Source: a virus. Taken from it: 64,000 bases of DNA. Of the stretch, positions 1 to 64,000 are shown one piece after another. Under the pieces are notes generated by a model. That model was not told the origin of the DNA, made no database searches, and saw only the letters and a program-made list of their open reading frames with translations. How positions within the stretch are numbered: the first letter of the stretch is position 1; each line of letters starts with the position of its first letter. Made by a program: the position numbers and the translations under genes. The stretch is from positions 1-64,000 of the IMG/VR virus record IMGVR_UViG_3300015189_000003; one strand, written 5' to 3'.

Positions 1-3000
1 CCTCAAACAACTTCGTCTGCCCAGGAGCATCGCCGAGGCCGTGGAATAAAGCCTCTTGCTTTCCACCGCTGGCCTTCGGCTTCTCTTCGGGCGGAGCTTT
101 CGGCGGCTGGTATTCGCCGGGCCGGGCGAGGGAGAATTCTTCTTTTGGTTTCTCTTCGGGCTTGGCAATAACCCGGTCGGAATGCGAGTCGGCAACGACT
201 ACCTTTATCTTTGCGTCGCCGCGTTTGATTGCAGCTTGCAGCGAGTGATTGCCGTCAACGACTAGCATTTGCCGCCCAGGCTCATGAGTGATAACGACGG
301 GATTCAGGTCGCCGCTTTCGGCCTTTGCATCGACCGCCTTCGGGTCGACGCTGTTGCTTGCCCGTAGATGCCCGGATTCCAGCATTGCCGCCAGCTTTTT
401 TACATCCGCCTCGCCATGCTCAAAGCCGCCTTCCACGCCAAAGTTTCGGGCGTAGCGGTCCCAGTCTCGTTCCTTCGGTTGATTCGGCGACGCCCTGACC
501 AGATCGAGGACTTCATCGGCACTGGATTTTTCGCCAGATGCTTTGGTCGCTGGCTTCGCCGTCCCCTTCGGCGCAAACTCGCCCTTATTCTCCGGCATCC
601 CGCGCGGATGCTTCGATTCGTCAAACCCTATCTTCCCCTGCCCCTTGCTGTCGTCCGGCCCGATATGCCGGAACGATCCAGACCGGTCCCGGCTATGCTT
701 GGGCTCGTGGTAGGGCGTCTTGTCGGTCGATTCCGTCCCGTGATGGTCGTAGCCGTCGAAAATGCCCTTCTGGCCGGGCGTGGACTTGAGTTTCTTGGCG
801 AATAGCCGCAATTGGTCTTCTTTGTCGGAAGGCGACGGACGAGACTTAGCCTCTTCCGCCAGGATTTCTTTCAGACGGTCGGCATCCTTCGCCCGAGCCT
901 CTTCGCCTTGACGGTCTTTGTACTCTTGCAATTTCTTTTTAATGTCCCAGTCGTCGGACGGCACAACGCCTTTCACCCTGGATGATTCCGGCAAGACTTC
1001 ACCAGGGACATAGGCGTCGCCTTCTTCCCATATGTCGCCGAGGTCGGTCGCCTGCTTTTTAGTCAGTCCGAGGTAGGCCAATGCCGTTTCGTTGTGATTC
1101 CGTGCCTTCATTGGGTGCCCAGCCACAACCGATTCAATCCCGCGATGGTTCTCAGGGACTTCGACTAAATCACCCATGCGATTGCGGACCTTGTTCGGCT
1201 TATACGGCTTCTTTTTGCCAGCCTTACCGGGTGCCTTCTCGCTTTCGCCGTGGACCGGCATGAACTCTCCACCCTCATACCACTTGCCGTTGACGTTCGA
1301 TTTCATGCCACCTTTTGGGGCGTGCGTCCATTCGATTGCGCCGTATTTGTGGACGGCATACCCATCCCGCCATCTCGCTGCAAACGGCACCGATTCCTCT
1401 TCGTCACTTGGCGGATTGGCCGCTTCGTGCTCTTTCATTTGCCGGATTGCGTCGTCGGCAAACGACCAGTATTCCGGCGAGTTCTTGGGTGGAATGCCGG
1501 TCCCGCCGTCGTCGTCGGACTTGAGGATTTCCCAGGCGGCGTCCTCAATCTCTTGCGGGCTTGCGTCTGGCGATACGCCGAGTTCCGGATGCTCCTGAAA
1601 GACCATGTACGTCTCGTCGCTCAGTTCCTTCTCGTCGTTGTTTTGAGCGGCGGCAGCAGACTTAAAGCCCGAATGAGCCCGCAGCGCCCGGACGCCTTCG
1701 GCGTACCCTTCGGGCTTCTTGTTCGGCGAGTTCATGCCTTCCGTCTGCCAAACATGGTCGGCGAGGTCGGCGTACTCTTCCGGCTCGATGCCGTGCTTCT
1801 TCGCGCCTTCCGCGACCATGGCGTCGGGCTTGACGGTCGGGGCGCGTTCTTTGCGGCGAGCCTTACGCCCGAGTGCTTGCTTTACCGCCTCGTGCGTGTC
1901 CTTTTCCATATCGGGAATCGCGTTCTTGCCGTGCGCAAGGTCGCGAGCCGTCCCAAGGACGGATTTCAAGTCTTCCGGCGACTTGATTTGCCCGCGGTCG
2001 ATTGCCTCTTGAATCGCGTTGACGTTTCGCGGGTGCGTGTGCAAATCGGCATCGACCAAACGCCGTTTGACGGACGACTTCCAGGCGTCCGGGTTGGTTT
2101 TCTTCTCGCCCTTCTGCCCGAGCGTCCTCGGCTTCGCCAGGGCCGCGTCAGACGGCGGAACGTAGCCGCCTTGTCCGGTCGGTGCTTCCGCCAGTCCGGA
2201 CTTGTGCAGGGCGTCGTGGGCGGCCTGAATGGCCGAATGGACGGCGGGCGAATGGCCGCTTAGCTGCTGGTGCGCGTCCGCCATCGCCGCCTTGACTTCG
2301 GGACCGTGGACAGCCGCCGAGTGATGGTCCGCCAAAGCCTCGTGGTGGACCGCCTGCGCGGCCAGGGAAGCCGCCTTGGCGTCGTCCGGCTCGTTGGCTG
2401 CCGCCTTGCTTAGAGTCTCGTGGAGAGCCTTGTGGTGGGCGTGGGAGTCTTCCCGCGGTTGGTTCGCTTCCGCGATGCTTTCCGGCGTGCCGAACTTCGG
2501 CCGCTTCGGGTCGATGCCTTGCGTCGGCGCGATGACCTTCCCCGGGTCGATTCCGAACTTCTCGCGCAAGAGCTCTTCGTCGGTCGGCGGTCCCTTGGCG
2601 GCTGCAGGTGCTGCGCCAGCTTTCGCGGGCTTATTGCTCTTGTCGTGGTGCTTGGCGGCCAGTTCGTATTCGCGAAACACCTTCCGCTTGTGCGTCACGT
2701 ATCGCGACCAGGCGGCCAAGTCCTTCGCGTCCGCACCGTTCTTGCCGGCGGCGTCCATGCCTTGAACGGCCGTCTGCCATTCGGCGTGCGCCTTGTTGGA
2801 ATTTTCCCGATGGGGATTAAAACCGGCTGCAAACGGCGAATCGCCAGCCGGATTGACCGGCGGAGGGGCGGAATTGTCCTGAACGGGATTGGCAGGCGTG
2901 ACGTTGGGGGCGGCCGAGGGTGTTTCGTTCGCTACAGGCCCGGCTGGACCGGTTGCGGGCGAGGGTGCGGCTTGGGGCGCGGGGCCGGCGGCGGCTGGAT

Positions 3001-5497
3001 TGGCTGGGGTCGGGGTGTTGGCTTGCGGAGGAGGTGCGGCATTGGGTTGGGCTCCTTGTCCGGTCCCCGTGCTCATCACCCCATTTTGCGGGCTTTGTGC
3101 GGGATTTTGACCGTTTTGAGGCTGTTTCGGTCCCCCTTGCTCATCGACCCGTCCGGGTGGGTTTAAGAGCGGCTTTCCACCCATGGCGGACTTGACGATG
3201 CCGGTCTTGCTCGTGTAATTCGCCTTGCCGTCCTGGCCGACAACGAAGCTGCCGGCTTCCGAGGCAAAGCCCGTCCGCCCGTCGCCAAAGTCAACGGCCA
3301 GGCCGCCGCCGACGTGCGAGCTTTTGAGCTTTGTGCCGTCTGGCATGATGATCGCGGGCCCGTCCCCCTTCGCGGCCGACTGGCCGAGCCACGAATGCAG
3401 CTTGGCGGCGTGATTCGGGTCGAGCTTCTGACTCGCCACTTCGCCGCCGGATTTGTAATCCGGATGCTCGTGGAAAGCCCGAATCAGACCGCCGGCTTGC
3501 TCGTCGATGCCGCCGAGGGCGTTAGAGACGTGCGAATGCCGGTCCTCGTGGGACGGTTCGAGCAGCGGCTGACCGGTCATCTTGTCGGCCAGCTTTTTGC
3601 GGTCTTGCTCGCCGGTCATCTTCGGAACCTTCGGGTCGATGCCGAGCTTCGCCATGGCCCCGGCTTCGTCCGGACCTCTTTTCGGTGTGCTGTTGGCGTC
3701 AACGGTGTCCGCGGTATGCGCGGCAACGTCGTCTTTGTCCTGGCGTTCCCACCTATGGTGAGCGTTCAAAACGTACGTATGCGAACCCTTCGTCATCGTC
3801 TCGCCGACTTGATGGCCGGTCTTCCACCGAGGGTCGGTGCCGAGGCCGGCGGCGTATTGCACCGGCCCCTTGGGCTGGTCCGGCTCGTCGTCCGGAGGTG
3901 ATTCGCCGCCACCTTCGTCCTGGCCCTCATCCCCCATCGCGGGCCCAAAGGCGTCCGCGACGTTCATTCCTTCGGCCCCAGGCTGTCCGGGCATTCCCCC
4001 GGGCATTCCACCTTGAGGGGCCATTTGCGGATTCTGCAAGACCTCGTCGTCGGCCGTCGGCATGGAGATACCGACCATGTCGGCAACATCCGATGCCTTG
4101 ATGCGCAGGCCCATGTCCCAGGCACCCTTGACCGCGGCGAGCTTCTTTTCCGCGTTTGCCGATTCGGTGTCGATGACGAAACGAAAATTAATGTCCCGCG
4201 CCCAGGCAAATTCCGGGTTGAAGTCCTGCAGATGCCGCAAGAGCTCCCGCGTCATCGTCTCTTCGAGCTTGACGGCGTCGTATTTGATGATCGCGTTCAT
4301 CGTCTCTTGATGAAGATTCGCGACTTCCGAGCCCATGCCCGTCGATTCCGCTTCGCTCGATAGCACCTGGCCGACGATGTACCGCTTGATTTGCCAGCCA
4401 AAAAACTCGTGGACGACCGACTTTAGGGCGTCGATGCCGGCCGTTGACGGCTCAATCCGGTCGATTCCGTAGCCGTCCATCGCTACGTCGCCAGGCGTCC
4501 GCGGCATCACGATTGCGTTTTGGTGGTTCTGGTTGCGGGCCATCTCCTCCATTTCCGTCTTGGCCGACGGATTGTGAGCCGGGTAATAATAAATCGTGAA
4601 GCCCGAGCCCGTCCGCTCGACGACTTCCATCAGGTGCGCCATCGTCTGCTGCTTTTGGAACCAGCACCAGTAAATCCGGTCGCGCACGCCGACACCGTGG
4701 ATCCGGCCGGCCGAAAGGGCGTCCTCGTAAACGCCATCCTCGATAATATGCCGGTGGAGAGCGATTCGAGCCCGTTCCCACGGTTCCAGGAAGTAAGCCG
4801 GCCCCTGGTCGGTCATCTCGATTTTGCGGTCGCCGGCAATCGCGTCGTGACGGCCGTAGGACAGGCCGACCTTGATGCCGACCTCGTCGCCGTTGTGCTT
4901 GCCGGTTCCGTCGTCGTAGCGAAAGACGAGCTTGTCGCCGTTGATTGGCGACCACCGCTTGACGACGATTCGCTTCTTGCCCTTGATGTTCCGGAAGCCG
5001 TAGGCGTGCTGATTGGCGTAGCGGCCGTACCAAATCGCCTCGAGCAGGTTCCGCCGATATTCGGTGAAGTCGGGCGTCGCCTGCAAAATGTCCGTCAGGT
5101 CGTCGGCCATTTGCCGCTGGCGATCGTCCTTCTTGTCTTCCGGCTCGATATGCCAGTTGAGTAGCGCCGTGCCGCGCTGCCGAGCTTCCAGGCATTCCAT
5201 GATCGCGCAGTCGTTGCGCATGATCCTGGCTTGTTCCGGCCCCTGGCTGTAGGCAATGTCCGGATTGCGATAGACTTGGCTGAAGGTCGAATGCCGGCCG
5301 GAAAACGTCAGAATTTGCGGCAGCATGTCGCGGCCGAAGTTCGGTGGAACGCCGGCGATGCCGCGGGCCGGGTCGAGAGACGCCTTGCCGTCCTCGACGA
5401 CGCGCGCGTATTTCTTGGGTAGTCGCTGGCCGGGCTTGTACGTCTTGCCGCCGTGCCGAAAACCAGAGGGGGGGGCGACCGGGTGGTTATTTTTCAT
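1..5497 (-). CDS. Mu-like (DUF935) portal protein fused to a giant C-terminal extension; 3' end outside window
   Basis: One frame stays open from the ATG at 5497 to the left edge, at least 1,832 residues without a stop. Residues about 50-485 read as a DUF935/Mu gp29-like portal, the dodecameric head vertex ring for DNA entry and exit; such portals are usually 400-550 aa. A Gly/Met/Pro linker (about 490-540) follows, then an unrecognised domain (about 540-775), a Pro/Ala/Gln-rich disordered stretch (about 776-900), a His/Ala-rich helical part (about 930-1100), further unknown sequence, and a segment with the HPRGMPENKGEFA motif seen near minor-head regions of other phages (about 1565-1640). 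At about 1725-1767 lies a ParB/sulfiredoxin-like core (NPVV, VVDGNHS). A hairpin module lies just upstream of the start. The portal call is firm; the role of the extension is unknown. It may carry minor-head or injected-protein functions. Confidence 0.85.
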   Translation of the reverse strand, partial: MKNNHPVAPPSGFRHGGKTYKPGQRLPKKYARVVEDGKASLDPARGIAGVPPNFGRDMLPQILTFSGRHSTFSQVYRNPDIAYSQGPEQARIMRNDCAIMECLEARQRGTALLNWHIEPEDKKDDRQRQMADDLTDILQATPDFTEYRRNLLEAIWYGRYANQHAYGFRNIKGKKRIVVKRWSPINGDKLVFRYDDGTGKHNGDEVGIKVGLSYGRHDAIAGDRKIEMTDQGPAYFLEPWERARIALHRHIIEDGVYEDALSAGRIHGVGVRDRIYWCWFQKQQTMAHLMEVVERTGSGFTIYYYPAHNPSAKTEMEEMARNQNHQNAIVMPRTPGDVAMDGYGIDRIEPSTAGIDALKSVVHEFFGWQIKRYIVGQVLSSEAESTGMGSEVANLHQETMNAIIKYDAVKLEETMTRELLRHLQDFNPEFAWARDINFRFVIDTESANAEKKLAAVKGAWDMGLRIKASDVADMVGISMPTADDEVLQNPQMAPQGGMPGGMPGQPGAEGMNVADAFGPAMGDEGQDEGGGESPPDDEPDQPKGPVQYAAGLGTDPRWKTGHQVGETMTKGSHTYVLNAHHRWERQDKDDVAAHTADTVDANSTPKRGPDEAGAMAKLGIDPKVPKMTGEQDRKKLADKMTGQPLLEPSHEDRHSHVSNALGGIDEQAGGLIRAFHEHPDYKSGGEVASQKLDPNHAAKLHSWLGQSAAKGDGPAIIMPDGTKLKSSHVGGGLAVDFGDGRTGFASEAGSFVVGQDGKANYTSKTGIVKSAMGGKPLLNPPGRVDEQGGPKQPQNGQNPAQSPQNGVMSTGTGQGAQPNAAPPPQANTPTPANPAAAGPAPQAAPSPATGPAGPVANETPSAAPNVTPANPVQDNSAPPPVNPAGDSPFAAGFNPHRENSNKAHAEWQTAVQGMDAAGKNGADAKDLAAWSRYVTHKRKVFREYELAAKHHDKSNKPAKAGAAPAAAKGPPTDEELLREKFGIDPGKVIAPTQGIDPKRPKFGTPESIAEANQPREDSHAHHKALHETLSKAAANEPDDAKAASLAAQAVHHEALADHHSAAVHGPEVKAAMADAHQQLSGHSPAVHSAIQAAHDALHKSGLAEAPTGQGGYVPPSDAALAKPRTLGQKGEKKTNPDAWKSSVKRRLVDADLHTHPRNVNAIQEAIDRGQIKSPEDLKSVLGTARDLAHGKNAIPDMEKDTHEAVKQALGRKARRKERAPTVKPDAMVAEGAKKHGIEPEEYADLADHVWQTEGMNSPNKKPEGYAEGVRALRAHSGFKSAAAAQNNDEKELSDETYMVFQEHPELGVSPDASPQEIEDAAWEILKSDDDGGTGIPPKNSPEYWSFADDAIRQMKEHEAANPPSDEEESVPFAARWRDGYAVHKYGAIEWTHAPKGGMKSNVNGKWYEGGEFMPVHGESEKAPGKAGKKKPYKPNKVRNRMGDLVEVPENHRGIESVVAGHPMKARNHNETALAYLGLTKKQATDLGDIWEEGDAYVPGEVLPESSRVKGVVPSDDWDIKKKLQEYKDRQGEEARAKDADRLKEILAEEAKSRPSPSDKEDQLRLFAKKLKSTPGQKGIFDGYDHHGTESTDKTPYHEPKHSRDRSGSFRHIGPDDSKGQGKIGFDESKHPRGMPENKGEFAPKGTAKPATKASGEKSSADEVLDLVRASPNQPKERDWDRYARNFGVEGGFEHGEADVKKLAAMLESGHLRASNSVDPKAVDAKAESGDLNPVVITHEPGRQMLVVDGNHSLQAAIKRGDAKIKVVVADSHSDRVIAKPEEKPKEEFSLARPGEYQPPKAPPEEKPKASGGKQEALFHGLGDAPGQTKLFE

Positions 5498-5516
5498 GTT
5501 TTACAGCAAGAAAACG

Positions 5517-5573
5517 AAAAAAGCCCGCGCAAACTCCCAAAGGAATTCACGCGGGCTCGCTGGTTGCGATACC
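5517..5573 (-). terminator. Leader hairpin with U-tract ahead of the portal gene (module A)
   Basis: On the minus strand a GGTATCG box (5567-5573) precedes an 8-bp stem AGCCCGCG/CGCGGGCT (5522-5529 with 5550-5557), followed by six U and CGUUUU. The portal ATG lies 20 nt further. The same box, stem family and U6-CGU end occur at five other operon starts. No TTGACC promoter is visible upstream here. It looks like an intrinsic terminator or attenuator; it could also be a 5' stabilising or processing hairpin. Confidence 0.75.
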
Positions 5574-5699
5574 TACGATCGCCAGAATGTTAAAAAGTCA
5601 GTGTCGCCACGAACGTCGGCCCGGTCCCCGCTTTCCGGTTGTACAAAATGCCGTCGTGAAGTCTTTTTAGGATGCAGGTACTGACTACGCTTGCAAAGT

Positions 5700-5772
5700 A
5701 TCCACCGGCGGGAATCGAACCCGCAAACGCCGCTTTGGAGGCGGCTGCCTTCCCATTTTAGGCTACAGTGGA
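5700..5772 (-). tRNA. tRNA-Trp (anticodon CCA)
   Basis: The minus strand folds into a full cloverleaf. The 7-bp acceptor is UCCACUG/CGGUGGA (one G-U pair); the D-stem is GCC/GGC; the anticodon stem GCCGC/GCGGC closes the loop CUCCAAA, giving anticodon CCA; the T-stem is GCGGG/CCCGC with loop UUCGAUU. There are 72 paired-frame bases plus a U discriminator; the 3' CCA is not encoded. The U discriminator is unusual for bacterial tRNA-Trp, where G is normal. It lies between the portal leader and the next operon. Confidence 0.9.
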
Positions 5773-5844
5773 CAAAAAGCCCCTTACGGGGGCCAGTCGC
5801 CGCGGCAAAACGCAACGCGGAAACTACCCGGCATAATCCGGGCG

Positions 5845-6264
5845 TTATATCGGCACCCTTGCGCTTTGAATCTTGTGAACTTGCCGACAGACGCAAACGA
5901 CGCTGTGCAGTTGCTTTCCACGGGTGTTAAGCCGCAGGAGCGTAAGGCCATGATACCCCGGCACTAGACTCAAGAGCAAACGCGGCTTGAGCTCCTTCAC
6001 GCCCGCGGCCAGCGCCTTCGCGGCCCGCAGCGGCAGGACTTCCGTCGGCTCGTCCCAGCGGATCGTTTCCATCAGGTCATTGACCGACTCGACCTCAACC
6101 GCGTGATGCTGCGCAATCCCGTCCTGAATCGTCGTCGTCACGCGGATTTCGCCCGCGTTATTCGTGTCGAGCAGGTCTTCCAGGTCTGGGGCGATTAGCT
6201 CGCTGACCTTGCGAAGCGTTTGGCCGACGTCCGAGACGGGCGGCCGGCAGATTTTTAGGGACAT
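5845..6264 (-). CDS. Hypothetical phage protein
   Basis: An ORF of 139 residues starting at an ATG 6 nt after the stop of the upstream methyltransferase, so probably co-transcribed with it. The N-terminal half is acidic and predicted mixed alpha/beta; the C-terminal half is basic with a hydrophobic RLLLSLVPG segment. No motif I recognise. Codon use resembles neighbouring real genes. Nothing about the context fixes a function. Confidence 0.6.
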   Translation of the reverse strand: MSLKICRPPVSDVGQTLRKVSELIAPDLEDLLDTNNAGEIRVTTTIQDGIAQHHAVEVESVNDLMETIRWDEPTEVLPLRAAKALAAGVKELKPRLLLSLVPGYHGLTLLRLNTRGKQLHSVVCVCRQVHKIQSARVPI

Positions 6265-6270
6265 GTTTCC

Positions 6271-7584
6271 TCAGTTGAACAGATAATTTTTCTTATTGGC
6301 TTCGCGGCGTCCGTTGATAATCGCGACGTGTTCGGCTTCAAGTTCGACGCCTACGCATGGAATCCCGGCGTTATCGCAGGCAATGAGCGTCGTCCCGCTG
6401 CCGGCGAACGGGTCAAGGATGCGATTCTCGCCCGGCATCGTGACCAGCTTGACCAGATATTCCATGAGCTTTAGCGGCTTGACGGTCGGATGCGTGTTGC
6501 CTTCGCCCCGGTCGGACTTGGAAGCTTTGGCGCAGTAGAAGAAGCGGGCGGCGCTGCCGGAGTCGAGACGCCGCGCGCCGGGCTTCATTGCGAAATTCGT
6601 CCCGCCTTCTTCGGCATACCGTGTTTCTTGCGACGGTTCGCCGACGCGATTCATTGCCCCGTAGACATTGCTTGTTTTCTTGCTTGGGGCCGAATTGCTA
6701 ATGTCCGCCAACTGCCCAGGGGCGGACGGAAACCCCGCCAGCACTTCTTCGCTTCCGTCGCGAATGACGTTCGCTGGCCAGCGGCCGGAATCCGAGCCAG
6801 TCCGCGAAGGCATCGACGCCCCGCCGTGATAGCCCATATCGGCGGACGGCCCCTTTCGCTGGACGATGGTTGGCTCCGTCCCCACCCTGCACCCGTCGAT
6901 ATTCAGCGCCCCGCAGCCATGCTCCAAGCAATTTGCCGCCACGGTCCCACTAAGGGGCTTGCGGGCGACGATGACAGGCTCATAGGCGGGCTTGAGGGCG
7001 GTTCCATAGCCGGACCAAAGTTTCGCGGCGTCGGTTGCGGCAGTCGTGATATTGGCAATCATCCGCTCGCCATTGTCCCGCTTGTAGTTGTCGCCGCGAA
7101 TGTCCGGCCCAACGTCGCGCGTCCCAGTGACTTCCCGCTCCGCTCCCGCCGCCTTATCAATCGCCTTGCTCACATCCAGCGACTTCGGGAATCCGCTCCC
7201 GTAAATCCACATGATGCAGTCCCGAATCTCAAACCCGGCATCCTCGATAGCGCAGCAAATTCGGTGATAGGTCCGTGTGCCGCCAAAAGCGAGTAAATGA
7301 GCGCCGGGCTTGAGGACGCGCAGGACTTCCGCCCAAGTTTCAGGACGCATGGCAACGTCGCCGCCGTCCCAGGCTTTGCCCATGAAGCCGCCGGACTTAT
7401 GCCCGCGTCCAGCCTTGTTGGTCGGACCCTTTGGGCCGCCGCTGTCACTGGAATGCTTGAACGACGAATAATCGACGGAGAGATTCCCGCTCGTCAAATG
7501 ATACGGCGGGTCAGTCACGCAAGCCGTGAAGCTGTCCGCTTCGAGCGTCGGCAGAACATCGAGCAGGCTTCCGTGGTGGAGCAC
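6271..7584 (-). CDS. Site-specific DNA methyltransferase (N6-adenine or N4-cytosine)
   Basis: Transfers methyl groups to exocyclic amino groups of DNA bases, most likely protecting phage DNA from host restriction. Motif IV DPPY is near residue 25 and the AdoMet-binding motif DPFAGSGTT is near the C-terminus, the DPPY-before-FxGxG order of beta-class enzymes. A long central insert of about 200 residues probably holds the target-recognition region. I place the start at a GTG at 7584 that overlaps the upstream TAG stop (TAGTG) and sits just before the conserved fold; the frame is open 63 codons further, but that part is a shadow of the upstream gene. About 437 aa. Specificity cannot be read from sequence. 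Confidence 0.88.
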   Translation of the reverse strand: MLHHGSLLDVLPTLEADSFTACVTDPPYHLTSGNLSVDYSSFKHSSDSGGPKGPTNKAGRGHKSGGFMGKAWDGGDVAMRPETWAEVLRVLKPGAHLLAFGGTRTYHRICCAIEDAGFEIRDCIMWIYGSGFPKSLDVSKAIDKAAGAEREVTGTRDVGPDIRGDNYKRDNGERMIANITTAATDAAKLWSGYGTALKPAYEPVIVARKPLSGTVAANCLEHGCGALNIDGCRVGTEPTIVQRKGPSADMGYHGGASMPSRTGSDSGRWPANVIRDGSEEVLAGFPSAPGQLADISNSAPSKKTSNVYGAMNRVGEPSQETRYAEEGGTNFAMKPGARRLDSGSAARFFYCAKASKSDRGEGNTHPTVKPLKLMEYLVKLVTMPGENRILDPFAGSGTTLIACDNAGIPCVGVELEAEHVAIINGRREANKKNYLFN

Positions 7585-7808
7585 TACGCCGCCGCCTTTA
7601 CAATTTGGTCGAAGAGCACCCGAGCAAACCACTTGCTTCGCCCGCTCCCATCCTTCCCCTTGGCCGAGACGGTCCCGCGATTCTGCCCGCGGCCGCTTTC
7701 CATCCCGACCGCCACCGGAATCGGATAACAAATCCTCTTGGGCGGCTCCGTCTTCCCGCCCGCCCTCAGCCACTTCGCCACCTTCTTACACTGACTCTTC
7801 GTGTGCAT
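7584..7808 (-). CDS. Small basic hypothetical protein
   Basis: A 74-residue ORF. The ATG at 7808 is preceded by the box AAAAGAGGAGATGAAGGCG, nearly identical to the one before the gene upstream, which decides the start. Rich in Lys, Arg and Gly with a KWLRAGGK stretch; no known motif. Its stop overlaps the GTG start of the methyltransferase, so the two are translationally coupled. A DNA- or RNA-binding accessory is possible but not shown. Confidence 0.6.
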   Translation of the reverse strand: MHTKSQCKKVAKWLRAGGKTEPPKRICYPIPVAVGMESGRGQNRGTVSAKGKDGSGRSKWFARVLFDQIVKAAA

Positions 7809-7944
7809 CGCCTTCATCTCCTCTTTTGTTATTTGCGTACCGTCGGAAGTCGTTTGGCATATCCTCTTCGTCATAGCGGACAGAAACGTCCAGCTTGACG
7901 AACGACACATCGGCCTCAACCGGAACCATCCGCGTGACTTTCAT
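7786..7944 (-). CDS. Small acidic hypothetical protein
   Basis: A 52-residue ORF starting at 7944 after the repeated box AACAAAAGAGGAGATGAGGCG. It overlaps the next gene by 23 nt in another frame. Sequence is acidic at the C-terminus. No recognisable domain. The duplicated ribosome-binding cassette supports it being translated. Confidence 0.55.
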   Translation of the reverse strand: MKVTRMVPVEADVSFVKLDVSVRYDEEDMPNDFRRYANNKRGDEGDAHEESV

Positions 7945-8044
7945 CGCCTCATCTCCTCTTTTGTTAAAAGGCAACTCGTTTCCAACTCGCAAGCGGTGGG
8001 CGTCGTTGCCTGTGCCATTGCTGGGGTAACAGCCCAGCGGCAGA

Positions 8045-8239
8045 TTAAAATTCCAATTCGCACGCTTGCTTGACGCCCGAAACCCAACCGGCCTTAAAGG
8101 CGTCTTCCATCATGTTGATGAGCTTTCCAGCTGTTGAAGGCATTGGCCAATGCTCAAGTATTTTCCGGACGCCAACCCTTGCCGCCGCATCGGCCTTCTC
8201 ACGCTCGCGGCAATTGTTGATTAAGCAGTTCGCCTCCAT
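8045..8239 (-). CDS. Small hypothetical protein
   Basis: A 64-residue ORF with a third copy of the GAGGAGACGAGGCG ribosome-binding box just before its ATG. Helical composition with a Cys near each end. About 100 nt separate it from the next gene, holding an imperfect hairpin that shares TTGCGAGT and CTGTTAC with the leader on its own upstream side. Function unknown. Confidence 0.55.
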   Translation of the reverse strand: MEANCLINNCREREKADAAARVGVRKILEHWPMPSTAGKLINMMEDAFKAGWVSGVKQACELEF

Positions 8240-8321
8240 CGCCTCGTCTCCTCTTTTTGAAAACCCCCGCCCGGCCTGCCGCGTAACAGTCCTACACTCG
8301 CAAGGTGCGCGGGCTAGGGGT

Positions 8322-8597
8322 TTAATTCCATTCGTGAACCGTCCGTAAATCCAACATCGCGCCCCGCATTTGACCGCGGCTGATTTCCCGAATGCCGCCG
8401 ACCTCGTCCATCGGCAGCGCCCGCCTTCGCGGATACATCCGCTCCCGATGCGTCAGGTCCGACCAGGGACCGCACCAGACGCCTTCCGTGTTCACAAAGC
8501 CGACGTCCCGCACTTCCGCCGACCGCTCCGCGATTTCGTCCGGCGTCGGGTCGTTGGGTGCGGGGCCAGTTCCAGGGCGCAGGCGATTGAATGCCAT
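8322..8597 (-). CDS. Hypothetical protein
   Basis: A 91-residue ORF starting at an ATG that touches the stop of the upstream gene at 8597. Contains a charged N-terminus, a VWCGPWSD segment and a MYPRRR basic patch. No family recognised. Its downstream side (8240-8321) is non-coding and contains an imperfect hairpin ending in a short U run. Confidence 0.55.
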   Translation of the reverse strand: MAFNRLRPGTGPAPNDPTPDEIAERSAEVRDVGFVNTEGVWCGPWSDLTHRERMYPRRRALPMDEVGGIREISRGQMRGAMLDLRTVHEWN

Positions 8598-9004
8598 TAA
8601 TTCATCCCCGCCAAAATGTCCGATTCGGCATATTCCTGCATCGACACGCCTTCGTCGCCCGCCCGGAATTGCCGGTGCTCGCCAGGAACATGCAGCCGGC
8701 GGACGTCGAATAGCTCAGGCGTCCAGGCCGGATGGAAAGCCGGATGAAAGAGCCGGTCGCTTTCCGCCATGGCACATTCGGCCCGCTCTTCCGGCGTCAT
8801 GGCCGCCAGCTCTTCCGGCGGATTCTTGGCGATCGCCATGAACCCTTGCGTCCGAATGCCGTGGGTCAGACCCGGCACAAATTCGCCCTTGACGTTGCGA
8901 TAACCCCAAATCTCATTCTCGCTGGGGTCGCCCTTCTGCCGCGTGGTCTTGCCGCCTTCGAGCGAAGGGTCGTCGTAACCAGTGATTTTTAGTATCGTCG
9001 ACAT
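8597..9004 (-). CDS. Hypothetical protein
   Basis: 135 residues from the ATG at 9004, which has a strong Shine-Dalgarno (TAGGAGGACC) 6-8 nt upstream; this decides against an in-frame start 66 nt earlier. The N-terminus (KITGYDDPSLEGGKT) and acidic TPEERAECAMAESD helix are conserved-looking but I recognise no family. Coupled to the gene below through a shared base at 8597. Confidence 0.6.
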   Translation of the reverse strand: MSTILKITGYDDPSLEGGKTTRQKGDPSENEIWGYRNVKGEFVPGLTHGIRTQGFMAIAKNPPEELAAMTPEERAECAMAESDRLFHPAFHPAWTPELFDVRRLHVPGEHRQFRAGDEGVSMQEYAESDILAGMN

Positions 9005-9029
9005 TTGTCCGGTCCTCCTAATCGGCACT

Positions 9030-9485
9030 CTAGCAGATGTTTTGAGTTGTGTCGCGTTGGGGTAATTCACTCAACTCAATAGCTTTCATCATCGCCATGG
9101 CGTCGCTCAGTGCGTTGTGCCGCAACTCGTTTTCGTAGGCTTCTTTTGGCAGGTTGCTCAGGATGCGAAAGCCCAGCGGCGGCGTATTCATCCGCTCGCC
9201 CGGCCCGACAATCAGCGACTTGCAAAAATACGCAATGTCGTCGGGCCAGTCGGCAAAAATATCGCACGTCGAAAATCGGCACAAAAACGCCTGTAACTTT
9301 TGAGTGAACTCCTCTTGCGAGATAGCTTCTCTCGCGAGAACCGGCATGACGTTTTCGGCGACCCATTCGACAGGATCAGGGCACGCCAGCACTTCGTAAA
9401 AATATCGGCCGCCGGCAGAACAGAGGGCCATTGAAATCAACTGTCCGCCCCATCCGTTGAATTCGCAATCGAGGTAGAGCCTCAT
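9030..9485 (-). CDS. DEDD-type 3'-5' exonuclease-like protein
   Basis: 151 residues with the layout of phage RNase T/DnaQ-fold exonucleases: an N-terminal YLDCEFNG supplying the first Asp-Glu pair, a central DDIAYFC stretch, and a C-terminal HNALSDAMA supplying His and Asp of a DEDDh site. It resembles the small 3'-5' exoribonuclease Rv2179c-like group by motif. Likely trims RNA or DNA in replication or host takeover (inference). Its start overlaps the stop of the upstream KTSC gene. Confidence 0.72.
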   Translation of the reverse strand: MRLYLDCEFNGWGGQLISMALCSAGGRYFYEVLACPDPVEWVAENVMPVLAREAISQEEFTQKLQAFLCRFSTCDIFADWPDDIAYFCKSLIVGPGERMNTPPLGFRILSNLPKEAYENELRHNALSDAMAMMKAIELSELPQRDTTQNIC

Positions 9486-10339
9486 CGCGGCGCCCCCCTC
9501 GTCCGAAACCCCGTCCCGTTCCCGCTTGCCGGCAGGGTGCTCGTCACAAATCCCCGCTTCCCTTGACCGACGTCCGCCAGGCTTCTCGTCCTAAAGCCCT
9601 TTGCTGTAGCCTTCCGCGGTATATACGCAGCTCCAATGCCAGGGACCACCTGCCCGGATACTAGTGAATATTTGTACCTAGAGCCCCCAATGGTGCCACG
9701 AATTCTTAATTTGTCCCAAACAAAGCCACCGCGAGAGTGAGCGGCCTTCATGTCCTCGAATAGGCTTGGCGGAGTGTTGTAATACGCATAGGTCGGGCCT
9801 GGCTGTAGTGCTCGTTGGCCGCCCGCATGAGCCGCGCCGCCCTTGCTCACCATTTGCTGGCCGGACTGCCTGCCCTTATGCGTGACAGTCCCGAGGCCAA
9901 GATTGTCGTGATTGAGATTCGCCGCGCGGAACGTGACAAAGAAAGTCGCCGTCCTAGAGCCTGGCGTTTGATGCTGGCGGAATGAGTACACATTACTGGA
10001 AAAAACGGCCAAAAATTCGTCCGTCCATTCCGCCTCATCCTCCTTCGTCGGCGGCTGCAGCAATCTTGACGGACTTGGCCGGCCGACCGGCGGCTTCCGG
10101 GTCGTCGTCCGAGCTTCCGCCCGGCCTTCGGCAGCAGCTTCGACGGCCGCTTGCATGAACCCGCCCAGGCCGCCCGGCATCGTTCTACGCGAGCCGCCGG
10201 CGAGCAAGTGATTTAGATTCGCCTGGACCTTGCGGGCGAGCGCCCCGGCCCCGCCAGCGGTCTTGGCGTGCCGTTGGGCGGCAAGCTGGGAGATACCCAA
10301 GATTCGGGCCAGGTCGAGCAGGGTGGGGTCTTTGGGCAT
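9482..10339 (-). CDS. KTSC-domain protein
   Basis: 285 residues. An N-terminal part is Ala/Gly-rich and basic, possibly nucleic-acid binding. From about residue 115 there is a KTSC-like fold: SSNVYSF, a central YAYYNTPPSLFEDMKAA and the SRG...F tail, matching the short domain often seen at the end of phage and lysyl-tRNA-synthetase-associated proteins. The role of KTSC domains is not established. The Arg/Gly-rich C-terminus may be disordered. Sits in a coupled operon downstream of the terminase block. Confidence 0.65.
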   Translation of the reverse strand: MPKDPTLLDLARILGISQLAAQRHAKTAGGAGALARKVQANLNHLLAGGSRRTMPGGLGGFMQAAVEAAAEGRAEARTTTRKPPVGRPSPSRLLQPPTKEDEAEWTDEFLAVFSSNVYSFRQHQTPGSRTATFFVTFRAANLNHDNLGLGTVTHKGRQSGQQMVSKGGAAHAGGQRALQPGPTYAYYNTPPSLFEDMKAAHSRGGFVWDKLRIRGTIGGSRYKYSLVSGQVVPGIGAAYIPRKATAKGFRTRSLADVGQGKRGFVTSTLPASGNGTGFRTRGAPR

Positions 10340-10582
10340 TTACATTCGCCTTGTCGTTTGTTTCGTCGGACGCGAACCGTCCTCTTTGTCGGGCCATGCT
10401 TCGCGACCGCGCTTCACATCCGCGACCGCTTCCGCGACAAGCTCAGGCGTCGCCGTCGCCAGGTCAACAAACGCCCATGCCCGCGGAGTGGCGGCAATGT
10501 CGGTTCCGACATAAACGCCGAGATGCCCGCCGCAGGTAATCATGCCGCCAGACTTAGCGACGCGAGCGAAATAGCTCATCAT
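10340..10582 (-). CDS. Hypothetical protein
   Basis: 80 residues starting with a double ATG (10577-10582). The N-terminal half is Gly-rich with GGHLGVYVG; the C-terminus is basic. No known motif. Directly abuts the KTSC gene below, so part of the same operon. Confidence 0.5.
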   Translation of the reverse strand: MMSYFARVAKSGGMITCGGHLGVYVGTDIAATPRAWAFVDLATATPELVAEAVADVKRGREAWPDKEDGSRPTKQTTRRM

Positions 10583-10585
10583 GGA

Positions 10586-10771
10586 TTACTTCGCCTTGAA
10601 TTCGCCGCAGAAGTCGTCCCGCTGCTTGGGAATCTCCTGCGGGTATCGGTGGCAATGCCCGTAGGCCGTAACGTAGGATGTCCACCAATGACAGTTTTCG
10701 CAAGCCTCCGCCTTCGGCCCCTCCACCGCAGTCGGAAACGGCGCGGTCAATCTCACTTCGTTATCTGCCAT
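10586..10771 (-). CDS. Small zinc-binding phage protein
   Basis: 61 residues from the ATG at 10771. Shows CENCHWW, GHCHRYP and FCGEF, a four-cysteine pattern typical of a widespread small phage metal-binding family (CxxCxxW...C...WCGEF type). Likely a structural zinc ribbon; partner unknown. The start overlaps the end of the TTG-initiated membrane ORF above. Confidence 0.72.
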   Translation of the reverse strand: MADNEVRLTAPFPTAVEGPKAEACENCHWWTSYVTAYGHCHRYPQEIPKQRDDFCGEFKAK

Positions 10772-10899
10772 AGCGTCTCCACCAAACATAAAACCGTTTC
10801 CCCGATTCTCCACCGCAAAGCCAGACACAGCCCGAGCAGGAACGTCAGCCAAAACCAGTTGGCCAGCGTCCAGCGGACGAAGGCGCGAAAGGCGGTCAA
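10753..10899 (-). CDS. Tiny single-pass membrane protein (TTG start)
   Basis: 48 residues. The start is TTG at 10899, set by GAAGGAGGGGCG immediately upstream, and it overlaps the stop of the gene above as TTGA. Residues about 12-29 (WTLANWFWLTFLLGLCLAL) form one Trp-rich transmembrane helix. With the two tiny ORFs above it makes a three-gene overlapping cassette below the large terminase. A holin or other lysis role is possible but unproved. Confidence 0.6.
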   Translation of the reverse strand: MTAFRAFVRWTLANWFWLTFLLGLCLALRWRIGETVLCLVETLWQITK

Positions 10900-11006
10900 C
10901 GCCCCTCCTTCGCCATTTCCAATTCGATTTGGTCCTGAATGTCGCGAGCGATTTTTGCAATCCGCTGCAGCTCGTCGTGCAAGTCTTGCAATTGTTCCTG
11001 GCTCAT
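10896..11006 (-). CDS. Tiny helical protein
   Basis: 36 residues, heptad-like and entirely helical (QEQLQDLHDELQRI...). ATG at 11006 overlaps the TGA of the ORF above and a good GGGGTGGGAG site precedes it. Probably a small coiled coil partnering one of the neighbouring membrane peptides. Confidence 0.55.
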   Translation of the reverse strand: MSQEQLQDLHDELQRIAKIARDIQDQIELEMAKEGR

Positions 11007-11140
11007 CGCTCCCACCCCTCTAAAAGTTCCATCCGGCTCAGACGGCCTTCCATTCGCCTAAGTTCTCTGTACTGCACAGACGCCAGCAAGGTCAAAGCCG
11101 CGATCGTCGCCAGCAAAACGCCGATTACGATTTCTTTCAT
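11003..11140 (-). CDS. Tiny membrane protein with cytoplasmic helix
   Basis: 45 residues. One hydrophobic N-terminal helix (residues about 3-21, VIGVLLATIAALTLLA) followed by a charged amphipathic tail. ATG overlaps the terminase stop (ATGA). Layout (membrane anchor plus coiled coil) is compatible with a holin-like or spanin-like protein, but no family motif is visible. Confidence 0.58.
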   Translation of the reverse strand: MKEIVIGVLLATIAALTLLASVQYRELRRMEGRLSRMELLEGWER

Positions 11141-12570
11141 GTCACACTTCCCCTAACAGCATGTACGCCGAATCTCCGACCGTCCGTTTGAATCTTGTAG
11201 CCGGTCGGCGAGGCTTGCTTCGTCCGAATGCGGCTCGTGTAGAGCGCGTATCGCAAGGCGTCGCAGGCGTGGTCTTCCACCTTCATCGGCTCGTCGCTTG
11301 GCGAGCGAATCGACCCGCCGTCCGGATACCGATAGCCGAGGATTTCGCGGATGAGATTCGCGCACTTATCAAAAATGAACAGTTGCGGCTTGCCGTCCCC
11401 TTGGACAATCATTTTGCCGCGGACGTACTCGATTCCCGCATTGACTTCTTTGGCGGCCGGCGTGCAATGGATGCCGTACTGGCTCAGTTCCGAGCGGACT
11501 TGCGGGTCGTGGTCGCTGTACGTCGCGCCGAACCACGGCTGACTCTCCCACACTCGCTTATTGATTTCCCGAGCGTGGTCGGCAAGTAGCGTCTGGTTGC
11601 GATACCACTCGTCATAAACGTAATGCCGGCCGTCAGGATCCCGGGCAATCCACAGGCAGCAAAATGAATTGTTAAACCCGAAGTCGATGCCGCGAATTCG
11701 CATCCAGCCGGCCGGAATCGTGAACGGCTCGATAACATGAATCTTCTTGCGAAATTCCTTGTAGACCTGGCCGGCGAGGGCCGTAAAGCGGCCGATGGTC
11801 CGCAGTTCGCGCATCTCTTCCGGCACCGTGGCGAAAAAATTACGCTTCCAGTCTTCGGAGATGTATGGATTCTTGAGGGTGTTGAGGTGATACCACGCCC
11901 ACCCAGGCGGACACTCGTCATACGCAGCAGGCCACTCAGGATCGCGGCACTCGATCGGCGTGAAGTCTGCCCACCCAGGCGAGTTGTAGTCTCGGCAGCG
12001 GCCTTTGATTTCCAGCAGAAGGTGGTAGGGAATTTCCTCGTTGCACCAAAAGCCACCCACCGACTCGGCTTTCATCGACGAGATGCCTTGCTCGTAAGAC
12101 TTAAACTCCAGTACCCATCCTATTTTCCCTGGCATCGTCGGATGCTTCAGCAGCACAGACCGGGGTCGCCGCAACTTATGATCGTGCCATCGAATGTCCG
12201 CAATGTCTTGCTGCGGTATAAGCTGCGAGAGCTTTTCGCCCCAGCAAACATTCGTGACCTGGTCGAGCTTTTCGCCAATGATCCAGAATGGACAGCGCTC
12301 GCGCGGAGGAGGGCGATTTTTAACAAAGCGAGCGGTCTTTAGGGCCGCGGCCAGCGTTTTTCCCGACCCTGTCCCGCCAAGGCAAATCGCAAAATCACTC
12401 GTGTCGTCTTCCACGAATGCCGTTTGCTCATCGTATTCGTCCGGACAATCCGGCCTTGTCGAGAACGTATAAAACGGGTGGGTCAGCAAGGCATGGGCGC
12501 GCTCTTGGTCCTCTCGCGAGCCTCGCTCAAAAATGGCTTTAATTTGATCGGAAGTCAGAGCTGTTGCCAT
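11137..12570 (-). CDS. terL: Terminase large subunit
   Basis: 477 residues from the ATG at 12570. The packaging motor: an N-terminal ATPase with Walker A GGTGSGKT (about residue 67-74) and a Walker B-like GGFWCNEE with the coupling Glu, and a C-terminal RNase H-fold nuclease with GIDFGFNN (first catalytic Asp) and DHACDALRYA near the end. Length is usual for the family. An in-frame start 33 nt upstream overlaps the HNH gene; I prefer the internal Met, which heads a typical N-terminus. Followed by three overlapping tiny ORFs. Confidence 0.93.
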   Translation of the reverse strand: MATALTSDQIKAIFERGSREDQERAHALLTHPFYTFSTRPDCPDEYDEQTAFVEDDTSDFAICLGGTGSGKTLAAALKTARFVKNRPPPRERCPFWIIGEKLDQVTNVCWGEKLSQLIPQQDIADIRWHDHKLRRPRSVLLKHPTMPGKIGWVLEFKSYEQGISSMKAESVGGFWCNEEIPYHLLLEIKGRCRDYNSPGWADFTPIECRDPEWPAAYDECPPGWAWYHLNTLKNPYISEDWKRNFFATVPEEMRELRTIGRFTALAGQVYKEFRKKIHVIEPFTIPAGWMRIRGIDFGFNNSFCCLWIARDPDGRHYVYDEWYRNQTLLADHAREINKRVWESQPWFGATYSDHDPQVRSELSQYGIHCTPAAKEVNAGIEYVRGKMIVQGDGKPQLFIFDKCANLIREILGYRYPDGGSIRSPSDEPMKVEDHACDALRYALYTSRIRTKQASPTGYKIQTDGRRFGVHAVRGSVT

Positions 12571-13303
12571 CGGAAGTTTTTCTCGCGTCCTCCAAATAAG
12601 CAATGCCGCGACGCATTAAGCTGGTGTCGTCGCCAAACTGCCCCAGGGCCGTATTGCAACGGAAGCAAAGCAAGCCGCGAACCATCCCGGTTGCGTGGCA
12701 GTGGTCAACCACCAAAATCCCACGCTTGGTGTCAGAAGCGGCAACCCCGCACATCTTGCAGGCGTTTCCTTGCTCGATGTTCAGCCGGTCGAACTCTGCC
12801 GCGGAAATTCCATAGCGGTCGCGCAAGTGTTGCAATCTGGCCTTCTCGCGCCGACATTCAAGGCAATGGACTTGGCGGCCTCCCGGAAGTCTCTTGTTGA
12901 GCCCAAAATCAGAAACAGCTTTGTCTTGCAGGCACCCCTTACATCGCTTTGATCCGCCGGCAGTGGGCGGCGCGGAGTTTTCCGCCATTATTCTGCTTGT
13001 ATATTTTTCAACATGGCTGGCAAACTTGTCTTTATTGGCTGCGTACCGATTTCTAAACTTCTCGTTGTAAGCGGCACGGTCTTTAGCCCGCTGCTCGCGG
13101 CACAGCGCGGCGTACTCCTCTTTGTTTTGCTGATAATGCCTTCTCCCGGTCGCTCGCAGAACATCCCGGTTTGCTTCGGCCCAAATTGCCGTGCATGATT
13201 TACACCGATAAACAAAGCCGCCTTTCTTTGTGCGGTCCCGATGAAACTCGCTGGCCGGCTTCTCTGTTTCGCACTTGCTGCAAACTTTCGTTGTTGTTTC
13301 CAT
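12539..13303 (-). CDS. Endonuclease VII-type HNH nuclease with zinc ribbons
   Basis: 254 residues. Two CxxC pairs near the N-terminus (CSKCETEKPASEF, CKSC), another pair around residue 120 (CKGC...CLEC), then the recombination endonuclease VII core: CKMC, VVDHCHATGMVRGLLCFRCN, which supplies the His-Me catalytic and zinc ligands. Such genes behave as free-standing homing endonucleases inserted next to terminase or structural genes. Start at the ATG of METTTK; a TATAAT lies 9-14 nt upstream, so it may have its own promoter. Overlaps the terminase start region by about 30 nt. Confidence 0.88.
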   Translation of the reverse strand: METTTKVCSKCETEKPASEFHRDRTKKGGFVYRCKSCTAIWAEANRDVLRATGRRHYQQNKEEYAALCREQRAKDRAAYNEKFRNRYAANKDKFASHVEKYTSRIMAENSAPPTAGGSKRCKGCLQDKAVSDFGLNKRLPGGRQVHCLECRREKARLQHLRDRYGISAAEFDRLNIEQGNACKMCGVAASDTKRGILVVDHCHATGMVRGLLCFRCNTALGQFGDDTSLMRRGIAYLEDARKTSDGNSSDFRSN

Positions 13304-13322
13304 GCCCACATTATACGGACGT

Positions 13323-13409
13323 TTAGGAAAGCGCCCATGCGGCTTTGCGCCCCAACCTCCGTCGCGTCAGTTCCCCGAGCCACCAGTCGAGCCAGTCGAG
13401 TAGGGTCAT
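13323..13409 (-). CDS. Tiny amphipathic peptide
   Basis: 28 residues, Trp-rich (LLDWLDWWLGEL) with a basic C-terminus. ATG overlaps the stop of the membrane protein above (AAATGA). Could associate with membranes. Too short for family assignment. Confidence 0.4.
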   Translation of the reverse strand: MTLLDWLDWWLGELTRRRLGRKAAWALS

Positions 13410-13609
13410 TTCTTCACCTGCCCTTCGCGACTCACCCACACCGGCTCGCTTCGCCCCGGAACCACCTGCTGCGAATATCCGCCTTCGGTCAGCATCTTCC
13501 ACTTGTTGTAGTGGTACATGCTCGTCGGCACCGTGATTGCCGACACCAGCGATACAATCCCAACGACAATCACCAAGACCGTCGAAAACACAAACGTAGT
13601 TTCTTTCAC
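13406..13609 (-). CDS. Small membrane protein
   Basis: 67 residues with one N-terminal transmembrane helix (FSTVLVIVVGIVSLVSAI) and a polar tail with YHYNKWK. Overlaps neighbours on both sides by 4 nt, part of a run of four tiny ORFs, three of them membrane-anchored (13323-13876). Function unknown. Confidence 0.6.
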   Translation of the reverse strand: MKETTFVFSTVLVIVVGIVSLVSAITVPTSMYHYNKWKMLTEGGYSQQVVPGRSEPVWVSREGQVKK

Positions 13610-13701
13610 GCGCTACACCTCCCACTTACGAACCCCAGAAGATAGAAACCGACCGCCAGCCAGCTTGCGACAATCCACAGGTGGAGGGCGAGGTCATTCA
13701 T
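13606..13701 (-). CDS. Tiny membrane peptide
   Basis: 31 residues, nearly all one transmembrane segment (WIVASWLAVGFYLLGFVSG). ATG at 13701 lies inside the end of the upstream ORF. Translationally coupled on both sides. Confidence 0.5.
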   Translation of the reverse strand: MNDLALHLWIVASWLAVGFYLLGFVSGRCSA

Positions 13702-13876
13702 CGCAGTCTTCGCAATCACAGCAGTCGCCGAACTCGTCGTCTTCGAATCGCAACACGACTTCACGCGGGGCGCGAATCGCCGCGCAGATGCTGTCGGTCG
13801 CAAGTCCAATCGCCCATCCGATAAACCAAAAAACCAGCCAAATCGACACCGTGAGAAAAAACAGTTCGCCGTTCAT
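13694..13876 (-). CDS. Small membrane protein with Cys/Asp-rich tail
   Basis: 60 residues. A long aromatic hydrophobic helix (residues about 5-25), then an acidic tail with DCCDCEDCDE that could bind metal. Coupled to the tiny ORF below. Confidence 0.55.
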   Translation of the reverse strand: MNGELFFLTVSIWLVFWFIGWAIGLATDSICAAIRAPREVVLRFEDDEFGDCCDCEDCDE

Positions 13877-13878
13877 CC

Positions 13879-14127
13879 CTATACCCTCTTTCTCAAAATT
13901 TGCAGTTGTCGGAAGTTGCCGCAGTCTTGCTCAATTTGCTCTTTGCGGGCCGCGCCTTCGGTATCGAACCGGCGGACAGACCGCGGGTCGGCGGCCGCTT
14001 CGTCGAGGTCGAGCATGTCGCCGTCAACGGCCAGGACGTGGTCGCAGTCGGCATCCGCCAGGATGTAGCCGTCCTTGAGGGGCGAGCGTAGCGGGCGGTG
14101 TTTGCCTTCGGGGGCCAAGGTGCTCAT
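13879..14127 (-). CDS. Hypothetical protein
   Basis: 82 residues from ATG 14127, preceded by AGGAGGATGC. Acidic middle (DADCDHVLAVDGDMLDLDEAAADP), basic C-terminus. The start overlaps the stop of the gene above. No family recognised. Confidence 0.55.
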   Translation of the reverse strand: MSTLAPEGKHRPLRSPLKDGYILADADCDHVLAVDGDMLDLDEAAADPRSVRRFDTEGAARKEQIEQDCGNFRQLQILRKRV

Positions 14128-14339
14128 GCATCCTCCTTCTGTCCGTAATCGGGTATGTAAACGTCCGTCAGTTCGCATTCAAAATAAAACCCGTCGCCGT
14201 GTTCCGCCGAAACGCTATATCCGACCGAGCCGCTTGGCCCGAGCCGGACGGCCGTTACCATGCCCGGCGATTCGTCGGAAGCGACCTTCTGGTAGACGAT
14301 GTCGCCGATCCAGAATTTGGTTTCGATGGAGCGTTTCAC
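14124..14339 (-). CDS. Hypothetical protein (GTG start)
   Basis: 71 residues beginning at a GTG within GGGGGAGGTGAAGTGA, where the upstream stop overlaps. Sequence (KFWIGDIVYQKV, GMVTAVRLGPSG) suggests a small SH3-like beta-barrel, as in many phage 'YfdQ/KOW-like' proteins; this is only a fold guess. Confidence 0.55.
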   Translation of the reverse strand: MKRSIETKFWIGDIVYQKVASDESPGMVTAVRLGPSGSVGYSVSAEHGDGFYFECELTDVYIPDYGQKEDA

Positions 14340-14632
14340 TTCACCTCCCCCAGCGCCTTCGCCGTTCGTGGATAGCCCAGCCGGCAGAGCAAGTCTGCCA
14401 CCAGCCCGACGGCACAATCAGTTTGGGCCATGATGCCCGCGGCCTCGTGCGCGTCGAGCGTCGCGTCGCATGGCGATTGCCAGGGCAACGTATGGACGAC
14501 GACGTCGAACCGTTCGGCCAGGTCGGCGGCCTGCGCGGCGACGTCTTCGCAGGGCTTCCGCCAGAGCCAGACGGTTTCACCCGGCAGGGGCGGCGGCTGA
14601 ATGGCGGCGTATTGGGCGGCCAGGTTGGTCAT
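14336..14632 (-). CDS. Hypothetical protein
   Basis: 98 residues, start at ATG 14632 overlapping the stop of the coiled-coil gene above. Residues 15-95 alternate helices and strands and hold FDVVVHTLPWQSP. No motif recognised. Confidence 0.5.
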   Translation of the reverse strand: MTNLAAQYAAIQPPPLPGETVWLWRKPCEDVAAQAADLAERFDVVVHTLPWQSPCDATLDAHEAAGIMAQTDCAVGLVADLLCRLGYPRTAKALGEVK

Positions 14633-15243
14633 GCCAGGGCCTCCTTGGCTTTGGTGTACCGTTGCCGCAGGCTCAACACCGCATCGACGGCCGGCGAGCA
14701 GCCGGTCCACGACGCGCCGTCGCCTTTGGCGATTCCTTCGCAGGCTTTCAGGTGATTTTGTGCCAACGCAAGTTGGCCGTTCATGGTGTCGCCGCGCTTC
14801 TTTTCGTACTCATAATCCGCCCGCAGCTTGCGAACGGCTTTGACCGCGATAGACTTCGAGTCCTCGTTGTCCACCGGTTCGCCGCGCGCGATTGCCGCAC
14901 AGTCCCGCAACCGCTTGCAGCCTTGCGGGTCGGCGGGGACAAACACGCAAGACGGGTCGGGCACAATCGCCTGCGCCAGATCCCCCTTGAGCTTCGCGAC
15001 TTCGGCCCACAGGGATTCCGCGCGCTTAAGTTGGCCGTCGCCATACTCAAGATGTGATTTTGCCAGCGACTTCGCTTCATCCCTCTCCTTGCACACCTGA
15101 TCGACGACCGCTTGCTTCGCGGCCAGCCGCTTTTGCGCCGTCGCGTTGGCGGCCTTGAGTCGCTCGATTTCCTCGTCCTTCTCTTGGATAACCTCAGACC
15201 AAAGCCGGCCGACAATTGGAACGCAATGATAAATCGCTGCCAT
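14629..15243 (-). CDS. Coiled-coil protein
   Basis: 204 residues, mostly long charged helices with heptad spacing from about residue 20 to 90, then a Cys-containing middle and another helix. Typical of phage accessory or virion-assembly helpers, but no specific family. Sits between two hypothetical genes downstream of the small terminase. Confidence 0.55.
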   Translation of the reverse strand: MAAIYHCVPIVGRLWSEVIQEKDEEIERLKAANATAQKRLAAKQAVVDQVCKERDEAKSLAKSHLEYGDGQLKRAESLWAEVAKLKGDLAQAIVPDPSCVFVPADPQGCKRLRDCAAIARGEPVDNEDSKSIAVKAVRKLRADYEYEKKRGDTMNGQLALAQNHLKACEGIAKGDGASWTGCSPAVDAVLSLRQRYTKAKEALA

Positions 15244-15263
15244 CGCCTAATCCTCCTGAAAAA

Positions 15264-15842
15264 CTACTTGGTTTTCTTCCCCTTCTTCGCCGGCTCGCCT
15301 TCCACCGTGGGGGGCTCCGGATTCCACTCTTCGCCGAGCGGATTCACCCAGTCGCGACCATCGACCGCCCCGGGCGTTTTCGTGATCGAACCGGGATTGT
15401 CCAGCTCCATTTGCACCAAAGCCGGCAGCGTATAGCCGTTCCGGTCGGTGAAGTCGTAAATCGCGGCAATCTGCGAATCGGAACACTTCTCGACTTCGCG
15501 GAAATGCTGAATCGGCAGCAGCTTTTTGGCCGGCGGGGCCTCTGTCGCTTCCAAGCTGGTGACCATCGCTTCCCTGGCCGTCAAAAAGTCCATGTGGAAA
15601 TTCGGGTCAGCGTGATTTTCCCGCTTGTCGAACACGAGAAACTCCGACCGCAGTCGCGAAACGTAGATTTCCAAGACCCGGCAGTCTGACGGAATATCGC
15701 CATTGTCGAATTCGACAAGCAAATCCGTGACCGAGTCATACAGCCGCTGGTCGGCGTTCACCCGGTTTTCATCCTCTTGCCATTCCTTCCAGGCGGCGTC
15801 CGAGGCTTTCACGGCGGCAATCAGTTCGGCAGAGCGAGACAT
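15264..15842 (-). CDS. Hypothetical protein
   Basis: 192 residues; helical N-terminus, acidic centre, and a C-terminal tail rich in Pro, Glu and Lys (EGEPAKKGKK), likely disordered. Starts directly after the stop of the small-terminase-like gene, so co-expressed with it. Confidence 0.55.
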   Translation of the reverse strand: MSRSAELIAAVKASDAAWKEWQEDENRVNADQRLYDSVTDLLVEFDNGDIPSDCRVLEIYVSRLRSEFLVFDKRENHADPNFHMDFLTAREAMVTSLEATEAPPAKKLLPIQHFREVEKCSDSQIAAIYDFTDRNGYTLPALVQMELDNPGSITKTPGAVDGRDWVNPLGEEWNPEPPTVEGEPAKKGKKTK

Positions 15843-16373
15843 TTACTTTCCCTTTTGTTCCAGTTTTTCGAGAGCCGCGAGAGCTTGCTCGAGCATTTGC
15901 TCTTTGGGCAGGAATTGAATACCGCCAATGACTTCGACCTCTTGCCGCGGAATGACGTCGTCGCCGAACATCTTGCGGAGGTCGGCTTCGCACTTGCGAA
16001 CGAGTTCAATCGCCGCAAGGTCGGCGGTGTCGGTGTAATGCTTCCAGGCGACAGCCAGAGCGGCTTCGAGCCCGGCGCGACGCTCGTCGACGCGGGCCTT
16101 ATTGTCTTCGGCGGAGATTGCCGCGCGGTAAATCTGCCGCCCCCGCTCGATAGCACGATGGACATTTGTCAGGGGCTTGCCAAACATTTTGGCAATTTCC
16201 CGCATCGGGGTCCGCTTGAGATGCAGCGGCCAAACATCGGCAACAAATTCGAGAAATGCCGACTCGGAAGCAGCTTTTGCGGTCGATTTTTTCCTTGGTT
16301 TGCCCAATGGAATTTTCGGTTGCGTTCCGCCTGTTGGCGTTCCGCACGGCAGAATAAAGAAGCGGAAGCCCAC
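15843..16373 (-). CDS. Probable terminase small subunit
   Basis: 176 residues from a GTG at 16373. A helix-turn-helix lies around residues 55-85 (PMREIAKMFGKPLTNVHRAIERGR), followed by long oligomerisation helices and an acidic Glu/Gln-rich C-terminus, the usual plan of small terminases that recognise packaging sites. It lies upstream of terL in the same direction and is the first gene after a TTGACC promoter. No sequence signature makes this certain; a transcription regulator is the alternative. Confidence 0.55.
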   Translation of the reverse strand: MGFRFFILPCGTPTGGTQPKIPLGKPRKKSTAKAASESAFLEFVADVWPLHLKRTPMREIAKMFGKPLTNVHRAIERGRQIYRAAISAEDNKARVDERRAGLEAALAVAWKHYTDTADLAAIELVRKCEADLRKMFGDDVIPRQEVEVIGGIQFLPKEQMLEQALAALEKLEQKGK

Positions 16374-16391
16374 TGGCGTCCGTCTCTTTCG

Positions 16392-16421
16392 AGGTTAGCC
16401 GACTTTGCCGACCTGGGTCAA
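16392..16421 (-). promoter_or_regulatory. TTGACC-N18-TAACCT promoter
   Basis: Minus-strand -35 TTGACC (16416-16421) in the longer match ATTTGACCCAG, 18-bp spacer, -10 TAACCT (16392-16397). Predicted start about 16385, giving a leader of some 12 nt to the GTG of the small-terminase-like gene. Same element and spacing as at six other sites in the window. No hairpin module follows this copy. Confidence 0.7.
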
Positions 16422-16427
16422 ATCGGT

Positions 16428-16619
16428 TCACTGGCACTTGGCGAGGGCTTCCGCTATGGCCGTCCCTGGCGTCCAATCTTCCGCGTCCACCGCGTCCCGC
16501 AACTCCCGCAGCGTGGCCAGTTCCTCCAGCACAGCTTCGAGCAATGCCTGTTCGTGGTCAAAAAAGCAATAGCCCGCAATCTCGCGGAGGTCGGCAATCT
16601 GTTTGTCGGTGGCTGTCAT
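16428..16619 (-). CDS. Small helical protein
   Basis: 63 residues, acidic amphipathic helices (QIADLREIAGYCFF, LLEAVLEELATLREL). ATG overlaps the stop of the gene above (ATGA). No family recognised. Confidence 0.55.
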   Translation of the reverse strand: MTATDKQIADLREIAGYCFFDHEQALLEAVLEELATLRELRDAVDAEDWTPGTAIAEALAKCQ

Positions 16620-16807
16620 GGGGTTTGCTCCGGTTCATCTGGGAATTGTTCGGGAGGATATTGTTCCTCTTGCTGGCACTCTTCAATTTCTCGCTGCTCT
16701 TGTCGCTCCCGGTCGCGGCGCTGCATTGAAGCTGGAACAGACTCGGGAGAATGTCCAGCGTAATAGGCATCGTCAATCCGGTCATAGGAAATACGGTCGG
16801 TGTCCAT
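16616..16807 (-). CDS. Charged hypothetical protein
   Basis: 63 residues, N-terminal Tyr/Asp-rich and then a very polar Glu/Gln/Pro tail. The frame stays open upstream for about 20 more protein-like codons (YEADVFYEAYRRG) but has no standard start there; an ATG with AGGAGAGG immediately before it is used here. A non-standard upstream start is possible. Confidence 0.5.
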   Translation of the reverse strand: MDTDRISYDRIDDAYYAGHSPESVPASMQRRDRERQEQREIEECQQEEQYPPEQFPDEPEQTP

Positions 16808-16881
16808 TCCTCTCCTATAGGCTTCGTAGAAAACGTCCGCTTCGTACTGCCTGCGTTCTTCGCGTTGTTCTTCTCAACTTC

Positions 16882-17643
16882 TCACTTGTTCCCTTTCGCT
16901 TTGAGTGCCGTGAGTTCGTTGTAAGCCCGTCGCCATCCGTGGGCACAATCCTCGATGTCCGTGGGAACTGTGCCGTCTGGCAATTGCAGGCGACAGATAG
17001 GTGGGTCTAGTTGGTCTTTCAACAGCTCGATCTTGGCCTGTAACTCTTGAACGAGCGGAAACACCTTCAACGCCAGCACCGAATCTTGCAAGCCACCGTC
17101 GTCGTCGGTTTTGGCAGCGTCGCCGAACAGCTCACCAATCGAATGCACGATGTCACGCCAGAAGTCGCGGTTGCGTGCATCTACGCGGCATGTTTCCTCC
17201 CAGGCTTTTACTTGACAACGTAGCTCGGCGGTTGCGGCGGTGATTGTCGCCTGAACGCATTCCAGCATCCACGCCTTGCTGTCTCTTCGCTGGTCGCTAT
17301 CCATCGTCACAATGCCGTCGCAGCGTTCAATCATCAGCTCGACGCAATCGCGGGCGTGGTCCGTCTCCTTCCGCTCGGCTGGCTGGCTGAGTGGGGTGGG
17401 AGGGGTGGCGTCTCGCTTCCGAGTGCATCGGGCGCAGTAGTGCCGCTCCTCTTCCACGGAACCCGAGCCGGTTTCAATGGGGTCTTCATGCCCGTCCTCG
17501 TAGTGCAGTCCACCGCGAATCTGGTCGACAGCCACGTCGAACACGGTCCAGTCGTCGGGAGGGTCGTAAGCGGGGTCTAGCTTTACAAAGAATTCAGTCC
17601 CGCAATCGTCACACGAGAATTTTGCTTTTGCTTCGACTATCAT
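16882..17643 (-). CDS. Hypothetical protein with zinc ribbons
   Basis: 253 residues. CDDCGTEFF near residue 10 and CARC near residue 71 probably form one zinc ribbon, followed by a Pro-rich linker and a long helical C-terminal part. No enzymatic motif. Its start overlaps the stop of the next gene upstream, continuing the early operon below rusA. Confidence 0.55.
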   Translation of the reverse strand: MIVEAKAKFSCDDCGTEFFVKLDPAYDPPDDWTVFDVAVDQIRGGLHYEDGHEDPIETGSGSVEEERHYCARCTRKRDATPPTPLSQPAERKETDHARDCVELMIERCDGIVTMDSDQRRDSKAWMLECVQATITAATAELRCQVKAWEETCRVDARNRDFWRDIVHSIGELFGDAAKTDDDGGLQDSVLALKVFPLVQELQAKIELLKDQLDPPICRLQLPDGTVPTDIEDCAHGWRRAYNELTALKAKGNK

Positions 17644-18107
17644 TTTCCAACTCCTTCATAGGGTACAGTTCCGCCAAAAGTGTCTCTGATTTTTTGAGTC
17701 AAGTCCTCCCTCCCCGCTGGCTCTGCTGGTGCTGGTGGTGGAGGGGCGGTGAGTGCGGCGGCAACCGCTACAACGATATGCTCATACCTGTCATTAAAAC
17801 AGCACCTTTCATGCTCCGAACCGTGTTTTATTCCCAGATTCTTGGCGATTTTAAAAAGAGCATCTTCTCCAAGTTTCGCCATGCGTTCGTAGTGGTCCGG
17901 TGCTAACTCCTTGGCAGCAACCGCTTCCGCAAGTTCGCTGGTGAGTTTGGCGAATTGCTGGTCCTTGCAACGACTTGACTCGCGGAATTGCCCGTCAAAG
18001 ATGCTAACTAGAGATTTGCACTCCCAGACTGGATTTCCAAGCATGTTGGTAGGAAGCGGATCGGCTCCGCACTTCGGGCAGGTCGGCGGCGTGGTTGGGG
18101 TGGTCAT
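17640..18107 (-). CDS. Hypothetical protein with N-terminal zinc ribbon
   Basis: 155 residues from ATG 18107, after an AAGGAGCAACC site. CPKCGADPLP at residues 10-19 and two further Cys make a likely zinc ribbon; the middle is helical and there is a Pro/Ala linker (PPPPAPAEPAG). Same domain order as the gene below, which may mean they are distant duplicates. Confidence 0.55.
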   Translation of the reverse strand: MTTPTTPPTCPKCGADPLPTNMLGNPVWECKSLVSIFDGQFRESSRCKDQQFAKLTSELAEAVAAKELAPDHYERMAKLGEDALFKIAKNLGIKHGSEHERCCFNDRYEHIVVAVAAALTAPPPPAPAEPAGREDLTQKIRDTFGGTVPYEGVGK

Positions 18108-18385
18108 GGTTGCTCCTTGGGTTGAGTCGTCGCGGGGATGCTGGCGATGGCTGACTGCACTTCCCCGAAGCATGTATTCAAATCGTCCGTAGAAACTTCG
18201 GTAACTGGGCCGTTGATGTATCGGTGCCGAAGTCGCAGGAGCTTCGCCACCACTTCCCGCAGCCGCTCCAATTTCTCGGCTCGCTCGGCAACGTCCCGCA
18301 GGAACTGCTCCTTGCTCCGTAAGTATGCCGAGTGCTGATGGCGAAGGATGCCAGCTAGTTCGATGAGTTCTGCTTTGGCGTCCAC
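18104..18385 (-). CDS. Helical hypothetical protein
   Basis: 93 residues, largely coiled-coil (LRDVAERAEKLERLREVVAKLLRL). Start and stop overlap neighbours by 4 nt. No motif. Confidence 0.5.
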   Translation of the reverse strand: MDAKAELIELAGILRHQHSAYLRSKEQFLRDVAERAEKLERLREVVAKLLRLRHRYINGPVTEVSTDDLNTCFGEVQSAIASIPATTQPKEQP

Positions 18386-18387
18386 GG

Positions 18388-18573
18388 TTACTTTCCTTTC
18401 GTGCGGGTGAGTTCTTCGGTGATGATTTCAGTCATTCGCTCTCGGCATGTGCAACACTTTTTACTGACTGGATCGGCACAGTGAACGTACCGGAAGTCGG
18501 ACTTCATTAGTCGCTTCGCTATCCGTTCGGCGACTATCCGCTCGGCTGTCTTCGGCTTGGGGGGCTTGGGCAT
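18388..18573 (-). CDS. Small Cys-containing basic protein
   Basis: 61 residues, Lys/Arg-rich N-terminus, then CADPVSKKCCTCRERM, a possible metal-binding or disulfide site. A good AAGGAGTAACCCC site precedes the ATG. Function unknown. Confidence 0.5.
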   Translation of the reverse strand: MPKPPKPKTAERIVAERIAKRLMKSDFRYVHCADPVSKKCCTCRERMTEIITEELTRTKGK

Positions 18574-18627
18574 GGGGTTACTCCTTGGGTATGCGGTGCG
18601 TGGTCATGCTGGTGTCTGGCTGGTGGG

Positions 18628-19044
18628 TTAAGGGTTTCTGTTCACAATCCGCAGCTCGACGCCGCGCCGTCCGCCGGTCGCCTTGCCGGTCACTTGGACG
18701 ACCGGCAGATGAGTCAGGCCGCTATCGTTCGCTATGATGCCGGCGTCAGCCAGTCCGTCGAAGCTGGCCTTGAGGCTCGCCAATGCGTTGTCCGTGTCGA
18801 TACGGCGTCCGCGGTAAAAAGTCGCCTGGACAGTCGCAGCCTTCCACGGGAAGCCATAGCAACGGAACTGGGTGGCCTGGCGGGCCAGGATAGCGGCGGC
18901 TTGGCGCTGTTTTTTGGTCGCCCGAGACTTCGCCGACCAGTGCGGCCGGGCGTTTGGATATACCTCGTCCGGCGGTAACGGCAGGTCGATTTTGACCGCC
19001 GTTCCGGGTCGGGAAAAAACTTCTGGATTTTTGTTGACTGGCAT
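18628..19044 (-). CDS. rusA: RusA-like Holliday junction resolvase
   Basis: About 138 residues. RusA dimers cut four-way junctions that arise in recombination and before packaging. Visible features: the N-terminal IDLPLPP strand, PNARPHWSAKSRATKKQR basic patch, and the catalytic RRIDTDNALASLKASFDGL, with the D-x-DN metal-binding Asp residues, then GIIANDS. Length fits the family (about 120-140). I use the Met at 19044 with AGGAA 11 nt upstream; a Met seven codons earlier is possible. It lies between the AT-rich leader of the primase end and small early genes. Confidence 0.85.
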   Translation of the reverse strand: MPVNKNPEVFSRPGTAVKIDLPLPPDEVYPNARPHWSAKSRATKKQRQAAAILARQATQFRCYGFPWKAATVQATFYRGRRIDTDNALASLKASFDGLADAGIIANDSGLTHLPVVQVTGKATGGRRGVELRIVNRNP

Positions 19045-19065
19045 GGGTTCACGGTTCCTAAACAT

Positions 19066-19259
19066 CCCTATATAGAGAAATGTAAATACTCTCTCTTTTA
19101 TATATATATATAGTAGTAGTAGTATTATTGAATTAAGTATCTAAGCTATTGCCACCAAAGGACTTGGCGTTTCAAATCGACTTTCTTGATTCAAGTCGAG
19201 CATTTTTTGGTCACCCCCCCGAAAGATTTTCTACAGACTGAATTCATCGCCGTCAAAAC
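19066..19259. other. AT-rich gap with TA and TAG runs (possible unwinding element)
   Basis: A 194-bp gap between the primase-helicase and rusA. Positions about 19075-19140 are far more AT-rich than the surroundings, with a TATATATATATATA run and four TAG/TAT steps. At 19174-19196 there is TCGACTT-N9-AAGTCGA followed by six T on the plus strand. No ORF. The placement beside the primase fits an origin or an AT-rich promoter leader; neither is demonstrated. Confidence 0.45.
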
Positions 19260-21485
19260 TCAGTTCATGCCCTCAAAATTGAATCTAAAGTACGTCACTG
19301 TCCTATTGTTTTCAGAAGTTTCGACCTCTTGTTTAATATCTCCTGAATGGACCAAATCTTCCATCAAATCCTTCCGTTGGAAGCGGTTTAAAAATTGGGT
19401 CTTGCGGGTCAGTTCCGAGGACGACATCCGGCCCCCTTCGGCGATGATCCGCAGCAGTCGCTTGTACTGCCCTTCCCGGTCGTTTTCGCTGACATGACCC
19501 TTCACCATCGCAATCATCCGCCGCGTCATCCAGTTGGACAGGCGGATAGCCAAATGGACGTCCTCGTCGTCGACCTCGACCTTCTTGGGATCCGCAGCCC
19601 GAGACGCGCCAAAGATGAGAGCCAGTTTGCCGGCCTTGCCGCCCGATCGCTTCCACAGCGGGGCGTTAATCTTGTCGTCCTTCGCCCCCCGCTCGTGGAT
19701 ATCGACCCAATGCTGGTTCATCCGTCTGGTAGCCGACAGCGAATATTGGACAATTTGCGGCTCAGGATTCTGACTGGCCAGGTTCCCAGTCCCCGGCACA
19801 AAGTCGGTCCACATCCTGGCCCGTTCGAGGATCGAACGCGGGACTTCCACTTCGCAGGGCGATTGCATTTTGCTTTCGCCTGCCGACTCAAATACCATCA
19901 TTCGCCCCAAGAGGCCGTCAGAGACGTTTTCCGTCGTCAGGCTGGCCCAGAACGCATCCGGCGGCGCAGTGCCGTAGACGCACGCCGAGGGCTGGTTGAT
20001 TCGCTTCGTTTTCTTGCTGTCCGCGTAGGCGTCCCCGACCCACAGGCCCTTGCTTGAGTTGTAGAGCTGCATCAGCACCGTGCCGATGTTGTAAAGATGG
20101 GGGCTTTTGCCGGGATTCTTCATCGTCTGCAGCAAGTGCGCGATTTCATCCAGTTGAAACAGAATCGCCGGGCTTTCGGCAATCGCTGTCACCATGCCGG
20201 CCGCCGAGCCGACCCGCTCCGGCCCGACCATCTTTTCCTGCCCGACGCGGATGAGGATTTCTTTATTGATAAGCCGGGCATGGTCCTTGCCAGTCCCCGA
20301 GGGTGCCAGGCCGAGCAGATAGCAATTCGTCCGCGTGCCGAAGGAGTCGCGTATCTTCCGGCTGCAAATCGTCGCCATCAGGCTAATTGCCGCCGCGCAG
20401 GCCAGCTCCGGCAGTGGATACATGGCCGTTTCCAGATTGTGCTTGATGATGTCGCCGATCAGCCCGCCGGGGTTGAGCATATCCGGGTCCATCGACAGAT
20501 CCACCGAGGAATTCAGTAGGTTGTCTTTTTTTACACCCTGCCTCGTCGCCGTCGGCTTATGCTCCGGCTCGCGAACCGCAGACACTTCCAGCGGAGGGCC
20601 GGAAAATAGGCCGCTCAGGTCGACCGGCGGCCCGCTGGACGTGTCCGAGTTGAGTAGTTCGCCCCGAGGGCCCCCCGACTTGGCGGCAGATGCTATCTTG
20701 TGCCGCAGTTCCCTTTCCGACCATGGTGGAAGGCAAGTTGTATTCCACTGGCTTAGCAGGCCGAAAGCCTCGTCCTCAGAGAGAGCGAACCCGCAAACCA
20801 GGATGCAGGCAACGTGATAGGTGGCATTGTGGCCGCCAGAGCCCGCGACCGCCGGCGGAATGAGCGAAATGTACTTCCAAGCCCGATCGGCCGTATTCGT
20901 CCTGGCGGGAGGCACATAGACCGGCTTCGCAGCCGTCGGCCAATACTTCGCGAAGAGCTCGTCGAGGGCCGGCTGGCATTCCTTGACCTCCCGCGGCGTG
21001 CCTTCCAGGTGGTTGCCGGTAAAGCAGAAATAACGCCCGTGGTCATAGAGCTCGATGCCCGGCATCTTGTACGAGCACGGTTCGGCGTTGACGTTGATTT
21101 TCTTGCCGGTGTTCGCAGGAATCTTGCCCTTGCCGTAGAACTTCACGCCCGCCCGGCTTGGCGAGACTTCGCAGTAGGTGGAAAGCCTCCCCAGGATGTC
21201 CATCGCCCAGGGCGCAATCTCGCCCGTCTCGGGATTCCGGCAGCCGTCCAGGTCGCAGCCGAACAGATCCCCGCCGTCCGCGAAGACGAAGCCGAGCCCG
21301 TCGTAGGGCTGAAACGTGCCCGCCTGCAAGGCTGCCGCGGCTTCCGGGTAGTCGGACCAGGTCGCTGGGTCGTTACTCTTCGCCGGCTGGCCGTTTACTT
21401 GGAAGGGTACTTTCCGCCGGTCCTGGCCGATGTACTTCCAGAGGATCCACTGTTGCCGGGCGAATAGTGATTGGGGAACGTCCAT
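19260..21485 (-). CDS. PrimPol-type primase fused to DUF3987 helicase
   Basis: 741 residues. The N-terminal ~200 residues look like a bifunctional primase-polymerase: LGFVFADGGDLFGCDLDGCR carries the metal-binding D-x-D, and HGRYFCFTGN matches the nucleotide-site strand with His. A small PriCT-like helical linker (about 200-270) follows. The C-terminal half (from about 330) is a DUF3987/RepA-like ATPase with the P-loop APSGTGKDH, Walker B LFQLDEIAH and a further arginine-rich part. It likely starts and drives phage replication. No DNA polymerase gene is visible, so the host enzyme is probably recruited. Confidence 0.82.
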   Translation of the reverse strand: MDVPQSLFARQQWILWKYIGQDRRKVPFQVNGQPAKSNDPATWSDYPEAAAALQAGTFQPYDGLGFVFADGGDLFGCDLDGCRNPETGEIAPWAMDILGRLSTYCEVSPSRAGVKFYGKGKIPANTGKKINVNAEPCSYKMPGIELYDHGRYFCFTGNHLEGTPREVKECQPALDELFAKYWPTAAKPVYVPPARTNTADRAWKYISLIPPAVAGSGGHNATYHVACILVCGFALSEDEAFGLLSQWNTTCLPPWSERELRHKIASAAKSGGPRGELLNSDTSSGPPVDLSGLFSGPPLEVSAVREPEHKPTATRQGVKKDNLLNSSVDLSMDPDMLNPGGLIGDIIKHNLETAMYPLPELACAAAISLMATICSRKIRDSFGTRTNCYLLGLAPSGTGKDHARLINKEILIRVGQEKMVGPERVGSAAGMVTAIAESPAILFQLDEIAHLLQTMKNPGKSPHLYNIGTVLMQLYNSSKGLWVGDAYADSKKTKRINQPSACVYGTAPPDAFWASLTTENVSDGLLGRMMVFESAGESKMQSPCEVEVPRSILERARMWTDFVPGTGNLASQNPEPQIVQYSLSATRRMNQHWVDIHERGAKDDKINAPLWKRSGGKAGKLALIFGASRAADPKKVEVDDEDVHLAIRLSNWMTRRMIAMVKGHVSENDREGQYKRLLRIIAEGGRMSSSELTRKTQFLNRFQRKDLMEDLVHSGDIKQEVETSENNRTVTYFRFNFEGMN

Positions 21486-21492
21486 GATTTTC

Positions 21493-22422
21493 CTAGCTGG
21501 TGCCTTCGACGTGCGCTCTTATGAACTTGGCCGCGACTTGCGGAACGATTGCATTGCCGTAACCCCGCAGGCGTCCCATTCGGGCGGGTAGCCCATGAGC
21601 CAGCGGGAATGAGCCGGGTTGAGCGGATACGCGGCGAGATCCATCTGAGCACTTAACGGCGATGGTGGGGCCGTTCCACTCTGGCACACCAGCTTGCATT
21701 GCAAATCCAACGAGTCCGCTACTCCCTTCGCCGCTCGGGCGATACTCACGCCATTGTTCTTGCTGTCCCGTGCCCGCGGAGTCGCCCAGGATTTGATTTC
21801 GAGAAGGCCAACGGCATCCGTGAGCGCCATTGAAAAATCCTGCCCACTCTGGCGTACTACCCGCCCCTTGTCGTTGACGGTTGCCTTGTTGCCGATGAGC
21901 GTTTTCGCTTCGTCCTTCGTCCGCGGCGTCGGCCACCCAGAAAATCCTATGTCGCCCGTGGGGCGCGCCTTCGCTCGCAGCAGGCAGACTCGCCGCCCCG
22001 ATGGCATAGCCGCATTCTTCCAGGTCAAGCGATACTCCATCGAGCCATTCAAGTCCGTCGCTGCTCGCAACTTGCTCTCCAAAGACCGTTGCAGGGCGGC
22101 ACTCCGCGATGAGGCGGTAGAAGTCTGGCCAGAGGTGTCTTTCGTCCATTTCGCCCGCTCGCTTTCCGGCGCACGAAAGCGGTTGGCATGGGCAGCTTCC
22201 AGTCCAAACGGGAACATCGTCTGCCCACCCTGCAAGTTGGAGGGCGTAGGGCCAGCCGCCGATTCCCGCGAAGAAGTGGCACTGGGCGTAACCGGCAAGG
22301 TCTTTCGCTTCGACTTCTTTGATGGAACGCTCATCGACGTAGCCAGGTGGAATAAGGTTCTGCTTTATCAGTTCTCGCAGCCAAGCCGCTGCCTTCTGGT
22401 CGAATTCGTTGTAGAAGTTCAT
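21493..22422 (-). CDS. DNA cytosine-5 methyltransferase
   Basis: 309 residues. Motif [13 protein letters not shown] (about 50-60), motif IV with catalytic Cys GSCPCQPLS (about 75-83), an altered motif [14 protein letters not shown] (ENV replaced by EQV), motif [14 protein letters not shown], and motif [16 protein letters not shown]. Methylates C5 of cytosine, probably for anti-restriction. Lies 8 nt downstream in transcription order from a chimeric ORF and ahead of the primase-helicase. Specificity unknown. Confidence 0.88.
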
Positions 22423-22434
22423 TTTCTCATTACT

Positions 22435-22662
22435 TCAAAACGGAATTTCCTCATCCTCAAACACATCGCCCCGCACCGCTTCCGCCTGCCAATCGGCTTC
22501 CGCCAGCACGCCCGCGGCTTCCGGGTAGTCGGACCACGTCGCCGGGTCGTTGGACTTGGCCGGCTCGCCGCTGACTTGGAAGGGTACTTTCCGGCGATCC
22601 TGGCCGACGTACTTCCAGAGGATCCATTGCTGCCGAGCGAATAGTGATTGAGGAACGTCCAT
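22435..22662 (-). CDS. Chimeric small ORF: primase N-terminus plus helicase C-terminal tail
   Basis: 75 residues. Residues 1-49 repeat the first 49 residues of the primase at 21485 with only a few changes, and the last ~18 residues (WQAEAVRGDVFEDEEIPF) nearly repeat the helicase C-terminus (WQAEAVRGDVFETEELPF, coded near 23980-24037). The DNA is duplicated too: 22511-22663 matches 21340-21485. So it is a recombination scar that kept an open frame. The ending resembles the acidic tip of SSB proteins. Could be non-functional or a small regulator. Confidence 0.6.
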   Translation of the reverse strand: MDVPQSLFARQQWILWKYVGQDRRKVPFQVSGEPAKSNDPATWSDYPEAAGVLAEADWQAEAVRGDVFEDEEIPF

Positions 22663-22667
22663 GATGC

Positions 22668-23978
22668 CTATTCTTTCATTGCTTGCCGCATAAGTTCAAC
22701 AAAAGCGACCGCGCCGCAGACCGCCACGACGCTGTTTCCGCTGCACCGAAGCTGGTCGGCTCTGCCCTCGTCCAAAAGCAATGCGGCATCCCCATCAACC
22801 AGCACACGAAAACCGGGTTCAAGCGCCGGGTAGAGGTGCGGCGGGATTTCGCTCCAGTCGGCAGAGGGTCCGGGGGCGAAGAGTGGGAGAACACTCCCGT
22901 TTCCGTCGCATGGGATAGGCTCGCTCCCCCGCTGCGTGATTCCAGGTCGGTCCACTTGTGGTCCTGGCTGTTGGGTGTCGGCCAGGCGTCCGCTTGATTC
23001 GCCAGTTGAATTCCGTGGTCTACTTCGCGCGGCAGGCTCGCCCTTTCGTGGGCCGCGGGAGTCGCCCATTGAGCAATCTGTGCTTTTAGGTTTGCCGCCC
23101 CCTCGTGGCTTTCCGTTGTTGCGTCGGCTCCCCCGCAGTTCCGCGGAGTCTGCCACATTCCCGCCACCGCCCCCGTCAGTGAATCCGTCGCCCCCGGATG
23201 GTTCCCGCAGCTTTCCGAGTCTTCCGAGCGAGGGGAGGGCCAAGTCATCGTGTCCCGAAACCGCTGGTATCCCGGTGGAACTTCGTCCCATGACTTGCAC
23301 TCCTTCGGAAGAATTCCCATCGTCATTTCGATGACCTGTTCCAATCCGAAAGCCGTCCCGTGGTTCTGATGGGGCTCGCCTTCCAAAACGATTGCCCCGC
23401 GGGAATTCCGATTTTGTGCCGTGCAGACAGTGGGCCAGCACAAAGCATCTTTCCCGCCTATGACTCGCGCCAACGCTCTCCGCAGTGACAAAGAGCGGGC
23501 TTTCGACCGTGTAACCCAATCGGCATAGTTCTTCTCCGACAGGTCGAAACCATCCTCCTGAAACCCAGGGAGGGACGTTTTCGCAGAACACCACGGCGGG
23601 CTGACACTCGGCAATGATTCGCAGGAACTGGACGATTGGCCCGTCGCCGTCTTCCCCGTGGCTCCTTTCGTCTTCATTGCCTTTTTGCTTCCCGGCGACG
23701 CTGTAGGGCTGACACGGCAGGCCAGCGCAGAGGATGTCCACCAGTCCGCGAAACGGCTTCCCGTCGAAGCCTCCCAGATCGCCGCACCAAATAGGGGCAG
23801 GCTCCAAGCTCGATTCTTCCATCCGGGCCAAGAGCGTGGCCGCGGCGTAACTTTCCCACTCAGCGAGACACGCAATTCGTGTTCGCTGTCCGAAGTATTC
23901 GCAGCCGAGGCGGACGGCTTCTTCGAGCATGCCGACGCCGCTGCAAAGTCCAAGCGTATTGATGATGGGATTATCCAC
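22668..23978 (-). CDS. DNA cytosine-5 methyltransferase
   Basis: 436 residues from a GTG at 23978, placed 1 nt after the helicase stop with GAGGAG upstream. Motif I LGLCSGVGMLEEAV, motif IV AGLPCQPYSVAG with catalytic Cys, motif VI VFCENVPP, motif VIII SHRRERCFVLAH, and C-terminal motif X CSGNSVVAVCGAVAFVEL. A roughly 200-residue Gly/Ser/Arg-rich stretch between VIII and X holds target recognition. Different frame shadows of similar length exist but lack these motifs. Second of at least three intact C5 enzymes here. Confidence 0.88.
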   Translation of the reverse strand: MDNPIINTLGLCSGVGMLEEAVRLGCEYFGQRTRIACLAEWESYAAATLLARMEESSLEPAPIWCGDLGGFDGKPFRGLVDILCAGLPCQPYSVAGKQKGNEDERSHGEDGDGPIVQFLRIIAECQPAVVFCENVPPWVSGGWFRPVGEELCRLGYTVESPLFVTAESVGASHRRERCFVLAHCLHGTKSEFPRGNRFGRRAPSEPRDGFRIGTGHRNDDGNSSEGVQVMGRSSTGIPAVSGHDDLALPSLGRLGKLREPSGGDGFTDGGGGGNVADSAELRGSRRNNGKPRGGGKPKSTDCSMGDSRGPRKGEPAARSRPRNSTGESSGRLADTQQPGPQVDRPGITQRGSEPIPCDGNGSVLPLFAPGPSADWSEIPPHLYPALEPGFRVLVDGDAALLLDEGRADQLRCSGNSVVAVCGAVAFVELMRQAMKE

Positions 23979-23979
23979 A

Positions 23980-26511
23980 CTAAAAAGGCAACTCCTCTGT
24001 TTCAAACACATCGCCCCGCACCGCTTCCGCCTGCCAGTTTTCTTCCGGCGGAATCGGGTCGAGGACGTAATTCGTGATTCTGTAAAACTTGCCTTCGCGA
24101 ATGGTCGTTATCCTCGTCGGAGTCGCGACCGCCCCGCGTTTCCACCAGTCGATGCAGCTATCAATCCAACTACCAGTATCGTCAGAAACGGGAGCTGCGT
24201 CGCTTCGCTTCCGCCACCAGGCTTGAGCCTTTTGGCCGGCCCAGCCGTCATGGTCGAGGCAAACCCATTCGCTGATTTTTTCGAGAGCGAGATTGCCTTC
24301 GTAGCCCGGCACGCGGCAGATATAATCCACCCGCAGCGTGTCCGGCCCGATGCCTTTGGCCTTTTGGTGGCGAGCCATATTGACCTCTTCCACAAGCCAG
24401 TCTTGCGGCTTCGAGAGGATCTGCGCCAGCTTGTCAGCCTCTTCGCCGTGCTTGAGTTCCCGCGGCGGGAACTGAAAGCCGCAGAACGGACAGACGGCGG
24501 CCGAGAGCGGCACATCTTGCTCGCAGTTGACGCACTTTTTGGTCGGCGCGTCGGCGTCCGGATTTTTCTTTTTCGGCTTGCCGAAGTCGATCGCGTCGAG
24601 GGGTCCGTGGCGCAAAATGTTTTCGCCGAAGTCGAGAATCAGCGCGTTATCCTTGCCGGGAAACAGCCTGAAAGCTCTTCCGCAAATTTGGCTGTAGAGT
24701 CCAGGCGAACAAGTCGCCCGCAACACGGCGATGCAGTCGATACAGGGGGCGTCGAAGCCAGTCGTCAAGACGTCGACATTGGTCAGCCATCGCAGCCGCC
24801 GGTTCCGGAAGTCGCTCAGAGTATTGGCCCGCTCGATTGGCAGGGTGTCGCCAGTCACGGTCCCGCACTTCTCGCCGGTCAAGGTGGAAAGCTCTTGCGC
24901 GACGTGCTTGGCATGTTCCACCCCAGAGCAAAAGACCAGGACCGATTGACGGCCGGCAGACTTGGAGACGATTTCCGCACAGGCTGCCTTGACGACCGCC
25001 GGAACGTCGAAAAGTTGTTCCATCTCGGAATTAATGAATTCGCCCGCCCGAATATGCAGCTTCGAGGTATCTGCCGAGGCGTCGCCGACGTTGCTGATAA
25101 TCTGGCTCAGGTAGCCTTGCGAAATCAATTGCGGAATCGGAGCCGTATAGCAAATCTGCTGAAACAGCCCATCCGGCCGACAGAGCGCCCCTTCGCCCGT
25201 CCGGTACGGCGTAGCCGTCATGCCGACCATGCGGAGCTTGGGATTGATGCTTCGCAGGTCGTCGAGGAAAGCCCGGTACATCCCTTCGCCGGCAGTAGGG
25301 ACTAAATGACAATTGTGGACCAGGACACCCCCAGCGAAGTAAGAAGGGTGGCCACTGACTTGCAGGTCATGCACAGTTCGGCGGCTTGCTCGTTCCGGAT
25401 CCTGATTACCTTCCAGCCAAGTTCGGACAACAAAAGGTCTTTCTTGGCGTCCAGTGCTTTCCGGCCGTACATATCGTGTGAACGGCCGTCGCACTCTATC
25501 CCAATTTTCAGGCTGCGATTCCCGATGTCCAGCTTGTAGCAAGTTGGGTATCCGCCGCCCTTCACTTTGGGCTTTTTCGTCGGGATTGCGACTTCCGGTT
25601 CCCACCCATCCCCGAGGATCGCAAGCATGTTTGCGACCACTGGCGGCAATGGCCGACCGTTCCCACCTCGCACCTTCGGGAAATATCCCTTGGCCTTGTG
25701 GCCGTCGCTCAACTTTTTCCGCACCTCCGGCGTGCCGACCGGGTTGAAATGCAGCTTCGCGCACCGAATGCTGCAGTACCTCGTGCGAGCCCAGCGAGAT
25801 TTTGGATACAGGGCGTCCTTTCGCTTCCCGTCCGAGGCGCGAATCAGCGGATGCAATGGAGTTCCACAGCCAAGGCATGGCTTGTGAATCAGCAAGCGAT
25901 TCTCCAACTTCCAGGCAATTGGCCCGGATCCAGCCGCGGTCGGTGAAGAATCGATGGTTTGGAGTGCAGGACAAAACATGGCCATTGCTAACCTCAACTT
26001 TCAGAATAGAAGTTGCTTGTTTATTGAACGTGGACAGGACGCGACCGACTCCGCTGGCGTTTAAGACCAGATCGCCGACGCGAATCTCTTCAATTCGACG
26101 ATTGCCGCCAGGCGTGGCGACGAGCGTTTCGCCAGTGAAGCATTCATCTATAATGACTAGATTTCTAACGCCGAATTCCGCAGCCTTTTTGTGTACGGAC
26201 TGAATGCCGCCACAAATGACCGGCAGGTCGGTCCTTCGCTGTTTGAGTCCCGCCGAGTAGATTCCGCACAAAATATCCGGCGGCAGAAACGAGGATATTT
26301 TTTCGGCATTTTGTTTTAGCAACTCAGCTCTGTGAGCCAACACCAGCACTCTTCCGCCCCACCGTTGGACGGCTTCCCGGCACAACTCAGCGCACATGAC
26401 CGACTTCCCAGAGCCGGTCGGAGTGTCAATCACCGGATTGCCAGAACTGTTCAGCAAGAAATTCCAGACGGAATTGCAGGCGTCTTGCTGGTATGGTCGA
26501 AGAGAATACAT
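23980..26511 (-). CDS. SF2 DEAH-box helicase interrupted by an intein
   Basis: 843 residues in total, 566 after splicing. Walker A DTPTGSGKS (residues 29-37), motif Ia VLVLAHRAEL, Walker B IIDE|CH split by the intein after residue 123, motif III GMTATPYRTG, motif IV/V VLVFCSGV and VLTTGFDAPCI, motif VI QICGRAFRLFPGK. A CVNCE...CPFC zinc ribbon lies in the C-terminal part. The spliced motif is DECH. The tail ends ETEELPF, like an SSB acidic tip. Restriction-type or replication helicase (UvsW/HsdR-like by layout). Activity should need splicing because the insertion divides the ATPase site. Confidence 0.9.
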   Translation of the reverse strand: MYSLRPYQQDACNSVWNFLLNSSGNPVIDTPTGSGKSVMCAELCREAVQRWGGRVLVLAHRAELLKQNAEKISSFLPPDILCGIYSAGLKQRRTDLPVICGGIQSVHKKAAEFGVRNLVIIDECFTGETLVATPGGNRRIEEIRVGDLVLNASGVGRVLSTFNKQATSILKVEVSNGHVLSCTPNHRFFTDRGWIRANCLEVGESLADSQAMPWLWNSIASADSRLGREAKGRPVSKISLGSHEVLQHSVREAAFQPGRHAGGAEKVERRPQGQGIFPEGARWERSAIAASGRKHACDPRGWVGTGSRNPDEKAQSEGRRIPNLLQAGHRESQPENWDRVRRPFTRYVRPESTGRQERPFVVRTWLEGNQDPERASRRTVHDLQVSGHPSYFAGGVLVHNCHLVPTAGEGMYRAFLDDLRSINPKLRMVGMTATPYRTGEGALCRPDGLFQQICYTAPIPQLISQGYLSQIISNVGDASADTSKLHIRAGEFINSEMEQLFDVPAVVKAACAEIVSKSAGRQSVLVFCSGVEHAKHVAQELSTLTGEKCGTVTGDTLPIERANTLSDFRNRRLRWLTNVDVLTTGFDAPCIDCIAVLRATCSPGLYSQICGRAFRLFPGKDNALILDFGENILRHGPLDAIDFGKPKKKNPDADAPTKKCVNCEQDVPLSAAVCPFCGFQFPPRELKHGEEADKLAQILSKPQDWLVEEVNMARHQKAKGIGPDTLRVDYICRVPGYEGNLALEKISEWVCLDHDGWAGQKAQAWWRKRSDAAPVSDDTGSWIDSCIDWWKRGAVATPTRITTIREGKFYRITNYVLDPIPPEENWQAEAVRGDVFETEELPF
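25302..25997 (-). CDS. Vsr-like (EDxHD/DUF559-type) endonuclease nested out of frame in the intein
   Basis: 231 residues from the first Met; the domain proper begins about residue 30. A zinc finger appears as CLGCG (about 42-46) and CSIRC (about 75-79); then KPKVKGGG, YKLDIGNRSLKIGIECDGRSHD with the Glu, Asp and His of a PD-(D/E)xK/Vsr-like site, and LGWKVIRIRN, the standard end of that fold. The helicase/intein frame stays open over the whole length, so both proteins are encoded by the same bases. Stop falls 8 nt beyond the intein end. Start uncertain: an internal TTG after TTGGAG would trim the shadow-like first 30 residues. Likely the homing nuclease that spreads the intein. Confidence 0.78.
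   Translation of the reverse strand: MRLAMAMFCPALQTIDSSPTAAGSGPIAWKLENRLLIHKPCLGCGTPLHPLIRASDGKRKDALYPKSRWARTRYCSIRCAKLHFNPVGTPEVRKKLSDGHKAKGYFPKVRGGNGRPLPPVVANMLAILGDGWEPEVAIPTKKPKVKGGGYPTCYKLDIGNRSLKIGIECDGRSHDMYGRKALDAKKDLLLSELGWKVIRIRNEQAAELCMTCKSVATLLTSLGVSWSTIVI
25312..26142 (-). mobile_element. Intein (277 aa) in the helicase DECH motif
   Basis: Residues 124-400 of the helicase. It starts with Cys (CFTGETLVATPGG, block A), has block B SCTPNHRFFT with Thr-x-x-His-like TPNH, block F VHDLQVSGHPSYFAGGVLVHN and ends His-Asn followed by Cys401 of the host protein. These are all residues needed for protein splicing. The middle in this frame has no LAGLIDADG motif and low-complexity, Arg/Gly-rich sequence; the same DNA encodes an endonuclease in another frame. 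Insertion exactly in a conserved ATPase motif is typical of inteins. Confidence 0.92.
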
Positions 26512-26542
26512 TGGCAGTCCGTGCGAATGAGAATCCTAAAAA

Positions 26543-26620
26543 GTCGCCAGCGACGGAATCGAACCGTCTGGAACGTACCAACCGGGCGAGCCAGCACCCG
26601 GCCGCAGCGAGCGCCGCGAC
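26543..26620 (-). ncRNA. tRNA-like element (T-arm and acceptor-like end)
   Basis: Non-coding gap between the DUF669 gene and the helicase. The minus strand has a perfect T-arm GACGG-UUCGAUU-CCGUC (26552-26568) followed by GCUGGCGAC and five U. Upstream lie CCGGG...CCCGG and UGG...CCA stems, and GUCGC could pair with GCGAC, but no standard D-arm or 7-nt anticodon loop can be drawn. Probably a degenerate or unusual tRNA-like RNA. Confidence 0.35.
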
Positions 26621-26639
26621 CGAGCACAAGGCAGGACGA

Positions 26640-27209
26640 TTACCCCCAGGGGGTTGCCGGAGCGTAAGCCGGAGCCGCAGGACCGGGAGCCACAGGAGCC
26701 GACGGCGGGAAAGCCGCGGGAGCCTGCTGGTAGACCGGAGGAGCCGCGGGCGGCGGACCGCCAGGACCGGACTGGCGCGGCTTGAACGAGGAAATCTCGT
26801 TCTTGGCCGCATATTCGCCCTTGGCGGGAATCGCCTTGACGGAGATTCGCACCGGCTTGTTATGCAGCTCTTCGGACGCCTTCGGAGTCAGGACGCCGAC
26901 CGCCCGGCACAGGGCCGAGAGATTGCCTTCCGAAATCCGGATTGCCGTCTTCGTGTTTTCGGGAATCGCCGTCCCCGCCGGCAAGCGGCAGCCGAGCCAC
27001 AGATTGAAGTTGTGGAACAGCTTCCGATTCTGATACTTGCCGTTCAGGATCTGAAATTCCGTCTTGAGCATGTCGCCCGTACTATCCTTCGTCGCCTTCT
27101 TCTCGGACTTGACCATGATTGCCTCATAGTCGCCGGCGGGAATCAGGTCGAAGCCGTCATTAGGCTCGACCTTGTTCGCGTCGAAGCCACTTGCACCAAA
27201 ATCTGCCAT
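26640..27209 (-). CDS. DUF669-family phage protein
   Basis: 189 residues from ATG 27209. The N-terminal ~130 residues read as the DUF669 phage family (PAGDYEAIMVKSEKK, LKTEFQILNGKYQNRKLFHNFNLW), commonly beside recombination genes; an ssDNA-binding role is suspected for the family. The C-terminal ~50 residues are Pro/Ala/Gly/Gln-rich and disordered, ending in PWG, a layout like SSB proteins. Lies 4 nt after the Sak4-like ATPase, supporting a replication/recombination unit. Confidence 0.75.
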   Translation of the reverse strand: MADFGASGFDANKVEPNDGFDLIPAGDYEAIMVKSEKKATKDSTGDMLKTEFQILNGKYQNRKLFHNFNLWLGCRLPAGTAIPENTKTAIRISEGNLSALCRAVGVLTPKASEELHNKPVRISVKAIPAKGEYAAKNEISSFKPRQSGPGGPPPAAPPVYQQAPAAFPPSAPVAPGPAAPAYAPATPWG

Positions 27210-27213
27210 AAAA

Positions 27214-28047
27214 CTAACCCTCTTTCTTCGAAGAACCATCGTTGACGACGCCAGAGATATTCCCGTCGGCACTGGCAGGGCCAGCGACAGCAGGAGCCGG
27301 AGGCAGGGGCGGCATCAAGCCCGCCTGCGGCAGATATTGAGCGTAAGCGGCCCATTCCATGGGCAATTCGTCAGGCAGGCGAAGGCGGTTTTTCGCTTCG
27401 GCAACTGCGCTGGCATTCGTGCGGATGAAGCGGTCCTTGCCGCCGACCGCGATTTGGCGGACCTTGTTGAAGCCGAGGTCTTCGGATCGGGTAAAGACCC
27501 GGTAAGACGAGAAGAAGACCTCGTCGCACCATTCTTGAATCATGCCGTTGACGGCTTTATGCAGGTCCGGCTCGTAACGGTCGTAGCTGTCAGTTTCGGG
27601 ACTGGCAAACTTGGCGATGCGGGCATGAGCCAGGAGGATAATCCCCATGCCGCGATTGTCCCGCAGGGCGTCGAAGCCTTTCAGCAGGTAATCCCAGCAC
27701 TTGACCGCGGCTTCGTAGCCCTTGCCGTAGGCGATTTTCTCGATGGACGCGACACCGGCGTCTTGCGAGACTTTCGCGAAGATGAGAGCCTGCAGCCAGT
27801 CGAGGGTATCGACCGCCACCCACTTATAATCGTGCTTCTCTTGCAGGAGCCAGGAGATAGCCGTCAATACGTTGCCGAAGTCGTTGCACCGAGGCGTCTT
27901 GTCGCAGTCGATGTCGTTTAGGCCGTCTTCAATGTCGATGAAGATGCAGCCAGGGGCCTCGCTGGCCCAGGTCGATTTCCCGCAGCCGTGGATCCCGTAA
28001 TTCATAATCCGCCGCGGCTTGAGCTTCCGTCCGGTTAAGACTTGCAC
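27214..28047 (-). CDS. RecA-fold ATPase of the phage Sak4/AAA_24 type
   Basis: 277 residues starting at GTG 28047 after GAGGAGG. Walker A YGIHGCGKST (about residues 17-26), IFIDIEDG, a WVAVDTLDWL Walker B strand, GMGIILLAHAR typical of RecA-core proteins, and a late Pro/Ala-rich tail. Such proteins, next to an SSB-like partner, perform single-strand annealing or assist replication. Length fits the family. Its partner is probably the DUF669 protein directly below. Confidence 0.78.
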   Translation of the reverse strand: MQVLTGRKLKPRRIMNYGIHGCGKSTWASEAPGCIFIDIEDGLNDIDCDKTPRCNDFGNVLTAISWLLQEKHDYKWVAVDTLDWLQALIFAKVSQDAGVASIEKIAYGKGYEAAVKCWDYLLKGFDALRDNRGMGIILLAHARIAKFASPETDSYDRYEPDLHKAVNGMIQEWCDEVFFSSYRVFTRSEDLGFNKVRQIAVGGKDRFIRTNASAVAEAKNRLRLPDELPMEWAAYAQYLPQAGLMPPLPPAPAVAGPASADGNISGVVNDGSSKKEG

Positions 28048-28367
28048 GTTTCATCCTCCTCGATGATTGGTTTCGACCAAAAAAATTGCTTGTGGTATCG
28101 GCACAGCGGCTCGCCGCTGCCTTTGGTGTGAGTTGCCTTGGAGTGGCAGTAAAAGCATTCGCCCGGAAGGACCGAATCTACCGGCTCGTCGGCGACTGGG
28201 TCTTGCGCCGCTGGCGTCCCGAGCAGGCCGGACAGGTCGACGCAGGGATTCGATAAAGCCGGTGGAAAGCCCATCGGGCCAACGTTGAACGTCGGAGCCA
28301 TCCACGAGGGGAAAGCCCGCTCGATTCGTTCCAGGTCGCGAGTGATGCCTTCGGAAATAGTGTTCAT
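28035..28367 (-). CDS. Small protein with treble-clef-like zinc site
   Basis: 110 residues. The C-terminal part has CFYCHSKATHTKGSGEPLCRYH, with CxxC, His and C..H ligands. The N-terminal part is low in motif content. Overlaps the ATPase start by 13 nt. An accessory to recombination is possible. Confidence 0.55.
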   Translation of the reverse strand: MNTISEGITRDLERIERAFPSWMAPTFNVGPMGFPPALSNPCVDLSGLLGTPAAQDPVADEPVDSVLPGECFYCHSKATHTKGSGEPLCRYHKQFFWSKPIIEEDETCKS

Positions 28368-28549
28368 GCCATCCGCCTTTCCCAGTCCGTCAGTTCACGG
28401 AACCGTTTGACTTCGGCCAGGACGCGGCGGAGGTGGGACTTGGCGATGTCGTAGGCTTCACCGTGGCCAGATTGTCGCATGGCCTCGTCGGTCGCCAGTT
28501 CGAGCCGTGCGGCGAGTTGTCGCGGCAGGGCGATTGCGGTAGATTGCAT
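28364..28549 (-). CDS. Small helical protein, first gene of the replication operon
   Basis: 61 residues, helical and basic; ATG preceded by AAGGAAACGACCG. It is the first gene downstream of the operator-promoter region at 28644-28690, so its leader of about 90 nt belongs to the early replication operon. No domain recognised. Confidence 0.55.
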   Translation of the reverse strand: MQSTAIALPRQLAARLELATDEAMRQSGHGEAYDIAKSHLRRVLAEVKRFRELTDWERRMA

Positions 28550-28643
28550 CGGTCGTTTCCTTTCGTGAATGAGGGGTTTCGGCTTCGGGCCGTTCGCGTG
28601 GACAAGACGCGAGCGGCCTTTTTTTATTTATCGACCACACAGC

Positions 28644-28690
28644 CAAGTCTAATTAGTTAGACAACCAAGTCAAGCCCGGTATTGTCTAAT
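28644..28690 (-). promoter_or_regulatory. Early promoter with overlapping operators
   Basis: Minus-strand -35 TTGACT (28668-28673) and -10 TAGACT (28646-28651), 16-bp spacing. A palindrome GTCTAATTAGTTAGAC (28647-28662) lies between and over them, and another half site GTCTAA is at 28684-28689 upstream of the -35. It sits between the HTH gene and the replication operon, so it is the likely target of that HTH protein. Confidence 0.65.
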
Positions 28691-28714
28691 TTTCTGGATT
28701 TCTTGAAAATCGGC

Positions 28715-28987
28715 CTATTTGCCGGCTATTTTCTTCAAAATTTCTTCGGACGGGGCGACATTTTGCCACTTGCCGAGCCGAAACAATTTGGCGATTTCAG
28801 GCCAGTGAGCCAGAGAGCCGCCGACGCCTTCACCGCGAAGCCAGTTGAAAACCGTCGCCCGGCTGACGTTTAGTTTTTCCGCCAGCTTGAGCGCGTTCAT
28901 CCCTTTGGACCGCATGAGATAGCCCAGGTAGATAGCGACCTGCCCTTCGGGCGTTGTCGCGTCGGGATGAGTCTTTCGGGGACGCAT
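28715..28987 (-). CDS. HTH DNA-binding regulator
   Basis: 90 residues from ATG 28987 (GGGGTAGG upstream). An Xre/Cro-type helix-turn-helix is clear: MNALKLAEKLNVSRATVFNWLRG (about 33-55). The C-terminus continues with two helices and no cleavage domain, so it is Cro-like in size. It ends just before the operator region of the replication operon and probably represses or times it. Transcribed in the same direction as its target, unlike the divergent lambda layout. Confidence 0.8.
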   Translation of the reverse strand: MRPRKTHPDATTPEGQVAIYLGYLMRSKGMNALKLAEKLNVSRATVFNWLRGEGVGGSLAHWPEIAKLFRLGKWQNVAPSEEILKKIAGK

Positions 28988-29036
28988 CCCAATAATCCTA
29001 CCCCTCGTCGTCGTCACGCTCCACCCCCTGCCTTCT

Positions 29037-29255
29037 TTAGCAATGGCCTTTCAACGCCACCAGCCCCTTACAAACCCGCACGCACTCGACAAACCGCTCG
29101 ACCGCCCAATCGACCCAGTCTTGGCCCTTGAGTTTGAACGCGATGCCATATGTCCTGGCCGCCTCGTAGGGAGGAGACGTAAAGACCAAATCGACGGACT
29201 TGTCCGGCATCGCCTTCATTAGTTCGAGGCAGTCGCCGCAGAGGATACTACCCAC
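29037..29255 (-). pseudogene. Truncated N6/N4 DNA methyltransferase
   Basis: 72 residues from a GTG. It matches only the start of a beta-class methyltransferase: ILCGDCLELMKAMPDKSVDLVFTSPPYEA (motif IV SPPY) through WAVERFVECVRVCKGLVAL, then stops. The target-recognition region and the FxGxG AdoMet site are missing, and no continuation is found in the other frames before the repressor at 28987. A gene remnant, unless the short product has gained a role. Confidence 0.75.
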
Positions 29256-29727
29256 GTCCCACCCCCATAAATCCCGTTCGGCCTTGCCGGTAGCCGCCCG
29301 TCCGCTGGTCGAGCCGGCGGCTTTGCTGGTCGTGCCCCCAGGTCGATTCGCCGGCCGCTTGCTTGGCCGCCCGGATTGCCAGGTAGGCCGCCTCGTGGTC
29401 CGGCGAGAGGCAGACCTTGTTGTCCTCGTGGGGCGGAGCGTCAGGGTCGTGAAACCGGTGCTTTTTTACCTTGTGCCAGCGGTTAAATTCGGCCATCGTG
29501 TAGGCCATGCCGACCTCCCGTCCAGAGACAGGCTTTCGCTTCCTCCGCTTCTTCTTCTTGGCCGGCTTTGGTTCAGCCGTCCGGCCCGACCTGGCCTTGA
29601 CCGACGACCGTGGGACCGTGCGGACGAGCCCGCTTTCCTCGTATTTGACGCGAGCCGACTCGACGCCAGCGTCCCCGAGGAATTCGGCAAAGACGCCTTG
29701 GACTTTGATTTTATGGCCGATTTTCAT
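29248..29727 (-). CDS. Basic hypothetical protein
   Basis: 159 residues. The first ~50 look like a small beta domain (IKVQGVFAEFLGDAG); the centre is extremely basic (PAKKKKRRKRKP) and likely binds nucleic acid; the C-terminus is Gln/Arg/Gly-rich. It overlaps the truncated methyltransferase by 8 nt. Confidence 0.55.
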   Translation of the reverse strand: MKIGHKIKVQGVFAEFLGDAGVESARVKYEESGLVRTVPRSSVKARSGRTAEPKPAKKKKRRKRKPVSGREVGMAYTMAEFNRWHKVKKHRFHDPDAPPHEDNKVCLSPDHEAAYLAIRAAKQAAGESTWGHDQQSRRLDQRTGGYRQGRTGFMGVGRG

Positions 29728-29728
29728 C

Positions 29729-29845
29729 TTAAAAATCCTCCAATCCGTCGTCTTCGGTGACGGCGTACAACGCCCAAAATCCGAAGAGCATGAGTACCGA
29801 AAACGCGACGATGAACAGTTGGCCTGCGGGCGGGATGTAGTTCAT
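29729..29845 (-). CDS. Tiny membrane protein
   Basis: 38 residues with one transmembrane helix (QLFIVAFSVLMLFGFWALYAV) and an acidic tail. ATG 3 nt after the stop of the DUF5758-like gene with GGAGGAGTAC upstream. Function unknown. Confidence 0.55.
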   Translation of the reverse strand: MNYIPPAGQLFIVAFSVLMLFGFWALYAVTEDDGLEDF

Positions 29846-29847
29846 GG

Positions 29848-30276
29848 CTAGTACTCCTCCGCCTCTATTCGCGTGATAAAGAAGTGGATGCCACCAGCAC
29901 ACTCAATCGCGTAATCCTCGTTCCATTCGCGCGGCTTCACGGTTTGCCCGATGCGGTATTCCGTCTTGCCGTCGTAATTCGCCACGCCGAAATCAGCACC
30001 GATGACTTCCAGCACTTCCGCAAACTCCGCTCGGCACTTGCGGCCAAAGGCGTGTGACCGCTTGGCGGCTTCTGGGATGCGGAGCTTGACGATTACCCCG
30101 TTGCGGCATTTCTTCCAGCCGATCAATGCGCCTTCTGGAAGGATGCGAGTGCTAGCGATGGCGAGTTCGGCGTTTTTCGCCTCGTACAGGTTCGCCCTGA
30201 TTCCAGTCGCCTCGCCTTTCAAAAAGCGATAGTGAGCGTCGAGGACTTCCTTGATTTGTTCTGGCATGTACTTCAC
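29848..30276 (-). CDS. DUF5758-like protein
   Basis: 142 residues. The C-terminal YAIECAGGIHFFITRIEAEEY matches the end of the DUF5758 domain found in phage proteins with pentapeptide-type repeats; the RILPEGALIGWKKC segment fits the same family. Function not established. Its ATG overlaps the csrA stop, so the two are coupled. Confidence 0.65.
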   Translation of the reverse strand: MKYMPEQIKEVLDAHYRFLKGEATGIRANLYEAKNAELAIASTRILPEGALIGWKKCRNGVIVKLRIPEAAKRSHAFGRKCRAEFAEVLEVIGADFGVANYDGKTEYRIGQTVKPREWNEDYAIECAGGIHFFITRIEAEEY

Positions 30277-30437
30277 TTTCCAGCCTCCTTATCCTTGAGT
30301 TCGTCCCGCAGGATCCGGACTTCCTTCGGCGCTTCGATGCCGATGCGGACTTTGTCGCCCCTGATTTGCGTGACCGTGATTTTGATGTTTTCGCCAATCG
30401 TCAACACTTCACCGACCCGTCTCGATAAAACTAAAAT
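30273..30437 (-). CDS. csrA: CsrA/RsmA translational regulator with ATT start codon
   Basis: 54 residues: (M)LVLSRRVGEVLTIGENI...VRIGIEAPKEVRILRDEL, a full-length CsrA with the RNA-binding strand and R-I-L-R-x-E end intact. CsrA dimers bind GGA motifs in mRNA leaders. A perfect AAGGAGGTG lies 4 nt before ATT TTA GTT TTA TCG; no ATG, GTG or TTG occurs between that site and the essential first strand, so the start must be ATT (infC-like) at 30437. The hairpin upstream ends in U5 right at the Shine-Dalgarno. Probably used to redirect host translation or time phage genes (inference). Confidence 0.88.
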   Translation of the reverse strand: MLVLSRRVGEVLTIGENIKITVTQIRGDKVRIGIEAPKEVRILRDELKDKEAGK

Positions 30438-30448
30438 GGGACACCTCC

Positions 30449-30500
30449 TTAAAAAGCTGCTGCCGGCGTTCAGCTCCCATGCTTCGACCGGACCAGCAGC
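30449..30500 (-). terminator. Hairpin with U5 directly before the csrA ribosome-binding site
   Basis: Minus-strand stem GCUGCUG (30494-30500) with CAGCAGC (30456-30462), internal CCGG/CCGG pairing possible, then UUUUU and AAGGAGGTG. Same layout as the six operon-leader hairpins though the stem sequence differs. Could terminate, attenuate, or expose the site for CsrA. The ~100 nt upstream carry several GGA triplets. Confidence 0.6.
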
Positions 30501-30589
30501 GTGAAATCCTTTTCGGGCGATTCCTCTACCGCCGCTCCATTTCCTACAGTGCTCAGGCAGGGAGTCGCACCCCATTCATTTTGTCACTG

Positions 30590-31110
30590 TTGCGGTACAC
30601 CCTGGCCACGTTCGCCAGGACCAACAACTCGGGGACCTACGTCCCAATCCCAAGCATTTGCCGGGTCGTTCCCGCTTTCGCGTCGTGCCATTGACCCGGC
30701 CTCATCAGGCACACTTTTAGTTATCTACTTCACTTCGCACCTCCCGCCGACTCGGGTCCAATGCTTGGCGTCGTGCGTGACTACCACTTGCGACCAGTTT
30801 CCCAGCCGCTTCAAGGACTCACCGGCTCGCCCCCTTTGCTATTCGGCGACCTTCGCACGTCTGTTCCGGTTCGTCTTGGGAATCGCTACTCCCAGTCTTC
30901 AAAATGGTCAGCCGAAACTTTCGCCCCGGCTGACCCGTCTCAATTTCCCAAACACTGAATGACGTCGATTGGCTGTATCACTCCCGGCTCGAACGTCTCA
31001 CCGGCCAATTCCGCTGGTAACAGGCAGCGGCCTCATGGCGGAGGTGTGTTTGCCGTGGGTTGCCCGCCACGGCGTCGGGGTTACTACTAATAACTACCCG
31101 GCTACAAGCC
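30590..31110 (-). ncRNA. Candidate large structured non-coding RNA
   Basis: About 520 nt (inside a 688-nt gene-free gap) with dense strong helices on the minus strand: CUCGGCU/AGCCGGG, GCCGUGG/CCACGGC, CGCUG/CAGCG, GGUCAGCCG/CGGCUGACC (9 bp), CCAAGCAUU/AAUGCUUGG (9 bp, about 110 nt apart), GCCGGGUC/GACCCGGC enclosing a CGC-GAAA-GCG hairpin, GGGAC/GUCCC and CCUGGC/GCCAGG. GAAA tetraloops read correctly only on this strand. No match to RNase P, tmRNA or group I/II intron cores that I know. GOLLD/ROOL-type phage RNAs are the nearest concept. A plus-strand 153-codon ORF here looks spurious. Confidence 0.55.
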
Positions 31111-31125
31111 GAGATGCTTAAAATC

Positions 31126-31371
31126 TCACGAATAATAAGTTGCCCACAGGTCGGCGAAGTGCTCGACGGTTTCAGCGAAGCACTCGTCGCAGCAGGTCAC
31201 CCAGTTTGATTCCTCGTTGACATAAGCCGTATTCATTCGACGCCTACAGACAGCGGTAACGCGGTGGCATCCAGGACACTCCGCCGTTTGCGCCGGCTCG
31301 CTAATGTCGAGCCCCGCCTGTACGGCACGAGCCGTCCTCGTGGCCAAAAAATGTTTTTCAATCGCGTCCAT
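31126..31371 (-). CDS. Small zinc-ribbon protein
   Basis: 81 residues. CPGCHRVTAVC and, after an N-x-x-Y-x-N-E linker, CCDECF give a four-Cys site common in small phage proteins. N- and C-terminal parts are helical. Possibly a host-interaction or nucleic-acid-binding factor; unknown. Confidence 0.62.
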   Translation of the reverse strand: MDAIEKHFLATRTARAVQAGLDISEPAQTAECPGCHRVTAVCRRRMNTAYVNEESNWVTCCDECFAETVEHFADLWATYYS

Positions 31372-31388
31372 AAAGTAGTACCCCTAAA

Positions 31389-31471
31389 GACTGCCGGCGG
31401 GAATCAAACCCGCCCTAACCGGTTTCGCGGACATCCTGCCGCTACTCCCGTCGATAAACCAATCAGCAGTC
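31389..31471 (-). ncRNA. tRNA-like element lacking a normal cloverleaf
   Basis: 83 nt on the minus strand. Ends pair as a 7-bp acceptor ACUGCUG/CGGCAGU and a perfect T-arm GCGGG-UUUGAUU-CCCGC precedes the 3' strand. The remainder folds as one long stem starting GGUUU/AAACC and containing GCGG/CCGC, not D- and anticodon arms, so no antic odon can be assigned. The 5' end overlaps the stop of the 31463-31645 ORF. Resembles the tRNA-like half of tmRNA in plan only. Confidence 0.45.
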
Positions 31472-31645
31472 GTCTTCCGGTTCCGCGTCTCGTGGCCCGA
31501 GCAGGCCCGCGGTCCCGAATGATTCTCTAAACGCCCCGAGGCGTTCCAAAATGTCGTGCAATGTTTTCATGTCCGGCGTGAGGATGGTGACGTCGTCGCC
31601 GATGCTGGCCGAGCAGTTGTCTTTTTCGATGACGATTTCGACCAT
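31463..31645 (-). CDS. Small hypothetical protein
   Basis: 60 residues from ATG 31645 (ACGAGG upstream). Compact mixed fold VEIVIEKDNCSASIGDDV followed by a helix and acidic tail. It overlaps the preceding ORF by 79 nt in another frame. Confidence 0.5.
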   Translation of the reverse strand: MVEIVIEKDNCSASIGDDVTILTPDMKTLHDILERLGAFRESFGTAGLLGPRDAEPEDDC

Positions 31646-31764
31646 CCTCGTGCCTCCAGTGCGTCGAGAGCTTCTTCCAGTGCTTGCTTGGACGGCGCGA
31701 CGAGCTTCGTCCCGTCCGGCCAAGTAAACGTCCATTCGTTGTTGGTGATTGTGAGGGTGGGCAT
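31567..31764 (-). CDS. Small hypothetical protein
   Basis: 65 residues starting MPTLTITNNEWTFTWPDGT, which looks like genuine coding sequence for the first ~40 codons. The last ~25 (Ser/Thr/Arg-rich) lie over the next ORF and resemble shadow sequence, so translation may be shared or a frameshift may join the two. I keep both ORFs. Confidence 0.45.
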   Translation of the reverse strand: MPTLTITNNEWTFTWPDGTKLVAPSKQALEEALDALEARGWSKSSSKKTTARPASATTSPSSRRT

Positions 31765-31766
31765 AG

Positions 31767-32069
31767 TTAGTCCTTTTCGGATTCCGCGATCCAGGCGGCC
31801 TTGTGAGCGTCTTTCATTTTTCGAAAGTCAACCCATTTTTTAATCACGTAACTTTCGTGGTATGGAAACATGTCATCCACCGGGTCTAGGCCGACAATTC
31901 TTGACCACTCCTCGATTATTTCAGCGACAAGTGCGGGGCGTGCTAGCCTAGTCGAGTTAATGATGTTGTCGCTGCCGGGCTTTTTTCCGGACGCGACCCA
32001 TCGCGAGTAAACCAGGCATATCGCCCGGCACAGATAAACCGGGTCAGCCTCCTCGTAGTAGTGCCCCAT
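31767..32069 (-). CDS. Hypothetical protein
   Basis: 100 residues from ATG 32069, overlapping the end of the C5 methyltransferase by 26 nt. Helical; contains YLCRAICLVYSRW and KKWVDFRKMKDAHKAAW. No family recognised. Confidence 0.55.
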   Translation of the reverse strand: MGHYYEEADPVYLCRAICLVYSRWVASGKKPGSDNIINSTRLARPALVAEIIEEWSRIVGLDPVDDMFPYHESYVIKKWVDFRKMKDAHKAAWIAESEKD

Positions 32070-32940
32070 TGGAAGAAACGAAGCTGATTCGCATTGCGAT
32101 CCACCGCATGACGTTGACGCAGAAGGCGTTTCCAATTGCGTGCTTCCGTTGGCTGTCTGACCATCCCTCGATTTTCGTGTACCCATCTGGAATTCCTTGT
32201 AATCGTTCCCACTCAGTTACAGTTAGTTTCCGACACATTCCTTTTCCGACGAAGCCGACCCCCTCGCCGCCCTGCTGGGAGCGGAGCGTTGGGACTTTTT
32301 CGATTCCGTACTTGGGTGTTTCGTCCCCCGTCCACCCAAAGAGAATCTCTCTATGGCTTTCAGGAGAAGATTGCCCTGGCCCGCATACTTCGCCAGCCTC
32401 GTTGTCAGCCTGGATATTTGATGTTCCGTCAAACAGAACGCTTGCTGGACGCTGCCAGCTTCGATAATGTCCGACAACAAAGAGACGCTTGCGTCTCTGG
32501 GGGACTCCGAAGTATTGAGCGTCCAGCACTCGCCACGAAAACCCATACCCGAGTTTTGCCAGCCCCCCGAGCAAGGAGCCAAAAGCCCGTCCGCCGTCGA
32601 TTCGCAAGACATTGGGGACGTTTTCCCACACGACCCAACTTGGACGAGTGTCGCCAATGATTTCGCAGAATCGTTGCGTAAGTTTTCCACGAGGGTCATC
32701 CATGCCTCTTCCAAGCCCCTGGACGCTAAACGACTGGCAGGGCGTTCCGCCGACAATAAGGTCAACTGCCGGGAAGTTTTTCGCGGTTGTGATGTCGCCG
32801 AGGTTTTTGACATTGGGATACTTTTCTTTCAGTAGCGCGCAACAGAACGGGTCTATTTCGGAAAACCAGCCAGCTTCCCAGTGTTCAGGAAAAGCTAAAG
32901 TAGCGGTTTCAATTCCGCTGCAAATGCTGCCGTATCTCAC
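32044..32940 (-). CDS. DNA cytosine-5 methyltransferase (Dcm-like)
   Basis: 298 residues from a GTG at 32940. Motif I SICSGIETATLAF, motif IV GGTPCQSFS with catalytic Cys, motif VI VVWENVPN, motif VIII PQRRKRLFVVGH, and motif X IGNAFCVNVMRWI. Complete and of normal minimal length. It is the first long gene downstream of the regulated promoter at 33079-33107. Probably protects phage DNA; target unknown. Confidence 0.9.
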   Translation of the reverse strand: MRYGSICSGIETATLAFPEHWEAGWFSEIDPFCCALLKEKYPNVKNLGDITTAKNFPAVDLIVGGTPCQSFSVQGLGRGMDDPRGKLTQRFCEIIGDTRPSWVVWENVPNVLRIDGGRAFGSLLGGLAKLGYGFSWRVLDAQYFGVPQRRKRLFVVGHYRSWQRPASVLFDGTSNIQADNEAGEVCGPGQSSPESHREILFGWTGDETPKYGIEKVPTLRSQQGGEGVGFVGKGMCRKLTVTEWERLQGIPDGYTKIEGWSDSQRKHAIGNAFCVNVMRWIAMRISFVSSNGALLRGG

Positions 32941-32949
32941 TGTGTTTTT

Positions 32950-33039
32950 TCATCCTTGAGTTGTCGAATCCGTTAGGGCGGATTCACGCAGACGCATGAT
33001 GCAGTCCGCAAAGAAGTCCGCTGTTGTTTTCTTCCACAA
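32950..33039 (-). CDS. Possible leader peptide ORF (TTG start)
   Basis: 29 codons (start TTG; TADFFADCIMRLRES...) ending 9 nt before the methyltransferase GTG, inside the leader from the operator-controlled promoter. Its last codons contain AAGGATG, which can serve as the ribosome-binding site of the methyltransferase. No strong site precedes the TTG. Could be a coupling peptide or chance. Confidence 0.3.
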   Translation of the reverse strand: MWKKTTADFFADCIMRLRESALTDSTTQG

Positions 33040-33078
33040 TCGTCCCGGTTCTAGTCGGTTCGTTTGTGTGATTTAGGA

Positions 33079-33107
33079 AAGGTATCCGATGTATCGGACA
33101 ATTACAA
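33079..33107 (-). promoter_or_regulatory. Promoter with operator palindrome ahead of the methyltransferase
   Basis: Minus-strand -35 TTGTAA (33102-33107), 17-bp spacer, -10 TACCTT (33079-33084). The spacer is filled by the palindrome TCCGATGTATCGGA (33085-33098). The flanking 12-mer ATCGGACAATTA (33093-33104) recurs at 33412-33423 in the promoter of the HTH gene upstream, suggesting one regulator for both. Confidence 0.6.
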
Positions 33108-33152
33108 GCGGGCTTTTGACGGAATTCCGAAAATAATTTTTAGACCGTGAAT

Positions 33153-33392
33153 TTACGCCATTTTATGCATTGGCGGACGCCCTGGATTGCGCCGTGTAGC
33201 CGCAAAAGTGTCCAGAGCCGATTGCGAAATCAAATAGACATCCCCGAGGATTCCGGCTGGAATAATCTCACGGTTGACGTAGCGCCGCACGGTGTCAGCC
33301 TTCATCCGCAGCTTTTTAGCGGCTTGCTCGCATGTATAGTAACCAGGAACACTGATTGCTTTTTTCGGGTCTTTTTTAGTTGCCACTGGCAT
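33153..33392 (-). CDS. Excisionase/MerR-type HTH protein
   Basis: 79 residues from ATG 33392. A winged-HTH of the excisionase group: GYYTCEQAAKKLRMKADTVRRYVNREIIPAGILGDVYLISQSALDTF. Basic, small, no effector domain. Next to an integrase remnant and two promoters sharing a 12-bp box, so it may be the recombination-directionality factor turned regulator. It probably binds its own promoter and that of the methyltransferase (inference). A start 17 codons earlier lies inside the promoter and is unlikely. Confidence 0.78.
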   Translation of the reverse strand: MPVATKKDPKKAISVPGYYTCEQAAKKLRMKADTVRRYVNREIIPAGILGDVYLISQSALDTFAATRRNPGRPPMHKMA

Positions 33393-33398
33393 GCCCCT

Positions 33399-33427
33399 AT
33401 AGTACACTTGCATCGGACAATTAGCAA
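33399..33427 (-). promoter_or_regulatory. Promoter of the HTH gene with repeated operator box
   Basis: -35 TTGCTA (33422-33427), 17-bp spacer, -10 TACTAT (33399-33404) on the minus strand. The spacer contains ATCGGACAATTA on the plus strand, identical to the box at 33093-33104. The start site would fall within a few bases of the ATG at 33392, so the mRNA would be nearly leaderless. Confidence 0.58.
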
Positions 33428-33430
33428 TAA

Positions 33431-33634
33431 GCGAAAGGCTCATTCGCCGGCTTGCCGTTCGACCGCAAAAGCATGTTCCACCGGATGAGGAAGTCGGTGG
33501 CGAGCCACTTCCAGGCGGCCGGCTGGAATGCCACGGCGTTACTCGGGCATCAGGATGCCAGGACGACGAGGGCTTACATCGACGAGCGTATTAGCCCGGC
33601 ACCCCAGGCGATTGACCGCCTGTTCCGCCCATAG
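33431..33634 (+). pseudogene. C-terminal fragment of a tyrosine recombinase (integrase)
   Basis: Plus-strand frame open from 33431 (after a TAA) to 33634; TTG at 33452 is the first start-like codon. FHRMRKS supplies the H-x-x-R box, LLGHQDARTTRAYID supplies the next His and the catalytic Tyr. The first Arg box and the whole N-terminal core are absent, and upstream sequence is the HTH promoter. So it is a remnant, a host gene fragment, or one half of an attachment-type junction. The style (HRMRKSVASHF) matches planctomycete and phage integrases. Confidence 0.72.
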
Positions 33635-33635
33635 C

Positions 33636-34013
33636 TCACTTCGCCCGCAGCTTTTGCCGTCTTTCGGGGGGATTGCCGAGCCGGTCGGCCAGCTCCACGT
33701 CATATTGCTCCCAGGACTCACGGTAGGACGCGCAGCGAATCCGCCTCAGTTGGATGCCATCCGTCCAAAAACACTCCCAATGGCCCCCGTGACGCACTGG
33801 CAGGCATTCCGGCGACTTCACCGACCGCCAGTCGATCAGCTCGTGATGGTCGGTTTTCCACCGGTAGAAGAGCAGCTGGTCGAGGACATGCCGGCCGTCG
33901 CCGTCAAAAAAGTGATTGACCTCGACGACATCGACCGACTCTTCGAGGACGATCCGGTCGTGATGCGACCCCATCGACAGGACCGCGACGAGGAAGGCGG
34001 CGGCAAGGGTCAT
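33636..34013 (-). CDS. Hypothetical exported protein
   Basis: 125 residues. Short hydrophobic N-terminus (LAAAFLVAVLSMG) resembling a signal peptide or anchor, then a charged domain with several His, Trp and Asp residues (FYRWKTDHHELIDW, HGGHWECFW). Overlaps the gene above by 4 nt. Convergent with the integrase fragment. Function unknown. Confidence 0.55.
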   Translation of the reverse strand: MTLAAAFLVAVLSMGSHHDRIVLEESVDVVEVNHFFDGDGRHVLDQLLFYRWKTDHHELIDWRSVKSPECLPVRHGGHWECFWTDGIQLRRIRCASYRESWEQYDVELADRLGNPPERRQKLRAK

Positions 34014-34360
34014 GGAGCGTCCCGCAGGAACGTAACGACGAGTTCATGGTCGTATTTCGGGTCGAGCTTATTCCAAAATACGCGACGGCCGCCGTCGCCT
34101 TCTTCTTCGTCGAGGACGAACGGAGGAAAGACCTCGACAAGTTCTTTTTTCCCGTCTGGCGTGACGCGATAGCCGCGGACCCACAGGACGTGCCAACTAG
34201 ACCGCAGGCGAAATTCCTGAATCGGCTGGACGTCCTGCTTGTAGACGTAAATCCCGACAGTCATTGCCGGAGGACCATGGGGGCGAAGAGCAACAAAGGC
34301 CAGCGCCGCACAGGCGAAAACCAAAAGCCAATACAGCGTCCAAATCGTCGCCTTAATCAC
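34010..34360 (-). CDS. Membrane-anchored hypothetical protein
   Basis: 116 residues. One N-terminal transmembrane helix (TLYWLLVFACAALAFVAL), then a mostly beta domain with an acidic loop (DEEEGDGG) and aromatic patches. Likely exposed outside the cytoplasm. Same overlapping operon as the secreted protease upstream. Confidence 0.55.
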   Translation of the reverse strand: MIKATIWTLYWLLVFACAALAFVALRPHGPPAMTVGIYVYKQDVQPIQEFRLRSSWHVLWVRGYRVTPDGKKELVEVFPPFVLDEEEGDGGRRVFWNKLDPKYDHELVVTFLRDAP

Positions 34361-34614
34361 ATCGGCCCCCTAAACTCCGTCGCCGTTAGCACAAACTCAG
34401 CCGGCGAGACAAACTCGTCTTTTAATCTGAAACGCGCGAGTTCATTTAGCGTTTCCCGGTCGAGCGTCACGCGCCCGCCGGCGTACTTGGCAATTACCCA
34501 GGCCGCGACGTGCTTGTACGTCCACGGCAAGAGGTGAATCTCAGCCGTTGGCTTTCCACCCGAGGGCGGGCCCCCGGGCGTGACTTCGAGCGTCTTTTCG
34601 TAGAGCGGGGTCAT
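34357..34614 (-). CDS. Hypothetical protein
   Basis: 85 residues from ATG 34614, overlapping the protease stop. PGGPPSGGKP linker near the N-terminus, then a helix pair. No family recognised. Confidence 0.5.
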   Translation of the reverse strand: MTPLYEKTLEVTPGGPPSGGKPTAEIHLLPWTYKHVAAWVIAKYAGGRVTLDRETLNELARFRLKDEFVSPAEFVLTATEFRGPM

Positions 34615-35441
34615 TTGGCCCCCTCCACTGTGATTTTTTCGAGGTCTTCCAGGCTTGGCATCGCGGCCTTCTCGTCGATCGCCCAAAGCAAATCATGTTT
34701 CGTGGCGAATTCCTTGAGCCGTCTGGCCGGAACGATCAGGTTGAACGTCTCGCCGGCCCCGCGGACGAGCATTCCGCAGTATTGGCCGGCTGTCGGACCT
34801 TCCGCGATGAAGACCCCGCCGCCCGAGCTCCCCGGAAATGCCGTGACAGTCGTTTGGTCGAACAGAATCGGCCGATTATTGAGCGTGATGACTCGCCCGA
34901 CTTGCGACAGGATGCCGGTCGTCATCGAGTTACTTCCGCCCTGACCGAGCAGCGAGCCGACATGAAAGAGCTTGACGCCGATTTCCGCCGGCGCGTCTTC
35001 GAGGGAAAAAACCGTGTTGGCTTTGACGAAATCCCGCTTGTAGAGCACGCACAACGCCAAATCTTCGCCGTTTTCGGCGTCGCTGTACTTGAGTATCCGG
35101 CCTTCCATCTTGACTTCGCCGACCTTCCGGCCGTTTTCCACGAGGTCTTTCGAGACAAACATCGGCTTAAATTCGACGACTTTTTTCGGCGAGCCGGCGA
35201 CGATAATGTCCCGTTCGGCCCGCAGGGAGTCGACGACATGCGCCGCCGTCCAAACGAAATTGACCTTGGCCGTTTCAGGGCCGGCAGTCTTGACCTTGGT
35301 TTCTCGGGTCACAATGACGCCGGAGCCGCTACCGTTGCCCGCGTGGACCGTGACGCTAATGTCCTGCAGATGTTGAGGGAGCGATTGAGCCCAGGCCACA
35401 GAGGGGGCCAAGAGAAGGGCAAGGAGGAGAAGGGGACGCAT
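34611..35441 (-). CDS. Secreted trypsin-like serine protease
   Basis: 276 residues from ATG 35441. A clear signal peptide (MRPLLLLALLLAPSVAWAQS, cleavage after AWA) and a chymotrypsin-fold core with all three catalytic residues: His in WTAAHVV, Asp in GEDLALCVL, Ser in FPGSSGGGVF. No PDZ or membrane domain is visible, so it is a Deg-like protease without PDZ. It would act in the periplasm or outside. A protein-rich cell envelope, as in planctomycetes, is a plausible target for exit; this is inference. Confidence 0.82.
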   Translation of the reverse strand: MRPLLLLALLLAPSVAWAQSLPQHLQDISVTVHAGNGSGSGVIVTRETKVKTAGPETAKVNFVWTAAHVVDSLRAERDIIVAGSPKKVVEFKPMFVSKDLVENGRKVGEVKMEGRILKYSDAENGEDLALCVLYKRDFVKANTVFSLEDAPAEIGVKLFHVGSLLGQGGSNSMTTGILSQVGRVITLNNRPILFDQTTVTAFPGSSGGGVFIAEGPTAGQYCGMLVRGAGETFNLIVPARRLKEFATKHDLLWAIDEKAAMPSLEDLEKITVEGAK

Positions 35442-35454
35442 GAGAACAATCCTT

Positions 35455-35835
35455 TCAAGAGGGGGGAACAGAATCGCCAATCTTTGGAGGCGGCAGAGTC
35501 TGCAGCGATGCCGGCAGGGTTCCTTCCGCGATCCAGTGTTCGGTTTGCAGCAGGCACATGAAATTCCAGACCGCCATCGCCAAATGGTCCTCGTCCCGCC
35601 TTCCGCCAAGGTGCTTCATCGCGTGACGCAACCCCGAGTCCATATACCGATGCGTCGGGATGCCTTTCTCCCAGTTCCTGTCCGCATATTTGCGCCCGCC
35701 CGCCTCGTAGATTTTCGCCAACCGTTCGAGGGCTTCGTAGGGAATCAGGTCAAATCGACCCTTTCCGGTTTCGGCATCCCGCACAGCGCCCGTGTCGAAT
35801 TCCGTCCGCGTCCCCGAGTCCTTGATTTCCGCCAT
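35455..35835 (-). CDS. dATP/dGTP diphosphohydrolase-like protein (PF18909 type)
   Basis: 126 residues. FDTGAVRDAETGKGRFDLIPYEALERLAKIYEAGGRKYADRNWEKG, HAMKHLGG and DEDHLAMAVWNF match the N-terminal dATP/dGTP diphosphohydrolase family of phages, an all-alpha MazG-like fold with Glu/Asp metal ligands. It would remove purine deoxynucleotides, shifting pools in infection. Phages with modified adenine carry relatives, but no PurZ-like gene is visible here. Pairs with the DUF4406 gene. Confidence 0.75.
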   Translation of the reverse strand: MAEIKDSGTRTEFDTGAVRDAETGKGRFDLIPYEALERLAKIYEAGGRKYADRNWEKGIPTHRYMDSGLRHAMKHLGGRRDEDHLAMAVWNFMCLLQTEHWIAEGTLPASLQTLPPPKIGDSVPPS

Positions 35836-36179
35836 TACTCCCCATCCTCCCCGTTAAAATGCTCGACCAAAGTTGCAATATCAGTGAAAACCGGAATGTT
35901 CCATTCTCGAGCGTGCTCGACCTCCACGTCGGCCCCCATCGAGGCCCCCGGCAGCCGCAAGACCGCCTCCGCGCACTCCACCCAAGGCAAGTCCGAGTCG
36001 AGCCATGTCCGATGAGGAATGTCCCAGCACCCCGGCAGCTTCATGCAAAGCATCGGGTTTAGGACCGCAAAGCCAGCGGCCAACAGAGCTTTGTGAGCGT
36101 CCGCGGCCTGATTGAAGTTGTGCTCCCGGTCCCCTTGGGTAATTGGGCCGGCCAGATAGACCCGAATTCGGTCACTCAT
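35835..36179 (-). CDS. DUF4406 / nucleoside 2-deoxyribosyltransferase-like protein
   Basis: 114 residues. RVYLAGPITQG, HNFNQAADAHKALLAAGFAVLNP, DSDLPWVECAEAVLRLPGASMGADVEVEHAREWNIPVF follow the DUF4406 pattern, a Rossmann-like relative of nucleoside deoxyribosyltransferases. Likely acts on nucleosides or nucleotides together with the pyrophosphatase it touches at 35835. Catalytic Glu probably in VEVEHA. Confidence 0.75.
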   Translation of the reverse strand: MSDRIRVYLAGPITQGDREHNFNQAADAHKALLAAGFAVLNPMLCMKLPGCWDIPHRTWLDSDLPWVECAEAVLRLPGASMGADVEVEHAREWNIPVFTDIATLVEHFNGEDGE

Positions 36180-36270
36180 TGGTGTCTCCCGCGTAGAGAA
36201 TCGCCAGCGCGCCGAGCGTGATGAACGCCGTCCCGGAGACGATATAGATAATTGCCAGTATCAGACTCAC
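36172..36270 (-). CDS. Tiny membrane protein (GTG start)
   Basis: 32 residues, almost all one transmembrane helix (LAIIYIVSGTAFITLGALAILYAG). GTG at 36270 overlaps the stop of the phosphoesterase; its stop overlaps the DUF4406 ATG. Function unknown. Confidence 0.5.
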   Translation of the reverse strand: MSLILAIIYIVSGTAFITLGALAILYAGDTNE

Positions 36271-36980
36271 GCCACTTTCCTCCTCTTCTTGCCTTCCACC
36301 TTGGCCGACGGCAGTAGCCACGGCTCGAAAAAAGCTCGCTTGCCATCGAGCACCACGCCGCAGCCGAGGACCGGCTTGGCGACGAACCGCTTGCCGTAGT
36401 CAAACGCCGCCTTGCTGGCGTCAATCCCGCAGCCGACCGAGAGGCCGAAGACGCGAAAATCGGAATTCGCCCACCAGGAAATCCCGGCTTGCGAATGGAA
36501 ATGACCGATTACGGTCGAGCGAAAGTTGTCCTTGCTTTGCGCTAAGGCGGCATGTTGACCACCGCGACCGGAGTCGCCGTGTGAATAGACCACGGTGTCG
36601 ACAATGAGCTTGGCGAACCGCGGATGCGTCCGCCACTTGATTTCCCAGAGGTCGGCATAGTCCTTGAGGACGCGAGTCGGCAGGCCGACGACGTTGGCTT
36701 GTCGTTCGGTCAGGGAATCGTGATTGCCAATCAGCCATTCAGCCCGCGGGAACGCCTTCGCGAGCGTTTGGACTTGGCGGTAGGCTTCCGAAAATTCGGC
36801 TTCGGCGTTAGCGAGAGAAGGATTCTTCTCGTGAAAAGAAATCGCGGCCCAGTCAACCAGGTCGCCGATGCAAACTATTTTGTTGCAGTCGTACAGGTCG
36901 CGGGTGCGGTTGAGGAAATCGACGTAGCCGCGCCGCATGACCGGGCAATGGACGTCGGAGATTACTAGCACGCGACTCAT
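36267..36980 (-). CDS. Calcineurin-like metallophosphoesterase
   Basis: 237 residues from ATG 36980. All motifs of the fold are present: SDVHCP (D-x-H), CIGDLVDW (GD), IGNHDS (GNHD), VVYSHGDS and VIGHFHSQ (GH-x-H). Hydrolyses phosphoesters with two metal ions; phage members act on DNA, RNA ends or nucleotides. The frame extends 23 codons further upstream towards a TTGACC promoter, but the SRVLVISDVH start fits the family. Confidence 0.88.
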   Translation of the reverse strand: MSRVLVISDVHCPVMRRGYVDFLNRTRDLYDCNKIVCIGDLVDWAAISFHEKNPSLANAEAEFSEAYRQVQTLAKAFPRAEWLIGNHDSLTERQANVVGLPTRVLKDYADLWEIKWRTHPRFAKLIVDTVVYSHGDSGRGGQHAALAQSKDNFRSTVIGHFHSQAGISWWANSDFRVFGLSVGCGIDASKAAFDYGKRFVAKPVLGCGVVLDGKRAFFEPWLLPSAKVEGKKRRKVA

Positions 36981-37055
36981 ACCTAGTATCCCAAGGGTCG
37001 GGGCATTCGTCGTTCGCAAAAGGGTCGACCAGGTCTTCCACGTTTGCACCCTTCG

Positions 37056-37085
37056 AGCATGACACTATTTCCGGGTCTGGGTCAA
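37056..37085 (-). promoter_or_regulatory. TTGACC promoter upstream of the phosphoesterase
   Basis: Minus-strand ATTTGACCCAGA with -35 TTGACC at 37080-37085. At the 18-bp spacing used elsewhere the -10 would be CATGCT (37056-37061), a poor hexamer. So the -35 half is well conserved and the -10 weak; it may need an activator. Confidence 0.5.
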
Positions 37086-37089
37086 ATCG

Positions 37090-37341
37090 TCATCCGTTGC
37101 ACTTAAAAGCGGACCGCAGGAGGTTCAATTCCTCCTTGCGCGCGGCTCGCTCCTCCTCCATCATTTCCTTGAATTGCTTGACCATTTCCCGCAAATTGGC
37201 TTCGTACTTGTCGCGCGTTCGCGGGCCGTCGTAGACGAGCAGGTAGACGGCAACGCCGGCGGCAAAGCCGAGTTGCGCCCAGCCTTGCCAGTCAATAGGA
37301 CCGGACGGGACGGCTTGAGCGAACAGCAAGAAGTCGAGCAT
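37090..37341 (-). CDS. Holin-like membrane protein with coiled-coil tail
   Basis: 83 residues. An N-terminal hydrophobic segment, a second possible helix (QLGFAAGVAVYLLVYDG), and a charged C-terminal coiled coil (MVKQFKEMMEEERAARKEELNLLRSAF). The layout is common for small holin-like proteins and it is next to a lipoprotein and a papain-like protease, so a lysis role is plausible but unproved. Confidence 0.55.
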   Translation of the reverse strand: MLDFLLFAQAVPSGPIDWQGWAQLGFAAGVAVYLLVYDGPRTRDKYEANLREMVKQFKEMMEEERAARKEELNLLRSAFKCNG

Positions 37342-37347
37342 GGTGGA

Positions 37348-37668
37348 TCATCTTCGGCGAAAGATTCCGCGAAACGGTCCGCGGCGGGGAGATTCAGACT
37401 GGCCGCAGTTGCCATCGGCACAGACCGGCGCAGCGGCCGGAGGCTCAACGGCAGGAGAGGCCGCAGGTTCGGGGATCGGTTCAGATACCGGCTCATCGAC
37501 CACGACTTGCTCGCAACAGGTGCAGGCCGCAGAGCCGCACTTGCAATCGCATTCCGTCTTAATGACGATCGGCTCGACCCATTCCGGCGCAGGCTTGGGA
37601 GCCGGCTTGCAAGCCGGAATAAAGCAGCAGGAAATCAAGACCACAAGCAGCCAATCAAACTTGTTCAT
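37348..37668 (-). CDS. Cys-rich lipoprotein
   Basis: 106 residues. Signal peptide with a lipobox-like end (LISCCFIPAC|K), so probably lipid-anchored. The mature part is Pro/Glu-rich with ECDCKCGSAACTCC, a dense Cys cluster, and a basic C-terminus. Small Pro-rich lipoproteins beside holin-like genes can be outer spanins (Rz1-like); the Cys cluster is unusual for that. Confidence 0.6.
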   Translation of the reverse strand: MNKFDWLLVVLISCCFIPACKPAPKPAPEWVEPIVIKTECDCKCGSAACTCCEQVVVDEPVSEPIPEPAASPAVEPPAAAPVCADGNCGQSESPRRGPFRGIFRRR

Positions 37669-37760
37669 TTTCCGTCCTCACTCAGAAGCCCCAGGGAATC
37701 CAAAATCGTGTAATAAAGCAGCGCGGCGAATATCCACGCCTTTTGGTAGAGTTTTTTCAT
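37665..37760 (-). CDS. Tiny membrane peptide
   Basis: 31 residues with one helix (KAWIFAALLYYTILDSLGLL). Overlaps both the protease above and the lipoprotein below by 4 nt. Confidence 0.5.
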   Translation of the reverse strand: MKKLYQKAWIFAALLYYTILDSLGLLSEDGK

Positions 37761-38572
37761 GCGGACACAGCCAGGCTCGACATGACCTGCCGCAAGGCAA
37801 ATCCGCCCGACGGAGTGCCCTTTCCTTCTCGCATGACGGCATAGCCGCCAAATCCATACTCGTTTTTGTCGCCGTAGGATTCGCCCCAGTTGTTGCGGAT
37901 CCGGAAGCCGAAAGAACCCGGCTCGATTTCCACGAGGTCGCAGAGCATTACCACATGCGACCACCAGTTATAGGAAATAGTGCAGGGGAACCCGAGCAAG
38001 CAAGCCGTGGCGAATTCGTCGAAGCCGTTGCACTCGTAAGATTCGAGCAACTTGTATCGCAGGCGAGCGGCCTGGACTTGCGGATTGTTGTTTTTATTCA
38101 CCCGTTCCGTGTAGCCCCAGAGGTCCACCGGAACGCCGCCGTATTTGGTCAGATACTCGACCGCGTCGCCTTCATATCCGCCAGAATTTCCGCCCGAGAT
38201 AGGGACCGCGACCGCCATCGCCGAGAATCGCAGATATTCCGCAAAGCCCATTTGCATGACTCGAGCGGTCGCAAAAGCGGCCATCGTGCCAGCGCTCCAA
38301 CAAGTTGGAAATGAGCCTTGATTATCGGAGGCATATCGCTGGCAGTCCGAAACGCGGGCCTTAACCAGCGGGTTCGATTGTTCCTTGATTCGGGCGGACC
38401 ATTCGCCACGCGGAATCGTCGGCACTTCCGCGCCAAACAACTTGGAGTATCCGCGGGAATTGTGCCCGGCCGGTTTCGGCATCGCAGACAAAAGCCGCTT
38501 CTCGCCGCCGACGAGCACGGACGTCCCGTCGCCGATTTGGTCTTTCCAATTTTCTTCCCCAATAATTAACAT
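37757..38572 (-). CDS. Papain-like cysteine peptidase
   Basis: 271 residues. A C1-type arrangement: GSFPTCWSAGTMAAF with the catalytic Cys followed by Trp-Ser, a later WWSHVVMLCDLV with the His, and IRNNWGESYGDKNEYGF with the Asn-Trp-Gly motif. No signal peptide is evident. Such proteins occur in some phages and may cut peptides in the host wall, process virion proteins, or counter host factors. It neighbours membrane and lipoprotein genes, hinting at lysis. Confidence 0.78.
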   Translation of the reverse strand: MLIIGEENWKDQIGDGTSVLVGGEKRLLSAMPKPAGHNSRGYSKLFGAEVPTIPRGEWSARIKEQSNPLVKARVSDCQRYASDNQGSFPTCWSAGTMAAFATARVMQMGFAEYLRFSAMAVAVPISGGNSGGYEGDAVEYLTKYGGVPVDLWGYTERVNKNNNPQVQAARLRYKLLESYECNGFDEFATACLLGFPCTISYNWWSHVVMLCDLVEIEPGSFGFRIRNNWGESYGDKNEYGFGGYAVMREGKGTPSGGFALRQVMSSLAVSA

Positions 38573-38590
38573 CGCGTCCCCGCTGGATGA

Positions 38591-38619
38591 TTGACAGAAG
38601 TATAGAGTTCGCCTATACT
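38591..38619 (+). promoter_or_regulatory. Near-consensus sigma70-type promoter with overlapping inverted repeat
   Basis: Plus strand TTGACA (38591-38596), 17-bp spacer, TATACT (38614-38619). An inverted repeat AAGTATAG/CTATACTT (38598-38605, 38613-38620) covers the spacer and -10, suggesting control by a repressor. Drives only the homing endonuclease gene on this strand. Confidence 0.82.
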
Positions 38620-38652
38620 TTTCTTAGAGTTACCCAATACAGGAGATTCGCA

Positions 38653-39324
38653 ATGGCTGAGTGGAATCGCGGCAAGCACCCAGGAAACTATCGCAATCTT
38701 GCAGGGCTTGAGTTCGGCGAGCTTACGGTCGTCAAAAGAGAGGGGACGCAGCGATCTTTCGCGACTTGGCGATGCCGCTGCGAATGCGGAAACGAAACCG
38801 TCGTCACTTCCTCTAATCTCAGGAACGGAATCACAAAAAGTTGTGGCTGCCTGCGAGCTTCCGTGTCTAAATCGCGAAAAACAACCCACGGAATGTTCAA
38901 CACTCCGGAGTACGCCTGCTGGAGAAACATGATTTCCAGATGCACCCTTAAGTCCGCAGACAAAAAGAAGCGGTATTTTCATCGCGGAATTTTGGTTTGC
39001 GATCGCTGGCGCAATTCGTTCGAAAACTTCTATTCCGACATAGGCGCGCGGCCTAGCGGCAAGCACAGCATCGAGCGAAAAAACAACGACGGAAATTACG
39101 AGAAAAGCAACTGCGAGTGGGCCATAAAAAAGACCCAAACGAGAAATCGCCGAACAAGTAAAATCATCTTTCACGACGGGCAGTCGCTGTCTCTCGCCGA
39201 GTGGTCCGAGCGGCTTGGATTCAACTACAAGACTATTTTTCGCCGGCTGGCGGCTGGAATGGCGTTCGCGGAGGCGATCTCCACACCCGTTCGTCATTCC
39301 TCTCGATGGCATGGCGACAGATAG
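38653..39324 (+). CDS. HNH-like homing endonuclease
   Basis: 223 residues from ATG 38653 with ACAGGAG upstream. N-terminal FGELTVVKREG and CRCECGNETVV...KSCGC make a zinc-binding domain of the type seen in phage AP2/HNH homing proteins; the nuclease core is HSIERKNNDGNYEKSNCEWA; the C-terminus (GQSLSLAEWSERLGFNYKTIFRRL) looks like a NUMOD-type DNA-binding helix set. It points against all neighbours, has its own promoter, and ends 2 nt from a convergent gene: a self-contained insertion. Confidence 0.82.
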   Translation: MAEWNRGKHPGNYRNLAGLEFGELTVVKREGTQRSFATWRCRCECGNETVVTSSNLRNGITKSCGCLRASVSKSRKTTHGMFNTPEYACWRNMISRCTLKSADKKKRYFHRGILVCDRWRNSFENFYSDIGARPSGKHSIERKNNDGNYEKSNCEWAIKKTQTRNRRTSKIIFHDGQSLSLAEWSERLGFNYKTIFRRLAAGMAFAEAISTPVRHSSRWHGDR

Positions 39325-39326
39325 CA

Positions 39327-39740
39327 TTACTTGATCCCCTCGATGAGCTTGAGGGCTTCGGCAGAAGTTGCCGTCGCCGGAAGAGGGGCGCTGATTCCAG
39401 ATTTCGGGCCAGAGCCGACAATCCATGGAGTGCTTTTGCGTTCCACCTTGAGGGCGGCAGCGACCCAGGCTTCGTCCGTTGCGGCCGGGTTGTCGAGGTC
39501 AACGACACGCAGGACAACGCCAGACTTTTCGACAGTCTCGCGAAAAACAACGCCATTGATGACCGCCAGTTGCCCGGCCGTCAGCTTGCCGCGTTCGCTC
39601 GATTCGTGGATTACCGCGACCGCCCGCTTCGTCGTCGGAAATACCGGCGAACCGCCGCCAATGCCACCGCCCCCGCCAGCAAATAGCGCAAGCAGCAGCA
39701 GGACGACGAAAACGAAGTCGCCGAAGTCGAACTTAGGCAC
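39327..39740 (-). CDS. Membrane-anchored hypothetical protein (GTG start)
   Basis: 137 residues. A transmembrane helix near the N-terminus (FVFVVLLLLALFAG) followed by a Gly-rich linker and a soluble domain with VIHESSERGKLTAGQLAVING. GTG at 39740 overlaps the gene above. No family recognised; small envelope proteins dominate this region. Confidence 0.55.
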   Translation of the reverse strand: MPKFDFGDFVFVVLLLLALFAGGGGGIGGGSPVFPTTKRAVAVIHESSERGKLTAGQLAVINGVVFRETVEKSGVVLRVVDLDNPAATDEAWVAAALKVERKSTPWIVGSGPKSGISAPLPATATSAEALKLIEGIK

Positions 39741-39984
39741 CGGGAGCCTCCCAAAGCGAGTTCCACAGTGTCTTGCAGATTTCGACGTTGGCCGGCACTT
39801 TGGCGAAGTAGATTCGCAGCACTTTGACCGCGGCTTCGGCGTCGTCGCGGGTCGGGTCGGACGACTTCTTGCCGGCCGACGGCCAAAAGGACGCAATCCA
39901 GGACCAATTGCCCCAGACCTTGTACGCGCCCCAGAGAGCCAGGAGAGCCAGGACGATTTCGGTTTGATATTGAGCGAACTGCAT
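39733..39984 (-). CDS. Small membrane protein
   Basis: 83 residues. N-terminal hydrophobic helix (EIVLALLALWGAYKVWGNW) and a cytoplasmic helical domain ending in LWNSLWEAPGA. Overlaps neighbours on both sides. Might be a holin or a virion-associated membrane protein. Confidence 0.52.
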   Translation of the reverse strand: MQFAQYQTEIVLALLALWGAYKVWGNWSWIASFWPSAGKKSSDPTRDDAEAAVKVLRIYFAKVPANVEICKTLWNSLWEAPGA

Positions 39985-40271
39985 TAGGCCCCCAGGACGT
40001 GTTCAAGGGCTTTCTTGAAGAGCATGTCCGACAAGGCGTCGAACGGCTCCGGCAGGACGACGAGCAGGTCAAACACGGCGATAGCCGCGGCCTCGATTTC
40101 CTTCTTGACTTCCGGCGTCAAGTTGTCATCCAGGCCGGCGAGGATGTTCTTGACCGCATCCAGAATGCGGCCAATGACGCTAAACGCGCCGCGGAAGCCG
40201 GGTTGAATCGCAGCAGAGTTGACCTGCGCGAAAATGGTTTTCTGCATCGGCGTCATTTTTGCTTTGCCCAT
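39984..40271 (-). CDS. Helical hypothetical protein
   Basis: 95 residues from ATG 40271, with GGAGAAGGA upstream. Mostly amphipathic helices (VIGRILDAVKNILAGLDDNL, VFDLLVVLPEPFDALSDML). First gene after leader module B, so it heads an operon that runs to about 37,090. Function unknown. Confidence 0.55.
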   Translation of the reverse strand: MGKAKMTPMQKTIFAQVNSAAIQPGFRGAFSVIGRILDAVKNILAGLDDNLTPEVKKEIEAAAIAVFDLLVVLPEPFDALSDMLFKKALEHVLGA

Positions 40272-40291
40272 ATTTCCTTCTCCAAGAAACG

Positions 40292-40389
40292 AAAAAAGCC
40301 GCCGAGACACAGGTCCGGGCGGCTTCGGGTGAATTCGATAGCCTTACTTAGTAGCTTTCAATCTATCGACCATGCCGAGGCAGGGTCAA
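40292..40389 (-). promoter_or_regulatory. Promoter plus leader hairpin (module B)
   Basis: -35 TTGACC (40384-40389), 18-bp spacer, -10 TAGATT (40360-40365), predicted start near 40353. A GGCTATCG box follows (40337-40343), then an 8-bp stem AAGCCGCC/GGCGGCTT (40296-40303, 40318-40325) and U6-CGU, with the start codon at 40271. Termination at the U-run would give an RNA of about 60 nt. Confidence 0.72.
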
Positions 40390-40390
40390 A

Positions 40391-40765
40391 TCAGGAACCG
40401 TACAGATCCAGCGTCGGAACCTCAAAAACGACCGGGAAGACAGCGCCGGACGCCGGCGTGAAGGTAAATTCGAAGATATACCGGCTTCCGCCCGTCGGAA
40501 CTTGCGCAGCTAAGGTGGAATATCGGAAGTTGTAGCCGGTCGAGTCCTTCGTCCAGTAGGCGTCCGTTTGCAGCGTGTCGAAGACGCAAGTCGCCACGAC
40601 CGGCGTTGCCGTCGCGACCGAGGTCGAGGAACTGACCTCGTACACCTTGAGGGCGATCGACGAAATCGTCGCTTGTGTGATCGCGGTCGCCGCCTGGCCG
40701 TAGATTCTGGCCATCAGCGAAAAGCCGCTGTCCTCGTAAACTGCATCGGTGACTATATTTTTCAC
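40391..40765 (-). CDS. Probable fibre/tail structural protein (GTG start)
   Basis: 124 residues from GTG 40765. Ser/Thr/Ala-rich beta-type sequence (ALKVYEVSSSTSVATATPVV, YIFEFTFTPASG) typical of phage exterior proteins. Follows the repeat-rich fibre ORF with a GTGA overlap, so made with it. No specific family. Confidence 0.55.
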   Translation of the reverse strand: MKNIVTDAVYEDSGFSLMARIYGQAATAITQATISSIALKVYEVSSSTSVATATPVVATCVFDTLQTDAYWTKDSTGYNFRYSTLAAQVPTGGSRYIFEFTFTPASGAVFPVVFEVPTLDLYGS

Positions 40766-42102
40766 GTTGCTTGACCTTTCGTTGCGCCAGGGACGTAGGC
40801 TTGGCCGGCAGCTTGCCCGGGGACATAGGCTTGGCCGACGACCTGGCCAGGGATCCACCAGTGAGCGGCCGAGACGTAGTAGGGGCCGGTGACAGTCGGA
40901 GCGTTAGACGCCACCGTTGGAGCGTACCCCGTCAGCACCAATGCCAGCGTACTTGGCGTCAGAAGTCGCGGCAGTGTTACCGTTGGGGCGAACGTCGTTA
41001 ATGCCAGTGCCTTCGTGGTCGGAGTCGCTACAGTTCCCAGAGTGACCGTGGGAGCGTACTTCGTTGTCGCCAGGGCCAGCGTGGAAGGAGTGGCAGCACG
41101 AGGAGCCGCCACCGTCGGAGCGTACTTCGTTGTCGTCAGGGCCAGCACGCCGGGCGTAACAGCCCGAGGTGCCGCTACCGTTGGGGCGAACTTGGCCGTA
41201 ATAAGTGCCAGCGTGCTTGGCGCCAGCGTCTGATTAACGACAACCGAAGGCGCAAACTTCGTAGTCGTCAGCGCTAAGGTGCCAGGCGTTACCGCCCTTG
41301 GCGCTGCTACCGTTGGGGCAAACTTGGCTGTAACCAGGGCCAGGGTCGCTGGCGTCAGCGAGCTTGACGTTGCCGTGACTGTGGAAGCAAAGCCGGTAAG
41401 CACCAGCGCCAGCGTGCCGGGAGTGACAGCGCGCGGAGTTGCTACCGTTGGCGCAAACTTCGTGGTCGTTAGGGCAAGCAGACCGGGAGTGACAGCCCGT
41501 GGGGTCGCAACAGTCGGAGCAAATTTAGTCGTTGCCAGTGCGAGCGTAGTCGGCGTAACCAGCCGTGGAGCGGCTACCGTTGGAGCAAAGCCAGTAACGG
41601 TCAGAGCAAGCGTCGAGGGCGTGATCGCAACCGGCGTTGCTATCGTGGGGGCGAACTTGGCCGTCGTCAGGGCCAGGACACCGGGCGTGACGGCCCTTGG
41701 AGTCGCTACCGTGGGCGCGTATTTCGTCGTCGTCAACGCAAATGTAGTCGGCGTGACCGGCGAATTAACGACAACGGACGGCGCAAACTTCGTAGTAGTC
41801 AGCGATAGAACGCCGGGAGTTACGGCACGAGGCGCTGCTACCGTAGGCGCAAACTTCGTCGTAGTTAGCGCCAGGACACCGGGCGATACTGCCCGAGGTG
41901 CCGATACAGTGGGAGCAAGCCCCACCACGTAAATCAAGGTAGACGAAGGCGTGGCCGTTCGCGGAGTCGCTACAGTCGGAGCGTAGGTCGTCAGCGTCAA
42001 CGCCAAGGTCGTTGGCGTAACGGATACACTACCACCAGCCGCAGGGACCGCCTGCCGCGTTAGCAGCGGGCGGTGCGGTATACCCCGTCCTAAGCGGGCC
42101 AT
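40762..42102 (-). CDS. Repeat-rich fibre-like protein
   Basis: 446 residues. After a basic N-terminus of 28 residues come 17 imperfect 22-residue units with consensus TPGTLALTTTKFAPTVATPRAV, then a C-terminal region with YYVSAAHWWIPGQ and GQAYVPG repeats. Each unit has two short strand-like runs (LALTTTKF, APTV), so it may form a solenoid or beta-helical fibre. It is surrounded by other probable tail-tip genes. Role likely host attachment; not proved. Confidence 0.65.
   Translation of the reverse strand: MARLGRGIPHRPLLTRQAVPAAGGSVSVTPTTLALTLTTYAPTVATPRTATPSSTLIYVVGLAPTVSAPRAVSPGVLALTTTKFAPTVAAPRAVTPGVLSLTTTKFAPSVVVNSPVTPTTFALTTTKYAPTVATPRAVTPGVLALTTAKFAPTIATPVAITPSTLALTVTGFAPTVAAPRLVTPTTLALATTKFAPTVATPRAVTPGLLALTTTKFAPTVATPRAVTPGTLALVLTGFASTVTATSSSLTPATLALVTAKFAPTVAAPRAVTPGTLALTTTKFAPSVVVNQTLAPSTLALITAKFAPTVAAPRAVTPGVLALTTTKYAPTVAAPRAATPSTLALATTKYAPTVTLGTVATPTTKALALTTFAPTVTLPRLLTPSTLALVLTGYAPTVASNAPTVTGPYYVSAAHWWIPGQVVGQAYVPGQAAGQAYVPGATKGQAT
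40894..42018 (-). repeat. 17 tandem 66-bp coding repeats
   Basis: DNA units of about 66 bp, in frame, encoding 22 residues each (one has 23). Neighbouring units share 60-90 percent by eye, with frequent exact blocks such as ACCGTTGGGGC and GTCGCTACCGT on the plus strand. Such arrays can gain or lose copies by recombination. Confidence 0.85.
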
Positions 42103-42105
42103 TTA

Positions 42106-42528
42106 TTACGCGAGGGTGAAGACGCCCGAAGCGTGAATCGTGATCGTCAGCGTGTTGCCGTCCGTCGCGGTTACGTCTGCCGGCGTTGAGTCGAGCAGGA
42201 AGTACGCCAGCACCCGCCCGGCCACTTCGTACAGCACGCCAAAGCGAGCCACGATAGAACCGCCCGAGGCAGTCCAGGCAGCCGGGTCAGTAGCGTCGAA
42301 CGTGACGGTAGTTGTGCCGGTACGCGACAGCGTGACGGACTTGCCACCGGTCGTGTAACCGTTGGCGTTTGCGTGCTCGTTCGTCAACGCGGCGTAGGTC
42401 GTCGATGCCGCACCGATGTTAGACGTAGAGAGAAACAGGGCAATCTTGTAGGAATCTGCGTCGAGAAAGGTTCCCTTGCTCAGTTCCGTGCGACCTTCGT
42501 CAGTAAAAACCCATGCGCCAGCGGCCAC
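42106..42528 (-). CDS. Probable tail fibre/structural protein
   Basis: 140 residues. FTDEGRTELSKGTFLDADSYKIALFLSTSN at the start and a Thr/Gly-rich beta body (VTLSRTGTTTVTFDATDPA) are typical of phage tail-tip proteins often placed beside fibres. Only 4 nt from the fibre start. Confidence 0.6.
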   Translation of the reverse strand: MAAGAWVFTDEGRTELSKGTFLDADSYKIALFLSTSNIGAASTTYAALTNEHANANGYTTGGKSVTLSRTGTTTVTFDATDPAAWTASGGSIVARFGVLYEVAGRVLAYFLLDSTPADVTATDGNTLTITIHASGVFTLA

Positions 42529-42529
42529 G

Positions 42530-43159
42530 TTAAGCTCCTGCCGCTAAGCGGCGTTGATAGACTTGCTGGTACTGCATTGCGCAGGCCCGGCACTGTTGGT
42601 AAGTACGATTGTCGCGAGATACGACAATTACGTTTTCTGTTACGAGAGGATGACCGCTCTTGCAGGTCAATTTCTTTATTCCCTTGTTCCATCCGCCAAT
42701 CGGCGGCGGAACGGCGTTTCGCTGTATCGCCGCTGCCGAAAGTTTTGCCTTAGTTGCTTCCGAGGCGACCGCCCCTTTTTGGCTTGGTGGCTTGCACCCT
42801 CGATGAATGGCCAGTTCTCGGAGCTTCTGCTTTGTCGCCTCGCTATGACCCTTGCCCTCTAGCGGGCTAGTCTGCCCGCCATCAGCAAAGTTTGTCAGCC
42901 TGCAACCACGCCGCCGCATTTCAGCTATCCAGTAGCGTTCGGCTTCCTGCCACTTGTAGGAATCTGCCATAACCAATACCGCTACGACAGGCTCAGCACC
43001 GCCAAGGGACCGCAGCCAATTAACCTTGTGGGTATGAAATTTGGGGTTCTTCATTTCCCATCGGTGGCAACGAATGCGCGACGCAAGGTCGTTGGCCTTG
43101 CCGACATAGCGACATTCGCCAGTTATTGGGTCGCTCAGTGAGTAGATGGTTACTTGCAT
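42530..43159 (-). CDS. GIY-YIG homing endonuclease
   Basis: 209 residues. YSLSDPITGECRYVGKANDLASRIRCH is the GIY-YIG-type core (here Y-S-L ... Y-V-G) with the catalytic Arg, and a later Glu in WQEAERYWI. The linker (KGHSEATKQKLRELAIHRG, KGAVASEATKAKLS) contains two NUMOD3-like repeats, and a C-terminal zinc-finger-like CKSGH...CRAC. It is inserted between two tail genes, as free-standing homing genes usually are. Confidence 0.88.
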   Translation of the reverse strand: MQVTIYSLSDPITGECRYVGKANDLASRIRCHRWEMKNPKFHTHKVNWLRSLGGAEPVVAVLVMADSYKWQEAERYWIAEMRRRGCRLTNFADGGQTSPLEGKGHSEATKQKLRELAIHRGCKPPSQKGAVASEATKAKLSAAAIQRNAVPPPIGGWNKGIKKLTCKSGHPLVTENVIVVSRDNRTYQQCRACAMQYQQVYQRRLAAGA

Positions 43160-43165
43160 AGAGCA

Positions 43166-43672
43166 TCACACCTCGATCAAAATCCAGCAAACGGCATTAA
43201 CAGCCGCCGCAGCCTTCACGCGAATCCGCAGCGAGCTTACCGCCGAGACAATCGGCTCATTGCCAAGTGAAAACTCCCAGGCGTATTGCCCGGTCGGTTG
43301 CACAAACTGCGAATCGAATATGCGGGTCGCGGTAATCGTTCCTTCCGCCGAGGCTGTATAGCCAGTCGCAGCCGTGCCGACGCTCAGGTACGTGGTTGAG
43401 GTCGTTGCGAGCCCAGGGCCGTCCCAGCCGAGAGCGTCCGCAGCAACCGAGGCCGTGACGGTGGCGAACACTGTCCCGGTTTCAAGTAGCTCCCACTGGA
43501 TGCCCGCCGCAGCAGCAGCACCGTCCATGGACACGCCCCAGGCCTTGACCTTGATTTGCAGGGCGGCAATGCCTTTAACCTGCAACATTGTTTTGATAAC
43601 CGTGCCCGTTGTGACGGCGAGTTGTGCCGCCGTGGTTGGAAGAGGGCCATTCCAAATCTTATACATTGCCAT
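43166..43672 (-). CDS. Probable tail structural protein
   Basis: 168 residues, Ala/Thr/Ser-rich beta sequence with few charges (TYLSVGTAATGYTASAEGTITA). No enzyme motif. Position among fibre genes supports a virion role. Confidence 0.55.
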   Translation of the reverse strand: MAMYKIWNGPLPTTAAQLAVTTGTVIKTMLQVKGIAALQIKVKAWGVSMDGAAAAAGIQWELLETGTVFATVTASVAADALGWDGPGLATTSTTYLSVGTAATGYTASAEGTITATRIFDSQFVQPTGQYAWEFSLGNEPIVSAVSSLRIRVKAAAAVNAVCWILIEV

Positions 43673-43682
43673 GTTTTATTCC

Positions 43683-44420
43683 TTACCAGCGTGACGCTCT
43701 TGCGAGCGATTGTGAGTGGGTGATGTATTGCTTTACGGATGTTGCCGCCGAAGCCGATTCTCTAACCGTGACCTGGCACCATTTATGTTGAGCGGCCCCG
43801 GTTCCGCCAGCGTTCAAGTTTCCGGTAACTCCCGCTCCGCTCGTGCAAGTCTTGTAGCCGGAACACACCGAAATTGCGCCCGCATAGTCGGCTGTGTCAA
43901 TTGTCAGGTCGGAGGAGGTGTAAACTCCCAACTGGTTCCAGTCTGTGTCGCAACAAATCAACAGACCATTCGCCCCAGGGGTAATGCTGGTCGTCGTTAG
44001 ATTGTTGGTTGTGCTGCCGCCTTCATTATTCGCACCGACTGTATCAACTGGTGTACCGCCAACGTCCACCCCAGTCAGCACATAGAGTTTGATAGAGTAT
44101 CGTTTGGCACTAATACCGGCGGAGGCAGTCATCGTCACCGTTCGGCTCGTGCTGCTTGTAGTGCGGGCCGTGTAGATGCCCGAATACCCGCCATCCGTTG
44201 TCTCGCTCCAAGTGCGGGCAACGCGGAGAGTCCACGCCAAACCTCCGCTATCGCTCATCGTAATCACCGCAGCATCTGTGCCAATCCCGTCACCAGAAAC
44301 ACATGCCACCAGCAGAGCATCAGTCGGTGCCGTAAAAGACGCAGAGACGATGGTCCCGACTGGCGACGAGGGCGTTCCCGTCCAGCGAACCGGCGATGAT
44401 GCGTCTACTGCAATAGCCAT
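43683..44420 (-). CDS. Probable tail structural protein
   Basis: 245 residues starting MAIAVDASSPVRWTG. Pattern SFTAPTDALLVACVSGDG and later LLICCDTDWNQ resembles jelly-roll structural proteins that occur in many environmental phages. The ATG overlaps the end of the gene upstream. Confidence 0.55.
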   Translation of the reverse strand: MAIAVDASSPVRWTGTPSSPVGTIVSASFTAPTDALLVACVSGDGIGTDAAVITMSDSGGLAWTLRVARTWSETTDGGYSGIYTARTTSSTSRTVTMTASAGISAKRYSIKLYVLTGVDVGGTPVDTVGANNEGGSTTNNLTTTSITPGANGLLICCDTDWNQLGVYTSSDLTIDTADYAGAISVCSGYKTCTSGAGVTGNLNAGGTGAAQHKWCQVTVRESASAATSVKQYITHSQSLARASRW

Positions 44421-44818
44421 TATTGGAAGGCGACAGTTGCCCCGAGGTTGAGTGTGGTGCCTTGCGTGTCCAGGATGCAGCGGAAGGCAGTTGGCCGCAC
44501 TCCGCCAATGTCAGCGAATGTAAAGCCCAGCCCAGGCCGCTTTGTGTTTGGATTTCCTTTTTTATCCAATGGTCCTCCATTCCACTGAAACGGGTCAGCG
44601 GCAGAAACCCAGTCCACGCCGTTGGTAGATGCCTGGGGTGTCAGCAGGCAATGTGAATCAGGGTCTAGGATGTCGGCATCCGCCAGCGTCGTGTCGAAGA
44701 TGACCACGCCGTAAGGCTGACTTGTTTCCGGGTTAATCGCATCGGCAGCAGGGCACGTTGCCGAACCGCTGATAATTGTGCCGTTGCGGGGCTGTTGATC
44801 GAGCACGGTGGTTGGCAT
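44420..44818 (-). CDS. Hypothetical structural protein
   Basis: 132 residues from ATG 44818. Mixed polar beta sequence with GVDWVSAADPFQWNGG and a Cys pair. Coupled to genes above and below. No family. Confidence 0.5.
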   Translation of the reverse strand: MPTTVLDQQPRNGTIISGSATCPAADAINPETSQPYGVVIFDTTLADADILDPDSHCLLTPQASTNGVDWVSAADPFQWNGGPLDKKGNPNTKRPGLGFTFADIGGVRPTAFRCILDTQGTTLNLGATVAFQ

Positions 44819-45153
44819 TACGTGAAATCTCCAAAGAGGCCGGTTTTGACTTGGGTGATGTTGGACAGCGCGCCAACAACGCGGAGCGGCGGAGCCTCGG
44901 GCCGGAAGTTCCAAGCGAACGAATGAATCGGCTTACCGGGTCCGCAGGTCCATACAGGGCCGACAGCCATTTCCTTTAGCCCGGTGCCGAAGTCGGCCCA
45001 GACCGAAAGCTGAAGCGTGTCGGTCACATCCTGCGATTCAGCAAACGTCATGTCGCAAGTGACCGTGAACGTCTTGCTGCCGGGAGGTGGAATGGCTGCC
45101 GCTCCGAAGAACATGCCAATTTTGTTATTGATGAGGTCAAGAATTTTACTCAT
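44818..45153 (-). CDS. Hypothetical structural protein
   Basis: 111 residues from ATG 45153. Starts with a helix (SKILDLINNKIGMFF), then beta sequence with a TVTCDMTFAESQDV strand and CGPGK. Probably a tail accessory protein. Start overlaps the upstream short frame region. Confidence 0.5.
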   Translation of the reverse strand: MSKILDLINNKIGMFFGAAAIPPPGSKTFTVTCDMTFAESQDVTDTLQLSVWADFGTGLKEMAVGPVWTCGPGKPIHSFAWNFRPEAPPLRVVGALSNITQVKTGLFGDFT

Positions 45154-45157
45154 AGTT

Positions 45158-45265
45158 TCAACTACTCCCAAAATGACAGGTCACCGCCGCGAAGTCGCAA
45201 AGTACGACAATCTCGCCACGGTCCTTGACCACTACGCCGCCCATTGCCGCAAACTCCCGCAACAT
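45158..45265 (-). CDS. Possible short ORF, perhaps the 3' part of a frameshifted gene
   Basis: 35 codons from an ATG (LREFAAMGGVVVKDRGEIVV). The frame is open and protein-like about 110 nt further upstream (GNERQKAGKPSYEELEAVLCGL) but without a start, overlapping the 3' end of the next gene in the -1 frame. Either this is a separate small gene or the two belong together. Confidence 0.3.
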   Translation of the reverse strand: MLREFAAMGGVVVKDRGEIVVLCDFAAVTCHFGSS

Positions 45266-45330
45266 CTCCTCGCTGACCACCCTTCGCTTCGTGCTATTCC
45301 GCTCTCCCTCTAGCCCGCACAGGACAGCTT

Positions 45331-45510
45331 CTAGTTCCTCGTAACTTGGCTTGCCAGCCTTCTGCCGCTCATTGCCGGGGACGATGGGGCGGGTCGGATG
45401 CCGTTGGGTACGCCGGTCCCCGTGAACACTACCTTTGCAAGTAGTATCAGGTCGTTTGCGGTTGCCCCGGCGTCAACGTCTTCGTAACAAAGGACAATTG
45501 CTTTTGCCAT
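45331..45510 (-). CDS. Small hypothetical protein
   Basis: 59 residues from ATG 45510, with GGGAGAA upstream and leader module C directly before it. First ~35 residues (KAIVLCYEDVDAGATANDL) look coding; the last ~20 may be a shadow of the overlapping -1 frame. Heads the operon of tail genes down to about 40,391. Confidence 0.5.
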   Translation of the reverse strand: MAKAIVLCYEDVDAGATANDLILLAKVVFTGTGVPNGIRPAPSSPAMSGRRLASQVTRN

Positions 45511-45529
45511 GTTTTTCTCCCAAGAAACG

Positions 45530-45622
45530 AAAAAAGCCCCACAAAAACGCGAAGTCTTGCGGGGCTCGATGGGTTCGATGCCGTCAGTCCGCATCATAGC
45601 TGCGGGCGGCCAGGTGGGTCAA
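45530..45622 (-). promoter_or_regulatory. Promoter plus leader hairpin (module C)
   Basis: -35 TTGACC (45617-45622), 18-bp spacer, -10 TATGAT (45593-45598), predicted start near 45586. GGCATCG box at 45576-45582, then the stem AGCCCC/GGGGCT (45535-45540, 45561-45566), U6 and CGU; start codon at 45510. Back to back with a plus-strand promoter at 45637. Confidence 0.75.
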
Positions 45623-45636
45623 AAACCGAGTCCGAC

Positions 45637-45666
45637 TTGACTTTCCACCGTGGAAGGCGGATTATT
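45637..45666 (+). promoter_or_regulatory. Putative promoter for the prepilin unit
   Basis: Plus strand TTGACT (45637-45642), 18-bp spacer containing the palindrome TTCCACCGTGGAA, then ATTATT (45661-45666). It lies divergently 15 bp from module C and just upstream of the plus-strand genes. The -10 is weak. Confidence 0.45.
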
Positions 45667-45671
45667 GGGGA

Positions 45672-45785
45672 ATGAGGATGCAATTCAGCCTCTTGGGCCT
45701 GTTTTCCGTGATGACGTGCGCGGCGGTGGTCGCGTGGTGTATTCCGCTCTACGTCCAGTCGCTGCGAATTATTTTCAACTGGTAG
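45672..45785 (+). CDS. Tiny membrane protein of planctomycete style
   Basis: 37 residues: MRMQFSLLGLFSVMTCAAVVAW... A single N-terminal helix with the FSL-LLFS start repeated in many planctomycete proteins (usually RFSLRTLL). GGGG precedes the ATG; the stop is 4 nt from the prepilin start. Host-derived cargo is likely. Confidence 0.6.
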   Translation: MRMQFSLLGLFSVMTCAAVVAWCIPLYVQSLRIIFNW

Positions 45786-45789
45786 TCCC

Positions 45790-46734
45790 ATGCGCAAAGC
45801 CTTCACCCTCATCGAAATGACCATCGTCATCGCCATCATCGCCATTCTCGCTGGCATGGCCTTGTCGGTTTACAACACCGCAGCCCAACAGTCCAAGGGT
45901 ATGCGGACGCGGGCTATCATTGCCAAGATTGACCAGTTGATTGGGGAGAAGTATGAGTGGTATAGGACGCGGCAGGTGCCGATTCGGATTCCTCCGATGA
46001 CTCGCCCCGATGACGCTGCCAGGATTCGCCTTGATGCCTTGCGGGAGTTAATGCGGTTCGAGATGCCAGACCGGATAACCGATGTCACCGCTGGCCCAGC
46101 TTACGGAACTGCCCCCGATGTGATCCCGCAAGCAGGTTATCCCGTCTACCCGCTGTACCGGCTGAATGCCCGGCCAGCACTCAACAAACAGTATCTACGC
46201 CGAGCGTTCCAAGCGGGGGTCGGAAGTGCCAGCCTGCAAAATTGGACGAACGCAAACGAAAACGCCGAATGTCTCTACCTGATCCTGTCTTGCATGAGAG
46301 ACGGCGACAAATCTGCCCTGGATTACTTCTCGCCCACGGAAATTGGCGACGTTGACGGGGACGGCATGAATGAGATTCTCGACAGCTTCGGCCAGCCGAT
46401 TGTGTGGCTGCGATGGGCACCGGGCTATCGTGCCGATGTCGCCCCGTATCCGGTCACTCCGCAAGACGGTGGAACGCCAGACCCGTTTGACCCGTTTTTA
46501 GTTTACGGCAACACGATTCCATTTGCGATGAAACCTCTTATCTGGTCCGCTGGTCCCGACAAACGGCACGGAATCAGCGTGAATACGCCGAACGATATGA
46601 GCGGAGTGCCGATGCCCTATGCCATGAGTTCGCCGCCGAACGATCCTTACTGGCAGCAGCCCGTGATGGTCGGCTGGCCTTTCAATGCAGATGCGACCGA
46701 CAATATCACGAATCACGATCTCGAAGCCCGCTAA
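45790..46734 (+). CDS. Type II/IV prepilin-like protein
   Basis: 314 residues. The N-terminus KAFTLIEMTIVIAIIAILAGMAL is a class III prepilin signal (cleavage before Phe, +5 Glu), as in pseudopilins. The rest is a large soluble domain with Pro, Tyr and Trp and a Ca-binding-like DVDGDGMNE. Such proteins are planctomycete-specific and abundant; in a phage on the opposite strand it looks like a host-acquired gene, perhaps altering surface appendages. Its last 29 nt overlap the convergent glycosyltransferase gene. Confidence 0.82.
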   Translation: MRKAFTLIEMTIVIAIIAILAGMALSVYNTAAQQSKGMRTRAIIAKIDQLIGEKYEWYRTRQVPIRIPPMTRPDDAARIRLDALRELMRFEMPDRITDVTAGPAYGTAPDVIPQAGYPVYPLYRLNARPALNKQYLRRAFQAGVGSASLQNWTNANENAECLYLILSCMRDGDKSALDYFSPTEIGDVDGDGMNEILDSFGQPIVWLRWAPGYRADVAPYPVTPQDGGTPDPFDPFLVYGNTIPFAMKPLIWSAGPDKRHGISVNTPNDMSGVPMPYAMSSPPNDPYWQQPVMVGWPFNADATDNITNHDLEAR

Positions 46735-48067
46735 TAAAATCTTCCCACCGCTCCGCCATTCTCTTCGCCGTAAATTCTAGCCGAGCCACTTCCTGGGCGT
46801 ACAGCACTTGCTCGCTATTCTTCCCTGCCGCATCCGCTTCCAATATCGCCGCCGCCAGCTCTTGCGGCTTGGGGTTCACGGGAACTAGCCAACTCATCGG
46901 GCCAAAGTCATCCCGCACTTTCAACGCGGTCGGGTAACTGGTGGTCACAACCGGAATGCCGTAGAGCCATGCCTCGATCACAGCCAGCGAGTTCGCTTCG
47001 TGGTGAGACGGGGCACAAAACACATCCGCATCTTGCATTAGGTTTCCGAGGTTGTCTTGCGGTCCCAAGATTGTCAGCCGTCCTTCTCTTTCCAGTGCGG
47101 GAAACTCTTTCGGCATTTGATACGGCGGGCCAGCGGCGACTAAGTGCCAGTCATGCGGCAGATAGAGAATTGCCCGCGCCAAGCCGTCCAGATTCTTCAC
47201 GGAGTCAAACCGGCCAACAAACAAAACCGTCTTGGGGCGGTCCTTTGTCGGCGGTCGATCCGGTACAAGCCGATCTTCATCGGCCCCGTTCTGAATGACG
47301 GTTACGCGGGAGCGGTCCTTCTCATCGTCAAAATTGAGCAGGCATGTTTCATGGACGCAAGCAAGATGAGCGCCCGACTTTACGCCAGCCGCGGCGAATT
47401 CCTTTTGATTGGAGAAGCCCAGCGTTCCGTGCTGAATGTCAATCACCCGGTCGGCGAATCCCGCCACTCGCTGCGGCAAGTCGAGGCAGCCCCAGGAGAG
47501 CAGGAAGTCAACTTGCTCCATCACTTCCGGCAGGCGGTCGGCTTCCAGCAATCGAACATGCTTGGGTAGCCACGATTTCATTAGGTCGCTGGAATACTTG
47601 GAATCTTTCACCAGCACGTAATGGGCGACAACCTTTTGCGGGTCGAAGTTGCGGCACAGGGAAATTATCCAGCGTTCGGCCCCGCCGAGATTCATAGAGG
47701 GGGAGAGGAAGGCGACTTTGATAGGCTTCCACGGTTCACCCCACTTGCTGCCGCCAGGATAGGGGCATTTCTTCCCGGGGTCGCGAAGCAAGCCGTTAAG
47801 CATCGCCTGACCGCTGCCGCACGTTCCGCAGACCTTGCAGCCTTGCTTCTCTTCGTTCCAATGCTCGCAGCCCGATTTGCAGATTGATAGGCGGCGTTCG
47901 ATTTCAAAGAGCGGGAGGGGAGGCGGAATGGGGCGCGGGAGAGCCTGCTCCGCTGAATCATTCGGTCCAGCTTCGCAAACCTCCTTGCACGACGGGCAAG
48001 CCATGCGTGGAATGGTCCGCTGCAAAGTGAAGCGATGAGCGGTCTGACAGTTGGGACACTTCCACAT
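46706..48067 (-). CDS. GT4-type glycosyltransferase with N-terminal zinc ribbons
   Basis: 453 residues. The N-terminal ~110 residues hold CPNC...CPSC and CKSGC...CKVCGTCG clusters. Then a GT-B glycosyltransferase: AFLSPSMNLGGAERWI (Gly-rich loop), VIQNGADEDRLVP, VLFVGRFDSVKNLDGL, and FCAPSHHEANSLAVIEAWLYGIPVV with the E-x7-E-like nucleotide-sugar motif. It may decorate virion or host-surface glycans, or DNA. It sits among tail genes. Zinc-ribbon plus GT4 fusion is unusual. Confidence 0.85.
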   Translation of the reverse strand: MWKCPNCQTAHRFTLQRTIPRMACPSCKEVCEAGPNDSAEQALPRPIPPPLPLFEIERRLSICKSGCEHWNEEKQGCKVCGTCGSGQAMLNGLLRDPGKKCPYPGGSKWGEPWKPIKVAFLSPSMNLGGAERWIISLCRNFDPQKVVAHYVLVKDSKYSSDLMKSWLPKHVRLLEADRLPEVMEQVDFLLSWGCLDLPQRVAGFADRVIDIQHGTLGFSNQKEFAAAGVKSGAHLACVHETCLLNFDDEKDRSRVTVIQNGADEDRLVPDRPPTKDRPKTVLFVGRFDSVKNLDGLARAILYLPHDWHLVAAGPPYQMPKEFPALEREGRLTILGPQDNLGNLMQDADVFCAPSHHEANSLAVIEAWLYGIPVVTTSYPTALKVRDDFGPMSWLVPVNPKPQELAAAILEADAAGKNSEQVLYAQEVARLEFTAKRMAERWEDFISGLRDRDS

Positions 48068-48070
48068 AAA

Positions 48071-49765
48071 TTATCCGCAGAGAGTTGAGGCGTAAGCAGT
48101 CGTCCCCGTGGCATCGCATTGGATCGGGTTCGGCGAGGGGGCATTGGCGTACTGATAGAACGCCATCGGGATACGGTCCCAGGCGGTGCAGTCGGGAACC
48201 GCCGTCCCCAAGTTGGCTTGCCAGGACACTGAAGTTGCAGTTCCCGCGACGTCCGCATATTGGAGAGTCGCCGTGAGGATGTAATCGGAACCGACAAGCC
48301 GAAGGACAGCACGCGCAACGCCGCTGCCTATGCCGCCCGGAATCGAACATGGCGGGGTCGGGAAATCCTGCCAGATGCAGCCGCCGGTTCCGTCTTCGCC
48401 TTCGGCTTGCAGCACGTATGCCGGAATAGTGTCGCAGTCAGTACAAGAACTGTCCGCCATTTCAGGGATTTCAAAGAGCAGGAATTCGCACATCGTGCCG
48501 TCAAGACACAGGCCGCAGGGGTCGCCAGGGCACGCCGCACATGTAGCACAATCCAAATCCGCCGGTGCCGTTGCGTCATACGTCTTGCTGAAAACGAAAT
48601 TATCAAATACTGCCCCGCTATTCCCGCCGAGACTTACCCAATATCCCGATGCGGTTTCCGCAATCGCGGCATCAGCGCAAAGGCTACTCCCCCGCCCCGT
48701 GACCGTGCAGCTCAATACCCCCCGCGAATAACACAGCGACAAAGCCATGTACAAGGCTGAATCGGAAGTCACCGACACCGTTTGAGCATCTGTATCAAGC
48801 AGCGTATCCGAATTATCGTACAGCCGAAGCGTGCGAAGTCCACCCGAGTAAGTCAGCTTCGCGTACCCGTTGCCGATGAAGACTTTCGACTCTACCGCAT
48901 TGTCTTGCACGTCCACCGTGACCTTGTGCGTCGTCTTCAACCCGGGATGGAAAATATGGTGCTGGATTTTCGACGGGCTTGTCCCAAGCGTCATCAGCCC
49001 GCCCGAGACGGAATAGCTGCCGGAAATCACATCCCAAAGGCACGGCTCGTCAGTCGTGAACGCATCCTGGCTAATCGAGCAAGAGGTATGGCACCAGGGG
49101 CAAGTCCTGTTACTGCCGCTTGGCGAGTCCCGGTAATAGCTCGCCTTGAAGTTATCGAACTGAGCGGCCATCGTCGATTTAATGCCCGAGAGCGTGCCGA
49201 CAGTCGGGCCTTCCACCAGCGTCTGGCAGCTTATTGGAATCCGCGTGGCGTCGTTGGGAAACTCGATGAGGGCAATCACTTTGTCCTGAGTCTCGTAACC
49301 GTAGCTGCCGGTATTCGGAATGAGGCATACCCGCAGCCGATACCAGACGCCAGTCGTCAGCCCCCAGACTTGCACGCAATTGGTAACCGTTGTTCCAGGC
49401 GTGCAACTTCCGCCGACGCCTGCCACATAAGCGAACGCCGTGAGAATCGCACAAGAGCCAGACGCGTAAGTCAGCTTGGCCGCAAAGTAGTTGCTGGCGT
49501 CCGTTTTTCCGGTCTGCACTTCCACAGACCCATCAGTGGAGAGCTTGAAATCAACGACGGCCGTCCGCGAATCGCCAGACGCACCGGGGAAAGCCGTCGT
49601 GTGCTTGTAGTCAGCCGCGGCAACCGCATCGAGGACGTTGCTGGCGAGATTCCAGTCGGTGCCAGAGAGCTTCACCCACGGCGAGGCTACGGGCGTTTCG
49701 TTGGCGCGGGTGAAGGTGTCGGCGGCTATATCGGTGCAAGGAGCACAACAGCATTTTGGAATCAC
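48071..49765 (-). CDS. Cys-rich tail protein with two lectin-like domains
   Basis: 564 residues from GTG 49765, overlapping the upstream stop as GTGA. Two similar concanavalin-type beta modules begin DTFTRANETPVASPW (about 15) and DAFTTDEPCLWDV (about 240). A Cys-dense linker (CATCAACPGDPCGLCLDG) follows. Around 25 Cys in total, which is striking for a cytoplasmic virion protein. Likely an adhesin or tail-side receptor-binding protein. Confidence 0.62.
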   Translation of the reverse strand: MIPKCCCAPCTDIAADTFTRANETPVASPWVKLSGTDWNLASNVLDAVAAADYKHTTAFPGASGDSRTAVVDFKLSTDGSVEVQTGKTDASNYFAAKLTYASGSCAILTAFAYVAGVGGSCTPGTTVTNCVQVWGLTTGVWYRLRVCLIPNTGSYGYETQDKVIALIEFPNDATRIPISCQTLVEGPTVGTLSGIKSTMAAQFDNFKASYYRDSPSGSNRTCPWCHTSCSISQDAFTTDEPCLWDVISGSYSVSGGLMTLGTSPSKIQHHIFHPGLKTTHKVTVDVQDNAVESKVFIGNGYAKLTYSGGLRTLRLYDNSDTLLDTDAQTVSVTSDSALYMALSLCYSRGVLSCTVTGRGSSLCADAAIAETASGYWVSLGGNSGAVFDNFVFSKTYDATAPADLDCATCAACPGDPCGLCLDGTMCEFLLFEIPEMADSSCTDCDTIPAYVLQAEGEDGTGGCIWQDFPTPPCSIPGGIGSGVARAVLRLVGSDYILTATLQYADVAGTATSVSWQANLGTAVPDCTAWDRIPMAFYQYANAPSPNPIQCDATGTTAYASTLCG

Positions 49766-51219
49766 GATTCGTAGCAGCTTACCAGCCACCTCCCGCAATT
49801 CCAAAATAGCGAGACATAGAGCCCGCTTGTCACAGCGCCAGCCAAGGCCGTCGCCTGGACGTTAAACGTCGTGTCGGCCAGAGTGCCGGACGCCGGGCGG
49901 TCCCAGACGCTAACGGTTCCCGTCGCCGCCGCGGCAATGTCCGCATCCGGCTTGCCGAGCATGATTTGGTCGAAAACCTCATAGGTGCTCGACTGGCTCA
50001 ACTGCCGATCCACCCCGACACCAGACGGCAGCGACCAAACGCGCGTGCGGGTCGGCTCCCAGATAATCGCGTCATCAAAGCCGGTCGGAGTCCAGTCAAC
50101 AACGCCGTTCCAGCAGACGTCATACAGCCGCGAAAGCCAGCCGTAATAATCGGCCGCAACTTGCGCGGCCAAGGCCGCCAAGGTCGCCGAGTTGGTCGGC
50201 GCGCTGCCGGAATTCGCCGCCGTGTTGTAGGGATATTCGGCGTACAGAGTGGAGTGGAATATCCGTTCCTTGCCGCTCACTGTCGAAGTCGGCGGTTCGG
50301 CCGTTGCCGAGGCCGCGGAGGTCGTCGTGTAAATTTCTCCGTCGCAGTAGACGCTGTATTGCGACCAGCGGCGAAAGTTCACCCGAACGCTGGCCGGAAT
50401 GTCGCCGAGCGAGGTCGACAAATCGCCGCCAGCCGCCAGCGACAATAACCCCTGGTCATAATTGGCTTGCAATGCCGTTTTGGCGCTGGCGACAGATTGA
50501 CTCGTGACTGTACCCGCTTCCGGGTCGCAGATGATTCGCTGGCCCACCGAGGCCGCGACAGCATCGAGCAGGACGGGGACAGGGACATACCGCCGAGTGA
50601 GCTCTACCCAATCAGGCTGCAAGTAGTCCGCATCGACCGAATCGACGGAAATCGTCACGCCAAGGGCCGTCCCGAGGCTAGAAAACAGCGTCGTCCACGT
50701 CGACGAACTTGTCAGTTCCAGATTTCCGGACGAGATGAATTGCCAGAAATACCGAACGTCAACCAGCGGCAGGAGCCAGAGGGTTGCCGCGACTTCCGCA
50801 GCCGTTTGCGTCGTCCCCGGAACGATACCCGACACCGGCCGCGGAGGAAGCAAGTACAGGTCGATATATTGGACGTTGGTGTCCTCGTCGCCAATCGCCA
50901 GCTCCAAAGCCGTCGTGCCGCCCGCAGAGTGAGCCTGCGAGACGATTGAGTCTTTGGCCGTCCCGTTGCAGAGGAACCAGCCGCGAGCCCAGCGGCTTGC
51001 GCCAGAGGGCCAATAGAGGCTATTTAGCTTCGGAGGAGGGGGCGTCGGCCAGTTGTAGACCGGCAAGTTGATAGAATGGACGTTATCAGGATGCCTTGAG
51101 CCCGTGCTACTTGGCAGGGGCCCGTACAAATTCGCCTCCTCGAGCGGCAGCGTCCGGTTGATGAACGCTTCCACTTCCGGCGTCGGAATCAGCAGGGATA
51201 TTCCACCGAAGGTTATCAT
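49762..51219 (-). CDS. Tail protein of unknown type
   Basis: 485 residues, ATG overlapping the gene above. The middle (LGVTISVDSVDADYLQPDWVELTRRYVPVPVLLDAVAASVGQR) resembles the domain order of tail-hub proteins of siphophages; other parts are Ser/Ala-rich. Position between the tail genes supports a baseplate or hub role. No diagnostic motif. Confidence 0.55.
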   Translation of the reverse strand: MITFGGISLLIPTPEVEAFINRTLPLEEANLYGPLPSSTGSRHPDNVHSINLPVYNWPTPPPPKLNSLYWPSGASRWARGWFLCNGTAKDSIVSQAHSAGGTTALELAIGDEDTNVQYIDLYLLPPRPVSGIVPGTTQTAAEVAATLWLLPLVDVRYFWQFISSGNLELTSSSTWTTLFSSLGTALGVTISVDSVDADYLQPDWVELTRRYVPVPVLLDAVAASVGQRIICDPEAGTVTSQSVASAKTALQANYDQGLLSLAAGGDLSTSLGDIPASVRVNFRRWSQYSVYCDGEIYTTTSAASATAEPPTSTVSGKERIFHSTLYAEYPYNTAANSGSAPTNSATLAALAAQVAADYYGWLSRLYDVCWNGVVDWTPTGFDDAIIWEPTRTRVWSLPSGVGVDRQLSQSSTYEVFDQIMLGKPDADIAAAATGTVSVWDRPASGTLADTTFNVQATALAGAVTSGLYVSLFWNCGRWLVSCYES

Positions 51220-51710
51220 GCTCCCGAAACGTCCCAGTCGAAGAGGACTTTGAACGTCAATTCAATCGCGCCCAGCCGCTTGAGCGACTTCGTGATTGAA
51301 AACGAGTGGGGCATCAGTGGATCCCGCGTTTGCGGATTGCCGGCCACCGTCGGAGACTGGACGGCCAGCGCCGCCATGACTTCCGTTGCCTTGCTCCACA
51401 GCCCGAGCGATTCGTTATTCAGTAGCTCGACATCCCGCCCTACCTGGTCGAGCATCAGCGGAGAGTGAATCTTGACCAGCAGGCCGGCCTCGACGGTCAG
51501 TTGCTCGATGCCGCCGCCGTCAATCATCCCCTCGTCAAACGTGCCGGAAGTCGGCGCGACGACGTAGAAGAATTCACCCGGAGTCGGTGGAATGCAGTCG
51601 GGGTCCAGGCAAAAGAAACAATTGGCGTCAGTGCAACCGTCGATCGCGGCCCGTAGCATCTCTACGGCCGCCGTGTAGACGTTCTGAGGCAATGCCTTGT
51701 CACGAGCCAT
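51216..51710 (-). CDS. Putative tail completion protein
   Basis: 164 residues. Helical start, a CTDANCFFCLDPDC cluster, then beta sequence with PGEFFYVVAP. Size and position suggest a tail-terminator or minor tail role. Weak evidence. Confidence 0.45.
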   Translation of the reverse strand: MARDKALPQNVYTAAVEMLRAAIDGCTDANCFFCLDPDCIPPTPGEFFYVVAPTSGTFDEGMIDGGGIEQLTVEAGLLVKIHSPLMLDQVGRDVELLNNESLGLWSKATEVMAALAVQSPTVAGNPQTRDPLMPHSFSITKSLKRLGAIELTFKVLFDWDVSGA

Positions 51711-51766
51711 CTATCCCCCTCGTGCCGCCCAGGTTATCCCAGGCGGCTAAAAACGGTCGCCAAAGA

Positions 51767-52291
51767 CTAGGCAATCCGGTAAGTGATCCAGGTTGCCGCA
51801 GCCGTCTTGCGAGAACGGAACATGGCCGAATAGCCAGTGATGCCGCCGGTCGTGGCGTGCAAGGATTGCACGATGGGGCCGCCGACGATGGTATGACCGG
51901 TGCCAGCCGTGACCGTGATGGTGTCCGCCGCGGCGAGCGCGTTATTAATTAACACCCAGTCAAACGAATCACCCGTGACGGGGCTGGACGAGTTCGCGGC
52001 GTCCATCAGCGTCCCCGTGGGGAGCGTGTAGGCGACCGTCGCGCCCGTAGCTGTCGGCGTGGCGTTGATGATTCCCGTCAGCAATTCGGCAACGGTTAGC
52101 GTGACCGCCACCGTCTTAGTGGTCGGGGCGCCTTGCTGCTTGAACACGGCGGGAGTGCGCCAGGCCAGACCATCCCAAACCAAGTGCTCCTTGGTCGTGG
52201 TATCAAAGAACCGCGCGCCAGGCTCGGCATTGGTGGGGCGGGCCGCGGTTGCGCCGGAAATATCCAGGCCGTTTTCTACGAGAGTTGCCAT
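51767..52291 (-). CDS. Tail/fibre structural protein
   Basis: 174 residues. An N-terminal DTTTKEHLVWDGLAWR is the 'tail fibre tip' layout found in many phage appendage proteins; the rest is Thr/Ala/Gly-rich beta sequence (TITVTAGTGHTIVGGPIV). Not coupled to the gene below (56 nt gap). Confidence 0.6.
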   Translation of the reverse strand: MATLVENGLDISGATAARPTNAEPGARFFDTTTKEHLVWDGLAWRTPAVFKQQGAPTTKTVAVTLTVAELLTGIINATPTATGATVAYTLPTGTLMDAANSSSPVTGDSFDWVLINNALAAADTITVTAGTGHTIVGGPIVQSLHATTGGITGYSAMFRSRKTAAATWITYRIA

Positions 52292-52324
52292 CGAAAAATA
52301 TCCTTAGAAAAAAAGGTGGAGTGT

Positions 52325-53962
52325 CTAAGCTACAAGGGTGTCCGCGATCGTTTCGGTTTCGCCCGTGAGGGACGGAAGCAAAAAGCCCTTCTCGCGCATA
52401 TTGAAGTTGCGGTCGAACCACGTTTGGAGCTCGCCGCGATAGTCGTTGGCACAAGTCAACAGGAAGTAATCCGCCTCGACCTGGCCGTCCGTCGCGGCTT
52501 TCCGCATCGGCGTCTTGCCGCTGAAAATGGCCGCCGATGGTCCGCCCTTGTACAGTTCCGTCATTTCGACGAGAGCCGCATGATCGAAGTAAATCGACGT
52601 TCCGGCGCTGACCGCGGTCGAAATGCGGATCCGCAAATAAATCGCGGTCGGCATAATCTTCGGCGTGCGGAAAACACCGTTCTTGGCGACGAAACTCGTC
52701 GTCAAAGCCGAGCAGGTAATCGTGAACGAGTTAGCGGTCCCGGCCTCGTCGTTGACGACCGTTCCGCCGATGCCGTCCACCAGGTCAACCGTGATGACGC
52801 CAGCCGCGGGGACGACGTCGGCCAGCATCCACAGATTGAAGGCGTATTGAGTCAGCGCCTTGAGCGCGACCGCCTGATTGAGCGTGGTTAGCTGCGCGGC
52901 GTCCGAATCGAATTCGACCGCCTTCCCGATGAAGGCATTGGCCGAGCCGGCCGTCCCGGTCGCGGGCGTGTAGGTTCCGCCAGTCGTGTTATTCGTGATC
53001 GTGATTTGCGAGACGTTGCCGGCCTGGCCGGTGAACGTGATCGTGTGCGTGTAAAGCGGCGTCGTGCCGGTGCTCGTAACCGTCAGGTCTTCCAGGCCAG
53101 GAAATAGCCGCATGGCCGTTTGAATCGTCGCGGCCGTCGCGTTGTAGGCCAGGGCGGTCGTCGCGCGGGCCTTCGAGTTCGGGTCGGTCCAATTGATGAT
53201 GTACGTCCCGGCCGTCGGCGGGCCCGTCACCGTCAGCGTCTGGACTTCATAGCTCGTGCTCTTGAGCGTTGTGCCGACAGTAGCGACCGAGGGCACCCAG
53301 TAATCAGGGACATTCGTCAGCGTCCAGTCGTCGAAATCTCCGTTGGTCAAGAGCGAGGACGCGGCGTCCGTCGCCGTAATGCCGCGGGAACATGCCGAGC
53401 CGAGCGGCCAATCTTGCGACAGCTTGTCGGTGACAGCGACGTCGCCTTTTGCCGTGAAGCTGGCTTGCGAGGGCGTGGTATCGCCCGTGCAGGTGATTCG
53501 AATTGTTTCCGGCAAGAGGTTTTCTTGCGTCTTGCCGTCCGCCCGCTTGGCCGAGGCGACGAGAACCCCATCCCCGGTCCCGACGATCGAGCCGGCGGAG
53601 GCCGTCGGCTCGTTGGCGTCGACACTGGCGACATCCGTCACCATTTGCCGGATGAGAGCTTGCAGAGCGGTCGTCAAATCCTTGCGGTCGAGGTTCGCAT
53701 CGGCTTGGAACATCTCAATCAGGTAGTCCGTGCTGGACTGCCGAATCGAGCCAGCCAGGCCGCTGCCGGACGATTGCCAGCCGCGGTTCGAGCCTTCCAC
53801 CGGGGCGGCCGCCTTTTTGAGCGGCAGGGAAAGCGAATTGAACGAATCCAAAAACGTCTTGACCGTGTTCGGGACGGTCGTAAGCCGAGCCGTGTTCAAT
53901 GTCTTTTGGACAAAGAAGCCGTGGCCGAGCGTCGTGAATAGATTCGTTAAGTTGACAGCCAT
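52325..53962 (-). CDS. Large structural tail protein
   Basis: 545 residues. N-terminal ~130 helical (anchoring), then two beta-rich regions with the repeated phage motif GTYTINW/AYNATAATIQTAM (a family of structural repeats with TGPPTAGTYIINWTDPN), plus a carbohydrate-binding-like module with SAGTSIYFDHAALVE. Probably a virion fibre or baseplate component. Starts 1 nt after the gene above. Confidence 0.6.
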   Translation of the reverse strand: MAVNLTNLFTTLGHGFFVQKTLNTARLTTVPNTVKTFLDSFNSLSLPLKKAAAPVEGSNRGWQSSGSGLAGSIRQSSTDYLIEMFQADANLDRKDLTTALQALIRQMVTDVASVDANEPTASAGSIVGTGDGVLVASAKRADGKTQENLLPETIRITCTGDTTPSQASFTAKGDVAVTDKLSQDWPLGSACSRGITATDAASSLLTNGDFDDWTLTNVPDYWVPSVATVGTTLKSTSYEVQTLTVTGPPTAGTYIINWTDPNSKARATTALAYNATAATIQTAMRLFPGLEDLTVTSTGTTPLYTHTITFTGQAGNVSQITITNNTTGGTYTPATGTAGSANAFIGKAVEFDSDAAQLTTLNQAVALKALTQYAFNLWMLADVVPAAGVITVDLVDGIGGTVVNDEAGTANSFTITCSALTTSFVAKNGVFRTPKIMPTAIYLRIRISTAVSAGTSIYFDHAALVEMTELYKGGPSAAIFSGKTPMRKAATDGQVEADYFLLTCANDYRGELQTWFDRNFNMREKGFLLPSLTGETETIADTLVA

Positions 53963-54268
53963 TTAGCCGATGAGTCGATAAACCAGGTGCCCGGAAACTT
54001 GAACCGCACCGCCGAGCGTCATCTTTAGGGCTTCGCCCGCGGCCGTTTCAAACCAGCCGTCGCCGTTGTCAATCGGGCAGGCGAGCGTTGACGTAGCCCC
54101 CATGGACATCGAGCCCGAAAGGGCGGTCGTGTTGCTGAACCACTGGATCGTTACGGCCGTTACGCTGTCGAGGACGTAGCCCATGACGCGAATTTGCTTG
54201 CCAGCCACCGCAGCGACGATGGTGTTCCCTGCCCCGGAAGTAGCGGCGGAAATTGAGGCGTAGGCCAT
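53963..54268 (-). CDS. Small structural protein
   Basis: 101 residues from ATG 54268. Small beta-sandwich pattern (ISAATSGAGNTIVAAVAGKQIRV, LDSVTAVTIQWFS) common for virion decoration or tail proteins. It is the first gene after module D. Confidence 0.6.
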   Translation of the reverse strand: MAYASISAATSGAGNTIVAAVAGKQIRVMGYVLDSVTAVTIQWFSNTTALSGSMSMGATSTLACPIDNGDGWFETAAGEALKMTLGGAVQVSGHLVYRLIG

Positions 54269-54286
54269 GTTTAGATTCCAAGAACG

Positions 54287-54396
54287 AAAAAAAGCCGCCA
54301 AATCCAGGCCCGCTTTCAAGACGGGGAGAATTTGGCGGCTCAGGGAGGCTGATACCGTCAGTGGTTATCTTAGCGGGCAGTGATTGTCTGGGTCAA
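54287..54396 (-). promoter_or_regulatory. Promoter plus leader hairpin (module D)
   Basis: -35 TTGACC (54391-54396), 18-bp spacer, -10 TAAGAT (54367-54372), predicted start near 54360. GGTATC box (54350-54355 area), an 11-bp stem AGCCGCCAAAT/ATTTGGCGGCT (54293-54303, 54330-54340), and seven U plus CGU; the start codon follows at 54268. It lies just after the stop of the upstream 567-aa gene. Confidence 0.75.
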
Positions 54397-54398
54397 AA

Positions 54399-56102
54399 TC
54401 ATTGCAGGCCGCCAGAGCCATTCGGGTCGGTCCCGAGGACATATTGATTATCCGCCGGACTGGCTTGATTCCACGGCAAGGATCCCGACGAATATTTCTC
54501 GGACTCTTTGGGAGCCCGCGAAAGGGCAAACACGTATTCGGCATCGGCGACGTAAGTTACCCGGCCATCGCCGCCTTGTTCCGGCGGACGGAGATTTGGC
54601 TTGAACGTCTTGAGGTAGTGCTTGATTCCGTTGGCGTCGCTGAAATCCGAGAGCTTCCAGAGCTTTGGAGCTTCGCCCAACCGTTCCATTTCCACCTTGA
54701 CGATTCGATAAGCCGTGCGATTATGGATACGCACGCCAATCAGGCTATCGGCGTCCGGCTCGCTGGCCGAGGACGCGACCGGCAGGAAAACCCGCCCGTC
54801 GTCTACGTCATAGTGGCTTTCCACCTTTGCATGGGTGTAAATCGCTTGCTGGTGGTCATAATTGGAAACCACAGGCAAAAAGCTGTCGGAGATAGACCCT
54901 TCCGAGGCCGAGATTGTCGAATCTTGCTGGGTGTCGCCGTAATCCTGCGCGGTGTCTTCCGGCTGTTGGTCGGCAACTTGCGGCATCTCGTGATTATTTT
55001 CGCACGGCGATTGCAGATGACAGACAAATAAGCCGGCGAGCGTTGCCGTGGAATATGGCCCATCGGTGTACGCCTTGCCAGGCTCGTACCCCGGAAGGTT
55101 AATTTCGGACATCCGTTTCCCGATGGTCTTTGTCACCAGCGCGCCGAATGCCGCGCCGTTTTCGGCGTGCCGCTTGAACGTGGCTCGAGCTTCCACCGAA
55201 TTGACGCCTTCGCCGAAATGGTCGGTGAAAGTGTAATCGGTGTAGTGGCCGGTCGCAGAGTCGCTAATTGCCGCCTTGAGGTAAATGATTTGCGCGGCTT
55301 TTTGCAGCAAGTACAGCTTGTCGCAGTAGGGCGGGCCGTCGAGCCGGACGGATACCATCCCCTTGCCCGTCTGGCCGGACATATCGACGCCTTCGGTATG
55401 CGTCCCGCTCATGCGGACAACAAACGGCGGCGGGGCATCCCCGAGCATCTGCCGGTCTTCGATTTCGTAAGCCAGTTCCAAGCCGCCCGGGTCGACCATG
55501 TAATTCTGCCGCATTCGCTTCCAGCCGCGTTGCAGGACCGGCAGACACATTCCACGGAACATATGGGCGTTGAGCCCGATGCGGGCGATTCGCAGCCGCC
55601 CGCGCCAATGGCGGGTCGTTACCAAGTCGCCGTCGATATCGTCGGAACAGCTCCACCGATTCGACAGGACCGGAGACGGATTTTCGGTACAGACGACTTT
55701 CGCGACCTCGATGGAAAACGAAACCCGGATTGTCGCCTGGCTGAATTTCGTAGCCCGGACAGATAGCACCTTCGGCCCGTTGTCGCAGTCGTTATTTGCG
55801 TTTCCCAGCAGTACCGAACTGCCGTTGATTTGGTAATCGAATTCCCCGCGATGCTCGCCGAGGACGGCTTCCATCGTCTTGAGCAGTTGCCCGACGTCGC
55901 CGCCGGCAATCGATCCGCCGGAAATACCGAGCTTTCTCACGGCAGCGACCGCCGCGTCATAGGACATGAGGCTGTCAATCGTGACCCGGAACCGCGAAAA
56001 CATTTGGTCCGTTCCGGACGAGTCATTTTGCGGCGTTTGCTCAAATTCCCGCGTTTGCACGTTCAGGAACTCGATGCCGCGATAATAGGCAGTCGTCGCC
56101 AT
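54399..56102 (-). CDS. Tail protein of unknown type
   Basis: 567 residues. Contiguous with the tape measure stop (56103) and co-expressed. The N-terminal half (RVTIDSLMSYDAAVAAVRKLG, SIAGGDVGQLLKTMEAVLGEH) and several charged segments look like a distal tail or baseplate protein; the region after residue 380 is acidic and low-complexity (QDYGDTQQDSTISASEGS). No family recognised. Confidence 0.55.
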   Translation of the reverse strand: MATTAYYRGIEFLNVQTREFEQTPQNDSSGTDQMFSRFRVTIDSLMSYDAAVAAVRKLGISGGSIAGGDVGQLLKTMEAVLGEHRGEFDYQINGSSVLLGNANNDCDNGPKVLSVRATKFSQATIRVSFSIEVAKVVCTENPSPVLSNRWSCSDDIDGDLVTTRHWRGRLRIARIGLNAHMFRGMCLPVLQRGWKRMRQNYMVDPGGLELAYEIEDRQMLGDAPPPFVVRMSGTHTEGVDMSGQTGKGMVSVRLDGPPYCDKLYLLQKAAQIIYLKAAISDSATGHYTDYTFTDHFGEGVNSVEARATFKRHAENGAAFGALVTKTIGKRMSEINLPGYEPGKAYTDGPYSTATLAGLFVCHLQSPCENNHEMPQVADQQPEDTAQDYGDTQQDSTISASEGSISDSFLPVVSNYDHQQAIYTHAKVESHYDVDDGRVFLPVASSASEPDADSLIGVRIHNRTAYRIVKVEMERLGEAPKLWKLSDFSDANGIKHYLKTFKPNLRPPEQGGDGRVTYVADAEYVFALSRAPKESEKYSSGSLPWNQASPADNQYVLGTDPNGSGGLQ

Positions 56103-57317
56103 TTAGGGAGCCTTTCCTATGGGTGGACCGCGGCGCTTCATGAATTTCCCGTTCTGCAAATCGTTCGCAAACTGCTGCAGCGGAAGGGCCTTGCCAGCCT
56201 CTTCCGTCATGTACTTATCTATGGCGGCCTTCATCTTGGCGAGGACGACGCCAGCCGCCCCAAAAGCCGGGAGGGCCGCGAGTGCGACAGGAGCCAGCTC
56301 GATAATTTGAGCCACGCCGTTTTGAATTGCGCCAGTAATGGCGTTGGTCAGATTCGCCATCAGCGCCTGCATCGGCAGCATGGCGTTTTCCAGCCGCGAT
56401 TGCGCCGCCGTCTGAGCGCTGCCGGTTTTCGCCGTCGCCGCGCCCAGCCGGATATTTCGGCCAATGCGATCGACTTCGAGCTTCGCAGCCGCGGCGGCCA
56501 GCGACCCGTTATATTCCACCAGGTGCTCGCGAGCCTTGACGAGCGAATCGCCGAAGTCTTTGAGCCGGCCAGGCAGTCGAGCGAGCCACGAAACGGCACG
56601 ACCGCCAGCGCCAGCGGCGTCCTTCGCGGCGTTAATCCCGCCCATCGGCCCGCCGTACCGCATGAACAGGCGGACGACCTGCATTCCCTGCGCTACCGAA
56701 TTTCCGACCGCCGAGCTGGCAGCCTGCCGAGCGAATAGCCGGGCCTGATTGCCGAGATAACTTTGAACCTGATTTTTCGGCTGCCTTCCACCAGGGCTAT
56801 TTCCTGCCGGTGGAGCATTATTGCCGGCGGGGGGCCCGTTTCCGCCACCTCCGCCGCCGGGAGCCTGAAGGTTGAAAAGCTGCTGCGCCAGCCGCTGAAT
56901 AGACTGCGCGGCTTGATTCGCCATCCGCTGAATCGAGCTTTGGCCGGACTGCGCGGATTGCTGGATATTCGCCGCCGCTTGCTGCGCGGCTTGCGATCCT
57001 GCCTGCCCGGCGGCTTGAGCCGCTTGCTGGCCAGCCTGCCGAACAGTTTGCCCGGCCGCTTGTGCCGCCTGGCCGACAGGACGCGCGGCATTGGCCGCCG
57101 CAGTCGCCCGGGAGCCAGTCCCCGCGACATAAGACGACGCCTTCGCGGCCCCTTGGGCGAGGCTGCCAGACGCCTTGCTGGCCGTCTGCGAGACAAAGCC
57201 AGCAGCGCCGCGCGCGGCAGACATTGCCCCGCGGACAAGCCCGGTCCCCGCGCGCACCGCCCCTTGAGCGGCAGACGCAATCCCGCGACCGACAGCGGCA
57301 AAAATAGGTGCTGGCAT
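56103..57317 (-). CDS. Tape-measure-like tail protein
   Basis: 404 residues. Extremely Ala/Gln/Gly-rich and helical: many AAQAAGQ heptad repeats (about 70-130), then a Gly/Pro linker, a helical domain and a hydrophobic C-terminal stretch (IIELAPVALAALPAFGAAGVVL). Its position behind the tail chaperone and before other tail genes is the tape-measure slot; 404 residues implies a short tail of about 60 nm if the usual scaling holds. Confidence 0.72.
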   Translation of the reverse strand: MPAPIFAAVGRGIASAAQGAVRAGTGLVRGAMSAARGAAGFVSQTASKASGSLAQGAAKASSYVAGTGSRATAAANAARPVGQAAQAAGQTVRQAGQQAAQAAGQAGSQAAQQAAANIQQSAQSGQSSIQRMANQAAQSIQRLAQQLFNLQAPGGGGGGNGPPAGNNAPPAGNSPGGRQPKNQVQSYLGNQARLFARQAASSAVGNSVAQGMQVVRLFMRYGGPMGGINAAKDAAGAGGRAVSWLARLPGRLKDFGDSLVKAREHLVEYNGSLAAAAAKLEVDRIGRNIRLGAATAKTGSAQTAAQSRLENAMLPMQALMANLTNAITGAIQNGVAQIIELAPVALAALPAFGAAGVVLAKMKAAIDKYMTEEAGKALPLQQFANDLQNGKFMKRRGPPIGKAP

Positions 57318-57320
57318 GGG

Positions 57321-57904
57321 CTAGGATTCCGGTGCTTGTTTGGCCGCGGCGACACTGGCGGAATGTTCCGCGTAAGCGACATTCGCCTCTTCCGGCGAGT
57401 CGCTAATCGCCTGGAAGAAGCCCAGGGAAAGAGAGGGCGAAAAAGCCTCGTGAATCCCAATCGTCACGCGGGAAGCGTGTCTCAATTCGGCCCGGTCACG
57501 GTTGAAGTAGATTCCGACGGCGAGCTCGTAGGAGTCGCCGAACATTCGGGCAGCGGCGTCGTATCCGAAGCTGGCGGCGATGTCAGCGGCTGGTTGTCCT
57601 TTTTTTTTACAGAATCCACCCAGTCGAAATACTGCAGCAAGAGAGAAATGCACTCTTGCTCAGTCAATCCGCCGGCATCGAGTGACTTCACACCAAACGC
57701 CGAGCGAACAGCCGCCGCCGTGATTCCGATTGCGTCCGCGTCCCCGGCGTCAACCAGTGCCGGATGGACGTCGATATTGAACTTGGCGTCGTCCTTGAGC
57801 GAACGATAAACGACGATCGGGTCAGCCGACCGCGGCTTGTTGCCGTCGAAATAAGTGAATATCTCGCGCTGCCGAGCAGGCTTTCCCCACAATCGCCAAA
57901 ACAT
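57321..57904 (-). CDS. Long tail assembly chaperone made by -1 frameshift (gpGT-like)
   Basis: Product of about 194 residues if ribosomes slip -1 on the A9 run (plus-strand T's 57600-57608): the 0 frame reads GUA AAA AAA AAG, the -1 frame AAA AAA AAA GGA, so the product continues ...VKKKGQPAADIAASFGYDAA to a stop at 57321. The short form (57482-57904) ends separately. In siphophages the short and long forms guide tape-measure folding, and the gene is always just ahead of the tape measure, as here. Confidence 0.75.
57482..57904 (-). CDS. Short tail assembly chaperone (gpG-like)
   Basis: 140 residues from ATG 57904, following the tail tube gene by 13 nt. Helical with acidic middle (DPIVVYRSLKDDAKFNIDVHPALVDAGDADA) and ends in a Ser/Thr/Pro-rich tail after the slip site. 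An in-frame start 120 nt upstream overlaps the tail tube and is a shadow. Confidence 0.75.
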   Translation of the reverse strand: MFWRLWGKPARQREIFTYFDGNKPRSADPIVVYRSLKDDAKFNIDVHPALVDAGDADAIGITAAAVRSAFGVKSLDAGGLTEQECISLLLQYFDWVDSVKKKDNQPLTSPPASDTTPLPECSATPTSSPSESTSTVTGPN

Positions 57905-57917
57905 CTCCGCCCCCTTA

Positions 57918-58406
57918 TTAGGTCGTCGTCGAGTTGTACATTGCCGTCGCCACAGCCGCGCGATAGCACTTCGCCGTGACAATCGCCTTTGAATGCTTTG
58001 TCCCGATATTGACTTCCTTCGCATCAGTGAACACGGCGCAAATGTAGTTGCGTGGCGTATTGACCGAATGAATCAAGAGCCGCCAGTAAACCGACCCCTG
58101 GAAATACAGCGAGCCGGACGTACCCGGAGTGCCCGCAGTTCCGCCCGCGATGCCCGCGCGAATCGTGTTCAGGACCGTTTCGTCATATTTGGTCAGCGTC
58201 AGCCGGACGGTATGCACTTCGCCCAGATACTGAATATCAATCGGCGGACCGCCGTCGCCGCCGTTTTCGTCACCGTGGACCTCTTCGGTCATGACGACTT
58301 CGGTGATTTCCGCGCCGTTGATCGTGTAGCCAAGAGTGGCCAGCGCCCCACCGGTCGTGCAGACCTTAATCGTCGCCAGGCCGCCGAGTTGAATTGCTAG
58401 TGCCAT
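57918..58406 (-). CDS. Probable major tail tube protein
   Basis: 162 residues, beta-rich with few Lys: VKCTTGG-like start, TEEVHGDENGG, EVHTVRLTLTKYDETVL, and a C-terminal VTAKCYRAAVATA. Position between the connector and the chaperone is that of a tail tube. No sheath gene is adjacent. Assigned mainly by position. Confidence 0.6.
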   Translation of the reverse strand: MALAIQLGGLATIKVCTTGGALATLGYTINGAEITEVVMTEEVHGDENGGDGGPPIDIQYLGEVHTVRLTLTKYDETVLNTIRAGIAGGTAGTPGTSGSLYFQGSVYWRLLIHSVNTPRNYICAVFTDAKEVNIGTKHSKAIVTAKCYRAAVATAMYNSTTT

Positions 58407-58409
58407 TGC

Positions 58410-58919
58410 TTATGCTCTTCCCGGCAATCGCCGTTGAGGATAGTAACCGTTGTTCTGGCGGCAGGCTTCCACCGTCAGATTTAGCGCCCGGATAGACGAC
58501 GCCGAGGGCGTGTTGATCGAGGGCAGCCCGGCCTCTTTCACGTCGTCCACGTCGAAGATGTTTTCGCCGCGACGCAGTTTGTCGAGTGATTCGCGAGCCG
58601 CTTTCATCGCGGCGTCTTTGTTGTCGTCTTCGAGATACGGCCGCCGCTCCCACAGCAGGCCCATCGCAATCTTGCAAGTAATCCGCTTGAGGTACGCCAG
58701 GGAATTTCCCGTCAGCGCCGCAAGCTGGACCGTCGTGTACCGCTTGCCTTGCAGCAGCGCGGCGTCTATTTCCCCGCTGGCGTCATCCAAGGCCGCGGCG
58801 AGTTTGGTATCGCTGGCGAGATTCGCCGGCGTGACCGAAACACCGTTGTCGCTGCACAGGTTGCCGACCGTCCGGGCGTCGTAGCGCGTCAGAAGGTCAG
58901 AGGCAGCGGCGTAGGCCAT
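58410..58919 (-). CDS. Head-tail connector (Mu gp36/DUF1320-like)
   Basis: 169 residues. Starts with the helix AAASDLLTRYDARTVGNL and ends with LPGRA; central ALDDASGEIDAALLQGKR and CKIAMGLLWERRPYL helices are the usual DUF1320 pattern. Connectors of this kind complete the neck after packaging. Placed right after the major capsid gene. Confidence 0.75.
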   Translation of the reverse strand: MAYAAASDLLTRYDARTVGNLCSDNGVSVTPANLASDTKLAAALDDASGEIDAALLQGKRYTTVQLAALTGNSLAYLKRITCKIAMGLLWERRPYLEDDNKDAAMKAARESLDKLRRGENIFDVDDVKEAGLPSINTPSASSIRALNLTVEACRQNNGYYPQRRLPGRA

Positions 58920-58994
58920 GGAGTGCTATCCAAAAACCCGCAGCCAATCGGCGGAGGATGAAACCGAAAGGCCGCGGGGGGCGAAGGGAATCGA

Positions 58995-60059
58995 CTAGGC
59001 GACGGCGGAGGTGAACAGGAAGCCGCTCACAGGGGCGATTGCCACCATGTGATAGTCATCCGTCACGCGGGCCAGATGCACCCGGTTGTCCACGTCGTGC
59101 TTAGTCTCGACGCTCAGCTCTTCCTTGAAGAAACCGGCGAACGTCGAGAAGTTGGGAGCGCTGTTGCTGTCGGTCGGCGCGACGAGCGAGCCGGGGCGAG
59201 AGCAAAGGAACGGGCTGGTGTCGCTGCAAACGTAGGAGTTGGCGAGCGTGGCACCCTTCTTCGAAGTCACCTTGACGGTGTCCTCGATGACGATTTCCGT
59301 TCCGTAGATGGAAGGCGGCAAGCCGAACGACATGTTCTTCTTGGCGTTGCTTCCAAATTCGCCGGTGATCCACGCCTTGGCGTCGGGAGCACCCTTGATG
59401 AGGTCGACGATTTCCTGGCTGACGCTCATCTTGCGGGCGCAGCCGGGGGACATAACGAGCTTGATGTCGTTGACGTTGATCCCGCCGAGGGTGTCCTTAA
59501 ACATCAGTTCCTTGGCATAGTCCAGGGACCGCTTGATGTCCTGCCGGGCAGTCGTGGACGCATCCCACTTGCCAGTCACGCCCGTGATGGACGAGACGGC
59601 GGAAGTGTGGGTCGAGTCGTAGGTGCCGGTCGTCTGCGCGAGCGTGACAGCCTTCTGGGTCCGGGCGGTCATCAGCTTTTGGAGCTGAATGCGTCCGTAC
59701 TGCGCGAGGATGTCCCAAGACGCTTCGTCGACCATCTTCTGGCCGAGGCGGACGACGTCGGTGTACCGGGTTGTTCCGTAGGCCAGAAATTCGAACTTCT
59801 CGGTGTTCCCGCGGCCCGAGGGCGCGTCGCTCCCGTCCGCCCAGATCATGTCCGTCAAGCTGGACGACAAAAGCCGGCCGGCCTGTTCGACGGTCATTTT
59901 CAGGTAATACCCGACACTCTTCGTGACGGGGATAATCTGAATCCACTTGTTGAGGGCGAACGACTCGACATTACGCGAGAAGTCCACGACCAGGCCCTTG
60001 GTCGCCTCAGCCGAGGGGACGTAGGTATTCGGTGCACCACCAGGAAAAACAGCAGTCAT
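58995..60059 (-). CDS. Major capsid protein
   Basis: 354 residues. HK97-type layout: N-terminal arm, a long spine helix region (SLDYAKELMFKDTLGG), beta P-domain strands (TDVVRLGQKMVDEASWDILAQYGRIQLQKLM), and a C-terminal core (FKEELSVETKHDVDNRVHLARVTDDYHMVAIAPVSGF). Sits between the decoration protein and the connector in the standard order. No delta-domain scaffold is fused; scaffolding is in the protease gene. Confidence 0.8.
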   Translation of the reverse strand: MTAVFPGGAPNTYVPSAEATKGLVVDFSRNVESFALNKWIQIIPVTKSVGYYLKMTVEQAGRLLSSSLTDMIWADGSDAPSGRGNTEKFEFLAYGTTRYTDVVRLGQKMVDEASWDILAQYGRIQLQKLMTARTQKAVTLAQTTGTYDSTHTSAVSSITGVTGKWDASTTARQDIKRSLDYAKELMFKDTLGGINVNDIKLVMSPGCARKMSVSQEIVDLIKGAPDAKAWITGEFGSNAKKNMSFGLPPSIYGTEIVIEDTVKVTSKKGATLANSYVCSDTSPFLCSRPGSLVAPTDSNSAPNFSTFAGFFKEELSVETKHDVDNRVHLARVTDDYHMVAIAPVSGFLFTSAVA

Positions 60060-60147
60060 CGGTTAAACTCCAAAATCAAGAACTTGTGTGTAAAAGTGCT
60101 TGGCCTTGGTGTTGTCCAATGACCGACGAGAAGCGGGCTCCAGGCGT

Positions 60148-60564
60148 TTAGACCAGGGCCGGATAGACAGCGCCGCGAACGACGAGAACGCGAATCAGTT
60201 CGCCAGAGACGCCAGACTCCAGCGCGACAGCGCCGAAGTTTTGCAGGGTCGCTCCGGTCGTGGCTCGCACGACGCCCTTGCCGTCGGCGTCCGATTTGAT
60301 TTCGTCGCCACGGGTCACAGTGCCGGCGAGTTCCAGCAGGCAGAAAGAGCCCACCGGGTTGAACGCCAGCGACTGGGTGGCGGCCGCGGCCAGGGTGCTT
60401 GCACTCGGAATCGGGGCGTCACGCGAGGCGGACGAGGAGATGCCGAAAACGGCTTCGTTGGCACCGGCCTGGAGGACGGTATAGTCCGCCGCGGTCGAAA
60501 CCTTGATGAAACGCGCGGGGTTGACGTCTCCACCCGCAACCATAGAAAACGAGTCGTAAGCCAC
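60148..60564 (-). CDS. Capsid decoration protein (DUF2190-like)
   Basis: 138 residues from GTG 60564. The repeated beta pattern SRDAPIPSASTLAAAATQSLAF and CLLELAGTVTRGDEIKSDADGKGV is that of DUF2190/head-fibre decoration proteins found next to major capsid genes. A hairpin module (E) separates it from the protease gene above. Confidence 0.68.
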   Translation of the reverse strand: MAYDSFSMVAGGDVNPARFIKVSTAADYTVLQAGANEAVFGISSSASRDAPIPSASTLAAAATQSLAFNPVGSFCLLELAGTVTRGDEIKSDADGKGVVRATTGATLQNFGAVALESGVSGELIRVLVVRGAVYPALV

Positions 60565-60590
60565 AGGCTAATTCCTTATTGCTGAAAACG

Positions 60591-60643
60591 AAAAAAGCCC
60601 GCGCAGGTCACACGACTCACGCGGGCTCGATGGATTCGATACC
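60591..60643 (-). terminator. Leader hairpin with U-tract (module E)
   Basis: GGTATCGAA box (60637-60643), stem AGCCCGCG/CGCGGGCT (60596-60603, 60620-60627), U6 and CGU, then 26 nt to the GTG of the decoration gene. No TTGACC promoter precedes it: the protease stop lies directly upstream. It may be a partial terminator that sets capsid ratios, or an RNA processing site. Confidence 0.72.
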
Positions 60644-60664
60644 CAAATTCAAACAGGCCGAGGC

Positions 60665-62056
60665 TTACGCCGCGGGCTTTTGCTCATAACTCTTGCGAAC
60701 CGTTTCGCAGGCGTCGCGGAACGGAATATGCTTGCCGGCCTTAGTGGCGGCGTCGCAGATTTTTTCCGCCTCTTTCATGTACATGGTCCGCTTCCGGTCG
60801 CTGTCGCTGTCCGTCTCGATTCCCTTGGGAACCGGGAGCATGTTCAGCGGGATCCGCTGATACTTCTTGACGACGGTGTCGGTGAACTTGCCGAAAGCCG
60901 CGTCGGACAGGTCTTGAACGTCGGCGATTTCCTCGTCGGGAACGATGACAAAGCCCTGCGCCTTGAGGTCGTTCAGTTTCTGATAGCGAGTCGCCCGGCG
61001 GGCCTCCCGCTTCGAGCCTTCCACCACAGCGGCCAGCTCGTCGTGTTTGGCGGTGATTTCGCGGAGGTCGACAACGGCTTTTTGATATTTGACTTGGTAC
61101 TCGTCGGCCATCCGCTGATACTTTTTGACCGCGGGCTCGTCGTCCTCTTCGTCCGGCTTTTCGGCCTCGACCGGCGGGGCTTCCGGCTTGTCTTCCGGCT
61201 TGTCCTCGTCGATTTCCGGCGCGTCGTTCAGTTCATCGGGCGGAGCGTCAACGGGAGCGGCTTCGCCTTCGGCCGGCGGCATTTCGGGCGGCATCTCGTC
61301 GCCGTCCGGCTCGCCTTCGGGCGCGATTTCGGCACCGGCGTCAACATCCGGGGCGGGATTCATTTCGGCAAAAATCGCCTGGCAGACCGGCTTCATGGCA
61401 ACCACAATCTGCTGAATATCTTCAGGGGACAGCATGAGCTTGCTCGCCTTTTCGTAGGTTTTAGGTTTCTTCTCTTCGACCATGCCAGGAAGGACGACAT
61501 TCGTCCCGCCGGCTTCGGCGGCGTAGTGCGCCAAACGCGAGTACTTTACGCATCGCATCCCGGACTTTTCAGCCTTGCCGTAAAGTACTGGCAAATCCAG
61601 CTCTGGCATCTCGCTTCCGAGGAGGCTCACAGGATGGAAATATCCATCGGTGGGCCTGGTCTTTGAGCACCAGAATTCAACACTTCTGTACGGATACTTG
61701 CGAACCTTATGGGCGTCATCGCGGTATACCCGCATTTTTCCATAAACGGCGGCAACCATCCCCTTGCCGTCGTCTGATTCAATCGTGCCGAGTCGGTACG
61801 GCCCGCACAGTCCAATCACTTCCGGGTCGCGACCATCTCCGTTGTGGCGAATCACAATCGGGGCGAAAGCCTTGCGCCGGATAATCCGGTCATTGCATCG
61901 CTTGGTGATTCGCTCCATCGCCGCCTTGTCAAAGCGGTTTCCGTCCCTGTCTACATGTTCAGTGAACAGGCAAACGTACCCGAAATCACGAAACTCCCCA
62001 TCGTCCGTTGCGGACATACTTTGTGGACGGAGCTCGGATAACTGGCGTTCATTCAC
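60665..62056 (-). CDS. Prohead protease fused to scaffold
   Basis: 463 residues from GTG 62056. Residues 1-190 read as a phage maturation protease (FGYVCLFTEHVDRDGNRFDKAAM, HNGDGRDPEVIGLC with a catalytic-like His, YPYRSVEFW with the likely catalytic Ser). A Pro/Glu/Asp-rich spacer (about 225-300) follows, then a coiled coil (about 300-360, KKYQRMADEYQVKYQKAV) typical of scaffolds. Order before decoration and capsid proteins is standard. First gene behind module F. Confidence 0.8.
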   Translation of the reverse strand: MNERQLSELRPQSMSATDDGEFRDFGYVCLFTEHVDRDGNRFDKAAMERITKRCNDRIIRRKAFAPIVIRHNGDGRDPEVIGLCGPYRLGTIESDDGKGMVAAVYGKMRVYRDDAHKVRKYPYRSVEFWCSKTRPTDGYFHPVSLLGSEMPELDLPVLYGKAEKSGMRCVKYSRLAHYAAEAGGTNVVLPGMVEEKKPKTYEKASKLMLSPEDIQQIVVAMKPVCQAIFAEMNPAPDVDAGAEIAPEGEPDGDEMPPEMPPAEGEAAPVDAPPDELNDAPEIDEDKPEDKPEAPPVEAEKPDEEDDEPAVKKYQRMADEYQVKYQKAVVDLREITAKHDELAAVVEGSKREARRATRYQKLNDLKAQGFVIVPDEEIADVQDLSDAAFGKFTDTVVKKYQRIPLNMLPVPKGIETDSDSDRKRTMYMKEAEKICDAATKAGKHIPFRDACETVRKSYEQKPAA

Positions 62057-62061
62057 GGTAC

Positions 62062-62166
62062 GAAAAAAGCCCGCGCCACCCAGGAAGGATGGCGCGGGCT
62101 CAATGAAAGTTTGATACCCTTGTGTCGTTACGGTGCAAGATAGCGGGAAGCCCCGATCTGGGTCAA
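62062..62166 (-). promoter_or_regulatory. Promoter plus leader hairpin (module F)
   Basis: -35 TTGACC (62161-62166), 18-bp spacer, -10 TATCTT (62137-62142), predicted start near 62130. GGTATCAA box (62111-62118), a 10-bp stem AGCCCGCGCC/GGCGCGGGCT (62068-62077, 62091-62100), U6, CGU, and the GTG of the protease at 62056. It is the capsid operon promoter. Its -35 overlaps the stop of the HNH gene. Confidence 0.78.
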
Positions 62167-62987
62167 ATAGCTTTTTTGGCTTTTGCGTACCTATCTAAAT
62201 AGGCCACTGCACCCGCCAATCTTTCTCGCTCGCGGACAATCGAATTACACGGCTGGCAGAGAATTCCGCGGACGGCAGCGCGGCGCAATTCTGGGGCGGC
62301 TTCTTTCTGGTTCGGGCATACGGCGTGGCAATGATCGACCGGCATAAATCCATGCCCCTTCGGCTTTTGAGTTCCGCCGCAAATCGCACACCCACCGCCC
62401 TGCGCCGCCAGCATCTCGTCGTAATCTTGCAGCGTCATGCCATAAGCCTTCATTAGATACAGCCTTCGGTTTCCCCTCGATTTCGCTGGCGTGCTGCCTG
62501 GATTGGCCATGCGATATTCAGATCCCTTCTTAAGGGAACAGGCGGTGCACGGCCCGTGCGCTCCACGGTTGCACGGGTAGAAATCTTCGAGCAGCTTTAC
62601 GCACTTGCAAAGACTGCATTTTTTCTTACCGTCGATGATTTGCACGCGATGAGCCGGCCGCAAGTTTGGATTTTGAGCCTTGCGATATGCCCAATTAATG
62701 CCTCGCTGGCAATCTTTGCAATGCGGCGCAATTCCAGACTTACTCTTGGATTGCTTGGCGAATTCCGCGACCGGCTTGATTTCACCGCACCGAGTGCAGG
62801 CTTTTTTCCCATCGACGATTTCGACGCGGTGGGCAGGAGAATGCTCACCCCAAATCCTGGCGTAGAGCCTTTTGCAGAGTTTGCAATGCGGCTGCAATCC
62901 GTCTGGGGTGCAGGATTTTTTATAAAACTCCCCGACCGCCTTCGCTTCGCCGCACTTTGTACAGACCTTTGTTTTCTCGCACTCCAT
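62163..62987 (-). CDS. Endonuclease VII-type HNH nuclease with multiple zinc ribbons
   Basis: 274 residues. Three CxxC...C pairs near the N-terminus (CTKCGEAKAV, CTRCGEIKPV, CSLCKCVKLL) resembling tandem finger repeats, then an endonuclease VII core CAICGGTQ, MPVDHCHAVC and RGILCQPCNSIV. Inserted between the capsid operon and the 63 kb genes; likely free-standing homing. A TTGACC promoter whose predicted start falls on the ATG suggests a leaderless mRNA. Similar in plan to the nuclease at 12,539 but with a different set of fingers. Confidence 0.88.
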   Translation of the reverse strand: MECEKTKVCTKCGEAKAVGEFYKKSCTPDGLQPHCKLCKRLYARIWGEHSPAHRVEIVDGKKACTRCGEIKPVAEFAKQSKSKSGIAPHCKDCQRGINWAYRKAQNPNLRPAHRVQIIDGKKKCSLCKCVKLLEDFYPCNRGAHGPCTACSLKKGSEYRMANPGSTPAKSRGNRRLYLMKAYGMTLQDYDEMLAAQGGGCAICGGTQKPKGHGFMPVDHCHAVCPNQKEAAPELRRAAVRGILCQPCNSIVRERERLAGAVAYLDRYAKAKKAI

Positions 62988-62993
62988 CTCTGC

Positions 62994-63023
62994 ATTTTTG
63001 CGGAGAGAGTAAATCTAGGTCAA
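62994..63023 (-). promoter_or_regulatory. TTGACC promoter of the endonuclease gene
   Basis: -35 TTGACC (63018-63023), 18-bp spacer, -10 AAAAAT (62994-62999), weak. The -35 lies inside the last codons of the upstream gene. The start would be at or near the ATG at 62985-62987, so the transcript has almost no leader. Confidence 0.5.
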
Positions 63024-63404
63024 ATCGTCCGAATCCTCCAAACTCTCCCGCCAAGGTTCGTCATCATCCCCGCCGCGCCCGTTCTCAATGACCAGCTTAA
63101 AGAACTTGAGGAACTGTAGCACGTCGCCGTGCATATCGTCCACCGAACTTGCCATCGTCTTCGCTTCGCGGGCCATCTTTTCCGCTGCCTTGCCGATTCG
63201 GCCCATCGTTGTCAGGTTGTCAACGTGCGACCAATCGTCGTCGAGCCGGTCCAGCATCTTCCGCAGCAGATCGCGGGTCTGCTCGTCCGACATTGCCCGC
63301 ATCCGGCCTTCCACCGAGAGCGACGACCAGCATTCGCCGCAGATAGGCGGCAGGCCGGGCGTCAGGCCCTGAATAGGGCGTAGGCAGGCGAGGCAGGGGG
63401 GCAT
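63015..63404 (-). CDS. Hypothetical protein with zinc ribbon
   Basis: 129 residues from ATG 63404 (GTG five codons earlier possible). N-terminal CLAC and CGECW form a zinc ribbon; the rest is a charged helical domain with coiled-coil character. Divergent from the plus-strand methyltransferase across a 85-bp gap with the palindrome GCAAGAACTTGC. Function unknown. Confidence 0.55.
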   Translation of the reverse strand: MPPCLACLRPIQGLTPGLPPICGECWSSLSVEGRMRAMSDEQTRDLLRKMLDRLDDDWSHVDNLTTMGRIGKAAEKMAREAKTMASSVDDMHGDVLQFLKFFKLVIENGRGGDDDEPWRESLEDSDDLT

Positions 63405-63458
63405 GGGTGGATTGTACACCTATGCCGGGGATTTTTCAATCGTTGGGGTCGAAGTGGC

Positions 63459-63489
63459 AAGAACTTGCGACCGCCACTACAATTGACAA
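63459..63489 (+). promoter_or_regulatory. Divergent control region: palindrome and -10 for the methyltransferase
   Basis: The palindrome GCAAGAACTTGC lies at about 63457-63468 and TACAAT at 63478-63483. With the usual 6-7 bp from -10 to start, transcription would begin at the ATG at 63490, so a leaderless mRNA. No clear -35 is seen (TGGCAA 17 bp upstream). Confidence 0.42.
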
Positions 63490-64000
63490 ATGCAATTAAC
63501 AATTACCAAGACAATCCTCAGTTTGTGCGATTATTCGGGCGTGTGGAGCCAGCCGTTTGCAGACGCTGGCTACGAAGTGATTCGCGTTGACCTGCAGCAT
63601 GAAGGAGATGTTCGCCTGCTGGAATATCCCGGTCGAGTTCACGGAATTTTAGCCGCTCCACCGTGTCGCGTTTTCTGTCGGCCGGGTGCTCGACTCTGGC
63701 AAGAGTGGGGCGATAAGGAACTGCTGAATGGGCTTTCTATTGTTGACGCTTGCTTGCGACTGGTAGCCGTCTGCCGGCCGGCATGGTGGGCTTTGGAAAA
63801 TCCACCAGGACGGCTTGATAAGTACCTCGGGCCGCCGTCGCTGCCTTTCCATCCTTGGGAATTCGGCGACGCATACACCAAGCATACACCAAGCATACAT
63901 ATCTCTGGGGCAAGTTTTCCGCACCAGAAAAATCGCCTGTCGAGCCGGAAGCCTACCCCGACAACCTTCCTCCGGGGCGCAGGGACCGCACAAGCCGAAT
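63490..64000 (+). pseudogene. C5 cytosine methyltransferase gene frameshifted by an 11-bp duplication; 3' end outside window
   Basis: Reads LSLCDYSGVWSQPFADAGYEVI (motif I), APPCRVFC with the catalytic Cys (motif IV), WWALENPPGRL (motif VI) and continues to EFGDAYTKH. There the unit GCATACACCAA is present twice plus a partial third copy (63871-63899), and the frame then gives unrelated sequence. Removing one 11-bp unit restores TKHTYLWGKFSAPEKSP...NLPPGRRDRTSR, the expected continuation. The gene runs off the right edge. Could be a real phase switch, a mutation, or an assembly error. Confidence 0.8.
63871..63899 (+). repeat. 11-bp tandem repeat (2.6 copies) inside the methyltransferase
   Basis: GCATACACCAA at 63871-63881 and again at 63882-63892, then GCATACA. 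The copy number differs from a multiple of three, so gain or loss of one unit switches the reading frame. Confidence 0.9.

Follow-up and report, generated by a model that had tools for sequence, protein, structure and literature searches.

A Mu-type portal protein that may carry a polyvalent-type effector as its C-terminal extension

What is to be made of a viral portal gene that continues, free of stops, far beyond the end of its portal domain? The question is raised by the window analysed here, a 64-kb stretch of DNA corresponding to bases 1-64000 of a virus record of 66,403 bases. The portal open reading frame (ORF) runs on the minus strand from an ATG at position 5497 and is stop-free to base 2, comprising 1832 codons; no stop is reached because the window begins at base 1 of the record. 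As a previous sequence-only reading had pointed out, it is the longest uninterrupted frame in the window, the next-longest having 843 aa. A tRNA-Trp gene (5698-5773, minus strand) is located immediately upstream of the portal gene.

The N-terminal domain is, by its sequence match and modelled fold, a Mu-type portal, for which a twelve-fold ring is predicted. It comprises residues 1-495 (4013 to 5497, minus strand) and is recognised by its match to PF06074, its AF2 fold and its identity to the portal of the closest relative. The Portal_Mu family (PF06074) matches residues 92-477 (4067-5224, minus strand) with an E value of 7e-40 and a score of 137.8 bits, the curated cut-off being 23.9, and model positions 7-336 are covered. 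The AF2 model, built from 35 related portals, folds as a portal as far as about residue 495; disorder follows, with pLDDT below 50 from residue 506. The best match among solved folds is the portal of JBD30 (Z 20.8, rmsd 5.1 over 325), followed by that of Mu (Z 19.8). The Portal_Mu match and this fold bear out the expectation of a normal portal domain of about 485 residues at the N-terminus.

The gene order terminase, portal, protease/scaffold and capsid, as in Mu-type portal phages, is present. All these genes are on the minus strand: the terminase large subunit (11137 to 12603; PHROG 2, E 2.5e-28), the major capsid protein (58995 to 60059; PHROG 1005, E 7.5e-8) and a putative prohead protease plus scaffold gene (60665 to 62056), assigned by synteny with the related loci L003, L017 and L034. 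The latter has no match to any Pfam family, and H34, H71 and S125 are among the residues invariant in eight homologues. In the relatives this gene comes after the portal/polyvalent gene; in the window's record its adjacency to the portal is inferred across the record ends, and it is directly visible in L003.

Other genes of the window deserve mention. Several DNA methyltransferase-like genes are on the minus strand (6271-7773, placed between terminase and portal, 21493-22422, 22668-24011 and 32044-32940), as is a pair of similar HNH endonuclease-like genes with zinc fingers, one by the terminase (12539-13309) and the other by the protease gene (62163-62987). A DEAD-type helicase frame (23980-26511, minus strand) contains an apparent intein in its DECH (Walker B) box, between VIIDE and CHLVP (CFTGETLV...VHN|C). 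Genes for trypsin-like and papain-like peptidases are found at 34611-35609 and 37757-38572 (minus strand), and 40762-42102 (minus strand) encodes a 446-aa protein built of 'TPGVLALTTTKFAPTVATPRAV' repeats. The plus-strand gene at 45790-46734 encodes a protein whose N-terminus is that of a type IV prepilin (MRKAFTLIEMTIVIAIIAILAG). Proteins of this kind are common in planctomycetes, which may hint at the host. Since only two of 392 genomes of the phylum of a Schlesneria MAG contain this portal, a planctomycete host is no more than a lead.

Different observations indicate that the extension of about 1,340 residues is real. Given the base composition, 1,337 codons would stay free of stops by chance with a probability of about 10^-17. 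The remaining two frames of this strand contain 30 and 31 stops, and a coding pattern (GC by codon position) is maintained along the whole ORF, the Pro-rich bin 801-900 excepted. The closest relative, L003, is an independent contig whose portal is 62% identical to that of the window and which carries the same portal-extension fusion in one stop-free ORF of 2,706 residues. A BLASTP alignment of both proteins extends to residue 1395 with 38% identity overall. Since L003 shows the same fusion, aligned through this residue, a lost stop is excluded as the cause of the join. Besides L003, five other relatives of 48 have portal ORFs of 1,484 to 2,025 residues. The sequence-only estimate that twelve arms would add more than 1.5 MDa also holds: twelve copies of the extension to residue 1832 amount to 1.7 MDa, or 2.7 MDa if an ORF at the far end of the record (see below) is included, the L003 equivalent being 2.9 MDa. 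Arms of this size, twelve to a vertex, could get in the way of packaging.

The extension, encoded throughout on the minus strand, is an alternation of linkers and modules. A Gly/Pro/Asp-rich linker, defined by composition and low pLDDT (residues 496-560, 3818 to 4012), is followed by a first module (residues ~563-775, 3173 to 3811; phmmer E 1e-21 and 4e-6), which is common to the giant portals L003 and L016 and has no family name. Composition also defines a Pro/Ala/Asn/Gln linker (residues 781-900, 2798 to 3157) and an Ala/His-rich stretch with 27% A and 14% H (residues 1011-1110, 2168 to 2467). Beyond them are the middle modules (residues ~1130-1395, 1313 to 2110), alignable to L003 by BLASTP, an inter-module motif called HPR (FDESKHPRGMPENKGEFA, residues 1625-1642, 572 to 625), of which HPRGMPENKGEFA begins at residue 1630, and a stretch weakly resembling ParB/sulfiredoxin (residues 1726-1776, 170 to 322). 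The make-up claimed by the earlier reading stands with respect to the low-complexity linkers, the Ala/His-rich stretch and HPRGMPENKGEFA. The ParB fold is less secure: the matches to PHROG 8071 (E 8e-4 to 3e-3), 620 and 1033 are weak, the arginine of the usual 'GxHR' is replaced by serine (GNHS), and the AF2 model, built with two sequences, has a pLDDT of 44, too poor to be used. No module in residues 1-1832 exceeds any curated polyvalent-domain cut-off, and neither LPD domains nor an MPTase/metallopeptidase were found in the window protein. InPase matches neither residues 1-1832 nor the far-end ORF. MuF was also tried as the identity of the extension and gave no match. Internal translation starts, which could separate the proteins, were discarded as well: a single weak Shine-Dalgarno site was found, at codon 1370, off any joint.

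A profile search of viral contigs yielded 48 related loci, in which complete portal frames range from 484 to 2,716 aa (a few of the 48 records are cut or frame-broken). Several enzyme-type domains are fused to these portals with scores above the curated cut-offs: InPase (L003, L040, L043, L053), ART-PolyVal (L023, L028, L034), topoisomerase IB (L022, L058), NUDIX (L017), PAPS reductase (L028) and methyltransferase (L003). Weaker matches are those to sigma-70 region 4 (L037) and S-adenosylmethionine lyase (L023). The single ORF of L003 thus contains portal, InPase (1.7e-44) and methyltransferase, and L028, L023 and L022 likewise have several effector-type domains on one polypeptide. Other relatives have portals of 484-553 residues, several of them with a polyvalent protein as the next gene. 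For instance, the short portal of L015 is followed by a 1,577-aa polyvalent gene with InPase and sigma-70 regions 2 and 4 (12072-16805, adjoining the portal), whose sequence suggests a packaged sigma factor, and that of L018 by a 1,846-aa polyvalent gene with InPase, LPD1, LPD3 and LPD5; ART is also found in such next genes. L053 is intermediate, with a portal-InPase fusion and then a separate gene of 1,674 aa.

That relatives should have portals ending near residue 490 had been put forward as grounds for rejecting the long portal. Many relatives do end there, but the nearest one and others are fused, and this coexistence of short and fused forms indicates a labile fusion and not an artefact. 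The parts are separate genes in some relatives, the polyvalent part often being the next gene. For a tree built from 42 portal domains (quick method), portals were labelled long or short, long meaning an extension of 200 residues or more (an arbitrary cut). The tree requires 12 changes of label, no fewer than eight of them on starred branches. Since this label is not clustered beyond chance, the trait can be considered labile. MuF (PF04233) was found in none of 30 records (the window's record and 29 related ones), and the polyvalent part occupies the usual MuF place.

The most plausible reading of the extension is that of a polyvalent protein joined to the C-terminus of the portal; phage proteins of this type are effectors with several domains that are packaged in the head (Iyer 2017). 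We estimate a probability of about three in four for the full proposal: a Mu-type portal continued in frame by an effector of polyvalent type that is carried into the head, the gene spanning the record ends with more than 2,600 residues altogether. The C-terminus of the portal, with the effector fused to it, would face the capsid interior, as this end does in solved portals. The JBD30 portal has its crown and wing domains inside the capsid (PMC11445458), and the C-terminal barrel of the E217 portal points into the head (PMC10329688); therefore, a C-terminal fusion would be placed inside by portal assembly itself. The portal dodecamer would nucleate the procapsid and bring about twelve cargo copies into the head, with no need for a separate packaging signal or a MuF protein. 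Whole or cleaved, the cargo could then act on the DNA packaged with it or, during infection, inside the host.

A version of this proposal, to which we give slightly less than an even chance, is that the protein is a polyprotein precursor cut between modules, perhaps near HPR, of which only some pieces would be packaged. The parts are separate adjacent genes in relatives, where some split portal and polyvalent genes overlap by a few bases, and in phage P1 both DdrB and DarA undergo processing ahead of packaging (PMC5512222). The distribution of HPR also favours this version. The portal proteins of the set contain 20 occurrences of the pattern [WF]xExxHPR..G[KE]F, all of them outside the portal domain. 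With a relaxed pattern, the density is about 20-fold higher in portal genes (22 in 41,474 residues) and large non-portal, polyvalent genes (13 in 25,624) than in the other 700 genes (5 in 197,736). In the fused proteins the motif lies between modules, and several separate polyvalent proteins have it close to their N-terminus (residues 13-70). It looks like a module-boundary marker; its use as a cut site is a guess.

How far the fused protein extends depends on the other end of the record. Beyond the window, at 64067-66403 of the record (minus strand), there is a polyvalent-type ORF of 778 codons, open at the contig end. Its ART-PolyVal match (E 0.005) is below the cut-off, and an 'AL..GK..P..VLADYPDL' repeat, shared with L015, L022, L044 and L058, occurs in it twice. 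In L003 the protease/scaffold gene comes directly after the portal/polyvalent gene, and here the far-end ORF occupies the corresponding side of the protease gene; from this position the contig is taken as a circularly permuted genome cut within the portal gene. The far-end ORF is probably the rest of this gene. It could instead be a separate polyvalent gene, the fused portal stopping soon past residue 1832, a possibility that we consider appreciable though clearly the less probable of the two. Both L028 and L023 carry a fused portal and another polyvalent gene, and the record ends, as they stand, do not share a frame, which means that either bases are missing or two genes are present. Continuity is for this reason argued from gene order, which from portal to protease is as in L003, and from size, the sum of 1832 and 778 being close to the 2,706 residues of L003. 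Moreover, 67 in-frame coding codons precede the first ATG of the far-end ORF, which runs off the contig. No direct repeat was found at the record ends, exact scans of viral contigs with the sequence of either end gave no match, and a search with the far-end ORF as query returned no relatives.

A broader proposal, in our opinion unlikely, is that the portal of this phage clade serves as a general cargo platform. Swappable HPR-bounded modules would be made with the portal as one polyprotein, brought into the head in sets of twelve by portal assembly and released by the head protease where the modules meet, replacing the MuF route. Even less probable is that the extension serves assembly, as an internal scaffold or arm of the portal cut off by the prohead protease before packaging, its effector resemblance being secondary. 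The putative protease/scaffold gene is next in the conserved order, the low-complexity stretches (Ala/His and Pro-rich) have a structural look, and the termini of the Pa193 portal are absent from the maps. However, the relatives have catalytic domains at this place (ART, InPase, TopoIB, NUDIX), and the extension varies from none to more than 2,200 residues within one clade, unlike a scaffold required for assembly. Finally, although the ORF extends to the contig end of one metagenomic record, a sequencing error that removed a stop, or an assembly artefact that merged two genes, can be dismissed for the portal-extension join in view of the independent L003 fusion, the five further relatives above 1,480 aa and the continuous coding pattern.

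Portal fusions to small effectors (PMC5512222, PMC9503650) and portal-MuF fusions (PMC7302621) are already known. In the literature searched there is no precedent for portal extensions of this size and variety of domains, for their repeated joining and separation, or for MuF being absent. The idea of head-packaged effectors would become stoichiometric and testable, the cargo being covalently bound to a dodecameric ring, and the repeated switching between fused and split states links polyvalent proteins to the portal more tightly than gene neighbourhood alone.

With respect to known systems, the closest solved folds to the portal domain, those of Mu and JBD30 (PDB 9khx/9knu and 8rka), belong to proteins of 512 and 526 residues that, unlike the window protein, lack an effector extension. 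Polyvalent proteins (Iyer et al. 2017, PMC5512222) are also multi-domain and portal-adjacent, with ART, InPase, ParB, LPD and methylase modules, and portal fusions to PBECR and 2H were already reported in that study; together with a 2022 NAD survey (PMC9503650), the list comprises PBECR, 2H and Nudix. Here, in contrast, the portal itself is the N-terminal module, a relative reaches 2,716 aa, most modules of the window protein have no family name and no metallopeptidase was found in it. In this portal-terminase phage the presumed polyvalent part is encoded with virion genes, being fused to the portal and having the terminase and capsid genes as neighbours. MuF polymorphic toxins (Jamet et al. 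2017, PMC5576092) carry C-terminal effector domains on a head protein encoded just after the portal, and in some Microbacterium phages MuF is fused to the portal (PMC7302621), whereas the window's record and 29 related ones lack MuF and the cargo is attached to the portal itself.

A small version of the portal-effector arrangement seems to have gone unnoticed in well-studied Pseudomonas phages. Of the 457 phage records matched by the InPase domain of the clade, 292 are from Pseudomonas. The 765-aa portal of the Pbunavirus E215, an orthologue of the E217 and Pa193 portals, contains PF06381 (112-459) and InPase (635-753) according to Pfam; this protein (L062, 1084-3381) is annotated as 'hypothetical protein', and many relatives as 'minor head protein'. 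The Pa193 portal (PDB 9b41, 765 aa) aligns nearly end-to-end with that of Serratia phage Hera, which has the same InPase. Since the E215 and Hera portals match InPase, cultured phages possess portals with a C-terminal enzyme-type domain. In the structure passages on these phages, residues 529-765 of the Pa193 portal have no density (PMC11042391), the E217 model ends at 528 (PMC10329688), and InPase is unmentioned; a literature search for portal and 'pyrophosphatase domain' found no paper. It is predicted that E217 and Pa193 carry an enzyme-type domain at the inner end of the portal, in the part unseen in the cryo-EM structures. The Pbunavirus portal gp19 of E217 and Pa193 (765 aa; PDB 8fvh, 9b41) would thus resemble the window protein in having an effector-type C-terminal domain on the head-interior side, but it belongs to a different portal family, PF06381, and bears one small domain where the window protein bears at least 1,340 residues.

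Follow-up and report, generated by a model that had tools for sequence, protein, structure and literature searches.

A putative mobile intein in a phage helicase gene with a homing-type endonuclease encoded in an overlapping +1 frame

Canonical bifunctional inteins consist of a splicing domain and an in-frame LAGLIDADG or HNH domain. In the fractured genes reportedly described by Dassa et al. 2009 (NAR 37:2560), split inteins flank an EDxHD/Vsr-like endonuclease. The EDxHD endonuclease I-Bth0305I (PDB 3r3p) is encoded in a mobile intron. Out-of-frame HNH endonucleases have been reported within phage methylase genes of mycobacteriophages, namely the ShiLan domain and the Pacc40 insertion (PMC11855218, 2025). 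This paper was the only direct precedent retrieved in a literature search and, given its content, hidden endonucleases as a general idea are not entirely new. The locus presented here combines an uninterrupted intein with an overlapping nuclease frame.

Helicase, intein, and nuclease of the window

The window, i.e., the whole stretch of 64,000 nucleotides analysed, represented positions 1 to 64,000 of the virus record IMGVR_UViG_3300015189_000003 (66,403 bases). An SF2 (RadD/ResIII-like) helicase gene with an intein was located at 23980..26511 on the minus strand and consisted of 843 codons in a frame that was open throughout. Its translation matched PF14890, TIGR01445 (intein_Nterm), ResIII, Helicase_C, and RadD-type helicases, while residues 124–400 matched Intein_splicing and TIGR01445, the latter with a score above its cut-off. 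The class-1-like intein of 277 aa (C124 to N400; 25312..26142, minus) lies in the Walker B motif DE|CH, between an N-extein (26511-26143, minus) and a C-extein (25311-23980, minus), and its flanks (DE|C...HN|CH) correspond to helicase motif II. Block A began with C124 (intein C1, invariant across 66 inteins), the TxxH of block B was present as CTPNH (H63 invariant across the 66), and the terminal HN followed by Cys was present as VHN|CH (N277 invariant, H276 nearly so). T63 and H66 of the N-block alignment were invariant in 28 sequences. The residue after the insert was a conserved Cys, with Ser in some relatives and Ala in one empty allele. The claim of the sequence-only reading that the helicase frame carries a complete intein from C124 to N400 could be confirmed by the open ORF, the domain matches, and the splicing blocks.

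AlphaFold prediction of the intein, using 66 aligned sequences, gave pLDDT values of 90–98 at both ends and about 50 for approximately residues 100–240. The N-terminal splicing part with blocks A and B (25861..26142, minus; pLDDT ~90–98) is predicted to adopt a HINT fold. It is followed by an intein-frame read-through of the nuclease gene of ~145 aa (25423..25860, minus), which is predicted to be disordered (pLDDT ~50), and by the C-terminal splicing part (a strand with blocks F and G; 25312..25422, minus), which is double-coded with the nuclease C-terminus. The best Foldseek match of the intein was gp41-1 (E 3e-8, TM 0.83 by target). The two ends of the intein frame are thus predicted to form a HINT splicing fold, and splicing is predicted as well. 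The helicase belonged to a module that also encodes a C5 cytosine methylase, a DUF669 protein, and an AAA_24 ATPase, all on the minus strand (window 22668-24011, 26640-27272, and 27214-28047), and a tRNA-Trp gene with anticodon CCA was present at window 5698-5773 (minus).

The nuclease gene could be read on the same strand in the +1 frame relative to the helicase (25302..25895, minus; 197 aa from TTG 25895). It contained a zinc-finger region CxxC...CxxxC (25761..25877, minus) and an EDxHD/Vsr-like catalytic core (25392..25496, minus). The ORF matched DUF559 with an E value of 2.5e-6, and searches of PHROGs and NCBIfam gave no informative match for the nuclease. The four zinc-finger Cys did not vary among the window and seven sequences from annotated phages, and the core residues E134, D136, H140, K152, W161, and N168 were invariant in 64 sequences, with D149 nearly so. 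Conserved E, D, H, and D residues of the EDxHD type are thus present in the nuclease sequence. The AlphaFold model of the nuclease (64 aligned sequences) had a mean pLDDT of 87. Weak Foldseek matches included I-Bth0305I (3r3p), NGO0050 (3hrl), and Vsr (1vsr) with E values of 0.08–0.9, all structural matches having E above 0.001; a sequence-profile match to NGO0050 (3hrl) reached 7e-8. The protein is predicted to fold as a zinc finger joined to a PD-(D/E)XK (EDxHD/Vsr-like) domain.

The first possible start of the nuclease was TTG 25997. At TTG 25895, a candidate Shine-Dalgarno (SD) sequence GGAG (25902..25905, minus) was found 6 nt upstream, in a position typical of the family. An alternative start lay at 25983..25995 (minus), where GAGG (25995-25992) was separated by the 6 nt TTAGCA from ATG (25985-25983), giving 227 aa. 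TTG 25895 or ATG 25985 is better supported by sequence context than TTG 25997, and the true start is uncertain. The earlier description of a 231-codon second-frame protein thus stood as to its zinc finger and EDxHD/Vsr-like core, while its start at TTG 25997 was less supported than the inner ones. The stop codon (25304-25302) fell 8–10 nt into the C-extein. Since the nuclease frame crosses the C-terminal splicing block and stops in the C-extein, the catalytic H399, N400, and C+1 are encoded by codons that are also read as part of the nuclease frame; in the window, the entire last splicing block is double-coded, in line with the overlap noticed earlier.

Frame relation and translation in relatives

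A tblastn search of the nuclease against annotated phages returned 40 records (Vibrio 37, Corynebacterium 2, and Pseudomonas 1). In seven annotated phage loci, one continuous CDS, mostly named helicase, spanned the nuclease match, and the nuclease frame was +1 to the annotated CDS in 7/7. A separate nuclease CDS was not annotated in any of these seven loci, so that intein surveys would class such loci as inteins without a recognisable endonuclease. When the window nuclease or helicase was used as a single-sequence query, nothing was retrieved from the viral contigs collection, for which an alignment query was needed; the plasmid collection gave no match. With the alignment query, the best 80 of 305 viral relatives and 20 in genome contigs were scanned, and one open intein frame with the nuclease in +1 was observed in 92/92 relatives with both intein blocks detected (71 non-redundant). 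An independent scan, for which the N-terminal splicing block served as query (best 80 of 267 relatives), revealed the nuclease in +1 of an uninterrupted intein frame in 76/76 complete loci, the remaining four ending at contig ends. Loci cut by contig ends were consistent with the +1 arrangement over the part present, and L075, L080, and L093 agreed with it by eye. The insertion site was DE| of Walker B in all examined loci except L093, where it differed slightly. An in-frame nuclease, a split intein, or a decayed nuclease was not found among the examined relatives.

The double-coded intein/nuclease arrangement is conserved in more than 100 distinct phage and metagenome sequences. The sequence-only reading had recognised a continuous intein with an overlapping-frame nuclease in a single locus and had pointed to metagenomes as the place to look for more. 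Its view is upheld by a frame relation that was the same throughout both scans; the arrangement proved widespread and frame-invariant, and the counter-case that it had named, a broken nuclease frame beside an intact intein, was not found among the examined family members.

The host proteins of the inteins were SF2 helicases, SNF2-type helicases, DnaX-like clamp loaders, and a terminase-like protein, suggesting, at the sequence level, that the nuclease family tracks Walker B-coding DNA across ATPase superfamilies. An intein of the same type was seen in the Walker B of the DnaX-like (L097, L098, L100) and terminase-like (L022) proteins. Additional matches to intein N or C models occurred within the same ORF in L038, L039, L060, and L080, suggesting the presence of multiple inteins in some helicases.

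The element is most probably a mobile intein whose homing endonuclease is encoded by a gene of its own, overlapping in the +1 frame, and not by an in-frame domain, as judged from the conserved frames and predicted folds. Ribosomes reading the helicase would make a single precursor, in which the unstructured stretch of ~145 residues between the splicing regions would be no more than the nuclease gene translated out of frame. The splicing regions would then excise and ligate DE to CH, by which helicase motif II would be restored. Other ribosomes would start inside the intein gene, at an SD sequence and start codon located towards the end of the N-terminal splicing part, and produce the free nuclease. 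The nuclease would cut intein-less alleles at the Walker B-coding DNA, its predicted target, and repair would then copy intein and nuclease together.

Internal initiation was assessed from the nuclease-frame starts near the end of the N-terminal splicing region. An SD match of at least 5 nt was present in 19 loci compared to 6.9 expected (maximum in 2000 simulations, 16), and one of at least 4 nt in 38 loci compared to 23 expected; approximately half of the loci had no match of at least 4 nt at the best start. A start codon was present upstream of the conserved nuclease core in 71/71 loci, and clear SD-start pairs could be observed at the junction in Vibrio, Pseudomonas, and several MAG members (GAGGT...ATG, AGGAGG...ATG). 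The alternative of a +1 ribosomal frameshift from the intein N-terminal region, which would yield an N-extein-IntN-nuclease fusion and no free nuclease, appears unlikely in the light of this enrichment of SD-preceded starts, the clear pairs, and the start codon found in every locus, and a conserved slippery motif was not seen by eye. It draws some support from L010, L011, L016, and L061, which have no ATG, GTG, or TTG close before the zinc finger (none within 60 nt in L010, L011, and L016, close relatives of the window), and from a nuclease frame that is often open further upstream. Separate internal initiation is, from these signals, the simplest model of translation. In loci with weak SD/start signals, other starts or frameshifting are conceivable, and the mode may vary among loci, with an upstream start, a rare start codon, or a +1 frameshift.

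The overlap was further evaluated in the 71 non-redundant loci (13,960 codons), in which neither the intein frame nor the nuclease frame contained a stop, compared to 951 stops in the third frame. Synonymous recoding of the nucleases at host-gene codon usage gave 643 expected stops in the intein frame, where 0 were seen. For the window alone, recoding gave 6.95 expected stops in the helicase frame, and 0/1000 replicates were open. Because the recoded replicates were never open and the expected stops were absent from the relatives, the overlap in the window is not due to chance. In 47 further loci of the N-block scan, the counts were 0, 0, and 544 for the intein, nuclease, and third frames, respectively. 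The intein-equivalent frame contained 27 stops in the free-standing nuclease of L029, 26 in that of L059, and 2–11 in nine distant relatives that are also free-standing. The nucleases of L029 (1534-2151) and L059 (3881-4405) lie directly upstream of intein-less helicases with an uninterrupted motif II (EEIH and DEIH, respectively); they are possibly free-standing ancestors or trans-homing forms.

A fractured gene, in which a split intein with an intervening nuclease gene merely kept the intein frame open by luck, is very improbable on these counts, with no stop between the halves in 118 non-redundant loci and with the helicase read as one CDS in the deposited annotation. The nuclease superfamily and the intein fold class are nevertheless those of fractured genes, and the closest fold, gp41-1, is a split intein of the kind that Dassa 2009 reportedly described.

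Substitution rates at helicase codon positions 1/2/3 were compared in 12 pairs of related loci, with some loci present in more than one pair. In the exteins the rates were approximately 0.18/0.12/0.43, and the intein N region was substituted mainly at helicase codon position 3. Over the nuclease core the rates were 0.349/0.158/0.135, helicase position 1 being nuclease position 3, while all positions were slow in the C-terminal overlap (0.083/0.044/0.156; last 30 nuclease codons, over the intein C-terminal strand). Downstream of the nuclease stop, helicase position 3 was fast again. This pattern indicates selection on the nuclease protein in the middle and on both proteins at the C-terminal overlap, with the middle of the intein frame kept open without visible selection on its residues. 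A near-invariant LQ of the intein frame was considered as intein conservation and rejected, being the out-of-frame shadow of the conserved YK of the nuclease. The comparison of both frames, which had been proposed as a check on the overlap, thus supported it, as the fast position within the nuclease changed from helicase position 3 to position 3 of the nuclease codons. Both frames are, on the evidence of their sequences across the family, maintained coding sequences in a fixed frame relation.

Long-term double coding of this kind also makes it extremely improbable that a canonical in-frame-endonuclease intein was shifted by two compensating indels or sequencing errors. The nuclease does lie between blocks B and F, the usual place of in-frame endonucleases, but the +1 relation holds in every examined relative, these relatives came from metagenomes as well as from independent phage isolates, and none of them had the nuclease in frame. 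The sequencing-error version is refuted, and a single ancient event is a possible origin of the +1 arrangement. The sequence-only reading had also allowed that the helicase frame might be the accidental one. If so, the element could be removed as an RNA intron; although the nuclease superfamily also occurs in introns (I-Bth0305I; PMC12350094), this has a negligible chance, since the open frames, the substitution pattern, and the splicing motifs with predicted HINT ends rule out an accidental frame, the Cys after the insert is conserved as described above, and Rfam gave no intron or ribozyme-core match in the helicase region.

Alleles and mobility at the insertion site

Vibrio phages with ~85–87% identical helicases carried full, mini-intein, and empty alleles at one site. 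The full allele was found in 1.194.O, a mini-intein of ~150 aa without nuclease in K389, K459, and PS65A.1 as well as in the more distant 13VV501A, and the empty allele DECHH in 1.024.O and 234P10. The existence of mini-inteins implies that the nuclease DNA is dispensable for an intein at this site; their sequence is distinct, and they need not have arisen by deletion. In 142E35-1 (L194), an empty DEAHH stood opposite the intein-bearing DE|CHH (L002; 104E43.1), and the +1 Cys, which splicing requires, may have been introduced together with the intein through co-conversion. The helicase of Vibrio phage PS65A.1 (L190; 301-3432) had an extra insertion of ~350 aa besides the mini-intein at DE|C, which is possibly a second intein.

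Comparison of 1.088.O with 1.194.O revealed differences at 45/1068 positions in the intein and 378/1635 in the exteins (4% vs 23%), with the divergence shifting sharply at the intein boundaries. The intein N region, which is not double-coded, was equally similar; therefore, the constraint of double coding does not explain the similarity of the inteins. This divergence pattern shows a recent transfer of the whole overlapping unit between phages, matching the expectation for homing. The distances of nucleases, inteins, and exteins were correlated to a similar degree in Mantel tests (~0.47–0.52), which were dropped as evidence, since they did not separate co-transfer from vertical descent.

Meaning and comparison with known systems

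A large, frame-locked intein lineage, with the overlapping nuclease as a stable form residing in the Walker B of unrelated ATPases (SF2 and SNF2 helicases, clamp loader, terminase), could be a missing link between free-standing homing endonucleases beside helicases and fractured-gene split inteins, a tentative reading that we lean slightly against. If it were true, one stop in the intein frame would convert the overlapping form into the split form. Split inteins, major tools of biotechnology, could plausibly have arisen from the overlapping form, and the predicted disordered stretch of ~145 residues may mark a natural split site. The family also offers a resource of more than 100 natural double-coded sequences with clear selection signatures.

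A preprint by Gosselin et al. 2025 (bioRxiv 10.1101/2025.01.02.630785) is said to treat actinobacteriophage inteins with a 'non-canonical architecture', and Gorbalenya 1998 is said to concern 'Non-canonical inteins'. PMC11855218 cites both for overlapping reading frames in actinobacteriophages. The architecture presented here is conserved, widespread, and, as far as the literature could be checked, undescribed; both works may already cover an overlapping-frame intein nuclease.

The window element resembles fractured genes in its endonuclease superfamily, its occurrence in phage replication genes, and an intein fold closest to gp41-1. Unlike in fractured genes, where the nuclease gene lies between intein halves, the intein is continuous, as one ORF in the window and the non-redundant relatives, and the nuclease overlaps it in +1. 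The catalytic fold is shared with I-Bth0305I by weak matches; that nuclease, carried by a mobile intron, does not overlap a coding frame, whereas the window nuclease does, and the helicase region had no Rfam ribozyme match that would place it among group I/II introns. With ShiLan and Pacc40, the element shares an insertion that is open in the host frame, a homing-type endonuclease in another frame, and phage hosts. ShiLan and Pacc40 have no splicing domains, are neither intein nor intron, encode HNH enzymes, and have no detectable ribosome binding site (PMC11855218), whereas the window element has splicing domains with their blocks and an EDxHD nuclease that is DUF559/Vsr-like rather than HNH. 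With canonical bifunctional inteins it shares blocks A, B, F, and G, a nuclease between B and F, and homing; the difference is that the endonuclease lies in +1 and not in frame (92/92 and 76/76 loci) and, being in another frame, is not part of the spliced-out protein. As two independent proteins would come from the same bases, the nuclease does not have to fold within the intein and can be produced by itself. Besides in-frame domains and split inteins, this would represent a third route to join splicing and homing, with two proteins encoded by the same bases.
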